Of a DNA stretch of 64,000 nucleotides, positions 1 through 64,000 are shown one piece after another. The stretch is from Apostichopus japonicus (Eukaryota > Echinodermata > Holothuroidea > Aspidochirotida > Stichopodidae), in contig NC_092583.1 of NCBI RefSeq assembly GCF_037975245.1, positions 601,764 to 665,763 on the forward strand, read 5' to 3'. The translations under genes and the position numbers were made by a program. The notes under the pieces were generated by a model. It had not been told where the DNA came from and made no database searches. It saw nothing but the letters and a program-made list of their open reading frames with translations. Each line of letters begins with the position of its first letter. Position 1 is the stretch's first letter.

Positions 1-3000
1 TCAGCAGGTCAGTCTCTTGTCTAACATCTGCAATGCTACTCCGATAACATTCAGCAGGTCAGTCTCTTGTCTCACATCTGCAATGCTACTCCGATAACAT
101 TCAGCAGGTCAGTCTCTTGTCTCACATCTGCAATGCTACTCCGATAACATTCAGCAGGTCAGTCTCTTGTCCCACATCTGCAATGCTACTCCGATAACAT
201 TCAGCAGGTCAGTCTCTTGTCTCACATCTGCAATGCTACTTCGATAACATTCAGCAGGTCAGTCTCTTGTCTCACATCTGCAATGCTACTTCGATAACAT
301 TCAGCAGGTCAGTCTCTTGTCTCACATCTGCAATGCTACTCTGATAACATTCAGCAGGTCAGTCTCTTGTCTCACATCTGCAATGCTACTTCCATAACAT
401 TCAGCAGGTCAGTCTCTTGTCTCACATCTGCAATGCTACACTGATAACATTCAGCAGGTCAGTCTCTTGTCTCACATCTGCAATGCTACTTCGATAACAT
501 TCAGCAGGTCAGTCTCTTGTCTCACATTTGCAATGCTACACTGATAACATTCAGCAGGTCAGTCTCTTGTCTCACATCTGCAATGCTACTTCGATAACAT
601 TCAGCAGGTCAGTCTTTTGTCTCACATCTGCAATGCTACACTGATAACATTCAGCAGGTCAGTCTCTTGTCTAACATCTGCAATGCTACTCCGATAACAT
701 TCAGCAGGTCAGTCTCTTGTCTCACATCTGCAATGCTACTCCGATAACATTCAGCAGGTCAGTCTCTTGTCTCACATCTGCAATGCTACTCCGATAACAT
801 TCAGCAGGTCAGTCTCTTGTCTCACATCTGCAATGCTACTCTGATAACATTCAGCAGGTCAGTCTCTTGTCTCACATCTGCAATGCTACTTCCATAACAT
901 TCAGCAGGTCAGTCTCTTGTCTCACATCTGCAATGCTACTTCCATAACATTCAGCAGGTCAGTCTCTTGTCTCACATCTGCAATGCTACTCCGATAACAT
1001 TCAGCAGGTCAGTCTCTTGTCCCACATCTGCAATGCTACTCCGATAACATTCAGCAGGTCAGTCTCTTGTCTCACATCTGCAATGCTACACTGATAACAT
1101 TCAGCAGGTCAGTCTCTTGTCTCACATCTGCAATGCTACTTCCATAACATTCAGCAGGTCAGTCTCTTGTCTCACATCTGCAATGCTACTTCCATAACAT
1201 TCAGCAGGTCAGTCTCTTGTCCCACATCTGCAATGCTACTCCGATAACATTCAGCAGGTCAGTCTCTTGTCTCACATCTGCAATGCTATTGCGATAACAT
1301 TCAGCAGGTCAGTCTCTTGTCTCACATCTGCAATGCTACTCCGATAACATTCAGCAGGTCAGTCTCTTGTCCCACATCTGCAATGCTACTCCGATAACAT
1401 TCAGCAGGTCAGTCTCTTGTCTCACATCTGCAATGCTACACTGATAACATTCAGCAGGTCAGTCTCTTGTCTCACATCTGCAATGCAACACTGATAACAT
1501 TCAGCAGGTCAGTCTCTTGTCTCACATCTGCAATGCTACTTCCATAACATTCAGCAGGTCAGTCTCTTGTCTAACATCTGCAATGCTACTCCGATAACAT
1601 TCAGCAGGTCAGTCTCTTGTCTCACATCTGCAATGCTACTCCGATAACATTCAGCAGGTCAGTCTCTTGTCTCACATCTGCAATGCTACTCCGATAACAT
1701 TCAGCAGGTCAGTCTCTTGTCTCACATCTGCAATGCTACTCCGATAACATTCAGCAGGTCAGTCTCTTGTCCCACATCTGCAATGCTACTCCGATAACAT
1801 TCAGCAGGTCAGTCTCTTGTCTCACATCTGCAATGCTACACTGATAACATTCAGCAGGTCAGTCTCTTGTCTAACATCTGCAATGCTACACTGATAACAT
1901 TCAGCAGGTCAGTCTCTTGTCTCACATCTGCAATGCTACTTCCATAACAATCAGCAGGTCAGTCTCTTGTCTCACATCTGCAATGCTACTTCCATAACAT
2001 TCAGCAGGTCAGTCTCTTGTCTAACATCTGCAATGCTACTTCCATAACATTCAGCAGGTCAGTCTCTTGTCTCACATCTGCAATGCTACTCCGATAACAT
2101 TCAGCAGGTCAGTCTCTTGTCTCACATCTGCAATGCTACTCCGATAACATTCAGCAGGTCAGTCTCTTGTCTCACATCTGCAATGCTACTCCGATAACAT
2201 TCAGCAGGTCAGTCTCTTGTCTCACATCTGCAATGCTACTCCGATAACATTCAGCAGGTCAGTCTCTTGTCTCACATCTGCAATGCTACTCTGATAACAT
2301 TCAGCAGGTCAGTCTCTTGTCTCACATCTGCAATGCTACTCCGATAACATTCAGCAGGTCAGTCTCTTGTCCCACATCTGCAATGCTACTCCGATAACAT
2401 TCAGCAGGTCAGTCTCTTGTCTCACATCTGTAATGCTACACTGATAACATTCAGCAGGTCAGTCTCTTGTCTCACATCTGCAATGCTACTTCCATAACAT
2501 TCAGGTCAGTCTCTTGTCTCACATCTGCAATGCTACTTCCATAACATTCAGCAGGTCAGTCTCTTGTCTAACATCTGCAATGCTACTTCCATAACATTCA
2601 GCAGGTCAGTCTCTTGTCTCACATCTGCAATGCTACTCCGATAACATTCAGCAGGTCAGTCTCTTGTCTCACATCTGCAATGCTACTCCGATAACATTCA
2701 GCAGGTCAGTCTCTTGTCTCACATCTGCAATGCTACTCCGATAACATTCAGCAGGTCAGTCTCTTGTCCCACATCTGCAATGCTACTCCGATAACATTCA
2801 GCAGGTCAGTCTCTTGTCTCACATCTGCAATGCTACTTCGATAACATTCAGCAGGTCAGTCTCTTGTCTCACATCTGCAATGCTACTTCGATAACATTCA
2901 GCAGGTCAGTCTCTTGTCTCACATCTGCAATGCTACTCTGATAACATTCAGCAGGTCAGTCTCTTGTCTCACATCTGCAATGCTACTTCCATAACATTCA

Positions 3001-6000
3001 GCAGGTCAGTCTCTTGTCTCACATCTGCAATGCTACACTGATAACATTCAGCAGGTCAGTCTCTTGTCTCACATCTGCAATGCAACACTGATAACATTCA
3101 GCAGGTCAGTCTCTTGTCTCACATCTGCAATGCTACTTCCATAACATTCAGCAGGTCAGTCTCTTGTCTAACATCTGCAATGCTACTCCGATAACATTCA
3201 GCAGGTCAGTCTCTTGTCTGACATCTGCAATGCTACTCCGATAACATTCAGCAGGTCAGTCTCTTGTCCCACATCTGCAATGCTACTCCGATAACATTCA
3301 GCAGGTCAGTCTCTTGTCTCACATCTGCAATGCTACACTGATAACATTCAGCAGGTCAGTCTCTTGTCTAACATCTGCAATGCTACACTGATAACATTCA
3401 GCAGGTCAGTCTCTTGTCTCACATCTGCAATGCTACTTCCATAACAATCAGCAGGTAAGTCTCTTGTCTCACATCTGCAATGCTACTTCCATAACATTCA
3501 GCAGGTCAGTCTCTTGTCTCACATCTGCAATGCTACTCCGATAACATTCAGCAGGTCAGTCTCTTGTCTCACATCTGCAATGCTACTCCGATAACATTCA
3601 GCAGGTCAGTCTCTTGTCTCACATCTGCAATGCTACTCCGATAACATTCAGCAGGTCAGTCTCTTGTCTCACATCTGCAATGCTACTCCGATAACATTCA
3701 GCAGGTCAGTCTCTTGTCTCACATCTGCAATGCTACTCCGATAACATTCAGCAGGTCAGTCTCTTGTCTCACATCTGCAATGCTACTTCCATAACATTCA
3801 GCAGGTCAGTCTCTTGTCTCACATCTGCAATGCTACTCCGATAACATTCAGCAGGTCAGTCTCTTGTCCCACATCTGCAATGCTACTCCGATAACATTCA
3901 GCAGGTCAGTCTCTTGTCTCACATCTGCAATGCTACTTCGATAACATTCAGCAGGTCAGTCTCTTGTCTCACATCTGCAATGCTACACTGATAACATTCA
4001 GCATGTCAGTCTCTTGTCTCACATCTGCAATGCTACTTCCATAACATTCAGCAGGTCAGTCTCTTGTCTCACATCTGCAATGCTACTTCGATAACATTCA
4101 GCAGGTCAGTCTCTTGTCTAACATCTGCAATGCTACTCCGATAACATTCAGCAGGTCAGTCTCTTGTCTCACATCTGCAATGCTACTCCGATAACATTCA
4201 GCAGGTCAGTCTCTTGTCTCACATCTGCAATGCTACACTGATAACATTCAGCATGTCAGTCTCTTGTCTCACATCTGCAATGCTACTTCCATAACATTCA
4301 GCAGGTCAGTCTCTTGTCTCACATCTGCAATGCTACTTCGATAACATTCAGCAGGTCAGTCTCTTGTCTAACATCTGCAATGCTACTCCGATAACATTCA
4401 GCAGGTCAGTCTCTTGTCTCACATCTGCAATGCTACTCCGATAACATTCAGCAGGTCAGTCTCTTGTCTCACATCTGCAATGCTACTCCGATAACATTCA
4501 GCAGGTCAGTCTCTTGTCTCACATCTGCAATGCTACTCTGATAACATTCAGCAGGTCAGTCTCTTGTCCCACATCTGCAATGCTACTCCGATAACATTCA
4601 GCAGGTCAGTCTCTTGTCTCACATCTGCAATGCTACTTCGATAACATTCAGCAGGTCAGTCTCTTGTCTCACATCTGCAATGCTACACTGATAACATTCA
4701 GCAGGTCAGTCTCTTGTCTCACATCTGCAATGCTACTTCCATAACATTCAGCAGGTCAGTCTCTTGTCTCACATCTGCAATGCTACTTCGATAACATTCA
4801 GCAGGTCAGTCTCTTGTCTAACATCTGCAATGCTACTCCGATAACATTCAGCAGGTCAGTCTCTTGTCTCACATCTGCAATGCTACTCCGATAACATTCA
4901 GCAGGTCAGTCTCTTGTCTCACATCTGCAATGCTACTCCGATAACACTCAGCAGGTCAGTCTCTTGTCTCACATCTGCAATGCTACTTCCATAACATTCA
5001 GCAGGTCAGTCTCTTGTCTCACATCTGCAATGCTACTTCCATAACATTCAGCAGGTCAGTCTCTTGTCTCACATCTGCAATGCTCCCCTGATAACATTCA
5101 GAAGGTCAGTCTCTTGTCTCACATCTGAAATGCTACTTCGATAACATTCAGCAGGTCAGTCTCTTGTCTCACATCTGCAATGCTACCCTGATAACATTCA
5201 GCAGGTCAGTCTCTTGTCTCACATCTGCAATGCTACACTGATAACATTCAGCAGGTCAGTCTCTTGTCTCACATCTGCAATGCTACTCCGATAACGTTCA
5301 GCAGGTCAGTCTCTTGTCTCACAACTGCAATGCTACTCCGACAACATTCAGCAGGTCAGTCTCTTGTCTCACATCTGCAATGCTACTCTGATAACATTCA
5401 GCAGGTCAGTCTCTTGTCCCACATCTGCAATGCTACTCCGATAACATTCAGCAGGTCAGTCTCTTGTCTCACATCTGCAATGCTACACTGATAACATTCA
5501 GCAGGTCAGTCTCTTGTCGCACATCTGCAATGCTACTTCGATAACATTCAGCAGGTCAGTCTCTTGTTGCACATCTGCAATGCTACTCCGATAACATTCA
5601 GCAGGTCAGTCTCTTGTCTCACATCTGCAATGCTACACTGATAACATTCAGCAGGTCAATCTCTTGTCTCACATCTGCAATGCTACTCTTATAATATTCA
5701 GCAGGTCAGTCTCTTGTCTCACATCTGCAATGCTACACTGATAACATTCAGCAGGTCAGTCTCTTGTCTCACATCTGCAATGCTTCTCTGATAACAATCA
5801 GCAGGTCGGTCTCTTGTCTCACATCTGCAATGCTACACTGATAACATTCAGGTCAGTCTCTTGTCTCACATCTGCAATGCTACTCTGATAACATTCAGCA
5901 GGTCAGTCTTTTGTCTCACATCTGCAATGCTACACTGATAACACTCAGCAGGTCAGTCTCTTGTCTCACATCTGCAATGCTACTTCCATAACATTCAGCA

Positions 6001-6373
6001 GGTCAGTCTCTTGTCTAACATCTGCAATGCTACTCTGATAACATTCAGCAGGTCAGTCTCTTGTCTCGCATCTGCAATGCTACTCTGATAACATTCAGCA
6101 GGTCGGTCTCTTGTCTCACATCTGCAATGCTACACTGATAACATTCAGCAGGTCAGTCTCTTGTCTCACATCAGCAATGCTACACTGATAACATTAAGCA
6201 GGTCAGTCTCTTGTCTCACATCTGCAATGCTACTCTGATAACATTCTGCAGGTCGGTCTCTTGTCTCACATCTGCAATGCTACTCTGATAACATTCAGCA
6301 GGTCAGTCTCTTGTCTCACATCTACAATGCTACTTCCATAACATTCAGCAGGTCAGTCTCTTGTCTCACATCT
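1..6373. repeat. 50-bp minisatellite array (at least about 127 copies)
   Basis: An almost perfect 50-bp unit, readable as tcagcaggtcagtctcttgt followed by a ctcacatctgcaatgctact block and a variable cNgataacat end, repeats from base 1 to about 6373 and runs off the left edge. Most differences fall in a few positions (ctcac/ctaac/cccac; ccgat/tccat/actgat/tcgat). Two units, near 2501 and 5849, are 47 bp long through a 3-bp loss. Multi-unit blocks are themselves duplicated: the rare gcatgtcag variant recurs exactly 250 bp apart (4001 and 4251). The right end of the array is more diverged, as is usual at array edges. It lies in BBS9 intron 4, on the downstream side of exon 4. Not coding: the reading frames it contains are by-products of the periodicity. 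Confidence 0.98.
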
Positions 6374-6404
6374 TGGTTAATTGATTGAGTAAGTTTGGAG
6401 CTAC

Positions 6405-9400
6405 CTTTGACTGCGCCGAATGGTCCCATGGCTAGGTTATACGCTGATCTCTGCAGATGATGTTCATATACCATCTTCATTTGGTACTGTACACCATGTT
6501 CAACTGAAGCTGATGCACCTGCAGGCAATCATTAATAGCAGTTTAGAATGATACAAATATGGTCTCTGACAAACTACTATTTTTCCTTCGTACAAAACTG
6601 CTATGACTTTTTACTGGATGCTGGTAAAGAAATACGGAACGAATCAAACAACATTCTACTATCTATAGTTGGGCAGTCATGGACATAATCTGTGTTTCAC
6701 CTGTCAGAAGGACTATCGGTATCCGGAATGTACCATTCCTACATTTCCTTACATTTTTCAATAAAATGGAAACACACCTTCCCCATCAGACAATGGAGTT
6801 GTCCGAGATAAGTAATGATCTGCCCCAGCATATTAACAAGATATTATCAAATTATATAGAAGGGTGAAAGAAAAAGGACAAAAACCTCAAACGTTATTAG
6901 TATTAGATTAACAACCAATTGATAAAAATTAGAGATCCAACCAAACAATAAATGTAATATTTTCTTCTTTAGAAGGATGTTATTCACTACTGCTTCTTGT
7001 CTTATAATGTATTCTCTTGTTCGCAAGTAAATCCAACAAAGAAAAGAAATAAACTCACAGGTCATCAGGATTGTAAGCATGACCTCAATATTAGTGTTCA
7101 ACCGATTAACCTAATCGGAATCAGAATCGGTACGAATATTGCATAATCGGAACATAATCGGAATCGGTAAAAATTACGTGGAATACCAGTTATGTCATAC
7201 CGATTATTCAAAAACATATGGAAGGTGAAAATATCATTATTCAAAAACATATGGAAGTTGAAAATATCAACTGATGTATTAGGTTTGTTCTTTTACTACG
7301 AAATATTAAAATAAGACACCCTCGATACGCCTTTCACAGTGTATACTTTCATCAATTTACGCTGCCAGGGTCGCCGATTTTGCTTCCCTCGTGGTTAGTG
7401 ACTCCAAATTTCTTGGCACAGTAAGCATAGCAGCAATACCAATTTCGCGAATTAACGAATGTGCTTGACAGGGTCGGAAATAAGCGGGGCGATGGGCGAT
7501 TCGCCCTCGCAAGTGCTAAAAAGCCCTCCTAAAGCACAATTACGAGTGCGAAAAAAAATATAAGAAAATCGCCCTCGTTATATCAGGTGTCAGTGTAAAA
7601 TTAATTGTGACATGCGTTTGCTTTAGCTGGGAATTGCAGTTGCAGCGCGAATCGCGCAAACAATTCTCACATCTCGCATCAAATATGAAGCAGTGCGAGA
7701 GGGTCGCGCACAATCACCGGGAAGTTCCCGTGGCAAATTAGGGCCTGCACGAAGCAATTTCAGTACCAGCGAAAATAACCTAAAATCCTCACAAATCTCC
7801 GACCACATGGTAGCCTTACTTCACACTAAGTCAACTGCATGGAAATCTAACCTTGCCATCTGTTTATTCGCTCTAGTTGTGTCGCAAATAAAAAATAAAA
7901 ATATCCACGGAAACTGCAATCTTCGACCACATGTTAGCCTAACAACCACACTAAGTCAATGGGAAATGTAGCCTAACCATCGGTTTGCAAAAAAAAAAAA
8001 AAAAAAATGCGTAGCTTACTTTACAACTTTCAATTTGCTGGAAATCGGCATTTGTTTGGAAGGTACTGTAATAAGTGATATGTCTTATAGAGAGAATGTT
8101 ATATTTTATATTGGAGTAGTTTCTAGTTGTTATTATTTCTTTACATCAATCTGGTATTACATTTTAAAGTAATTTTAAACAAGTTACGATGGTACAATTT
8201 GCTTTTCAGTTTGATTGGCCTAAGCTTACATTTTCTAATTGAACCTGAATGGAGTTAAATAGGTAACGAATAGGTATGTTTAACTTCAAGTTCGCTTAGC
8301 ACAGTGCTGACTAGGTAGGATGTCATATTTCCGTATTTTGGAAATTTAAAAAAAAAAAAAAAAACTTTTTCTTTCTTTCCGAGAAACTACAGAGGTAATT
8401 TGGTACATACAAAATGATACCTTCGAGCCTTGTATAACAACGGAGCAAAAGGAAACAGGGGAAAATCACAACAATAATTGTTTCTGTCAAACTTTATTGC
8501 CGACTTCGTATATACGAGATATTTTCTCATTTTCAAATAATCGGAATCGGTACCATTATGAAAAAAATAATCGGTAATCGGTATTTTCTGTTATGCATAA
8601 TCGGTTGAACACTACTCAATATAAAGATGTTTATAAAGTGCTTTGCTGGTACTCTAAATCATCTGCAGTGTTAAGATATCTCAGAAAAGAAAGACGTCTC
8701 AGAAAAGAAAGACGTCTCAGAAAATTTAAAACATTTTTGAACATGAGTGAACATGGTTTGGACTATTTAAGCACACATGGGGAAAATATTAATGACTTTT
8801 TAAGAATTTCATTAAAGACATGCAGTTGAAGCTACATTACTTACTACTTATTGAGTAAACTGCTAACTTCCGTGGGTGTAGTACGGCGAGATGGAGGGCC
8901 TCTGAGACCCTGAAAGAAGAGAGAAAAATAAGCATTTGTACTTGACATAATTTATTGAATATAATATATTGTGGCAACCCTTCAGAGTTGATTCATCGAA
9001 GGAGACTTTTAAAAATAACAGCAACGTTTCTTGCCCACAAATTACAGCAGTATATCAAATGGTGTATTTCTGTTTGTTTTCTAGAACCAACTGTTCACTA
9101 CTCCCTGGTGGTTTTTATACCAGTTTTTAAGTTTACAAACTGAGTTACTTTATAAGGATCCATGCTGACAGCTTTTCGCAGCAAAACGTTTCATTCATAT
9201 TGATTTTGAGGGATGTGAAGTGTGGTATTTTGATACCATACCACACTTTTAAACTGTGTTTAAAAATAATTGACCAAACTAAGATCCTCTTCAAATTTTG
9301 TTTTCTTTCAAAAGATTTCTAATGAGAAATTAACAGATGATTGACCAACACTTTTTTCACAGACAACTCAGGTTAAAACATTAATATCCACCCACATGTA

Positions 9401-10267
9401 AAACCTAACAGGTCATTCTTTTAAATAAAATGGAAATAATATTAGCTTTCAAGCTGTTAATGAACAATTTTTTTTTTGTAGTTCTTGAAATTTGATTTTT
9501 CTGAATGGATAATTGTAACTTTTTGTGCTAACTGTAAAATTTCAAAGCCTCTTAAAGATGGAAACTTACGAGACAAATTTGCCAGCCTCTACCTGGAGGA
9601 TGGGCAGAGGAAGCTGTTGCTCCAAGAGAACATCCTCTGCTTGTAGATTTGATCCTTTCCCTGACTGAGGAGTATAGATCCGAAGAATTCCCTGGTAGCT
9701 CCCAACTATCACTTTTTCTGTTGTGAGGAATATTTGTTGGAGGTCAAATAAATATGTTGTGGCAATTAATTCAAATGCATAACTATGTGCACATGAAATT
9801 GGTGTGCAGATCTACATTGACTTCATTTAGGGAGAACACTGCGATGTTGTTAGACCCACCCATAAGATGTACAGTAGAGCAAACATGACATGGTTTATAT
9901 GTGGTAAGAAGCATGAGGACAGAGGGGGTGCAGCTAATATTAAATTTTCATTCTATTATGATTAAATTAAGTCAATAATTTGCTTGACTACATATCTGTA
10001 AGTTTAGGCTATACATAGTGTCAGAAGGGCTCTTAAAAGAGATAAGATGTTGTTGGGAGAGCTGGGAAGGTAAACAGCAGGACAGATGTAGAAAATATGT
10101 CACATGTAAAGCATCCATCATCAGCAATGAGAGAGGACTGACTGCATTAACTCACCTAATTGGCTGTTAGCATTATCTATATTAGCAACACAAAGGCTGC
10201 AATGATCGAAGACCTCTTGTGACCCAATAGAGACACTCCACCAATCCCTGGCTTTAAAGAGTGACAT
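6405..10267 (-). CDS. BBS9: BBS9 (PTHB1), BBSome subunit; first four coding exons, 3' part beyond the window
   Basis: BBS9 is a core subunit of the BBSome, the coat complex that moves membrane proteins in and out of cilia; its N-terminus is a beta-propeller. Coding exons (minus strand): 10267-10156, 9717-9570, 8909-8845 and 6518-6405. All have GT/AG sites and continuous phase, giving about 146 residues. The start MSLFKARDWW is the same as in human BBS9. KVIVGSYQGILRIY, ILQVEAGKFVS, LHLAVLHPRKL and VEHGVQYQMKMVYEHHLQR follow in the human order. The last donor is AAAG|GTAGCT at 6404. An acceptor (ctttcag) at 10276-10275, seven bases before the ATG, implies an upstream non-coding exon. Intron 3 carries a hAT element and intron 4 starts with 32 unique bases, then the 50-bp array. 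The remaining roughly 740 residues (human 887) lie to the left of the window. Identification from remembered family sequence. Confidence 0.93.
6519..7083. other. BBS9 intron 3, proximal unique part
   Basis: AT-rich intronic sequence between the exon 4 acceptor (GCCTGCAG on the minus strand at 6526-6519) and the hAT insertion. Short reading frames here have no splice or family support. Confidence 0.6.
7092..8614. mobile_element. Non-autonomous hAT-type transposon, 1523 bp
   Basis: Perfect 17-bp terminal inverted repeats: the left end reads TAGTGTTCAACCGATTA and the right end reads TAATCGGTTGAACACTA. The element is flanked by an identical 8-bp target duplication CTCAATAT (7084-7091 and 8615-8622). 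The TAGTG terminus and 8-bp duplication are diagnostic of the hAT superfamily. Both subterminal regions are crowded with AATCGG/CCGATT motifs, a common arrangement for transposase binding. No transposase-length reading frame is present, so it must depend on an enzyme supplied elsewhere. It interrupts BBS9 intron 3. A-tracts at about 7988 and 8347 may mark nested insertions. Confidence 0.92.
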
Positions 10268-10384
10268 GCTAGACCTGAAAGAAAGAGGCATTAACATGTT
10301 ATAAGGCTGGTTATAACTGTTGCCTGAAATCTCCCATAATGCAAAGGTGTATACCCACAAGCAATCCCAGCAAAAAATGTATAT

Positions 10385-10500
10385 ACCCTAATTTTACCGT
10401 GGTATACTATGGTAAATGTGTGGTAAAATTGTGGTAAAATCAACCGTGGTACATTTACCGCAGTTTTACCATGGATGTCAAGCATACCATGTAAAACATA
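10385..10500. repeat. Cluster of short inverted repeats of GTGGTAAA type
   Basis: Within about 115 bp the motifs TTTACC and GGTAAA alternate several times (e.g. attttaccgtggtatacta followed by tggtaaat, then cggtacatttaccgcag-like arms), so the strand can fold into several small hairpins. It lies upstream of the first BBS9 coding exon, probably in a 5' UTR intron. It may be a degraded MITE; no target duplication was recognised. Confidence 0.4.
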
Positions 10501-13344
10501 AAATGAAGCACTATTTGAAGACATAGGGATATTACACATTGCTTAATATCACTTCAACAGTTGAAAAAACAACACTGAAATGCAGCCTATTTTTGTTACC
10601 CTGCAAAATGCTCCTGCCAACATCACAATCAATTCTATTTTTGGGCATGTTTAAAGCCTTCTTCATCAAACAATCCACTTTGAGATAATACCGGCTTAAA
10701 ATTGGAAGCAGTGATAGCAGTAGGCTGCCTTACCTCCTTAGGCCAAAATAAAAGATACCAGTAATACCTGTAACATTTCCTTAAATTTCAATCAAACTTT
10801 GTCCAAAGGAAAGCAATGACACAGAAATTTTTTGTTTTCATTTTTACAAAAGCTAGTACAAAATAAATAATATGACAGGACAGGACAGGTACTAAGGTGG
10901 TACTAGTTTAGGGCTCATCGTGGCAATAATTTCGGCACTAAATCTTAGCACTTATTTACCCTTGTACAGGTCGGGAGTCAAACTGCTCGAAGCAAGAAAA
11001 ATATTCCCTAAATTTGATGCATTGAATTTTGCTGTATCATTCCGCTAAATGGGAGGAACACTCGACGAAAATGTCTCACATGCTTTCAAATAATTTCGTT
11101 AAAGACTTGCAGATTAAACTTTGCGATTGTAACACTAACAGTGGCTATGTTTACGCCTAACTTGTTACTGTTAGGCTATGTCTATAGTAACTAACGTTAA
11201 GCTACCGACTATGGACTACTAGACTAGGCCCCTCGTAAGCTGCCAAGTTCGCACCAAATCATTCACCTTCGGTCTAATTCCGTTAATGAGAATGCTCATT
11301 AGCCTGTCTTCTTTTCTGTAGAAAGATCCACTTATTTAGCCAGGATAAAGCAATGCGCTGCCCTTTCTTTTCTGTACAACAAAGTTTATTTTGTTGTTAG
11401 TGTTAATTTGTAATTGCAGCTCCTGTAACAGATACAATGCACCAGAACAGCAACATTACACACGAGATCTTGGTTTAGCGTGTGCTTTTACAATTACAGT
11501 AATGTGAAACCAATGCGAAAGTATCCTATCTTGTCTACTACTGTATATGAGTTACGACGAATTCTATTCATGAGCGTTCCCAACAACAATTACCGAGTTG
11601 AAGATAGCAACATTGACAAGATGAAGAGTTCAAAGCAATGTTAAACGAGCAACGAGCGCAAAATACGCATAAATAGCTACCTTATTGCACAATATGCGGT
11701 ACCTGTGTTCGCGTTAAAAGTCGGTTGCGACTTTCCTTTGGGAAGGGAAGAGGGTGATGGCTTGTATAGAATGGGGCAATGACAGATAATACGTTTCTAA
11801 ATTTAAACGGAAGCCTTCCTGAGTGCAAATCTGAAAGTTACAATCGACTCTTTAAAATCCGCGATTAAATCAGCCACAAGTTGACTTGATTTGATAATTT
11901 TCGATGCTATTTCATATTCATATCCCATAACTACGATTTTTATTAGCCTAACTGGACAAGATTTATTTCATGTATTTTAGAAATAACAGCAAAATATTGA
12001 TTCGTTTTCCATTTTACCATTTGCACATGGATTATACCAATATGGAAAGCCTCTGTAAAATGAAAATAATGTGAGAATCAAATTAAATTCATGAATAATT
12101 GTTCACTCATTAACTCTCATTAATCTATATCTAGAAGTGTGCCGGCGTTTGTTACGTAATATTCCCGAAGTGCAAGGTTTGATAGAAATGCAGACCAATC
12201 GCAATAAGCTACTTCAGCAATCATGTATTCTGGATTGCCAAGATAAGAGGTCAAAATCTGAATATTGCGTTATGATATATACTGTCTGACTTGAAGACTT
12301 CTAACAGAAACTATGCAGATCATTTCCCCATATTTGTAGATGATTTATTGTCATGGAAACGTCCCACAAAGAGAATGGACATCACGTGGTTTGGCATACA
12401 GGAGTGTGCTATCGAATAGTGCAAATTTATGCCTTGAACATGTTTTACAGAAGCGCTGCAATAAATGGCATCGTTAAGTGTTGTTCATAGGCTACCGGTA
12501 CATGATGGTAACGTCTGGTCCCTCTTACCACCTTCCCCACCCACCTCTTCGAAAATGTTCACCAAGGGCGTCAATCATGGTTCCTGGTTCCATTTATAAC
12601 TGCCTGGTTACGATCGCTAATTACAAGAATGCTTTCATTTATTTGTGTGAATGAAAAGTGAAGACGACGGATCGAGTGGTCCTACTGATATTTATGCAGT
12701 GACGCTAAAATATATTTTAAATATTGCTTTAAATTAAGAAATATTTAAAATTTAGTCCAAATGATTCAGTTCAATCAAAATAAGGTTTGAGATTATAAAC
12801 CCATTGTTTAGACGGACAGGCTGGAACATTCCACAAATTAAAGTAAAGCTGCCATTTTACACTAGATAAACTGATCAAAGCCCGGTTTTAGTTCACGATT
12901 TTCTTTTCATTGTAACTTTGTCAGAGAAACGGCCGTTGTCCATGACTACAGGTGGAATTAACTTATTGTTTAATTAACTTACATTGTCAAACGTGCAAGA
13001 ATTGAGAAAACTCGACTCATAATAATTTATGAACGTGAAAGTCCTCCATCCCCCCCCCCACCCCAGAAATTACCATGATATAATGAAAGGACGTTTTATT
13101 TTGTCGCTTGTATATACTGCTTACAAAATGACTATAATATATGTACGTACTGTAACGTCACTTCCCTGTCTGGTGGGGCAGTCTTTAATATTTGGGGTTG
13201 GCGAAAGAGAGTCTCCACAAAAAGATGACAATGGAGAAGATGCTAAAGTGCCCGTGGCACAGTGGTACCGTTTATTCAGACCTCCGACTTACACTTAGGT
13301 TCATTAAATATCCTTACACGAGCACTTAGCCTTACATTACGCAT
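10501..13344. other. BBS9 upstream region; no gene recognised
   Basis: No protein gene, tRNA or transposon with clear ends was recognised. An upstream non-coding BBS9 exon and its promoter should lie here, because the first coding exon has a 3' splice site just before the ATG. The stretch at about 11000-11800 is somewhat richer in CpG than its surroundings and is the most likely promoter area, but no TATA box or initiator could be fixed. A run of C at about 13051 is low complexity. Confidence 0.4.
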
Positions 13345-13612
13345 AACGTAAATGTTAACGCAGTTCTTAAACGCGGCGTCTAAACGCAGCGTAGAACACG
13401 GCACTAAACGCAACACCCAACGCAGTGTCCAACGCGGCGCCACACGCAGCGTATAACGCGGCGCCAAACGCAGCGCAGAACGCAACGTATAACGCGGCGC
13501 TAAACGCAACGCCCAACGCAACGTCAAAAGCGGCGCCACACGCAGCGTATAACGCAACGTATAACGCGGCGATAAACGGGACGCCAAACGCAGCGTCTAA
13601 ATATGTAAACAG
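13345..13612. repeat. 12-bp CpG-rich tandem repeat (about 20 copies)
   Basis: A degenerate 12-bp unit of the form aacgcRgcgYMN (examples: aacgcggcgcta, cacgcagcgtat, aacgcaacgccc) repeats about 20 times. Every unit has one to three CpG dinucleotides, in strong contrast to the CpG-poor DNA around it. Because 12 is a multiple of three, all frames stay open and give four-residue periodic peptides (NAAx on the plus strand). These look like by-products rather than a gene: no splice signals or start context support them. It lies between the divergent BBS9 and NT5C3 genes. Confidence 0.85.
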
Positions 13613-13619
13613 ATTCAAA

Positions 13620-14566
13620 GCTATAAAGTTAACTCAACGGTGTCTGCAATACCGTTAACAGATGCATATATACTAAGAACCAATCGATGTACTAAATGGC
13701 AGTAACGTATCTCTCTGGAGAGCTGACCTAGGCCATTCACTAATGTTCCTAATTACGGACTAACTGAAATATATAGTCACAGCAGAATAATAATCTCTAC
13801 TAAAGGGCACATTGCACGCAAATCAGAGCGCTACTAAATAACGTAAAATGATAACAATCGGTCAATAACGTTACTCCTAAATAATTGGGCGTCATCTCCC
13901 TCAGTGAAATATCGCAGGTTGCTAACAATGTATACAACTCACAAATGTACTCAATATTCTGAGCGCTTACAATATCTAAGAACAGTTATACACGGTGCCG
14001 TGGTATTAGAAACCTACCAACTTGGATAATAGTAAATGATATGATAACGTACCGTACGTCGACGTCTAGCGAGATTTTGTCAAAGAGTCCCACGCTGCAC
14101 GTACCAACAGCTCCTTTTATACTAGCCTGAACAATGCTTAAGTTATACTTCAAAGAACACCGCCTCAGAGTTGCAGTCACCAGACTTCCGGAGACCGAGA
14201 TGCCAGGTGCACGATTACTTACGTCATAGTAAACAACTTAACGGGGATTTCCCGACAAAGAATTATAACATTACGTAAACAGTTAATACATTACGTAAAC
14301 AGCTTAAAGAATAGCCCTCAAAGTTTAAACACTACGCAAGTTCGGTTACAGTACATTTAGTAAACATTTCTGCAGGCCGGTTAAACAAATCCCACCATCC
14401 CACCCCCTAGCTACCCACCCCCTTTTCTCTCTCTCTGGGCAACGAACCAGTTAAATTAATGTTTATATCACTGAATTTCTTGCACATGGAGGTAAGGGTA
14501 ACATTTGGTTTGGTATACTTCCATCTATCTAATTAGTCTTTCTTTCCTTTAATGATAATCTATCCA
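13620..14566. other. Intergenic, no gene seen
   Basis: AT-rich sequence between the CpG-rich repeat and the next transposon. A short direct repeat, acattacgtaaacag, occurs twice near 14270-14300. Nothing else was recognised. Confidence 0.4.
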
Positions 14567-14574
14567 TTAATGAG

Positions 14575-15578
14575 CACTGGCGGATCCAGGGCCTTTGTTT
14601 GGGAGGGGCCAAAGTGGCATTAGAGTCATATGGGGGAGGGGTCTAAGGGGAGGGGGTGCCCCCCTTCCCTTTGGAAAATTTTCTGTTGCTGAATGCCCTC
14701 AGATGCAATTTGGTGCGACAAAAATGTACAATGGTGATGTTAATTTACTTTAAAAAAATGTTTCCTAGGTGTAATTTTCTAAAATATTGATAAAACAAAG
14801 TTGGGATCATCTTTCTCAAGAAATTTTATTTCTCATAGGTTATAAATTTCTTACAACCAGCCTGTAACTGCAAAATGGTGTTAAACTGTAAATCCTCATG
14901 CTAGATACATTTACATAGCTCCCAACTCTTGAGAAGGCGAATGCTGGTCCATGCCACGAATCGCCGTCCTGGGGGAGGGGTATAAGGGGAGGGGGTGTCC
15001 CCCTCCCCTATTGAACTTTTTTGGAATCCTGGTGATGCCTACATGTAAAATGGTGGCACTTAGAAAGGCTTTTGTCACCCAAAATTTTCTGAGAAATATG
15101 CATTTTTTTGTGTGTAACATCAATAAATTGAATAGTAGGTGATAATTCATTCTTTCCCGTGGCATGAAAATGTTCGCTGCTCGCCCCAATTCAAAGGTTC
15201 AAATGATGCTGTAAAGGAGGTTTTATACTCTATTATGCTAAATGCTAAAGAAATGATGGTTGCTAAGTCAAAATTTGATGCAATTTTTTTTATGTATACT
15301 TGACAATTACAATGCGGTTTTTTCGGACGCTTGTGCGGGTCAGCGGGTTTGGGTGTTAGACTGCGGGTCTAATTCCCGCGAATTGCGGGTCAGTTGGGAG
15401 CTCTGCATTTAATTTTAAACCAGAAAACGAAAAGGTTTAGACTAGTCTACCACTGCTATTCCTCTCTATTATTTTAATTTCCAATCATATGATTTAGCGG
15501 ATGTTCGGAAACACTTTTTGGCTCACCTTTGGGGGGGGGGGCATGGCCCCCCTTGGCCCCCCCTTGGATCCGACAGTG
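14575..15578. mobile_element. Non-autonomous DNA transposon with 8-bp target duplication, about 1 kb
   Basis: The left end cactggcggatccaggg and the right end ccttggatccgacagtg are inverted copies (about 15 of 17 positions). Both ends are followed inward by G-rich/C-rich tracts. The element is flanked by identical 8-bp copies TTAATGAG (14567-14574 and 15579-15586). The 8-bp duplication fits hAT (or, less likely, P) transposons. The interior contains a second gggggaggggtataagggga-like block at about 14970 resembling the left end, so it may be a composite. No transposase reading frame was found. Confidence 0.85.
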
Positions 15579-15802
15579 TTAATGAGCCAATAAAAGCTGG
15601 TGATTGAGAATTGCTGACCGGTTACTTTTTTTCTGTTAATGATCTGCGGTGAGCTAGAATCTAGAAAACCCTGACGATTTAATAAAACCATTGTCATTTC
15701 CTGAGGGAGCCGACGAGGGTTCAATCTGACGGGGGGAGGGGTGGGAGTGCCAGCTTCGATTTGCAGTGGGACACAGTGTGACGTCTATTTTAGGGGCACA
15801 GC

Positions 15803-15963
15803 CAGTGGCGGCGGAACCGGGGGGGGGGGCTTGGGGGGGCTCAGCCCCCCAATGAAAAAAAACAAAATTTTCTTGTACGCTCCGCGCCAACCGATGGTGG
15901 CGCTCCGCTTAGATAGTCTCCACACATTAGCCCCCCAATAATTTTTCCGTTCCGCCGCGCCTG
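15803..15963. mobile_element. 161-bp hAT-like MITE
   Basis: The left end CAGTGGCGGCGGAAC and the right end GTTCCGCCGCGCCTG form terminal inverted repeats with a few mismatches. Both sides carry the 8-bp target duplication GGCACAGC (15795-15802 and 15964-15971). Only 161 bp long with no coding capacity, so a miniature element. Inner poly-G (about 15822-15839) and poly-C (about 15845-15851 and 15931) tracts make it largely self-complementary. It sits 216 bp right of the preceding transposon's target duplication. Confidence 0.85.
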
Positions 15964-15971
15964 GGCACAGC

Positions 15972-17605
15972 ATGATTAAGTAACAGGTTTCAGTAAGAGC
16001 GCGGGGGGGGGGGGGGCGGGGGTGCCGTTTGATCTTCAATAATCACTTCATTGTTTACCTTGTGTAAAAGATGAAAACTTATATAATTAAATAAGGATCC
16101 CTGCTGGGTTTTCCACCAAAACGGATAAGAAAAATAGACGTGAAATTGTTCACTGTGCGACATGTTTAATCCTATGGTATAAATTAGCTGGTCTGTAACT
16201 TGGCCTTCAAGCAGCTGGTTGCAAAAAGGGAGCGAAAAAATAAATACAAATGACGCACCAGGGAATCGGCTTCATGCTCAGTAGCCTTACATTCGACGGT
16301 TTTGATTGACAGGGTGGTTACCACAAATGCTGGTTGGCTCATGTGAACGCACTAAATTTGGCAGTTAAAATGCCTGGTATCTGGCCAGCTGCATATCCTC
16401 GAACAGTTGCCCTGCTGTGAAGTGTCTCGTCTCCTAATCCTTACCTGGGCTCCGAAGTGCGGTTTAGTAGCTCCCTTATGTAATTTCCTTTTAAGAATTA
16501 TGATGAATGAATGAGATTTGACTAATGAACTAGTAAATAAAATTATAAACACTTAATGATATATTATGTGGTACGGTCGTCACCCAGCTAGCCTATTTCA
16601 TCAACAATTAGGCAATCAGCTGTGTGTACGTTATGTATACGTAGCAAACAACCTAGCCTACGTAGCAAAAACCATTACACATCTATGTACATATATGCGT
16701 ACTGCCAGGAACGATAGGCTACAACTAGCTTCTTATGGCCTAGGCTATAAGTGTACGTATATCTGTTAACATACACGTAGGCTATGACTAAGTCAATGTT
16801 AGGGTACTGATATTTAGCTCAAATTTAGTTGTCATATACAATTCATACAAAACTTCGTAATACATTATAGCCTACCTACAAAGCACTAGTAATTGTATCA
16901 GAATGCCAGTCAATTCCTTAGGTCATTCATGGGCTATTCAAGTAATTATACAGCAGCTAGGTCTGGGCGTAGCCCCCTAAATGCTAAAGACTAGTTACAT
17001 AACATGTTTGTTGTTATTGTTAGATGATAGCTTTGCAGTGTTCAAAAATATATGATGATGGGAATTTTATAGCCCCAATACAGAATATGAGAAATGGTTT
17101 CAAGTTTTCATTTGAATATGTGGAGAGAGGAGGGATAACATCATATGGTAGCTTACGCAGTAATTTCACATGTTATGTAACTAAGTGTTTCAATATAGGC
17201 CTAGGATAATACATTTGCAGCTGCCAACATTGACACCATAGTTGCCTTATATTTTACTTTTTGGAATGCAATTGTTATTCTATGCCGCCTTCAACAAAAC
17301 AGATAAAACTGACACAATCCAAAGAGGAAACATCGAGTTTAATTGTGTTGCACTTTCATGTTATGTTACTCATTAACCAGAATCACACAGCAAACTTGAA
17401 CACAAATTTAAGGTAATTTTGGTGTCAAGGGCCACATCCCTCTGACCCTCAGTTTCAATAACACAATTGGTGGTATTACAGTACATTATCCGACTGACTC
17501 TTACCTTTGAACTTTGCTCCCATTTCTTCCTTTTTTGCCTGCCTGCATCTAGTTTTGTTACATCCGATGAGTTGGAACTTACAAAGACATTAAGCAACAG
17601 CCTCA
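15972..17605. other. NT5C3 upstream region; no gene recognised
   Basis: Intergenic DNA containing a G-run at about 16003-16020 and AT-rich unique sequence with repeated taggcct/agcctac words. The NT5C3 promoter and any non-coding 5' exon should lie here, but no core promoter element could be assigned. Confidence 0.4.
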
Positions 17606-20600
17606 ATGTTTGAGTCTTCATCTGGCAAGAAACTATTGATAGGGGCTGGTCTTGCAGCTGTCAGTGCTGTTGCATTCTACACTTTGTCCTCCAGAATGAC
17701 AGCTAATCATTCAACTAAACACCTGGACATGGTAAATAATATGCATGTAATTCCAATGTTATTGCATCTTAATTAATGTTGAGAAGTTTGCTCCATATTC
17801 AACTGTCTGATCTGAAACATAGCACATGTTACTAAATCTGTTGGGTACCAGAATATCATTTATGTTATTTTGTGATGGCTTGCAACAAACAGGCTAATAT
17901 CCTTGTACAGAAATTGCTGTGACTTCGTCCAAAGCAGTTTGTGACAGGTTTTGTCTCTCCAACTTATTCCACGAGACACCCCATAAGACTCCATTAAAAT
18001 ATATCTGTGCTTGTAGTTAAGTTAATTTTGGCATATATATATCACCAAAGTGCTAAATTGGACTATTTTTTAGCTCAAGCTCCTTTATGAGTAACACTGA
18101 ACATGAATGAACTTCATCCATATGTTATATCATGAAAGAGTTACTTTTATCAGTTTGTGAATTCTTGGTTAGCGCCACTACACAGTAAAGGCCTGAGAGT
18201 GGACAAGCCCTTAAAGGATTTAGGACTGTTAATATACATGTCTGAGTTGATAGAATGATTTCTGCTGGTAGGGATGGCCACACCACAATACCAGTTGTAT
18301 AGAGTCTTAACTAGTATTAATGGGCTCATGGTCACACCATAACAAGACCAGTTTGTATAGTGTCTTAGTATTAATGAGCATGGTCTTGTAGTTGAAAGGA
18401 ATAACTACTATCGGCCTGAAATAATATAATTATTATTATAATATCATTTTACACTCACCTCGGAGCTTTCCTTGTTTTATTTTGTGACAATTTCTAAAGG
18501 TAAATATACTGATGAAATAGTCATACACTCTTTTGGGTTAGAATGTTGTTAGTAAAAAACATTTAAGGTCTAACTGTAGCTTAGTAAAAATATTTTTAAA
18601 TTATGTCCATGTTGAAAATTAAAAGAAACTATAGTATATAAGTAAACAATTAACTGGCTATCTTCTCGCATCAGGAAGGCATTGAATTGACAACATTTTT
18701 CTTGATAAAATAATATATTTAGGTCTCGTAGAAATAAATGTATGACAATTTCTAGGGTATGATAGATTGATAGAATTACAAATCTGAAAGGTTTCCATGA
18801 TTACGGGGACATCTGTCACCTGCGCACAAATTGATTAATTATACAGAAGTGCTTGCTACAGTACTGTATGGTGATTACCAGTAGTGATTTACACTTTATG
18901 TTTCATTAAAGATGGAAGAACTGAAGAATGGCAAAGTACATATGAAACACCCTGAACAGGTAGAAGAGAAGATTTCAAAACTGATAAGTGGAGGAAAAGA
19001 TAAACTGCAGGTAAAGAATGGTATTTATTAAACCAAGACCGGTTATTTTAGCAGAACAGGTAGTATTTCTGTTTATCATATCGAATGCCCTTATTGAGTA
19101 TACATAGAGTCTGTAGGTACCAAGAAATACTTCTAATGCTCTTTGTAATATTAAAGATATTTATATCTTCTAAGACATTCATTATTTCAAAGTAATATAT
19201 ACTTTAATATATAGTCCGATGCATATGTTATTCATGCTACATTCTTCATCGTGGAGGTTTAGGTAAGGTTAGAGGAGAGAGCTGTCCTTTTTACAGTGTT
19301 TATCATGATATTACAGTGGCACAGATTTCAGAGAAAGGGAGGGGTGGTGGTTGGGACTAATATCCAATGGTGTGGAACACACCACCTCTGATAGCACCAC
19401 AGCTTTTTTGCGATAGAGGGTCCAGAAAGGTCCCTGATAGGTCCAGAGGTGAGGCCCCAGTAAAGGAACCCATGGGACCAATTCTGCTGAATCTTCTCAA
19501 ACTAAGGACTACTGTTAAGCATATTCTGGTCTTCTCAGAAGACAGATAGCAAAATAGTTTAGGTCTCATGCCATTAATTTTTTAAACCTTTTCTCAAAAA
19601 CATATCTGAAATTATTGGAGGGAAGGATACACCCCCCCACAATCACCCCAGTGGTGGGGACCATGGACTCTAATCACCTCAAAGCAGTTGTCATGGAATA
19701 GAAGTTATTAAACTCATTTCTAAATTATGCTTTGGTATCCTTGATATTTGTTAACATATGGTTCTTTGTGTCAGTTTCTTATAATTTTTGGAATAGTTTA
19801 CACCTCTTTGTCCGATCTCTCCCCAGGTTGTTTCCGATTTTGACAAGACTATGTCAAGACACAGATACAATGGCAATAGAGTTCCTTCATGCCATGGTAA
19901 GATCAGTATTTTGCTTTAAAATAACATTTTATAAGATTAATAGTGTTGACTGCAATAACGTTGCACATAATCAGCATCACTTTTGGCCCTCCCCACCTCT
20001 GTCCCCCTCTCCCTCCTCATCCCCTGCCATGTTAACATGAGCAAATTTCCTTCAAATTATACTTTTTGTTGGTTTTCATCATTTTTCATTGGTTACATTT
20101 TGTTACATTTGATCCTAGCAGGATTTATTCAGAGGCTGCAAAATAACAGATTAACAACTCATTTAAACTAGACCGATAGACAAACAAACTAAGCTGGACC
20201 ATAGACAAAGAACTGAGTAAAACATAGGACAAAAGTTCAGTGAGATATGTGAAAAGTTGTGCAACCGTGTTGGGGCGGAATATGGATCCCTTGCCAATGA
20301 AGATCAGTTATTAACACCAGATATGCAGTGTGAATTTGGGTCCCTAGTCAGTGAAGATCAGTAAACACCAGATATGCAGTTTGCCAATCACTAGCATTTA
20401 CAACCATTCCAAACAGTCATCGAAAATCAAATATTAAACAAAAATACAGAGAGAAAGGAGTAGTTAAATACACAAATATAGCATATTACACAACCACTTG
20501 TTATGAGTTCTCTCTTAACCCCTAAAGGAACATAATTAGCACCAAACAAAAGCTAAGTTTTTCTTCAACCTGTCCAAGGTTGAATACTGTTCCACATAGA

Positions 20601-22787
20601 GGCAAACTTCCACATTCTGATCAAAGGGTTTAGGAGAAGATCTTCAGCCCTTGCATGTTACCCTTTGTATATACCTCTACTTGTATGAGAAGACACAGAT
20701 AGGATCGTGGGGCATCATGGCTGACAAAGACTTACACTTCATTGATTAAAACAAGGTTTCATATATTTTTAAATTTGAACAGGGGTCCTAGATACCAGCG
20801 AATTTCTACCCGAGTCCTACCGTGCGGAAGCAACAAAGTTACGAGATAAGTACTATCCGATCGAAATGTCTACCAAGGTAGGAATTGCAGAAAAGACAGA
20901 AGCCATGATAAAGTGGTAAGAAAACTTAATCCTACACCTAAGATAGTTTACAGGGAGACATTGCGGGCTTTGTAGAGTGGGTTATTGTTCTACTTACTAT
21001 CTGTACCTCATCTCTTTAAATACAGTTGCTAAATTTCAGCTAATGTATTCAATCCTCACATTTATTATGATTATTGTTATGATTATGATTATTGTTATGA
21101 TTGTTATTATTTGTTCTGTAGGTGGACTACTGCTCATGGTCTCCTGGTAAACTGTGACCTTACCAAAGACAAAGTCTCTAAGATCGTCGAAAACAGCATG
21201 ATTCGTCTCAGGTAAGCAAAAATTTGCGGTATAATTGGTCAAGTTGATTAAAGGCATCCTCTTACACTTTGCTATCACAGGAATTACCACAAGGGACTAA
21301 TGGATGATTGCATATGATTGCAAAGAATCATAATATTAGAATTTATCACATACAAACAGCTTTTCAGTATATATTTTTCTTTTAATCTCTCCTTTATTAT
21401 ATAACAAGACATGCCTAGAAAAGCTATGAAATCCAGTTTGGTAGTATTTTTGTCTTGAATAAAATGAAAATGTTAACAAAATCTTTGACAAAAAGTTGCA
21501 CTTAAGGGCTGACGTTATGATATCATCTTAATAAGTCAATCCTACTGTATTATTTTTATCCTCCTCTCATTTCTCAGGGATCACGTCAACGAGACGTTAG
21601 AGATGCTAAAGGAGAAAGAAGTGCCGTTGTTAATATTCTCAGCTGGTGTGGGAGACATTCTGAAAGAAGCTATTAAACAAAGAGCCCACCTCCACAACAA
21701 CATTCATGTCATCTCAAACTTCATGGACTTTGATGAGGAGGTAAAATAAAAACCACTTTCTCCTTTTTGCTGCAACTATTTGAATCTTCTAGGACAGATG
21801 TTGATGTAAAATTACTAAATTGGAAATAGTATTGACTGCAATTATCATTGGTGTTTGTGATGTTAATACATATAATAAAATATCCCTAACAGTAGTTTAG
21901 ACAATAGTTGCATTTCAGCTTCTTTTAATAACTACTTTGTCCTGGCTTTGGTAGGTCACATCAGGATTTTGTCTTTCTCTCATATACACAAGACTGCAGA
22001 TTTGAACAAACCTATATGATATTCCATTTTTCTAGAATGTTTTAAATTTTGTTCTGTTTTCTTTTCCTATGTGAAGGGTAAACTGATTGGTTTTAAAGGT
22101 GAACTCATTCACACTTTTAATAAACACGAAGTAGCCGTCCACCATCCGGAAATATTTGAGAAGAACAAACTACGCAGCAACATTGTCCTTCTTGGGGATA
22201 CCCTCGGAGATTTAACGATGGCTGATGGAATGCCATACAAACAAACTCTCCTAACCATAGGTTTTTTAAATGACCATGTGAGTATCGAGAGATGATTTTA
22301 TTCTGTTTGATTACCACGTTGCATTTAGTTATTATTTACTCGAGAAAGTTCACACAGGATAGGGAATCGTTAGACAAGTATTAGAAATGTTTTTGTTAAA
22401 TTTTTCTATTCATACCCCCCCCCCCCCCCCTTGTCTAGAGGTTTACAAAAATGAAGATTGTTATTTCCTTTTAATTTAATATTTTATTTAAAGCCTTCTT
22501 TTTCTTCTCCATATATATATATATATATATATATATAATTGAAACTGTAGTGAGTTGGAAAATATATATATATGTATGTGTGTATATATAATTCTGAGAA
22601 TATAGAGTTTTATAAGACTAAAGATTTCAATTTACTTGATATTTATTCATTTTATTCTAATTCTTCTTTCTTCACCCTCTCTTAGATATCTGAGAATCTA
22701 GAGGTTTACAAGACCAAATACGACATTGTTCTAGAGGATGACGAGAGTTTTGATGTTTTTTACGCTATTCTCAAGAAGATTTTGTAA
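17606..22787 (+). CDS. NT5C3: Cytosolic 5'-nucleotidase III (pyrimidine 5'-nucleotidase), 8 coding exons, 327 aa
   Basis: HAD-superfamily enzyme that removes phosphate from CMP/UMP-type monophosphates. Exons: 17606-17731, 18912-19010, 19827-19896, 20783-20915, 21122-21211, 21578-21740, 22077-22277 and 22686-22787, all GT/AG with continuous phase. An in-frame TAA 15 bases before the ATG supports this start. HAD motifs: DFDKTMS (nucleophile and acid Asp, exon 3), FSAGVGD (exon 6), the KGELIH lysine (exon 7) and GDTLGDLTMADG (Mg-binding, exon 7). The length is close to human NT5C3A (336 aa). Exon 1 encodes a hydrophobic stretch LLIGAGLAAVSAVAFYTLSS, like the membrane-anchor N-terminus of the long human isoform. 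Exon 2 begins with ATG directly after its acceptor, so an alternative first exon could give a soluble form. Intron 7 has a C-run and a (TA)n tract. Divergent from BBS9. Whether it is nearer NT5C3A or NT5C3B was not tested. Confidence 0.95.
22417..22585. repeat. Poly-C tract and (TA)n microsatellite in NT5C3 intron 7
   Basis: A run of about 14 C at 22417-22430 and uninterrupted (AT)n at about 22511-22537, with a further ATATATATATG stretch near 22562. Simple sequence, likely length-polymorphic. Confidence 0.9.
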
Positions 22788-23990
22788 GCAGCTGTTAACA
22801 TTTTAAGGACAAATTTTGTACTAAAAACAACTTAAAACACAAAACTGATTGTCACAACACGGAAAGTCCCACCTTAAGAAGAAAAAAATCGATTGACTTT
22901 TCTGGGGAAAGATACAAGTTTCCCTTTTCCTTTGTTAGAGCCCATAAACTTCTCTCAATTTGTTTGTTCGTCAGAGCCAATTAAGTTTATAGGTCGGTGT
23001 GTTTTCAGGAATTTTGTATTAACTGACTACTGACTATAAGCAACGTTGTATTCCCATGAAAATGTACGAGTATTAAGCATAGAGCATTGAATTGCATTTA
23101 GTCAACACTTTAGTATGTAGAGAAAGTACAAACCTTATCGCACTTCCCCCTCCCCGAAAGAAAAGAGTGAGTGAGCGTCTATCCCACCTCCCACCATGTA
23201 CATCGTTATATATGCACTTTAAAGCAATTCAACTGATACTGTGTTTCTCTCTGTGCGTTTGTTTTCAAATGTTTGTTGTTACTACTCATGTCAGGTGACC
23301 ATTGTTCTGTTCAGTTATTTATTCAGTAGTTACGTCAAGTTATTTCCATTTTCTTCCATTTGATTTTTCTTTCCTTGTCTTCTGTTCTTAATTTAATCAT
23401 CGTTACCTCCATATTTTGCCAGTAATTCAAATTCAGTAAACTACCTACCGGACAAATGTTTGTAGTTTTTTGTTCTTTGAGACAATTAATTTAATCATCT
23501 ATTTGATAAACCTTTAATATCAGAGTGAGTGTGCAGTGAAAATTCAGATAGCTTGCAGCAATATTTCTGTTGGACACTTTAAGCAATTTCAACGTGCTTA
23601 AATTGTGGGTTAATGCTGGTAATCTCAAGTGTTTTTTTGATGCTGGGAGGTGATGAACAAAGAAACGCTTCAAATACACATATAACGATAGGTAAAAAAA
23701 CAAACTTGTGTGTTTTTAAAAATGTTCTTGGGTTTTTGAAAGGTGAAGTAATTTTAATTCCATGACAATAAATCCTTATGTCTGATGGATATTGATAAAG
23801 ACTTAAGATAACAGCCAAGCAAGCTTTAAGGTGTCTTACTGAAGTTATGTTATGTATTTTATTATGATTATTTCTTTTGCAGTGATCACATCCTTCAATA
23901 TCTCTCCATCCTGATTTATACCAACTGATGATTTACACATTTCTTTATTGATTTAATTTATTTCTTTCTCTGTTGCTTTCAACTTTTTTG
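22788..23990. other. NT5C3 3' UTR and downstream DNA
   Basis: Follows the NT5C3 stop codon. AATAAA-type hexamers occur (e.g. near 23768) but the polyadenylation site cannot be fixed from sequence alone. No further gene was recognised; short reading frames here are AT-rich and unsupported. Confidence 0.45.
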
Positions 23991-23993
23991 AAC

Positions 23994-24975
23994 TTGTAAG
24001 TGGACCTGGCTTGTTTGTGGACCTTACCTTGTATGCGGACCTAGCTTGTAGGCTTGTGTATGTGTACCTAGCTTGTATGTGGACCTAGGTTCTAGTTACA
24101 CTAGTCTCTCTGTGGACCATGCATGTATGAGAACCATGCTTGTATGTGTACCTAGCTTGTATGTGGACCTAGCTTGTATTTGGACCTAGGTTCTAGTTAC
24201 TCTAGACTGTCTGTGGACCATGCTTGTATGAGGACAATGCTTGCATGTGTACCTAGCTTGTATTTGGAACTAGGTTCTAGTTACCCTAGACTGTCTGTGG
24301 ACCATGCATGTATGAGGACAATGCTTGTATGTGTACCTAGCTTGTATTTGGACCTAGGTTCTAGTTACCCTAGACTGTCTGTGGACCATGCATGTATGAG
24401 GACAATGCTTGCATGTGTACCTAGCTTGTATTTGGACCTAGATTCTAGTTACCCTAGACTGTCTGTGGACCATGCATGTATGGGGACAATGCTTGCATGT
24501 GTACCTAGCTTGTATTTGGACCTAGGTTCTAGTTACCCTAGACTGTCTGTGGACCATGCTTGTATGTGGACCATGCTTGTATGTGTACCTAGCTTGTATT
24601 TGGACCTAGGTTCTAGTTACCCTAGACTGTCTGTGGACCATGCTTGTATGTGGACCATGCTTGCATGTGTACCTAGCTTGTATTTGGACCTAGGTTCTAG
24701 TTACCCTAGACTGTCTGTGGACCATGCATGTATGGGGACAATGCTTGCATGTGTACCTAGCTTGTATTTGGACCTAGATTCTAGTTACCCTAGGCTGTCT
24801 GTGGACCATGCTTGTATGTGGACCATGCTTGTATGTGTACCAAGCTTGTATATGTACCTAGGTTCTAGTTACCCTAGACTGTCTGAGGACCATGCTTGTA
24901 TGTGTACCTAGGTTTTCTGTGGACCTAGCTTGTATGTGGACTCCTCTTGTATGTGGACCTTAGCTTTTGTTAAAC
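23994..24975. repeat. 84-bp composite minisatellite built from 16-17-bp modules
   Basis: About 8-9 copies of an 84-bp unit. Each unit is five related modules of 16-17 bp: cttgtatttggacctag, gttctagttaccctag, actgtctgtggaccatg, a gcatgtatgaggacaatg-type module, and cttgcatgtgtacctag. The edges (23994-24170 and 24890-24975) consist of single modules in irregular order, which suggests that simple 17-bp repeats came first and an 84-bp block was amplified later. Because 84 is divisible by three, one plus-strand frame stays open for 245 codons. The resulting 28-residue periodic peptide has no family resemblance and is not called a gene. Located about 1.2 kb past the NT5C3 stop. Confidence 0.93.
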
Positions 24976-27373
24976 TAAGGTGGAATACAGTTCTTGTAGC
25001 AATAAAAACTTGGTTTAAATCAGAGTAGAATAGATCAGAGTTAAATGCCATGCACCCTTTCAATGGATTGTGAACATAATTAAAGAGTTAAACATGATTG
25101 AAACCACCTGGATGTGGAAAGTAAATTACAGCATCATTTTACCAACTGGACACAAAGTAAACCTACTGCTATTAGTGTGACAGATCAAGGTCCTTCTCCC
25201 CTTTCCTCCCTCCCCCCTCTCCTCCCTCTTCCCCATCATCCCTCTCTCTTCCCCATCCTCCTTCTCCCAATGGGCTACTATAACTGAACCAGTTTTTGGC
25301 AATGTAGCATGTTAAGTTAGTGTATGTTATCTCAACTTCTACATTCAACTTGTAGATGAAGTTACACACGTTTTCCACCATATAAACTTGTACACATAGG
25401 ACTATTCTTGCTACAGTCAACCTCCAGGGCAACATGTAACACAAAATTTAAACCCAAAATTCAAACCCAATATTGATTACTACCTTCCTTTAAAAGTTAA
25501 AAATTGTTTGTATTAACATTATCGCACAAGTATGTTTATAACAGTAGGTGAACTGTGTATGATGCCATAGCTCTGTTTTGTATTGTTTCTATCCTTGGTA
25601 AAACTGATGGGTTGCTGTAAAGTGTTTATGGCAAAGAAAAACTTAAAATTGTCTAGTCATTTCATATTTGAGAGTTGTGTGACTTTACTCGTGACAGGTC
25701 ACGGTTGTAAAGTATTGATGAAAGTGTGTGAATGAATGGCTTTCGAAAACTAATTGCAAAAACAAATGTTCAATTTCTCTATTAAAGTCTTTTAAATTTG
25801 TTCAAATGAAGCAAGGCATAAGGTGCGCCAAATTTTGATAAAGATTTTTTATGTAGCAGTAGGCTGTCTCACTTTAAGACGATTTACAAGAGTTTTTTTA
25901 GAATTTTCCTGAGAAATTAAAAGAAATTATTGAGAATTGAATATAGCATGGATAAAGTTATAATTGTTTGTTCATGTGTTATTCATTACCAATGTTAAGT
26001 TACCATGGAGTTTAACAAGGCTGGGAGGAGAGGGGGGGGGGGGAGATGGGAACCTGTGATATTAATGTACAGACAACCAATTATTTTCACTAACTCTCTT
26101 TAGCAACAAAATATCACAATGACAACACTTTTTGAAGACTTTATACAAATTGATATTAACAATATTAAAGACCATCAACAAACTTGGTCAAGCTTTAGTG
26201 GTTTCTGTCACATTTATACTTGCTTTAGACTTATCAGGGATCTTCAAGTGACTGAAATTGACTTCCTTGACATTTCCTTGACATTTTCTGCATCTTTAGG
26301 TTTTAACTCCATCCTCATAACATTTTATCTGGCAACAATAGAGTGAGTCTCATCATGGCAAACAATATTTAACAAAATGTTGGCATTTTGATGAAATTCT
26401 AAATACAGATATCTTTTATATTTATAATGCAAACATTCCACATGTATCACATTTCAAGGATAAACCAACAAGATCTTAACAGGCAGTAAAACTTTGATAA
26501 ATATCTGCAGTGATGATATCAAGAACCAGCTACTGCAATCCATTCCTTGAATAGGTTCCTTTCTATCAACCATACCTTGAGTAAGAAACCAGATACTGAG
26601 ATGTGGTTTTCAACTCTTCTTTTTTAAACAGTTAGTGTTAGATTATCTCCCAAAGGAATTAACTTTTAATGAAAATCAATAGAAGATATCTACCTAATGC
26701 AAAACAGATATATATTCTTTTAAGCTGTTTCATGTAGTTATACATTGTTGGAGAAAACAAATAAATTAATACTCAAAGTGGTATGTGAAATGAAAACAAT
26801 TTATTTTATTGAAATTTGAACTCTTGAATTATAAAATACTATACACAACATTAAATTTCATAAAAAGTGTTTTTCTACTTTTGGTTTTTAAAATTTTCAT
26901 AAAATAAATGATAAATTTTGCACTGAAAACATGAACAGAAAGCCTCATGAAATAAATTTGTCTTTGGTCCTTTCTGTACTTTAATCAAAAGAGGACAATA
27001 CAAAATATACATCTAAAAACAAAGCCACTTGGCAATGAAGAATTTAAGGCTACCATATTACATCTCAAACGAACAGAAGATGCAACTTGGGTGAGGAATT
27101 TTAAATGTGATTTTATCCTAAAAATCATAATCTCAAATATATTGGTTTAGGAACTGAAAGGTCATGAAATGCAACTAGTTTCTACTAATATATCTATCAG
27201 CAGGTATAATAGAATCATAGTAGATCATATAACATGAAACACAGCAAAGACTGCAACAGGATGGGGACCGTTAATTGTAATGATAAATGTAAAAATATGC
27301 ATTCCAGCTGCATCTCAATAAAATACTCAAATTCTAAATAAATCTTTTTAAAACTATAAATCAAGAATAATAC
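24976..27373. other. Intergenic or 3'-flanking DNA, no gene recognised
   Basis: AT-rich, with a pyrimidine-rich tract (25190-25270) and a G-run (26032-26044). A 75-codon frame at 26119-26346 has no recognisable domain or splice signals and is left out. Confidence 0.4.
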
Positions 27374-28161
27374 CTTTGGTCCCAACATGACAGCCAAATA
27401 ACTCAGCTGGATGATAATACACATGCTACATACAAGCAGGAAGAAGTAGATGTTTTCATAAAACTGCAAACACGTTTGTTGAGTCAATTAGTAATTAATA
27501 CAATCATATGAGTAGTGGTAACTTCCTAGCATTAATAACATAACAAGATATTTGTTTTTAGACTTTCATAACCAAATAACAACAATATTGTTGTCTTTAA
27601 TTTGTCACAACAATGACAACTACAATATTAGAAATGTCTCTATATTTGTTACATTGTAAAACAGAACAATTACAAACTCTTCTTCAAAGTCGGTCAAAGC
27701 CAAAGGTAATGTTAGGTTTGGTTTCTAGAACAAAAACACTAGCCTATCATAATTGTCTAATCTTTGAAAAAATGAAAACATTTTGACATCTCATTTTCGA
27801 AAGCAAATGGCAAGAAGAAAAATGGCGTCGGAATTTTAATGAGTCACCTTCGGTTGCTAGGCAAATCTTTGCCGTTAACTTCTCCTGACTTGGGTAATTT
27901 TGTAACCACTCTATCGGAAAAAGACTTTACAAATTTCATTGGAAGTACTTCATGTTGAAAAACAGTAGACCACTCTTATCACCACCTCTTAACAAAACTT
28001 GGAAAAAAATTTCTTAGAATTAAACAAACTTACATCATATTAGATATTCTTGCTAGGAAAAAATATCAACTGTTAGTTGTGTATTTGCACCAATACTTAC
28101 CTATTTTGAAAACTTACAAACAACAATACCACTGTCTCCTCATAGTCATAAATGCTGACTG
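27374..28161 (-). CDS. Two possible exons of an unidentified membrane protein gene
   Basis: Two minus-strand segments look like exons. The first, 28161-28118, follows an AG and ends at TTT|GTAAGT; it reads VSIYDYEETVVLLF. The second, 27463-27374, has a TTTGCAG acceptor and AAG|GTATTA donor; it is exactly 90 nt and reads FYENIYFFLLVCSMC and then IIIQLSYLAVMLGPK. Their phases join without a shift, and the product would be a strongly hydrophobic, membrane-spanning segment. I do not recognise the family, and neither a start exon nor a terminal exon could be found. The second donor is weak. This may be part of a real gene, or AT-rich DNA giving hydrophobic codons by chance. Confidence 0.25.
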
Positions 28162-28410
28162 CTAAAGCAATTACCAGATCACTCTAGAAGTAAATTAATT
28201 GATCAAAAGTGATCAGCTTTGAGGAGAAAGGTTAATAACAATGTAACCCTACACCTTGGAGGTATGTAGACAACTATGAAATAAAACTATTTACCAGGCA
28301 CTATAGGAATGAATACAGGTTTTATAGTACCTTCTAAGTGCAAAAACTAAGAGACCTTAAAACTGAATACACAATTTGACAACTAAATTATTTCTTTTGC
28401 ACACATGCAT

Positions 28411-29482
28411 ACTATAAGGCACTTCATGTAGAAGACTAGTAAAACTAGGCCAGTCACAAGGGCACTTGATGTAGAATACTGGTAAGACTATGCCCATGAC
28501 AAGGGCACTTCCTGTAGAATACTGGTAAGACTATGCCCATGACAAGGGCACTTCCTGTAGAATACTGGTCAGACTGCCCAATAAAAGGGCACTTGATGTA
28601 GAAGACTAGTAAGACTGCCCATGACAAGGGCACTGTATGTAGAATACTGGTAAGACTATGCCCATGACTGGGGCACTTCATGTAGAAGACTTGTAAGACT
28701 ATGAACATAACAAAGGCACTTCATGTAGAATACTGGTAAGACTGTGCCCATGATAAGGGCACTTCATGTAGAATACTGGTAAGACTATGCCCATGACAGG
28801 GGCACTTCATGTAGAATACTGGTAAGACTATGCCCATGACAGGGGCACTTCATGTAGAATACTGGTAAGACTATGCCCATGACAGGGCACTTCATGTAGA
28901 ATACTGGTAAGACTATGCCAATAACAGGGCACTTCATATAGAATACTGGTAAGACTATGCCCACTACAAGGGCACTGTATGTAGAATACTGGTAAGACTA
29001 TGCCCACTACAAGGGCACTTCATATAGAATACTGGTAAGACTATGCCCACTACAAGGGCACTGTATGTAGAATACTGGTAAGACTATGCCCACTACAAGG
29101 GCACTTCATGTCGAAGACTAATAAGACTATGCCCATGGATGGCAAGGGCACTTCCTGTAGATAACTAGTAAGACTGCCCATGGATGGCAAGGGCATTTCA
29201 TGTAGAATACTGGTTAGACTATGCCCAATAGAAGGGCACTTCCTGTAGAATACTGGTCAGACTGCCCAATAGAAGGGCACTTGAAGTAGAATCTGGTAAG
29301 ACTATGCCATATACAAGGGCACTTGATGTAGAATACTAGTAAGACTATGCCCATGACAAGGGCACTTGATGTAAAATACTAGTAAGATTATGCCCATAAA
29401 AAGGGCACTTGATGTAGAATCTGGTAAGACTATGCCCATGAAAAGGGCACTTGATGTAGAAGACTTGTAGGACTGTGCTATT
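28411..29482. repeat. 43-bp tandem repeat (about 25 copies)
   Basis: Unit of about 43 bp, readable as gggcacttcatgtagaata followed by ctggtaagactatgcccat and gacaa. Copies vary from about 40 to 50 bp; some carry an extra atggcaa next to cccatgg (near 29130 and 29180). Several reading frames through it are periodic and not coding. Confidence 0.93.
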
Positions 29483-29639
29483 GTCCTGTTTTCAACCTTG
29501 AATAAAGATGAGGTAATTATTAGTTTCCTGTCCACTTCAGATACAGCTCAGGTAAGGAACAGGTCTTATCTCTGTTTACACTATTGTGGCATCCAGGACA
29601 GTGAGTAACACTTCCTATTTAATTCTCAAAAAACAAATG

Positions 29640-29897
29640 ATTAAGTATTTTTGAGAGGCCATATCCATTGGAAGGCATCGATAGGGGCCCTTGGCTGAGG
29701 GGCCAGTGGCATCAAATTGTTAGGGATTAAATATTTTTGAGAGGCCATGTCCATTGGAAGGCATTGGTAGGGGCCATAGGCTGATGGACCAGTGGCATCA
29801 AATTGTTAGGAATTAAGTATTTTTGAGAGGCCATGTCCATTGGAAGGCATCAATAGGGGCCCTTGGCTCATAGGCCAGTGGCATCAAATTGTTACGG
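29640..29897. repeat. 86-bp tandem repeat (3 copies)
   Basis: Three copies of an 86-bp unit begin at 29640, 29726 and 29812 with attaa(g/a)tatttttgagagg and end with catcaaattgtta. Copies differ at a handful of sites. Confidence 0.95.
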
Positions 29898-31920
29898 GAT
29901 GTATTATTTTATGTCATATACTCCATCTTGGTCAGGTTTAAATTAAACCTAAAGGAGGGCTTTTAGCAAATTACCCAACATAAGGATATTGACCAATCAC
30001 AACTTAAACGGATATCAATACCTTAGTCTTAACAATATTTCACCCCTGATGCCCATTAGGATGTGCCCACAAAGAGGGCACGAACTGGGCTTTTGGCGAA
30101 CAACTTCCTTGTTCATCTGTACCTTTATACTGGTAGATTGGTTGTGCATTTCATATCTCTACTCTGGTCATTTCCAACTGTCTTTTATAGGAGTCGCTGG
30201 TCGTTCGTTGATGAGACCAGTGACTATCAATCCTGGATGTGATCATGCCAAATCTGGAATATTAAATGCAAATATGAAAACTATAATAGCTGTTTGTCTT
30301 TATAAGATAAAGCAAAGAATTACATGGCAAGCAAGCACATTCATAAACCATAAAATATTACTTTTGTGTTGCATAGGTTGCACATTTAACAGGTGTGATT
30401 AATTCCAGAGAGCTTGTTTCACTTAAAACATATTTGAGACTAAAATGTGACTCTTGTATGTATTGTGAACTAGCACTATTTGCACATTAACCTCTGGGCA
30501 GAAGTTATTATCATCAAGCATAATTGTCTGCTGCCACTCTGAAGGAGCAGAAAAGACCTCAGAGAATTCTTACTTTGAAAAACTACCAGAGTGAAAAACA
30601 AGTAATCTTGTTGTTTATGGTAGCTGTGCATAAGGTTTGCTCAGTCATAGTAAAACCTGCAAGCTTTTGACATAAAAATTGACTGTCTGTTTTTTTTTTC
30701 TACATTTAGAATGAAAGGGCCTTGTTTTGATAAGCTAACAATTACAAAGGTGAACGTGTTCAGTACACAATAGCCGAAACAATAATGCACCTGCATAATA
30801 CTACTTTCCAAGTTCAACTTCACTAAAGAGACTAACCTAACCATCGTTATTGTACTATACTACTATATGATAAACCTATGCTTAGGACAAACAACTTGTA
30901 TCGAACAGATAAGTAATACAGCTAACTCCCTTTAGGAGAAATGAAGGTTTTGAAGTGCCAAGAAATGAAAACAGTAAACTTGAGCAAGTCTAACTGTGAC
31001 ATCACAGAGACATTATAATCTTTATCTTATTATTAGTAGATGACAACTTCTTAGACATTGAGACAGAGATTTAAAGACAGCCAGTAGTAGGCAATAAACT
31101 ATGTCACACCACCCTCAATGGGCAGTGATATAAAATGTGTGGTTTAATAACCACAACAAGAAAGTTCTGCCAAACAAATAGAGGATTGAGCTAACATGAT
31201 ACATTTTTTTGAAATGATATAAAAACATCAGAAATGATAAATCTTTTCACATGATCAAAAGTAATGAAAGAAAAATGAAAATGAAGGATGGAGGTTGACA
31301 CTGCAAACAAATGGAAGGATCATGTTGTTAGTACAAAAATAGTGATAAAAACTGGTAAAAAAAGTGATACAAACTCCCTAAAAAAAAAAAATACTGTCAG
31401 TATTTTAAAGTGAACACTGTGTATATGTGCTTCTCTTTGATGATATTAAAGTGTGTGTTACTTCATCGATACACATTCACCCCATACTGCTAATCAAGTT
31501 CTGTTTCTGAGACCACAGAATATCCTGGTGGTCAGTCGAAACTATCACCGAGATTGTCTGAGAAAACAACCAGTTTTGTTTTCATAGGCAATATAAGCTT
31601 AGTTATATCTTTGATCATAATAGAAGTTACCTTGCTGGAAGTGTATTTGGTTTGCTTTGAATCACCCTTCCAGGTTGTGCAAGGACAACAAGCAAAGCTG
31701 AAATCAGCTCATTCATGACTTTCGCAGTTTACGCAATTGCGCATGGCAACAAAGTTTTTCAAATATTGATCAAATATGTGTAAAACAACTATTGTAATCC
31801 ATGCAGGTATAAATTGAAGGAGATGACTAATGGAATAAGTTAATCACTAACAGAAAATTGACTGGGAAGTATTAGACGATGGAAAAGAGCGAGCAAATTT
31901 ACAGCTGGAACAAGATTCCA
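29898..31920. other. Intergenic; no supported gene
   Basis: Holds a 137-codon plus-strand frame (29989-30402) with no recognised domain and no splice context, probably chance. The rest is AT-rich unique sequence without recognisable features. Confidence 0.4.
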
Positions 31921-31923
31921 ACC

Positions 31924-31990
31924 AGTGACGTCTGGGCAGTTTGGTGAGCGCTGGGCTGGTGACTCAGAGGTCACTGGATCTAATCCCCTT
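31924..31990 (+). mobile_element. tRNA-like SINE head (putative)
   Basis: A tRNA-like stretch with an A-box-like TGGGCAGTTTGG (31933-31944) and a B-box-like GGATCTAATCC (31976-31986) about 32 bases later, the spacing of an internal RNA polymerase III promoter. The downstream part does not show a clear tail. Most consistent with a tRNA-derived SINE fragment; it does not fold well enough to be called a functional tRNA gene. Confidence 0.4.
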
Positions 31991-32537
31991 CTAGTCATTA
32001 ATGTTATAAGATAATCTGGATTTTCAGGAGCATTTGAAGATGACAGAGAGAGACAGAGAATTGATCAGTACAAAGACAAAGTCTTCATTTGTGTGAGAGA
32101 GGATGAATTAACAGGACGACACAAAATTTATCTTACGTGATTTTTTATTCTGGCAATTTCCTTTTATCCCAGAGTGATTAAGGGAGCACGCATCTGATTA
32201 ACTGAAATTGAATACAGAATGGACTTGTTACCAAGGGCAACAAAACTACACCATTGAGCCATTGACACAGATTCATTGATGGATTTATATAGACACTAGG
32301 CTGAGCTTGATACTACTATAAATACTGAGAAATGGGGATGAAGGATATTAAAGGGGATAAAAAGTGATTTGGGTCAATGGAGGTGAGGGAGGGTGAGGGG
32401 TGAGGGGGTTCAAGGATACTCAAACCTGGATAATGAGTAACAACAATAACAAGAATGAAATGAACTTATTGAGATGGTTAGAAGGGAATTGGGATGGGAA
32501 GTGTGGAGGATATAAGTGTCCATGCGATGATACCCGT
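31991..32537. other. 3' flank of the C7orf57-like gene
   Basis: On the minus strand an AATAAA hexamer (complement of 32144-32149) lies about 390 bp past the stop codon and is a candidate polyadenylation signal. No other gene was recognised. Confidence 0.4.
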
Positions 32538-35500
32538 TTAGCATTTAACGTCCAGGACCCACCTTTCTTCTCTTTCAACTTTCCCGCTAGTAACTTGTCC
32601 AACGTTTGTCCCTACGTTACCATTCTTTGCTAACCTTTTAGCTCCTTTGACAGTGTGAATCTGTTTTCCTGTCTTGTTGATCTCTTCTCTGTACTCTGTG
32701 GTGACCGGTTCTTTATTCTTGCCAGCATCAGCCTGTGTCTTATAAGACGGCTGCGAGTCTTGAACTTTTCTCTGGTGGTCGTAATATTTCTCCCGTTGCT
32801 GATTCCAATCCTGCTTATAACCCATGCTCAACAGTTTACCAAATATTACAGGCTCATCAGATTCTTTCCTGAAATACCCAAAAAACAATGATGTTAACAA
32901 TTCTTTGGTGTCAAATCAAAGATAAAATTTATACCAAACAAAATGGAAAATATTGACGACCCTTGTTGGAATGCTAATAAACTGTGTCGTTAGAGTCCCA
33001 TGCAGTGTTTCCATCTAACATGCCTGCCTTCCTTTCCTTGTGCAAAAACCCACCAGATGGCCCAGATCTGTTAAGACTGCTGTAGTCCACTAATAATGCA
33101 TGGCACTTTTGATCCATTTGATAATTCATCAACCTTAAACTTAAGAACTTTGGATATATAATGTTCCCCAAATGACCTTTGACCTCCACCAAAAACGATA
33201 AGGTTTTTTTAAATTATCATAGGGAAGCCACATGAAAAATATGAGAGCCAATAAAGTTTCCAATCTGGAGATATCATGTTTACAAGGATTTCCCTCGTGA
33301 CTTTAAATGAACTCTGACCTACACCAATTTGTGTGAACACTTTGCTATACACATAAGGCTATCCTACCATGCACATGTGCGCTCCTTTGATGTTCAGGTT
33401 CTGGTTTTTCAGATTTTGCCCTTTGCTGACCCCAAATGACCTTGACCTCCACACAAAACAAAGGGTTTTTGTACTTATTATTGGAAAGCCCCATGCTAAG
33501 TATGAGGACAAGCTAGGGCATCATATACACATACACCAACTAGACTACATATAAGGTTACTTGCTGCATACGGCAAGAAACCAAAAATAATAAGTAAATG
33601 GAAACTGAAGCCTAAAATCTATCTAACACTAATATGAAAAGTTATAATGCATGTCCAAAATGTAACATTGTCAATATGAATTTGTCACTAAGCATTACCC
33701 TTTAAACAGAAAATGATTGAGTTTTTCAATTTTCAATAAGCATGGTTTTCATATAACTATACTTTGAACAGCAATTTTAATGTGATGTCCTCAATATCAC
33801 ATACACCACTCCGTCCTATATATCACATACACCACTTCTTATAAGAGGACGTCATAGACTATCAAATGAGAGAAATAACTTCAGCTTACATAATACTCTT
33901 CTGTTTCTGTGTTAGGCTGTCTCTCCTAGCTGCCAAGGCTTTATTCATCTGATCTACTTCACTTTTCTTGTTTTTCTTGGCAAATCTCTTACTGTGGGGG
34001 ACATCTTCAGGCAGGTTAACAGTTTTATTTGTGACACTGTCTCCATCCCTCTTAAAGGCGCTGATACCGTCCTGCAGGGAGTATGGTGGTCGGCGAACGG
34101 GGGGTCTACGGTCTCCCATAGAGTCTTCATTGGGGTTTGATGAGTCGTACCCTTCATGAACCATGTAATCTGGTAAGTATACCTTACGTGGACTGTAATG
34201 TAAAACAGAAAGTTATAAGTACTAGACAGGGAATAATTTAGTGTTTAAATATTTGTCCAGCATTTTGGAAGGTTCTGAATTTTTCCTCTCATTGCATCCT
34301 ACAGTTCCTGTGTCAAAACACTCCTAAACATCTTAACACAGTTGCATAGTAACTTGACCAGTTTGTATAGTGTTTTGCCATACTGGTTATATTATCCCTG
34401 CTAGGGTTAACATTATCTATGCTAGGAGTAATATTATCCCTGCTAGGGTTAATATATTATCCATGCTAGGGTTCATATACTATCCCTGCTGGGGTTCATA
34501 TATTGTCCCTGGCTAGGGTTAATATATTATCCCTGCTAGGGTTAATATATTTTCCCTGCTAAGGTCCATATTATCCCTGCTAGGGTTAAATATTATCCCT
34601 GGCTAGGGTTAATATATTATCCCTGGCTAGGGTTCATATATTATCCCTGCTAGGGTTAATATATTGTCTCTGCTAGGGTTCATTTATTTCTTGATATAAG
34701 CAGAACACACTGACATTGTTGATTTTTTATTTATCTCTAAGGCTACGAGTCTTGAGGATATTCACATAAACCACCTTAGCAGTATTGTAGCTGTTTTACT
34801 ATCATGGAAGCATAAATGCAACTGTCATTATAACAGTTAAGATCTTCAAGAACATCAAAAAAAAATTGGTGGCCACCAGTGTATTGATTAATTACTCTTA
34901 TGGGTTAATCAAACACTTAGTTTGATTCTTGGCAATCAGTTTCAGATCAGACCTCTGTATAACTGAGGAAATATATATCTAGAAACATAAAGCAAACTCA
35001 TTGAGATATTTAAGTAAATCAACTAATGAATAGACAGATAATACAACAAAATAAGCAACTTGAAATAAGTACGAACAAGTGAACAAATATGTAAGATGAA
35101 GATTGTACCTGGTGTTCTCTTCCTGTTCCTCAACTTGATGATCAAACCAATCAACTCGAGGATAAGCCTTAGGTCCATCTGGCTTGGGGGGCGGAGTTCT
35201 TATGGACAACAAGTCTACAATGAAACAAAGAAAGAATTGAAAATGTCTGTAAAGAAATCATAGTTTTGAAATATCCATTTCAATTCTACCATTGAACATT
35301 GTGAATACTACATGATGTATACAGACAAAATATTTCAGGCTTAAATATTTAGATGTATGGTAAAGTAACTTTATGAAATTAAACCCACAATTATATGAAT
35401 GATATATGAAATACTGGGGCAGACTCAGCAATCTCCGAAAGCTGCAGTAATGATAACACTCTCTCAGATCTGGGAGGGGGAAAGGGTTGGGGGGGAGGGT

Positions 35501-38500
35501 TTGCACAAGCCTGAACCTTCTCATCTTTCAACCCCACACAAGTAATCTAATGCAGATATTAGCTCAACCTTGTGTGTAGACTTGATAATAGTCCTAATTT
35601 ATAGCATAAAATATAGTGTTGCGCCGATATTACCAATATCGGTTTTGGCCGATATCCGATATTATCATCCCAATATCGGTCCGATACCGATACCGATATT
35701 TTTTAACAGACAAAATAAAGGCAAAATCGTACTTTTAGTCATGCATACATTCACAAATAAATCTTCAAGTAAACAACAAAATATGGTGTTTTGTTTTCCT
35801 TTTGTCCTAAGTTGAAAAGAATGACTTTTTTCCTGATTTTGAAAAAGAGAATTATAATTGAAATCCAACCAGAATCTTTTTCACTGCAGCGCTGCACGCG
35901 ATAATAAAATGGACGCAGTAAATGTGAGCCTTAACATCGTAAAGACTTACAAGTAGCTATAGTGTTAACGTATGCTTGCAAAATTGCATCTTAATTAGGT
36001 TACGAACTGTCGATCACAATGTAAAAATGATAATTTATTGAGTTTATACTCAATGTACAACTTATTCACTTGACCGTATAGAGAAGAAAAAAACTGAAAA
36101 TCAGTAGAGAAATGACCAATTGTGTACGGAAAGTAAGGTGGTACACCTTTCAAATATTACGAAAGATCGAACAAAACACTTTCGAAAAATTCACGCAAAA
36201 CTGGCATATCGTACTAAATGCAACTAATGTCATGTAAACAAGGCTCTAGTGCATCCATTTATGAATATACCGTAAGACCACATCTGTTTTTAAGCGGGGG
36301 AAAAAAGAAAGTATTTTCTAGAATTTCCAAAAATACGGAAAAAATAATATCCTACCATAGTTAATTGTATAGCAAATAGCCTAACCACCTCGGCGGTTAC
36401 GGATCTCACGTAACTGAAAAGTTCCCTGGCAACTTGCCAAAAAATGTTAATAAACAGGTGTTACACAGGGGATGAGCTTACAGTGTGTTTGGGAAGGTAC
36501 CTGGGAAAATTCGCAGCACATGTACGGCGGTAGTTGGGTATAGGGTTAAACACCGCAGTTGTAAAAATGTACGCATTGTGCACGCTATTCATTGTTAGGC
36601 AGTCTAGAGACAGGGCTTTGCTGAACGTTGTTTGTTTCATAATATCGGAAGTTTTGTAAGTTGCACTTTTTAAAGATTGAAAGACAGATTAAATCTCTTT
36701 TCATTTTATAACATAATATAGCTACTCTAACTTGTCATTTTAAAATTTTCATCTGTTTCGTGACAATTTAAATAAGAAAATTATTTTGCATACTCAACTG
36801 CGATTTTTTTTTTATCGCCAGACACGCAAAAAAAAGCCAATTTTTCGGGGCTTTATCCCCAAGGATCCCCACAAGGGGTTCTACCCCATGACCCCACCAA
36901 GGCCCTAAGGCGGGCCCCTGGACACTACGCCTTTATGCTCGCGTGCTCGGCGTGTTCGCTGGGCGAACACCGGCGGGAAATCGGCAGTGTGTTCGCGGAA
37001 AATTAAAAGTGCAGTTATGCATCATGTTCAAGGTTTTCACGGAGGCCTTTGAGAAAATGAATGGTTAGTACAGTACAGTGTATACATGCTGCACTAATGC
37101 TATGTGTAGGCCAAGGTTCACGAAGGTCATTGGTTATATTCGCGCGGTAGACGTGTTTTAGAGGTTACGGAGGGTCAGGTTTCCATGGATATTAATCGAA
37201 AATGAATAAGAGTTTAACTGACGCTAAAGAAATGGATCGTCTTGGGCAGATTAACAAATCATTGCAAGTATAAATAAGTAGCTCTGCTGTGAAAAAAAAA
37301 GTTCAATATCGGCTTGCTGTTATCGGCAATTAGGCAAAATTTTACCGATACCGATATGCTGCCGATATTGCAAATATCGGCCGATACCGATATTGAAAAC
37401 GATTATTGGCGCAACACTAATAAAATATACCTCAGAATGCACCATTTCATGTTTATAATTTTCAATTTTTCTAGAGGAAGACCCCCAGACCCCACCAAAT
37501 AGGATTCAACTTTAATGACCTCAAGGCCTACCCCCCCCCCCTACCCGCTCCATTTTGCAAATCCTAGATCTGCCCATGCTATGAAATTGCTCAAGTGCAT
37601 TAATATATTACCCTTTCTTCCTCCCATTTTAGCTAATCTGACATATTTAGAATCGGTCTCTCTCAACCATCCTCTTTTCATTCCACCATCATCCCTGTCT
37701 GGTGTGATAATCAACTCTCCACCAATCAGAGGAATTTGTGAAGCTGCAGGATAATCTACTGCGGCCTGCTTACTGTCTTTCTTCGCTGGGGCGTGGTAGA
37801 ACCAATCTGAAGATAAAGTATAAAAACAAGGTTTACCATCACTGAAATTCTAACCTGAAAGAAAACTATAGAGAAACATGAAGGAAACTATTTACCTGTC
37901 AGGCTGGCAAGTGGCAACTAAGTATGTAAGAAAAATTTGTGATCGGTTTGAATACTTTTAATGGAAATTTGGTCTGTGTTTTAATTTTATCCTGCAACTA
38001 TATATGATTCCATTGATTGGTTTGATCAGTCTGATAAAATGAGATTTATACCACTAGGCTCAAGATCCTGAGTCACTAGGATCTAAGCAAGCAGAAATGA
38101 ACCTAAAAGTGTTCACCCTTTAAGGGTTAATATATAATTACTGGTGAACTGTGTGTTCAGGAAAATTCATGAAAGTGTTTATAAATTATACAAAATTGAT
38201 ATTTGCCTGTCTCATTGTGGCATCTTAAGCTGTTTTTATTTAAGCTGTCATAGGCCTGGATTAAAAGTGCATGTAAAAAGTTAGTTTCAGTTTGATATTA
38301 CAGTATAACATTCCAACTACAATGTCTGTCAAAACAGTTTCATACACTTACAGGCCGCCCAGCATGTGAACTTACAGTTCTAGTATTTAGGCTTAGCCTA
38401 GTAATAATAAGCTAGGCCATGTGAGTTACTGTAGCGCCTAGCCTAGGCCATATAGCCTTGCCTACACTACATCACTACTGCAATGACTTTGGCCGAACAG

Positions 38501-39980
38501 TTTGTCATACTACAGTACCACTAGGCCTAGTAGTAGTACCACTAATTATTTGTGTCAGGCACACTCTTTACCTGAGTCTATTTCATAATTGCTGCCGACA
38601 CTTGACAGTCAGTTTTTGGTAACACAATTAATACCAGTAGCATGGACACTTCGAAGTTCGGACACCTAAGCCTTAAAACACCCCAAAACTATATTTTCTG
38701 GTATAAATCACCCGAAAATATACTTGATGCGGTGGGAGAAGTGTGTTATATTACGATACACGGCCAAACTTTCTTTCCTGCAAACTGTTTTCACGTTGTA
38801 ATCCAAGAAGATTCTTCGTGATTGTGGAACTGGTATTTCTTTGCTAGAGTATTGCAAAGTTCGGACACCCGGCCCACAGTGTGGCGCTGGTGATAAAATT
38901 GGTGGCACAGCTGCTCTTTCAGTAATTATAAAAGACTGCATAGATCTCCGTCATTTTATTGACAAATATGTAAGTACTTACTTGCACATGGGTCATTTTG
39001 GGGAGAAAGTATCTGTAGCTTCGAAGTTTTTCGTGAAATTGGCTGTTGCTATAGGTTGTTATGGTGAAATCGTGTATTTCTTAGGGGTGTCCTAACTTCG
39101 CAGTGTTCAGAACTTCGCAATACTGACTATACTACTAGTATAGTCAGTATTGCGAAGTTCGCCATACTGCGAAGTTCGGGCACCCTAAGAAATACACGAT
39201 TTTCACCATGAAAACCTACAGGAAGAGCCAAATTTCACCAAAAAGTACGAAGCTACAGTTATTTTCTCTCCAAAATGACCCGTGTGCAAGAAATTACTTA
39301 CATATTTGTCAATAAAATGACGAAGATCTATGAAGTCTGTTATAATTACTGAAAGAGCAACAGCGCCACCAATTTTTACCAGCGCCACACTGTAGGTTGC
39401 GTGTCCGAACTTCGCAATACTCTAGCAAGAAATACCAGTTCCACAATCACGAAGAATTTTCTTGGAAAACAACGTGAAAACAGTTTGCAGGAAAGAAAGT
39501 TTGGCCGTGTATCGTACTAAAACACAATTCTCCCACCATATGAAGTATATTTTCTGGTGATTTAGACCAGAAGATTTAGTCTTAAGTGGCCGAACTTCGA
39601 AGTCACCATCCTACTAGTAGGCCTAGCTTTAGGACCAAAAACACAGTTTGGGGCATGTGACATCGGTTTGAGTGTAGTTAGCAAGCGCTGAAAATGCCTC
39701 CTAGTCTCATTTCCTAGTCTAGGTTATGTATTATTATTACTGAGTACTAGCCTAGGCCTAGTATAGTTTACTTCGAGGCCTAACTTAAGATAGGCTTAGG
39801 CTAGGCCTGATCTACTATTACTAAGTTCTAGGCCTAGTAACTTTAGGGCTGCAAGTAATGAGACCGAATGAAATGAATTGAACGCTCCCACAAAATGAAT
39901 TACGGTTATATATTGGTGTATATTAATCAAGAATGTTTTAAACTGATCTACTCACCTTGAGTACCGCTATTACCAGCCAT
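32538..39980 (-). CDS. C7orf57: C7orf57-like protein, 5 coding exons, about 319 aa
   Basis: Homologue of human C7orf57, a protein of unknown function (295 aa). Exons (minus): 39980-39956, 37806-37612, 35214-35109, 34192-33890 and 32868-32538, all GT/AG in continuous phase. Conserved blocks in the human order are DWFYHAPAKK with ASQIPL (human DWYYHVPVK, ASQIPG), ETDSKYVRLAKMGGRKDLL, a second DWFDH, LPDYMVHEGYD (human MPDYMVHEEF) and FGKLLSMGYKQDWNQQ (human FSKLISNGYKDEWLQQ). The protein is hydrophilic, with basic low-complexity linkers and no signal peptide or membrane segment. The start ATG opens a short first exon, MAGNSGTQ. Intron 1 contains a palindrome of about 970 bp and intron 2 a hAT element. 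It lies head-to-head with METTL21A. Orthology rests on remembered motifs; function is unknown. Confidence 0.85.
33165..33510. repeat. Dispersed repeat of the ATGACCTTTGACCTCCAC type
   Basis: Two clear copies (near 33170 and 33427) and one worn copy (near 33305) of a motif containing aatgacctttgacctccac, each followed by a stretch ending agggaagccacatg/ggaaagccccatg and aagtatgag. They are spaced by roughly 120-130 bp in intron 4 of the C7orf57-like gene. This looks like part of a dispersed repeat; its full borders are unclear. Confidence 0.6.
34385..34685. repeat. 23-24-bp tandem repeat (about 13 copies)
   Basis: Unit aatatattatccctgctag followed by ggtt, with length variants (cct|ggctagg) and several substitutions, in C7orf57-like intron 3. 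The CTAGGGTTAA core looks telomere-like but is part of a longer unit. Confidence 0.9.
35614..37419. mobile_element. Non-autonomous hAT-type transposon, 1806 bp
   Basis: The termini TAGTGTTGCGCC and GGCGCAACACTA are perfect 12-bp inverted repeats. They are flanked by identical 8-bp target duplications ATAAAATA (35606-35613 and 37420-37427). Both ends carry dense CGATATCGG/CCGATACCGATA subterminal motifs, and the TAGTG terminus matches hAT. No transposase-length frame is present. The interior includes a GC-rich block at about 36840-36980 unlike the rest, possibly a nested insertion. It lies in intron 2 of the C7orf57-like gene. The first bases TAGTGTT match those of the element at 7092, but the rest differs, so they are separate families. 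Confidence 0.93.
38642..39609. repeat. Palindrome of about 970 bp (two arms of about 480 bp)
   Basis: The left arm begins atggacacttcgaagttcgg and the right arm ends ccgaacttcgaagtcaccat, its inverted counterpart. Matching continues inward through ttttcacgttg, gaaataccagttccacaatc (inverted), gccgccac-type words, the cattttattgacaaatatg block and gtgtatttcttagg, to a centre near 39135 that reads tactgactatacta/ctagtatagtcagta. The arms differ by substitutions and small indels. Internal GAAGTTCGG(A/G)CACC words recur at about 38650, 38857, 39170 and 39400, so the structure may be a foldback element or an inverted pair of insertions. No target duplication was found. It sits in intron 1 of the C7orf57-like gene. 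Confidence 0.9.
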
Positions 39981-42900
39981 GATAAGACTAGAATCGAAAT
40001 GAAAAGGACTACTATCGAATTCAGTGAAATAGGATTCAGACAACACTCAACAGTAATCCCTCACTATTTGAATTGAATGTATGTATACGTCTCTATAACA
40101 ACCCTGTATTCGACACGGAGAGTGCGTGTAGTCTTGGATGTTAAGTCGTTTTGCAATACTAGGCCGATAATTCTTTCCGTTCGTGTACCTCGCTATACAA
40201 TGACGTCTGATTATGCCAACGAGACTGCGCTTTATCCCAAAACTTGCGGTCACAGCTTTATATCAGTATATATCATATAACTTATGAAATGTTTGTTTAC
40301 ATGCTGTAAAAAGCTCTCCCACTATTAATTACAGCTAACGTAATATACTCCCTCCAGAAAAGCCACTGGCCTTCTTATATATCTCCAAGGTGTTTTTCTT
40401 TTTAAATAAAAATTCAAAATAAAATAAAACTGTTAGCAAACTGCTTATCCACTAGAGAGCCTGTGTAGGAGAATGTGTAAAAGTAAGTTGGCCTGACGTT
40501 TCGATCCTAGCAGGATCTTGTTCAAAGGCTAAAAAATAAAACTCAGTGAGAAAACACCACCCGGCCATGTCTATACACATACAACGGGGTGGGTGGCATT
40601 GGAATTTGGCTCCCTGCCTTTGAAATATCGTACACGTCACTGCTTGTGAAAAAGCTTTATGCATATCAGTCGGTTGTTCATTCGGTGGCCATTTAACGAA
40701 AAAGGTACACGAATCAATTCTCAGAAGCTTAATTATGACGAATCTGGTGCTCCTAATCATGGCTACACTGAGAGGTGAGGAGGGGGTGGTAGGGACCATT
40801 GGGGAGCCGTACGTTTGAGAGGCTGAAATGTCTCAAGAAGCTAACAAATATAGCCGTAAGCAGTGTGTTTTGACTTGAAGGATTGCGGCACCAAAGTTGT
40901 CCACTGCAAGGTACAGTAAATGAAAAGTAACAACATCGAGTCACCATGTGCGGATGGGGGTGAAGGTGGGGGTTGTGTGTTCATCGAACTTCACCCCCTT
41001 GACAACCTTTTACCGATTTTGTTTTAAAGTATGTGTTAATACAACACTGCGTGTAGACCTATATGTATGTGTAACAGTAGCCTTTAAATATACCACAGAA
41101 CGCATACTGATTTCACGTCTAATACTCTAATTTGAGGGAAGGGGATGGGGCCCAAAACCCGCCCTTCAACACCTTAGCCTTGTGCCTCACCCCTTCCTTT
41201 AAAAAAATCCTGCATCCACCATTGTTCACTACGTGTGTGTTGCTCAGGCCGCAGTACCCTGCACACAGAAGTAAGCAATTATTATTTAATGTCATTTAGT
41301 CTTGTCATTAGGCTATATAAATCACACTTACAGCTAAAGAGTGGGGAACTTGGGGATGGGCGGAGTGTATTGCGTCACAAGGGACACAACCCTGACTGAA
41401 TTAAGCTCCCCTGAATAATTATCCCACTTACCTGCATTGGTTCTCGATGTGTGATCGTTTAGTTGTTCGAAGTACCGGCAGCTAGTTAGATCCCTTTACT
41501 CCAATTTAGGCCCTATATGACGTTCGCCAGATCCTTGAAGGATATCTTATAATCGATTGCAAAGTTATTTCCCTTTCGAAATTCATGAATTTTTTAGCTT
41601 CTAGGCTCTTATTGTATCGCCCTTTTCTTTACTTATATAAAGACAAAGAGCTGCTCTGTTTAACACAACATTGCGCCGTGTTATACAAAGAATCACCGTT
41701 CTACAATATAAGTGTGCCTGTCTCTTCAGAAAATTCAGTGGCTATATAGCGGGCACGAAAACCAAGCAATTAACCTGATGCACCTTGTTAACCCCAGTTC
41801 TCTTACATCGTAACTGTCACCATGTGATCATGACGGTGTCACGTCTGAAGTGAGTAGCCTGACTCCATTTTGTTGTTAGGCTGGCAGCCTGTACACTGTG
41901 CACACCCGTTGCCAGGTTGACGACTTGAAAACCATTGGAGTTTTCAGTACATAGTCCGGCCTTCTCAATGAGTATTCTACGTCATAAGGTATGTCACAAC
42001 AATAGAACGGAATTTATGCTATTATCATACTCAAATTCCTTTATAAGTGCATGGACGGTGATAGTAATTATACAATATAATAGTGGCTTAAATAGAACTT
42101 TAACAATTGTTTATTGCTATGATTAATTTGAGTAGGCTGATATATAGAGCGTATAAGTAGCGGCTTAATAAACAGCTCGGATTCTAAGCCCCTCTTTCAT
42201 CCTATAAAAAGACACCAACAGCGAAACTGCATTGCTCGATCCCAATCTTTACACTTGCTTTAAACATGCATGGTTTGTCAGCAGTCTATAAAACAAACAA
42301 TGTGATTCCTCAATCTGCCGAGTCTGACAGCTCGAGGGGAAGGACCTCTAATGGCGTCGCGAGGTAGGGGAATGGGTGAGGCACACGCCCCCTGGTATCC
42401 CAAATTAAATTGATATGTCCAATAAAAATCAGGCAGGAAGATACGCTGCAATTGAATTCTACTGACTGTACTAACGACTACATCTACAATTCTGATATGA
42501 CCAAAAGTTGAAACTGATGAATGTTCTGGAAATCATAAATACCAGAAAAAAATAGCTTCAGGGTGCTTCACCGTGACCCCCATCACACCCCACCAGGCCA
42601 AGGTAGGCCTGGCCTCATGGTAGGGCTCGCCTGCGAATTCAGTTAGCACTAACCGCCTTCATGCCCCAACTCTTACTCTCATTGAGTTGTGCCACCCCCT
42701 TTCCTCACTTCCAATTGTTTGGCAATACCACCACGGGAATAGGTCATAGACATTATTATGATCTGTGAATAGGTGGGATACGTGAAGAATGCAAAAAAAG
42801 AGGGCGCTGACATAATTATCCACTTGACCAGACCTGTCTCTTGACGCTTCTGATAGTAACGTAACCTTGCCAAGTTCCACAGCCATCCTGGATCCGCGGA

Positions 42901-44125
42901 CTGGGTCTGTGATTTAAAATGTCATTGCCAACATTTGTCACGTTTCATGTTGACACATGTAGCCAGATCGAGGCCTGATGAGGAAAGGGAATTGCATTAG
43001 TACTCGAATGATGCCTGTAGGATGGACCACGAAATAGGTCGAACGCCTAACACAAGTGGTCGAAATATTGATCAAGTACTACCCGAATAACACGACGAGT
43101 TACCAAGGGGTACTGTCGTTTGAAAACTGATTTTTACTTACAATGCATTATTTGGTCAGGTATCTTGTTCGTCGCATACAACATTTAAAATAATATCATT
43201 TTATTTCAGGTAATGGTTGCATCAAACATTTAGTTTCAATATAAAAGCATCGAGTGTACTTGTAAAAGCCACGATATCGCGAAACTAGTACTTCGTGGTG
43301 ACTGTACAGAACTTGCATATAAAACACTTCCAAGTTCCATCGTTTGACTGCTTCTTGTTATGTAGAGCAGTTAAATCGAAGATAATCTAGAAAAATAAGG
43401 AGGAAATTTTTCAATTTCATCTCAAAATATCCCTCTGGTTGACTGAAAACTTCAACTTGTCCGTTTTTTCCATCTTGTTATCAGTTGGCTAATAGGCCTA
43501 CAAAGTACAGGGATTAACCTATGTGGACCTAGGCTAGTCCTCATCTAAATTGTAATGGTAGCTATAGAAGGTGCCCATCATTGGGACGGTATCCAAATTT
43601 TCGGAATTGTAACTGTGGATTGATTAATGTAATTAGCTTGAAATAATTTTTTTAGGTACGTTGAGTAGTCTAGACTGGGTGGATAATGATCTAATTCAGT
43701 GGCAGGTTTGAACCTCCAGGAAAGTTCTGAAAATTTGAAGCAAGTTGTGCATTTAAAAATTATTGTCAATTCTTAAATACCAGCCAACTTTGCATAACTA
43801 TCGTTCTTGTACTTTTATTCTACTATAGTTATGACCATTGACTAAATAATTACTCTCTTTTTTTTTCACGCCAGCAGTTTAAACTCAATGTGGCCTCACA
43901 AGTTGGAGATTCAATGGCAATGGCAGGACTTGGTATTTTATACTGCAGCAACAAATGATAAGAATTAAGGAATTGTTCTATCCCTACATTATGATTTGGC
44001 TCAGCAGAGCTTTGTTATTACTTAGCAGTTTTATGATAATCAGGGAAGATTGTGCTCAAGAGGATTGTATAAAAGGTACCTGCAATATTGAACAAACTTG
44101 TGAAAAGGAGAGCGAAAGAGAAACT
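39981..44125. other. Head-to-head interval between C7orf57-like and METTL21A
   Basis: Both promoters should be here. No gene was recognised. Contents are a hammerhead-like motif at 40483-40522, worn transposon-like fragments rich in C or G runs (41110-41230, 42340-42640), and CpG-moderate DNA at 40050-40270 next to the C7orf57-like start. A reading frame open from 43955 joins the METTL21A first exon and is discussed there. Confidence 0.4.
40483..40522 (-). other. Degenerate hammerhead-like retroelement motif
   Basis: On the minus strand the sequence pairs GCCT with AGGC as an outer stem, then forms GATCC-TGCTA-GGATC as an inner hairpin followed by GAAA and CGTC. This is the layout of a hammerhead ribozyme with a minimal stem III. 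The strand before the inner hairpin reads TTGAACAA instead of the catalytic CTGATGA, so it is presumably inactive. A worse copy (ATCCTGCTAGGAT, with CAAA in place of GAAA) lies at about 20111-20145. Such motifs accompany Penelope-like and related retroelements; assignment is tentative. Confidence 0.3.
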
Positions 44126-45222
44126 ATGTCTGCATCGAAGCCAAGCTCTGCCGTAATGTTGTATGAACCACTATCTTTCCTTAAGCCATTCAACCAAGAG
44201 GAAAGAAGTTTTACTGTGGCAGGTCACCTCATACATATTCATCAGATGTGGCAAGAGCTTGGTGTGGCTGCCGTAGTGTGGGATGCCGTAAGTACATATC
44301 ACATGTTATCAAGTTTTTTTTATTTACGTTCGTTTCAAAGTCTAGTGTAATATCAGATGGTAAATACAATCAAGTCTGAAGTATTCAAGATTGTTTATTG
44401 TTTCCAACAGGCAATTGTATTAACTGAATATTTAGAGCGTCAAGTTTCCGCTGGTCGACTGGTGATGAAGGATAAAAAAATAATCGAGTTGGGAGCAGGG
44501 ACTGGACTTGTCAGTATGGCTTCAGCTATATTAGGTAAGTTGATCTGGTGGAAGGCAGCAAAGATTAGTTGGGCATATTGGTGGTATTTCTTTGCAGAAT
44601 GAAGGATGTCTCACAGACCCAGGTCACCATCCAATCTGGACAGAGTTGAGTGAATAAATTATCAAGGGATTCAATCATGAAAAACAAAGTTTTGTATTAA
44701 TTTTGCTTTGTTGTAAGCATTGTCATTTTCAGTTGTGTGGATGACCTCAATAACACCTGATCATTTGATTTGAATCTTATGCCTTGTTCTGTGGAATTGA
44801 AGTTTTCTCTCAGTGTATTTAATTCTTTTTTTTTAGGTGGGAACACCACAAGCACAGACAGAGAAGATACTCTCCAAATTCTCAAGAAGAACATTGAAGC
44901 AAACCTTGAAGATGATCTTTCATCCTTCCGAGATCTCCTCACTGTTCAGAAGTTGGACTGGGGAGAGAACTTAGACGTCTTTCAAGAACCATTTGACTTA
45001 ATATTAGGAGCTGATATTATTTATATCGAAGAAACATTTGAAAAGTTGCTGGCTACGATAAGGCATCTGTCCACTAGGGCAACGAGGCTTCTGTTATCTT
45101 GCAGGATACGATACGACCGTGATTTACGCTTTTTGGAAATGTTACGTCAATTTTATGAAGTTAAAAAGGTGCACAAAGATAGACAAAGGGGAATTGATAT
45201 CTACAGGGCAACTTTATTATGA
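44126..45222 (+). CDS. METTL21A: METTL21A-type protein-lysine methyltransferase, 3 exons, about 223 aa
   Basis: Seven-beta-strand methyltransferase of the METTL21 group; human METTL21A trimethylates a lysine of HSP70 chaperones. Exons: 44126-44287, 44411-44534 and 44837-45222, with GT/AG sites in phase 0 and 1. Diagnostic blocks: LGVAAVVWDA-AIVL across the first junction (the same junction sequence as human), IELGAGTGLVS (SAM-binding motif I), a TDRE acidic loop, DLILGADIIYIEETF (with the DxxY motif of this family) and LLSCRIRYDRD (human LLACRIRYERD). Length agrees with human (218 aa). The frame is open upstream to an ATG at 43955, which would add 57 residues with a hydrophobic segment. I chose the ATG at 44126 because it gives the family's normal N-terminus. 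AATAAA at 45470-45475 is a candidate polyadenylation signal. Confidence 0.93.
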
Positions 45223-47728
45223 ACATTTAATAATTGCAAGAGAGAATGCACTGATGTTGGCAGAGAATCTAAGGGAACACAAAGCCTGGAAATGAGAAGA
45301 TATTTTAACATGCGTGTGATGTCATTCTCCTGATTTATAAGAATTGTTTGACACCATATTAGTTCCACACCTAATTAGAATTTTGAGACAATCTATAGTA
45401 ATGCGGCTGATTGAAAGTATGGCTAGCTAAGATCAAGAAAGAAAGAATTAAAAAAAAACAGAACAAGACAATAAAAGAAGACAAAAGATCAATTGTTATA
45501 TGGAACATTTCATTTCACTCTCCTTATGTTACACCATGCAAACTTACAGAAATGTTCTTTCTTTGCTGCCAAACAAGCTTGGCACATTACCCTAACAATT
45601 TTCTAACTTTCAAGAACTGTACAGATGTTTTTTATTTCCATTAATTTTTTTTATTTTCCAACAAGCTAGAACTGCCAACAAAAAGAGCAAAAAGCAAAAA
45701 AAAAAGAAGAGGATTTGGTGGCATTTAGAAAAACCCACAATTACCTTCATTATTCATTACGGGTATCTCAACCTAATATACAAATAGAAAATTAAATGAG
45801 GAAAGTAAAAAAAAATAAACAACTAACAAATGTGATGTTTGACCTTTCAATCATAGTTCCTTGAATGACAAGTGAATAAAGGCTTCTAGTACCTGTTGAA
45901 GGAAAACCATCAAACAAACAAAATGTCTGTATTATCATAGAGTAAAAGAAACTTGGAAATAATTTTAGAGTGGTCAAAAACAAAGTAGTATATTCTTTTT
46001 CAATTCAGTCTTTCTTAAGATAATAATTCTTTCACAGCAACTCTGCTTCGTCATGGCACCTGTTGGCTACATTCTAACCATCTTCTCTATTTACTATGCT
46101 TTACATAAAGTTCTTTGTGTTTGTTACATGTCTACAAAGTTCTGAATAGATTAAAATGTGAGACGAAACTTCCAAAAATGGCATTTGATATCAAACAGAG
46201 CAACAAACCACATTTTTAAGTCTTGCATATTGTCTCTCGTCAAATTCTCCTCTGGATAAATCTTTCACGCAGACTTTAACTTCTGTGGGTGCATTAAGGC
46301 ATGTCTCTAATGAACATATCCAGCTATGATAATCAATTTGCTTCACATATCTTTCCACCCACCACCAACATGTTTCCCTTCTTAGTTCTTACCCTACCAT
46401 TTCCCTCCCACTAGCTACTTAATACTGAAACATACAGTAATTGCAGCAGCAAGGCTCCTCAAGATAACAAGTCATCCTCACACAATTTGATGTTTATGAC
46501 TCATAAATGACACTGAAGAGTGCTGTTAAGGCTATGACATTTCAGCACCAGTTAATTCTTGATGGTGCACTGATACAACACCTGACACCATTTACACCCT
46601 AAATTGGGCCCCCATATTATTATGCACATATAAAACTCAATTACACAACCTAAAGGGGGGAAAACAAAGTTTAAACACAATTAACATCAGAAGGCTCAGT
46701 TAAAAATAAAAGTACAAGACACGCTGCAGAGAATATTATCTTGCTCTCAACAAATTCCAAAGAAAGGCCTAAATACTGTAGATTTGTGATAGTAGGACCA
46801 TAAGGACATCATCACATTAAAGGTTGCCATTACCTTGGATTGGGAATATTTAATGGCAGACATATTTCTATGAAGCTGTCATTTATCATCCACTATTCTA
46901 AACTTAGATGATTCCATAAGACAGTATCAATGAGGGTTTTAATTGACACCATTCCACAAGATTACCAAGGTGCAGGGTGATCCTGTTCATCATTGTTAAA
47001 TACAAGATATTCAAATATGAAACTGTAATAGTGTAAAGTACCAACAAACCCAACTTGTTCTTGTGTATAACTCTGTCTATTTGATAGCAAACCATTAATA
47101 CAAAGAGTGATTTTGGCCTTATATGTATCACTTCCAGAGTAGCATCGAGTGTTCAATGTTTCTCTAGCTTCCACTGTAAGAGATGTAGCTGTGTCTACCA
47201 TACTCATCATAACCTGAAAGCTTACAGCCAAATCTGGTCAGCAGCTTAACATTATCCTAGGTACAGTCCAGTCTACCTTCTACCAGTCTACCTATCTTAG
47301 GTACAGTCCAGGATTAACTATGTCTACCTTCTTGAGAATATGAAAATTTCCTCTTTCTGTTAACTTCTGATTCTATGTAATTTGAAAGTTACATTAAAGC
47401 ATATCATATACACTCTAGCAAAACATAATGTGGATATGCACTGTACAACCCTCATCAAAAACATAACAGGGCTAAAAGCATGTACAGCAGCAGTAAAATT
47501 ACGGGTGATGGTCGAATCATTTAACCTGGTGCTAAAACTTCAAAGATATCCCCTTCAGCAAAATGTGTAGTCTTTGTGAAACTCCCCATAAATTGTGAAA
47601 TCTCTCTCATAATGCCTTTTAAGTCAAATACTAACAGGTTACATCTAAGTCAACTGCTACTGAAAACTGTTCATCTTGCTTGTGGAATAATTGAAGTATT
47701 ATCTTGAATGTACAAAATGATAACAATA

Positions 47729-48382
47729 AGTATGCTTTCAACATCGTAGCACTATCAGGTATGCTTTCAATATAATAGCACTATCAGGGATGCTTTCAAC
47801 ATCATAGCACTATCATGTATGCTTTCAACATCATAGCACTATCAGGTATGCTTACAACATCTTAGCACTATCAGGTATGCTTTCAACAACTTAGCACTAT
47901 CAGGTATGCTTTCAACATCGTAGCACTATCAGGTATGCTTTCAACAACGTAGCACTATCAGGTATGCTTTCAACAACGTAGCACTATCAGGTATGCTTTC
48001 AACATCGTAGCACTATCAGGTATGCTTTCAACATCATAGCACTATCATGTATGCTTTCAACATCGTAGCACTATCAGGTATGCTTACAACATCGCAGCAC
48101 TATCAGGTATGCTTTCAACATCGTAGCACTATCAGGTATGCTTACAACATCGTAGCACTATCAGGTATGCTTACAACATCGTAGCACTATCAGGTATGCT
48201 TACAACATCGCAGCACTATCAGGTATGCTTTCAACATCGCAGCACTATCAGGTATGCTTTCAATATTATAACACTATCAGGTATGCTTTCAATATTATAA
48301 CACTATCAGGTATGCTTTCAATATAATAACACCATCAGATATGCTTTCAATATAATAACAACATCAGGTATGCTTTCAACGT
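47729..48382. repeat. 29-bp tandem repeat (about 22 copies)
   Basis: Unit ggtatgctttcaacatcgta followed by gcactatca, with variants ttacaac, acaacgt and, at the right end, atattataaca. Copies at the right edge are the most diverged. Confidence 0.95.
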
Positions 48383-49978
48383 TATGAACCTCTCTGAAAA
48401 GCATTTTTCATTACCAAGTGAATTGCTTTGACACAACAGTTCTTATTGTAAACACCCTGGTATGTGTGTTATTTATCAAAGAACAAAAGGTTTGATTAGT
48501 TTCATCCTATCAACAAGAAATTAACAGCTCTAGGTGCAAATTGTCTCACTTTCAAACCAAGCAATGTAAAGCATCTAACCAGCTAAACAGTTTTTGAATG
48601 AGATAACGTCACATATTTTAGTCAATTATTGAACTCAAAGCTTAGACAACACTGAGCCTTGCTGCAAATTATAGAACTTGCAACCAACGATTAGATACCT
48701 TAAGACAGATTCAAAGGTAACCAAAGTTACAGCAAATAACTGAGCGTCAAGTGAGGAAGCATACTTTCCTTTATGTTTTTATTTAATGTGTTAATACCAG
48801 TTTTTATTAATAGCTCACCTACCTAACCAAGTCAAAATGTATGAATACACATGGAAAGTGGACACACAAAAAAGTCAAATTAAATAACCAATCTTGTTTT
48901 TAGGAATAGGTCTTGTAACCTACATGTAAGATAAATAAACAGAACTTGAACATTTTGTTTTGATCTGAAACAAACTTCAGCCAGGCCTGACTTGTTCCAG
49001 AAAATACAAAGTAGTGTGATTGAGACCAATATTGATTATGTCTCATGACAAACTAGGAAATAAATGAAGATCAATTCTGCATACTGATTTCTGACTTTCA
49101 AATGAATTATTAATTAATATTGTTTATGACACATTCAGAAGTTGGAGAGAGCCATCTTCAATTTGCAAAGGATACACCTCAATTGTCATTTCAAAATTAT
49201 GTTTATGGTAAACCAAAAACAGAGATATAAGGGCAAAATTCTTCTTTGTACAAATAAACATTTTTTTTTTTTATGAAGAAATGTTGTTGGCAGCATTTGT
49301 CGTTTTGAGATAAATGCACCTTACTCATGGAACAAAAGACCAAGCTTATACACATTAGAAAACTAAGAAATTAAGGACATTATGTGTGAGAAAGACAGCA
49401 CAATAACAAAACAGAACAAAAAAAACCAAAAATGAAAGAAAATCAAACAAATACAATAGCTCAGGGATCACAACAATACTGCAAATTAATTTTAATTATT
49501 CCTTAATGAACCTGTTAGAAACAGAGACAAAACAAAGAGAAAATAGAACACTATCTGTTAATAACTACTGTGTTTAAAAGTGAGGTTATTTTTAAGGCAA
49601 TATCTGGAAATGGCAACATCCCCAAGAAAAGACAACACTTTACCATCTTTTCATCTTAATATTATAAGTTATTTTTTTTAGAAAGTTTAAACCTTCCATA
49701 GATTGTTAGAATATTTAGAGGGCTGACATTTGTGAGGTGTAACCAGAGGACATCATGAACTGTGCTTTAATGATACATATACATTTGACCATTCAAATAA
49801 AGGAAAAAACAAGAAACAACAACAACTTTCCACGATAAAACAAAGCATCATAAGTTGCTGTTTCATACAAGAATGTAAAACATTTCTAGATGAAAAGGTA
49901 TGTTCTACAGCGGTAACTATGGCATCATGTTCTTTAACCCCCAAGATTCATTAAATAGCAGTACATTGCACATGATTA

Positions 49979-50135
49979 ACCAAAGGTATCACTTGATGGG
50001 TTTCAGGTTAACGAAAGGTATTACTTGATGGGTTTCAGGTTAACCCAAAGGTATCACTTGATGCGTTTCAGGTTAACCAAAGGTATCACTTGATGGGTTT
50101 CAAGTTAACCGAAGGTAACACTTGATGGGTTTCTG
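49979..50135. repeat. About 32-bp tandem repeat (5 copies)
   Basis: Five copies of accaaaggtatcacttgatg followed by ggtttcaggtta, with small substitutions (e.g. gaaaggtatta, gaaggtaaca). Confidence 0.9.
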
Positions 50136-50482
50136 TAGAAGACTATAATGATAGGCCTCCTTTGGACACACAATGTATTGCGATAACTCATCTTTTAGAG
50201 GAAATTTGGAATTTCATGGAATGATAAATAATCACAAAGCCAATCACTCTAAGAGGCAATAGTCGGTTAATAAACTTACAAGTAAAGACCATCTTTCAGC
50301 CACCATGCCCTCTTCTTTCCCAGCGTCTCCAATGTTAATCAAACAAACGCCATCCAACAGGCCAAGTTGGAATATATTAAAATGGTTCAAAGTTTCTATA
50401 TTAACTTAAAGCCCTTTATCCAATTCCTGCAGAGTAATCGTAAACGCAACAAGACAGACATACAGAGGAAGAAACGTTGCAT

Positions 50483-50711
50483 TGTGTCATCAGACTCTAC
50501 ACATTAAAGGATCCAAAGACTTAATGCTCTACCCTTGACAGTAGAAATGATGTGCTAATTGAAATTACAGCTCCGGGAGTGCTTCTGTTGCTATAGCGAT
50601 GTGTCATCAGACTCTACACATTAAAGGATCCAAAGACTTAATGCTCTACCCATGACAGTAGAAATGATGTGCTAATTGAAATTACAGCTCAGGGAGTGCT
50701 TCTGTTGCTAT
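50483..50711. repeat. 117-bp direct duplication
   Basis: Two nearly identical segments begin tgtgtcatcagactctacac at 50483 and 50600 and end cttctgttgctat. They differ at only a few sites, so the duplication is recent. It is just downstream of the WAC stop codon, within the likely 3' UTR. Confidence 0.95.
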
Positions 50712-50875
50712 TCATACATGTAATAGAGGGTTGCTCACAAAGAAATTCCACAAAGGCTTGTTCCATCGTATTACAACAAAACTGACACTACCGTATAAAA
50801 AAGGTGGTATGGACAAATGAATTTATCCCCTCACACCCTGTTAAAATGGCTCCTCCTTCTACGACTCCATGGTCG

Positions 50876-53800
50876 CTACGTCATGTAGGCATTCTCATTC
50901 TTTAACTTCTCTAGCTCCTTAACTTGTTGTCGTAAAAATACAATCCTGTAGAAAGAGTGAGAGCAGAACAAAGTGAAAAGTGTATGCATAAGCAGTCCAC
51001 ATTTAATGTGTTAATGTTAGTGATCTTTGTTTAGTGAATCTCAATGGTTAGGTATGCCATCATTTGACACCTTATCATCCAAGTGATGATCCTGGTTCAC
51101 CACTGGTTTATAATTAGGCAGGCGTGGTATTGTTGCACCAAGTCCTGCGCCCACGACCAACGATTCACTTCCCCATCTGACGGATGAGAGCGTACCCAGC
51201 CTCTGACCATTTTCTCACTTACTGAGGGAGGTAATGTTGTTTAGAAACCCCATTTCACAAATCAGAAATACCTAATTCATGTAAGACTTTGTTCAACCAT
51301 ACTGCACAGGAGCAGTTTTGAGGTCAATAGCATCTGGTTCTGGCAAGGATGTGGACTGGGAACCTAGCGGTTGTGGGGCGTACAATCTAACCCTTTCACA
51401 ACACCTTCACCATTAGTACCCATTATAACTATTTACTTAAATATCAATCTTCAGGTGAAATCAATCTAAAATTCATTTAAGTTATTATGTTTTCATTTCT
51501 GTTGCAAGCGCAATCACCATTCCATTTGGTGATTTCTTATCAGTTGTACAAGAACCACACAGACGATATACTTTCTTCAGAATATTTCTTTGGAAATGTA
51601 ACATACATTCACAATGAAGCTAATGACTTATAGATGAAGCACCATATATATATGTACACAAATTCATTGATTTCCCTCATGTGGCGACTAACACCTGGAA
51701 CAAGCTGAATAAACTACAAAATGGCTTAGGTCAACCTTGGTGGTTTATTTAACTTTTACAATATATCAACTGCTGGTGGAAAGCTTTCCTGTACATCCTT
51801 TTGATAAATGAACACTCATCTCATCTTAAACTTGTGAGTGGAACTCAACTGCTTGTTTGTAACAGTAGCCATGTTTGTAACATTACATTACTGAAACACT
51901 CTCACCTTATCTTTTACTTGTGAGTGCAACTCTACGGCTTGTTGTTACAGTAGCTGTATTTGTAACATTACCTTACTGAAGAGACGAGGGAACTTACCTA
52001 GACGCTTGTACGTTGGCTTGGATTTCTGTGGTACGGACCAGCGATCTGGCAAACTTTAAGTCCATCATAACCTGTGAGTAATTTTCGAATCCTAGCCTGT
52101 AATAATCTCTCTGTACAAGGTGAGCCTAGAGATGAAACAAAAGAAATGCCATTGTGTAATCAACTTGTTGTTAATTACCAGATAGATAAGATGACATGGA
52201 TTGCGACAGTCAAGGAGACACATGGATAACATTAACGAGGTACAGCTCAACCAAAAGACTATCAATTGAGACAAATGAAAATGTGCATGTCACGTGCAAG
52301 GTATTAAAGTGAATCTAATTTATGAAATCCAGAAATTAACACAACAATTAACATTATTTTCAGCTTTGCCAGCTGATCTTCCCAGCATTGTAACTTTTAC
52401 TTTAACATTTACGAATCAAAGGAATTGAATTTTGTACAACCTGCATCATATTGTAGAAGGCTTTCATTCTAAAGCATGGTAATAGGTGATCCTAAGTTAT
52501 AATTCACAAGATATAACAAAGAGGGAGGGAGGGGGTGGGGGAGATGAGGTGGAACAGGGAGAGGGTGTGTCACCTAAAATATATAAACATTGCTTCTATA
52601 AATTTGATTTAATTTTACCTGTTTCTCCAATTGCTCGACAGGCGAATTCACCTTATGCTTCACTAAATCTTCACTATAATAATTTGAATGAGTTTCTGTT
52701 GAAAAGATGATATTGTTAAAATGAAGTTCCTCCTCTGTAGGCTTAGCTATGGGTGGAGGGACGACTAACTCCTCAGCTGAAACTGCAGAATTCATTGAAT
52801 CGCTGCTTCTTCTGGAGAGAAGAAAGAAAGAAAGAACACGATTGTTAACATTTGTAAAATACATTCCTTTTGCTCTATTACAGGGAACAAATGGACACCA
52901 AAGAATTAATCTGTTGCCTGTTCAATTAAAAGGATAACAAAGACTAAAATTTGAAGAAAGTAAAACAAAAAGATTGGTTCCATCTTGACTTTTTCTGTTC
53001 ATGAGACTTTTGAAATTAATTCCTTTTTCTTCAGATAGGTACATTGCACAATACTTTTTTGACATACACGGACCTTGCAATCAAATTATTGCCAGTTTTC
53101 TTTTTATCAGTTTTCACTGATGCAACTGTGTAGTTGTAATGAAGTCACTTGATTACTGTTTCTACAGAGTCTTGTCTAGGACTAATATCTGCTTTGGCTT
53201 ACTTTGTTATGGTTTCTACAGCATCTTGTCTAGGACTAATATTCTTTGACTTACTTTGTTATTGTTACTACAGTATCTTGTCTAGGATTAATATGTTATT
53301 TGACTTACTTTCTTATGGTTTCTACAGCATCTTGTCTAGGACAAATATTCTTTGACTTATTTTGTTATGATTTCTACAGTATCTTGTCTAGGATTAATAT
53401 GTTATTTGACTTACTTTCTTATGGTTTCTACAGCATCTTGTCTAGGATTAATATTTTATTTGACTTACTTTCTTATGGTTTCTATAGCATCATGTCTAGG
53501 ATTAATATGTTATTTGACTTACTTTCTTATGGTTTCTACAGCATCTTGTCTAGGACAAATATTCTTTGACTTATTTTGTTATGATTTCTACAGTATCTTG
53601 TTTAGGACTAATATTCTTTGACTTACTTTGGTGTGTTTTCTACAGTATCTTGTCTAGGATTAATATGTTATTTGACTTACTTTCTTATGGTTTCTACAGC
53701 ATCTTGTCTAGGATTAATATGTTATTTGACTTACTTTCTTATGGTTTCTACAGCATCTTGTCTAGGATTAATATGTTATTTGACTTACTTTCTTATGGTT

Positions 53801-56800
53801 TCTACAGCATCTTGTCTAGGATTAATATTTTATTTGACTTACTTTCTTATGATTTCTACAGCATCTTGTCTAGGATTAATATTTTATTTGACTTACTTTC
53901 TTATGGTTTCTATAGCATCATGTCTAGGATTAATATGTTATTTGACTTACTTTCTTATGGTTTCTACAGCATCTTGTCTAGGACAAATATTCTTTGACTT
54001 ATTTTGTTATGATTTCTACAGTATCTTGTTTAGGACTAATATTCTTTGACTTACTTTGGTGTGTTTTCTACAGTATCTTGTCTAGGATTAATATGTTATT
54101 TGACTTACTTTCTTATGGTTTCTACAGCATCTTGTCTAGGATTAATATGTTATTTGACTTACTTTCTTATGGTTTCTACAGCATCTTGTCTAGGATTAAT
54201 ATTTTATTTGACTTACTTTCTTATGGTTTCTACAGCATCTTGTCTAGGATTAATATTTTATTTGACTTACTTTCTTATGGTTTCTATAGCATCATGTCTA
54301 GGATTAATATGTTATTTGACTTACTTTCTTATGGTTTCTACAGCATCTTGTTTAGGACAAATATTCTTTGACTTATTTTGTTATGATTTCTACAGTATCT
54401 TGTTTAGGACTAATATTCTTTGACTTACTTTGGTGTGTTTTCTACAGTATCTTGTCTAGGATTAATATGTTATTTGACTTACTTTCTTATGGTTTCTATA
54501 GCATCATGTCTAGGATTAATATGTTATTTGACTTACTTTCTTATGGTTTCTACAGCATCTTGTCTAGGACAAATATTCTTTGACTTATTTTGTTATGATT
54601 TCTACAGTATCTTGTTTAGGATTAATATTTTATTTGACTTACTTTCTTATGGTTTCTACAGCATCTTGTCTAGGATTAATATTTTATTTGACTTACTTTC
54701 TTATGGTTTCTATAGCATCATGTCTAGGATTAATATGTTATTTGACTTACTTTCTTATGGTTTCTACAGCATCTTGTCTAGGACAAATATTCTTTGACTT
54801 ACTTTGGTGTGTTTTCTACAGTATCTTGTCTAGGATTAATATGTTATTTGACTTACTTTCTTATGGTTTCTACAGCATCTTGTCTAGGATTAATATGTTA
54901 TTTGACTTACTTTCTTATGGTTTCTACAGCATCTTGTCTAGGATTAATATTTTATTTGACTTACTTTCTTATGGTTTCTACAGCATCTTGTCTAGGATTA
55001 ATATTTTATTTGACTTACTTTCTTATGGTTTCTATAGCATCATGTCTAGGATTAATATGTTATTTGACTTACTTTCTTATGGTTTCTACAGCATCTTGTC
55101 TAGGACAAATATTCTTTGACTTATTTTGTTATGATTTCTACAGTATCTTGTTTAGGACTAATATTCTTTGAGTTACTTTGTTATGGTTTCTACAGTATTT
55201 TGTCTAGGATTAATATCTTCTTTGACTTACTTTCTTATGGTTTCTACAGCATCTTGTTTAGGACTAATATCTTCTTTTTCATCTTCTTCCTTCGTCTCGT
55301 TGGTTATCATCTTATCCGGTGGTTCAACCTCCTTTGATTCATTACCGTCCATCTTCTCATTAGTTTGGTTCTCCAGGTGTTGACTTGATGACAAGTTGGA
55401 TAAGGGGGTAGACATACTATTTACTGGGGATGGATATGATTGGGCTGGGGAAGATAGGTCCGACACTGATGCAACTGACATTGGTGAAGGATTTGAAAAT
55501 TCTGCAGGATGAAAGAAACATCACTCCAATACATGTATGATAAAGTCATAGTACCAGCACTAACCCTTAAGTTTTCAAGGAGGAGTCACAACTGAAACTG
55601 AATGTTACACAGTCTACTTTGAAAAGCTTAGGCATCAAATTTGGATATGGAGCTAATGTGTTAGGCTACCTGAGTTGGCAGTAAATCTTTTCAAGATAAT
55701 GTTATATTTGCCCTTTCTGAGTTTGAAGTCAAAGAAACAATATCTGAGGTCCTGGGAATCAGTCATAGTTTGCGTTTTTGTCGGTACAGTAATGTTAATC
55801 ATCATCATCATCAGCTTCCTGAAACTAAGGAAGCTAATTCCTGAAACATGTGAGCAAGGGAAGTTACATACTGAACATCTTGTCATGTGACAATAACGCT
55901 ATGTCCACATCCAATGATTCAAACACACAAATGAACCATTAATTACTACTTATCTCCATACCAAGAGAGGTGAGAGATATCCTGATTGATATCACCACAT
56001 ACAGGTAAGAACGACAAATATAGTCTGCTTCTTAATCAAGATTGGATACACTGGAGGTTGTAAACCCTTGTGACTTCCACACTAATACATACATTGAGTA
56101 TGTTTGGGAGTTTGAATACTCACTTGGTTGAAGTTCTTCTCTATTGTCTTCATGAGGTTGGGAAACAGGTGACCTAGACGTCGACCTCCTCCAGCGTTTC
56201 TGCTGATTTTGTAAAGGGGTTCTAATTGTTGTCTTAGGTGAAGTTGTTGGTAATGGAGATACAGTAGCAATATGAGGAGATGGACTATTATTAATCTTAG
56301 GCGATTCTGTAACAAAAACAAAGAGATTTAATTAAAATATTATACCAAATTCAAGTTTTGTTGAACAGTTTCATGGAGGTAGAGTCTTAACTTACTGTAG
56401 ATACTTCATCTTGATATTACATTCTTAATACAGGTATCAACAAACCTCCCTTTCCATTGTACTTCAACTGTGAATGATCACGACAACCACGGTTATACTT
56501 TAAGGGGTTTTACAGCAGCTGCTGAACTTGACTGTTGAATAAAAATGCTGGAAATCTTCTGCATCATTTAGGGAAATGTTCACATTCTGTGTAGCAGTTT
56601 TAACTTTCAAAGGTTCTGAACTTATAACATACTACTTATAACATACTACAATTCATGCGTCTCTTATAACATACTACAATTCATGCGCGCAGAACTACCA
56701 CACGTCTTTGCTCTTGTATAGCAATTTGACCATTTTGGGTGGTATTTTGTGATGTGGTAGCTGATAAATTATTCCTGTCTTATGGTCAAATCCACAATCT

Positions 56801-59800
56801 CACTTTCTCGTGGCATTCGGTATGGCAAGGATATGAATTTCTCAAATTTGTTGGTACAGTACTTTGCATTTGGTGACAGCAGAGGCGGTGATGTCATCAT
56901 GGCAAATCAGCTGAAATTAGGATTTAGCCATCAAAATAGATTGCATTCAATCTACCATATCTCCATTTAGGTACCAGATATTGAAATGGAGTTTTCGACT
57001 AACAGTGCGGAATATTTGTAGATGTAACGTTGTCATACACTGCAACGTGCCCTTTCATTAGGATTTAGCCATCAAAATAGATTGCATTCAATCTACCATA
57101 TCTCCATTTAGGTACCAGATATTGAAATGGAGTTTTCGACTAACAGTGCGGAATATTTGTAGATGTAACGTTGTCATACACTGCAACGTGCCCTTTAATT
57201 AGGATTTAGCCATCAAAATAGATTGCATTCAATCTACCATATCTCCATTTAGGTACCAGATATTGAAATGGAGTTTTCGCCTAACAGTGTGGAATATTTG
57301 TAGATGTAACGTTGTCATACACTGCAACGTGCCCTTTAATTAGGAATTAGCCATCAAAATAGATTGCATTCAATCTACCATATCTCCATTTAGGTACCAG
57401 ATATTGAATTGGAGTTTTCAACTAACAGTGTGGAATATTTGTGGATATAAGTTGTCATACACTGAAACATGCCCTTTCATGATAACATCTGTACCTACAT
57501 ACTGTACCTTGTGAACCAGACCTTGACTAACTGTATAGAACAACTCACAACTTGATACTGTAAATGCCACAAAAGTTTAACACACGTAATCCCAAAATTC
57601 ACTTGCAACTACTAATGCTAAGTTCAAGTTGTACTCTCCTCACTTGTAAGTTGTCGGAGTACAAAATTTTACATCAATACTTTCTAACTTCTAAGAATTC
57701 AGCAATTTGATTGCTTGGATTACCAATTGTTTTCCTTCTTTTCTAACATGAAGTTGCAGGACTACAATGTCACCTATACTATAACTTCTACTAAGTCTAC
57801 TCAACATCCTTCCCACCCTGTTCTCTCAGGGTTTTGCAGCTTTTAACAGTTATTGCTCCAGGAAGTCATGGTTCGTTTGAGAATCCTCAGAAATTATTTA
57901 AACCCTATCAATCATTCCCATTCTGATTAAATGGTGATATTTGTTGTGTATTACTAATGGACCAATCACAAGCGGCTACTTTATTTTAATGTGTTGTCTC
58001 TCTGTGCACTTCTGTTTGGTTCCTTCAGCAAACTTGATCCAGGATGGTTTCGCACATACAGTATACTACTCAGCTTATGAGTTGCCTAGAGTGCAAAGGT
58101 CGTATTTTGTTGTATTAAAAAGTGCACACACAGACACAGTATGTGGAAATTGCATACAATATGGCAGCTAATTTACTGTTTAATTACTGTAAGAACAAGT
58201 TGACATTTGTTGAGTCTCTCTCCTCTTATATTACTTTTGGTCCACACTGTCAGTCTGTACAATATCCTTTGAATAGTAAAATGTCAAACCAACTAAAATA
58301 CACATAATATTGATCACTGAATAGGAAATACCAACTTTCAGTATATTTGCTCAAAAGGGTGAAATACTTGTAAGGTTTCAAAAACCAGGAGCCACCATAT
58401 GCAACAATAATGTTGTGTATGTTTTATATTACATTATTATTATACAATTTTATGATATGATACTATGTGAATCCACTGGTTCTGAAAGCTCTGAACTTTT
58501 TGTCTTTTATCAAATACTACTGTCTCTGTGTACAAAACGCTATACAACTTTGCACTGTGTTTCACTTTGCATAGCACTACTGAATTATCCCCATAAACAA
58601 TGAAATTAACTACAAATAGACATGGTTGGTTCATTGGCAGTGATGACTTACTGTAGTAAACAGTACAGCAGGCCTACATACTGACAACTTGCTTTACACT
58701 AGTTACAACAAACAAGAAAACAATACACCATGAGTATATTACTCACAGATAAATGTATCAGCTCTATTGAACTTCACAATGAAGGATTGTAACAATTATT
58801 ACTAAGGCTCACTGGAATGTTCAAGCAACAAAGCACACACAAAGCCCTGCTTCCTGTAAGCCCTAAGAAGAAACTACAGTAACAGCGTTATTTGCAAAAC
58901 ATTTGGTTGTAACCATTCATAGGACATATATCATGTGTATATACTCAGAGAATGTCTACATGTTATGAGCACATGGAAATTACTTGGTGCTTGGGAAGTC
59001 TCATATCACATTTAGTAGGTTATTACCCCTAACGTCAAATAATTGTGAAATGTGCACTGGAATTGTTTATCACGTTTCAGCTCTAAAAATATCTCTTTGC
59101 TCCAAGCTCCACATTTTTTGTTGCTGTGTTTTTGTATGTTCTTCATCCTCAGAACTCCTTCCCACCTCTATACTTAATGTTCTCCTCTGATAAATGTGAG
59201 ATATTAGGTAATGTCTAAGAAACAGCCTCTGGCTGTTATGTTCATGACTAACAAATGACAACAGTAGCATACAAGGGAGAATATTCAAATTTTCTCTCAT
59301 TGAAGACTTTAGTTCTTGTGTAGAAAAACTGTGACACTTCTTCACAATTGTATAGCATATTGACCATTTTGTATAGCATTCTGCAATGTGATACTGAATA
59401 AATTACTCCCTGGTTTACCAAACCCCCCCTCCCCCCCCAAAAAAACTGTCACACCGTCACACAAAACACGAACATATTTAGCTTAAACTGTATTTCTTGC
59501 TACACAGGACTGTACACGTTAGAGCAATCTCTAGAGACAGAGAATAACATCACGATATCATTGTCTCGCGCCGAGATGACAAACCTACTAACCTAACTAC
59601 TGTAACATAAACTAACCTAAATACCAATACTTCAACCTAATAACAATTGAGAAGGGTCGAAATTTACTTGTAAGTCTCTACTACAAATGCAATGGATCGT
59701 ATCATTAGTCATTCCACAAATATTTCTAGTTGAAACAAGACGACACAGCCTATCCAGGTTCCGTTTTGTGCACGACTATACGGTAGCCTATAATTCAAAC

Positions 59801-62800
59801 GTAACACTCTTTACACATTCAAATTCTTGTTATCAAAGTTGAAGTACAAATTTTAAGGTGCAATTTTTGAGTGCATAAAGTACCAAAACAGTTTGCACAA
59901 ATTGCATCTAAGCTGTCTACAGCCACTGAAATCATAGGCAAGACAATGATATGTCTTGTGAGAAAATGTTCACAACTTGTTGTTAAACCCTGTGCTGATT
60001 GATACATTGTACTATTATTTTATATTTCTATTTATGGTAGCGCAGCAGTATGTGTTGGCCCTTTCTCTTCTTATTACTTTTACTTGCAATACAAAGTTTG
60101 TTTTACAAACGAGCAACTATTCCGTGTGCTGAGAAGAAACAGCAATCCAGTACATCCCTATGAACGTGGGAAAGAACCAAACAAAAGCTGAAAAATGATC
60201 ACTGTTGGTAAAGTATTCAGGCCGCTAGGTAGTGAAAGAAGATTCTAATGGTGCAAAACCAAAATCATTTGAAAAACAGAAAACAGAAGTATCTTACCAT
60301 TTCGGTCCCTCCTCCTGACTGAATTTCCAGAACTAACAAGGTTCTTTAAACGGCCGTACATATCAGTGGCCAATGAATTTGCTAGAGGGTGTATTCCAAG
60401 GCTGTCCTGTTGACCTGGGTCAGTCCCGTTTCCCTCATACAATCTACGATTAAGGCTAGGCGAAAGTTGATGCGCATTGTATGGAGTGTCATTGTCATTA
60501 AGCCTAGATGATGCACTCTCTTTTCTAATATCTTCCTCATAAACGCTGTTTTTAGAGTGGTCCGACTGTCGCACTGACCCCTTGGATGGATGGGAACGAC
60601 TATTTTCTGATTGGCTAGTGTGGTTCACTTTGCCGTGGCTGTTACTATATCTCCTCTGTGATTGGCTAGATGATTGCCTTCTTGAATCTGATTGGTTAGG
60701 TGTGGATGATGATGTTGACGATGATGTCGTTGTCCTATCCTGAGTTCTGTAAGGCTGTGACTGCTGCTGCTGCTGCTGACTTGATCTGGACTTACTGGAA
60801 TGCTTGTCATTACCTGAAAAATCATCAAAGTAAATATGCAAATTATCTCATGCATATTCTATACGATAGAATTCAAGGCATCCAATTATCCGCACCCCCA
60901 CTAGGAAATATCCAAAGGAAGTGTTCTTCTTTGTGATAATATTATGTCTAGGAAGTGTGTCTTTCTTTAATTTTTTTTATGTTAGTAATTCACTTTCTCT
61001 AGGATATATAACCTTAAATTTAAGCCTAACTGTGATAGTAACATGTTCAAGGCAAGTGGCAGATAATTACAGCAAGGTTGAACGGGTCTACCCAAAAATC
61101 AGGCAGTCACAAATAATTGCTGCGAGTTAAAATATCTTATGGTACTTCCCAAGGCTGTCTTCATCCAACACTTTGCAATAAGTATAGCTTAAAACACTGC
61201 ACAACTAAATATGCAGAATCTTTAATGCATGATATGTGACAAATTCTGGCCATGCATCATCATGAATCCAGTATGACTTACCTCTGTCCTTACTTGGTGT
61301 GGTCTTAACATTGGTATGAGAGCTAGATGCTGGTAACTTTCCTCCAATTGCTTTTTCCAAGGTTTCCCTAATGTAAGAAAAACAGACAAATAGGTAATTA
61401 TAAGTTGGAACTTGATGGGTCCCCACATAGCAAGGGTAATGGTTTCCAATTTTCCACAGTTTGACTTTTGCATAGAGTGTGTAACCCTGGAGATAAACCA
61501 GACAAGGATTTTACATTTCACAATCTTCGTGTTAAGGGACTTAAAAAATGAGGAGACCCATGGAAGTTATTAGCAAGTGTATGGACATGAGATTGTTTGC
61601 AATTTGTCAAGATTCACTTCATCAAACTTGAACTTATTTCAGCAGTTTCCAAACTTGTGAGCTAACCCATACGTCAATGAAGATTTTCGTCCAATCAGCA
61701 AACGTCAACAACTACTACATAAATATCAATTCACATCTGATTACTACGAATAAGGACAGGCAAAAAGATAACACTCCCGTTTCATCATGTATACAGAGTC
61801 AGTAGAATGGATCATTGGAGTTTTGGTAAGTCAAACCTTCATACACCTTGAAGAAGGTTCCAAAGAATACTTATTGAGGGTAAGTTTTGGTCCACTTACA
61901 GCGGGCTTTTCCTATTCAGCTGAATATGGTGAAGACCAACTAGTCATGTTTACACATATTTGGCATATCAGACACACACAGCTCCAAAGAAGGTTTGTAC
62001 ATTTATACAACATAAATTTGTAATTGCTTACTTTTCAATCCACTCCTTTGGCTTTTCCCACTGAGATACCTCGGTCTTACAGTTGTAGTAATATTTCTTG
62101 CCAGATGAGCTCGTGTGCATGGTCCACTCATTGACTCTAGCGAAGAGCTGAATTAGAACAGAAAGACAAACATGAAACCACTAGTACATGCTTTACTTGG
62201 ACCAACAGCATGCCAAGATCAAATCCAGGCAAACAAAACATAAATATCTTGAACTGTGTAATAACTTAAGCATGAACAGAAGGACGGTAATGATTTACAG
62301 GGATACCAGACGGAGCCTGTTCAATTATGGTCAGATATTATCCAAAGACTTGAAACTGGCCGATTGGCTAACACATGCACAGATGTATTTTGAAATTTGT
62401 ACACAGAATACTGACGCCCACATACAATGATTAGAAATTTGTATTAAAGTATGCAACACTAATTATGCCCTGCATTTCATCAAAATGTCAACATGAGGGT
62501 CCACACAGTGTTACACATATAGTGCTTAAATGCATTGTAACAGCTTGAAGATAAATACAACAGTGTGAAACACTGTGTTTGCTATCATTTTACATATATG
62601 CAGTAAATCTTAACTCACTTAATCCCAATGGGAGTGTTTAAGAACATACTAGGCAATCATTACCCTACATAGTTAAAGAACATGAATTTGTTCAAAGAAT
62701 GTCAGGGTTTCACTACTTCATGAAAATTAATAAATACAGAATGCTTCAAAGATGCCAAATGTCAACCAGGCTACCTTATTACCTGAAGTTCACTTACAGT

Positions 62801-63350
62801 GTAGCAACAATAAGGTTGTAATAAAGTTATTTCAGTGTGATGTAAATTAGTGTAACACTATAGTTCTTCTACTCAACTATTTACTTTTAGCTAGATAAGT
62901 CCTGTTTACTTACTTAGAATTAAAATTACCAGCATATGTTGGAAAATGACTTGTAGAGCTACCTGATAATAACATGCTTAGATGATTCATTCCAAACAAC
63001 AAATTGTACTGAACAAAAATATCATAATACACTGACATAGGCTGATAAAATTGCGGTAAATACACCAACTGCGTTTCCTACAAACATTCCCCACATCATC
63101 ATTGAAAATAGCTGCTTGATTCTTTCTGTTCCTTGATGGTTGGTATAGAGTTGTGATGCTGTTATATCAGGTGTAAGATAGGATGGGATTGTAATTCATT
63201 TTACCCAATAGAACACGGTCTACTAGGACTTCATCATTCCTTTAACACTTTTACTTACCTCTTTAAGTTTTCTCTCGGGGTCCGGTGTTGATGCATGTGA
63301 GTTGGGTTTGTACATGACTTGATTGTTACCGTGTCTACTGCCACTTGAAG
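50876..63350 (-). CDS. WAC: WAC (WW domain adaptor with coiled coil), last nine coding exons; 5' part beyond the window
   Basis: WAC is a nuclear adaptor that binds RNF20/RNF40 and RNA polymerase II to promote histone H2B ubiquitination. Exons (minus): 63350-63259, 62147-62032, 61367-61282, 60813-60298, 56306-56124, 55501-55231, 52811-52619, 52125-51998 and 50945-50876 (stop TAG), all GT/AG in continuous phase, about 551 residues. The WW domain is in the 62147 exon: NEW, then [20 protein letters not shown] and KPKEW, nearly identical to human. The middle is Ser/Gln/Pro-rich and poorly conserved, with a Q-run in the 60813 exon. The C-terminal conserved region ([43 protein letters not shown]) is the coiled coil of the family. 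Human WAC is 647 aa, so the missing N-terminal exons lie right of 63350. The 55501 exon is the source of the adjoining minisatellite. Confidence 0.95.
53156..55275 (-). repeat. 52/54-bp minisatellite derived from a WAC exon end and its splice donor
   Basis: About 39 intronic copies plus the parent. On the minus strand the 54-bp unit is the last 44 bases of the WAC exon (55274-55231, encoding [15 protein letters not shown]) followed by the first ten intron bases GTAAGTCAAA. Copies run left through the intron to about 53156. Most keep AGAAA|GTAAGT; a subset reads AAAATAAGT and has lost the donor. 52-bp variants lack two bases in the spacer. Blocks recur at spacings of 428, 374, 212 and 536 bp, which equal 6, 5, 2 and 8 units of 54 bp plus two of 52 bp, so higher-order blocks have expanded and contracted. 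The overlapping plus-strand reading frames (up to 179 codons) result from the 54-bp period and are not genes. Confidence 0.95.
56915..57480. repeat. 141-bp tandem repeat (4 copies) with internal hairpins
   Basis: Copies begin at 56919, 57060, 57201 and 57342 (aggatttagccatcaaaata). Each contains two inverted repeats: tagattg-catt-caatcta, and ctccattt paired with aaatggag across about 15 bases. The fourth copy is the most diverged. Located in the WAC intron between the 60813 and 56306 exons. Confidence 0.93.
57481..60297. other. WAC intron, remaining part
   Basis: AT-rich intronic sequence between the 141-bp repeat and the large Ser/Gln-rich WAC exon. A short C-run/A-run lies at about 59425-59446. 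Short frames here (58-59 kb) lack any family or splice support. No RNA gene was recognised. Confidence 0.45.
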
Positions 63351-63469
63351 CTGTCAAATACAGTGAAAGAGTAAAATTGTTGTTTTCTTGTCTTTGAAAC
63401 AATTTCTGTAACAAAACTTCTTTCTGGCAGTAAGAAATGATTGAGTTATGATTACAACAATCATAATAA

Positions 63470-64000
63470 TTAGTTTTATTTGCTGACGACACATGCATTT
63501 TAGGTCTTATTGAGAAGAATGGTGACGAAACCGGGTATAGGCATGAAATATCCACCTTTACGAATTGGTGTGACGAAAACAGATTACAACTGAATGTGTC
63601 TAAACCAAAGGAGCTTGTTGTTGATTTCCGGCGTAGGGGGCACCAACTAGAGAGAATTGAAATTAGGAACGAGCCAGTAGAACAAGTCCATTCTTATAAG
63701 TATCTGGGAGTTTCCATTACTGATAAATTGGAGTGGGGTGAACATGTAAATACTGTTCTGGCCAAAACTAATCAACGTATGTTCTTTCTACGGAAGCTCA
63801 ATTTATTCAGACTAGACGCCTCTCTCATTTCTTTGTTCTACAATGCGGCCATCCAGACCATAATTACATTCTGCTTGGCTGCATGGGGTGGCAATACGAC
63901 TGCTAGAGACATGGCTAAGATGAATACACTTGTTAGAAAAGCGAGGCGAGTTTGCCGGTCTGATGATCTCAGATCAGTAGATGAGCTGCTTGTCAGGGTA
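63470..64000 (+). mobile_element. 5'-truncated non-LTR retrotransposon (reverse transcriptase fragment)
   Basis: A plus-strand frame is open from 63470 to the window edge (about 177 codons). It begins at LFADDTCIL, the FADD form of the reverse transcriptase catalytic box. It continues with WCDENRLQLNVSKPKELVVD, YKYLGVSITDKLEW, FLRKLNLFRLD and AAWGGNT, the thumb-side sequence typical of CR1/L2/Rex1-like LINEs. Nothing of the element precedes the FADD box: a stop codon lies directly upstream and the flanking sequence is not RT-like, so the copy is 5'-truncated as in most LINE insertions. No frameshift is visible in what remains, suggesting a young copy. It is antisense to WAC, in the intron upstream of the 63350 exon. 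Confidence 0.9.

Follow-up and report, generated by a model that had tools for sequence, protein, structure and literature searches.

The window analyzed here, 64 kb of the Apostichopus japonicus genome, carries coding exons of WAC on its minus strand (Table 1). Assignment to WAC, as proposed in the first-pass annotation, is upheld by an exon part encoding the WW domain (74% identity, E 1.2e-13 by tblastn with human WAC; Pfam WW, E 2.8e-11) and by the final coding exon. The tblastn query within the window was a human WAC sequence. Its C-terminal piece gave no match against the genome at an E-value of 0.001, although the window contains those exons, and the query does not align by tblastn over the WAC piece that is amplified in the array described below. 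A 22-mer primer for A. japonicus arginase found no exact counterpart in the genome; the primer may span an intron or differ in sequence.

Table 1. WAC exons and repeat array in the window, and donor-spanning arrays found in other genes.
Feature	Positions	Strand	Structure	Basis
WAC WW-domain exon part	62031-62135	-		tblastn with human WAC; Pfam WW
Array-bearing WAC coding exon	55231-55501	-	271 nt; phase-1 acceptor, phase-2 donor (putative)	tblastn E 1.8 (this exon alone); splice phases match both neighbors
Parent repeat unit	55224-55277	-	54 bp: 47 last coding bases + GTAAGTC (7 intron bases)	Unit alignment; putative donor AAA|GTAAGT
Tandem copies of the unit	53142-55223	-	39 copies of 52 or 54 bp; internal ~7-unit higher-order repeat	TRF and unit alignment
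WAC intron with array	52812-55230	-	2,419 bp	Donor and acceptor from sequence
Following WAC coding exon, after TTCTTTCTTCTCTCCAG	52619-52811	-	Phase-2 acceptor, phase-0 donor	Weak human WAC match, E 0.60
WAC coding exon, C-terminal coiled-coil part	51998-52125	-		tblastn E 0.019; joins phase-compatible
Final WAC coding exon	50876-50945	-	Match span 50947-50882	tblastn E 1.1e-6
MYLK4-like kinase exon array (L021)			31 bp x 15.9; donor-spanning	
PRKG array			42 bp x 19.3; donor-spanning	
Two CDK11 arrays			70 bp, ~11-12 units each; donor-spanning	

Joining the array-bearing exon at 55231 to the phase-2 acceptor before 52811 produces a single open frame through to the WAC stop codon. The exon terminates in ...VETIR + AA|GTAAGT and contains five phase-2 GT sites, with GTAAGT at 55231 only; the other four correspond to exon ends at 55480 (GTCAGT), 55465 (GTCGGA), 55414 (GTCTAC) and 55393 (GTCATC). 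Judged by frame and conservation, AAA|GTAAGT at 55231 is likely the real WAC donor, in agreement with the junction originally annotated. Reading through beyond 55231 gives AAG TAA, an immediate stop whose TAA lies within GTAAGT itself. A transcript spliced from a decoy would thus encode a truncated WAC.

Most of the intron is occupied by tandem copies of the exon end plus its 5' splice site, the approximately 39-fold amplification that had been claimed for this locus. TRF reported an array at 53158-55277 with a period of 54, 39.7 copies, 89% matches and a score of 3197; its two further rows for this array have periods of 320 and 374. Unit-by-unit anchoring resolved the exon copy and 39 more units behind it (40 in total), at spacings of 54 or 52 bp. 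The unit was earlier divided into 44 coding and 10 intron bases; our split of 47 and 7 departs from this only by the assignment of an ambiguous AAA. The parent carries an intact AAA|GTAAGT, as do 30 of the 39 copies; the longer motif AGAAA|GTAAGT is preserved in the parent and in 25 copies. Preservation of the motif in most copies and the presence of dozens of decoys directly behind a putative real donor, both noted in the first-pass annotation, are therefore confirmed. Altered donors comprise ATAAGT (six copies) and GTAACT, GTAAGC and GTGACT (one each), and the six copies that have lost GT all share one variant pattern.

Classified by type, the units run in the order ABCDEFFGHDEFIDEHCJEFFGHCDEKFGGHCDEFLDMNO. 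The first two (A, B) and last three (M, N, O) occur once each, as do I, J, K and L inside the array, and the middle consists mostly of recurring types. The first and last copies retain the AAAGAAGATATT / AAAGCAGATATT form of the parent; internal copies carry AAATAACATATT, AAATAAAATATT or the 52-bp AAAGAATATT. Over the whole unit, similarity to the parent is 0.89 for the first copy and 0.80 for the last, and reaches 0.93-0.94 in several internal copies. Edge copies are consequently not the nearest to the parent, a result that counts against the explanation we favor below. A genome search with the array DNA, in which the best candidates were scored, listed 11 matches, every one within this array. 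Chance origin of the array itself is excluded; that an array should fall on the end of an exon is no great coincidence in a genome with so many minisatellites.

Six other arrays of the window (1-6373, 23993-24966, 28418-29478, 34388-34688, 47730-48380 and 49976-50133) were viewed by eye on one or both flanks for coding ends, and no clear exon-edge array was seen among them. The array at 1-6373 runs leftward past the window edge and still fills the adjoining 2,371 bases (L168).

Similar arrays were sought at 160 kinase- and Ras-family exon matches from the A. japonicus genome. These comprised 60 matches (the top 30 each of 134 and 151, 285 in all) and 100 hand-picked from the remainder, which omit intronless-looking kinases and long matches; 125 of the 285 lie outside the sample. 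Intronless-looking kinases are present among the 60, so that the true count of exon edges is below 160; judged by in-frame stops within ~160 bp, 3' edges were visible in 144 and 5' edges in 141. For 100 of these loci the flanks extended 160 bp, a length that hides long-period arrays. With all minus-strand loci turned, seven loci had an array of period at least 15 and at least three copies within 60 bp of the match edge. Four of these are donor-spanning and represent three genes: a MYLK-like kinase, PRKG and, twice, CDK11. No acceptor-spanning array of at least three copies was present among the 160 matches. The remaining three loci were not counted: in L061 and L131 the array begins inside the intron, past the donor, and in L118 a simple repeat stops short of the acceptor. 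Below the cut fell a 10-bp T-rich repeat adjoining an acceptor (L033), an array of 1.9 copies (L040) and one of 2.2 copies that ends before the exon (L107).

The parent exon ends of CDK11 and PRKG are colinear with the solved CDK11B and PRKG1 proteins, and the CDK11 exons flanking the array-bearing intron join to give a gap-free match to CDK11B. A paralogue of the MYLK4-like gene (L022) has the same junction as L021, without an array there. A stop follows the first donor immediately in WAC, L021 and PRKG, and after 13 codons in CDK11. Given these four further donor-spanning arrays, and a class already published from amphioxus under the name "mirages," the initial description of such minisatellites as unusual has to be revised.

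Arrays span 4/144 visible 3' edges (95% interval 0.8-7.0%) versus 0/141 visible 5' edges. Compared directly, the two sides do not differ significantly (Fisher p 0.12, or 0.25 with the CDK11 pair taken as one). Arrays of at least three copies make up 6,212 of 144,120 sampled bases (4.3%) at 300-1500 bp from matched exons, and against that cover the probability of 0/141 acceptors is 0.002. It rises to 0.04 with the cover inside 300 bp as reference (2.3%) and to 0.13 once the array of L021 itself is excluded from that cover (1.5%); avoidance of arrays at acceptors is not established. A genome-wide count of three GGTAAGT motifs at a spacing of 20-50 gave 561+461 matches versus 832+455 for the reversed motif, no excess and hence no sign of donors attracting arrays, in a blunt test that counts overlapping matches rather than arrays and uses a leading G that WAC and L021 lack. 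Three of four independent arrays (WAC, L021 and PRKG) lie at phase 2 (p 0.036 against a background of 22% phase-2 introns), a count that includes the seed WAC and is therefore treated as an idea only. That sea cucumber genes carry widespread donor-biased mirages, at ~1-7% of exon ends, is a tentative and rather doubtful extension of this small sample. The 5'-splice-site side would then be the only one to tolerate arrays of 11-40 near-identical donors, since splicing would start from the first donor of the series, with an early in-frame stop disposing of slips.

We consider it probable that the WAC array is a mirage: a minisatellite that began when the exon's last bases and 5' splice site were duplicated in tandem, grew in the ordinary way, and persists since the first donor is used. 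One duplication, through replication slippage or unequal exchange, would have copied the exon end and donor into the intron. Unequal exchange within the array may then have multiplied and homogenized the middle, giving the ~7-unit higher-order repeat with distinct edge units. If the first, exon-proximal donor is the one used, the extra donors would all lie within the removed intron and the arrangement could persist. A slip to a decoy would meet the AAG TAA stop, and such truncated transcripts would probably be degraded. No special machinery or function need be invoked, and recurrence of such arrays would be expected in a genome rich in minisatellites where duplications on the donor side can leave the gene intact.

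The reverse order of events, with an intronic minisatellite present first and the exon later growing into its first unit, appears unlikely. The coding end would then be recruited repeat, in keeping with an encoded tail that is acidic, Lys-rich and without alignment to human WAC, and any of the four upstream phase-2 GT sites could in principle be an older donor. However, GTAAGT and GTGAGT are absent from all four, and splicing at the best candidate (GTCAGT) would leave an exon of just 22 nt. Also against recruitment, the first and last copies have in common a AAAGAAGATATT-like stretch of the parent, and for this genome's CDK11 and PRKG arrays the parents are clearly old coding sequence. Less probable still is a functional array, whose decoys would hold U1 snRNP or be spliced at a controlled frequency, so that early-stop transcripts reduce WAC output to a degree set by copy number. 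The identity of 30/39 decoys to the putative real donor and the stop that decoy use would yield at once suit this proposal, but the single variant pattern shared by the copies without GT shows no sign of purging or upkeep, and the same arrangement in unrelated kinases suggests a general by-product. Collapse or expansion of the repeat during assembly is hardly credible: minisatellite copy numbers are often uncertain in assemblies, but this one was built from PacBio HiFi reads, which are normally far longer than 2.1 kb, the WAC unit types are diverse and in ordered series, and arrays of the same form occur in unrelated genes.

The WAC array lines up dozens of equivalent 5' splice sites, of which just the first would give a working protein, and so offers a natural test of the rule by which one donor is chosen among identical ones. 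Were the donor-biased class true, the genome would hold many natural experiments on choosing one donor among dozens of near-identical ones. Arrays in several echinoderm genes suggest that mirages are a more general outcome of minisatellite growth at exon ends; to our knowledge, those in print so far come from amphioxus only. Automatic annotation may also place exon ends wrongly at such arrays.

Ordinary intronic minisatellites resemble the WAC array in period, copy number and higher-order structure. Unlike them, the WAC unit includes coding sequence and a likely functional donor. Intron gain by tandem genomic duplication (the Rogers model; potato RdRp case, PMC4974935) likewise involves tandem duplication of coding sequence bearing a splice signal. 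There, a new intron arises from AG|GT copies that supply both donor and acceptor, whereas in WAC an existing intron is extended, the unit carries AAA|GTAAGT with no AG|GT pair at the donor, and the acceptor that fits is the ordinary one before 52811. The closest counterparts are the mirages of amphioxus Adh3 and the globins BflGb6 and BflGb9 (PMC3087553), with TnC and PGBD5 as given in PMC3902484. In these, the tandem repeat unit spans an exon-intron boundary, the splice signal is kept by many but not all repeats, and concerted evolution operates inside the cluster to the exclusion of boundary units (PMC3087553). The WAC array shows each feature: 47 coding bases plus GTAAGTC in 39 copies, signals kept in 30/39, and recurring types inside with single A, B, M, N and O at the ends. 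Amphioxus mirages are reported to leave normal splicing undisturbed and to be unstable in length between haplotypes or somatic cells (PMC3087553); they belong to cephalochordates, the arrays described here to a sea cucumber. Sea cucumber arrays are also longer (~11-40 units versus 3-6 in BflGb6), and those sampled span donors only (4/160 versus 0/160 at acceptors), whereas in amphioxus both kinds of splice site have mirages. Collectively, sequence features place the WAC array in the published mirage class, represented here by long donor-side arrays in an echinoderm.

A minisatellite of 40 units, each 54 or 52 bp, occupies 53142-55277 on the minus strand of the window, and its first unit is coding and closes a WAC exon. 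The final codons of this exon encode a VETIR end, followed by AA and then GTAAGTC. Behind this parent unit stand 39 copies totalling 2,082 bp, most of the 2,419-bp intron, in agreement with the roughly 39-fold amplification of an exon end and its 5' splice site described in the first-pass annotation. Unit-by-unit alignment also upheld the claim that most copies carry an intact donor: AAA/GTAAGT is kept by the parent and 30 of the 39 copies, with the remainder reading ATAAGT (six) or GTAACT, GTAAGC and GTGACT (one each). Donor scoring, as that annotation had proposed, gave an identical U1 pairing energy for the parent and intact copies (-5.6 kcal/mol). When the whole genome was searched with the array DNA, all matches listed fell at the WAC array.

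Identification of the gene as WAC, also made earlier, holds. The exon encoding the WW domain, confirmed by Pfam, matches human WAC with an E value of 1.2e-13, and the last coding exon with 1.1e-6. Three intervening exons match weakly (E 1.8, 0.60 and 0.019) and in collinear order. Splice phases agree from exon 56306-56124 through to the last exon, and the last four exons, once spliced, are open down to the stop at 50876. Five phase-2 GT sites occur in the array-bearing exon (exon ends 55480, 55465, 55414, 55393 and 55231), and only 55231 has GTAAGT. Because the phases fit and this GTAAGT is the only one among the five, 55231 is very likely the donor of this exon. Read-through past it gives AAG TAA, an immediate stop.

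Features of the WAC gene, of other donor-spanning arrays and of neighboring genes (window positions unless a contig or locus is named)
Feature	Location	Strand	Description
WAC WW exon	62135-62031	-	
WAC exon	56306-56124	-	phase-1 end
WAC exon	55501-55231	-	271 nt; phase-1 acceptor, phase-2 end
WAC parent unit	55277-55224	-	coding; closes 271-nt exon, then GTAAGTC
Array-bearing WAC intron	55230-52812	-	2,419 bp
WAC exon	52811-52619	-	phase-2 acceptor after TTCTTTCTTCTCTCCAG, phase-0 end
WAC exon	52125-51998	-	phase-0 acceptor, phase-2 end
Last WAC coding exon	match 50947-50882; exon from 50945, stop 50876	-	phase-2 acceptor
MYLK4-like exon-end array	L021 1854-2354; C23, kinase match 17719552-17719920	+	exon ending VGVICYTL; 15.9 copies of 31-bp unit
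PRKG exon-end array (L114/L165)	L165 33-842 = C6:18782132-18782941		42-bp unit, 19.3 copies; coding end ELLTG(R)
CDK11, two copies (L076/L166, L077/L167)	C11, at about 6.33 and 9.61 Mb		70-bp exon-end and donor units
UMPH-1 pyrimidine 5'-nucleotidase exon	22020-22292	+	
Methyltransf_16 lysine methyltransferase exon	44761-45219	+	
DUF5524 protein	32541-37849	-	two exons, one below cut-off

Distinct unit types run in the order ABCDEFFGHDEFIDEHCJEFFGHCDEKFGGHCDEFLDMNO. In the interior, the block CDEFFGH or CDEKFGGH recurs and types I, J, K and L occur singly, while both ends consist of types seen once. The parental stretch AAAGAAGATATT is kept in the first copy and appears as AAAGCAGATATT in the last. 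Whole-unit identity to the parent is 0.89 for the first copy, 0.80 for the last and up to 0.94 for internal copies; by this comparison edge copies are no nearer to the parent than internal ones. The pattern is consistent with unequal exchange in the middle of the array, which would leave diverged units behind at the edges.

Other genes carry similar arrays. To sample conserved exons, we took 160 of 285 reported matches: the top 30 to the protein kinase family (PF00069) and the top 30 to the Ras family (PF00071), these 60 with flanks of 1.5 kb, plus 100 more with 160-bp flanks. An array was counted if it crossed an exon edge and had 3 or more copies with a period of 15 or more. Four spanned a 3' exon edge and none a 5' (acceptor-side) edge. 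In the MYLK4-like gene the unit comprises the exon end and mostly GTAAGT, repeated in the intron; a paralogue (L022) has the same junction with no array across it, and its coding sequence runs on into LSGLSPF past the next acceptor. PRKG donors read GGCAG/GTAATC or GGCAA/GTAATC. A second small island of the PRKG unit lies at L165 1571-1739, and one L165 unit reads TACTAACTGGCAG followed by GT, resembling a branch point plus AG/GT. The CDK11 copies, 3.3 Mb apart, have about 11-12 units each (TRF 11.3 and 10.7, on stretches beginning within the parent unit) ending AATAAAG/GTGAGC or similar. The L077 exon and the next (116 residues joined) align gap-free to CDK11B over the junction; in this CDK11 copy the parent is thus old coding sequence, with the array beginning at its donor. 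Read-through of the first donor meets a stop after 13 codons in CDK11 and immediately in the MYLK4-like gene and PRKG. Behind the CDK11 copy at 6.33 Mb, a 41-bp array of 24.3 copies continues to the limit of the sequence examined there.

We see no indication that arrays are drawn to donors, because 4 of 144 visible 3' edges lay in arrays versus 2 to 6 expected by blind placement, and a genome motif search found donor motifs in repeats without excess. Arrays of at least 3 copies covered 6,212 of 144,120 bases at 300-1500 bp from matched exons and 815 of 36,000 within 300 bp, 300 of the latter belonging to the MYLK4-like array. Avoidance of acceptors is possible and not established: the probability of 0 of 141 visible 5' edges depends on the cover used (0.002 far, 0.04 near, 0.13 near without the MYLK4-like array), and a Fisher test that sets donors directly against acceptors shows no significant difference (0.12, or 0.25 if the two CDK11 copies count as one).

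Elsewhere in the window, a 50-bp minisatellite (1-6373, 127.6 copies), whose consensus unit contains CAGGTCAGT, which resembles a donor, also fills the 2,371 bp upstream (C23:599400-601770), extending at least that far. A likely non-LTR reverse transcriptase fragment lies at 63470-64000 on the plus strand (RVT_1 E 0.0048, below the curated cut-off; ALKBH8_N E 1e-6). Contig C35 carries mitochondrial COX1, open under tables 5, 9 and 13, of which we prefer table 9 (echinoderm) from COX1 residues such as STNHKD. COX1-like pieces at C29:14745-31219 represent a nuclear copy or an unmerged mitochondrial contig. The genome searched comprised 671,581,487 bases in 35 contigs; a published A. japonicus HiFi assembly totals 671.60 Mb in 34 scaffolds, and its 23 chromosomes measure 18.21-46.02 Mb (PMC10344927).

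Among the titles listed in literature searches there was no echinoderm case of a splice-spanning intronic minisatellite, which is weak evidence of absence because the searches reached open papers only. Exon-boundary minisatellites termed mirages are described from amphioxus, where normal splicing and instability are also reported for them (PMC3087553; PMC3902484). On anatomy, as read from sequence, we file the WAC array in this class. Amphioxus mirages are reported to show the same pattern, a homogenised middle with distinct edge units (PMC3087553).
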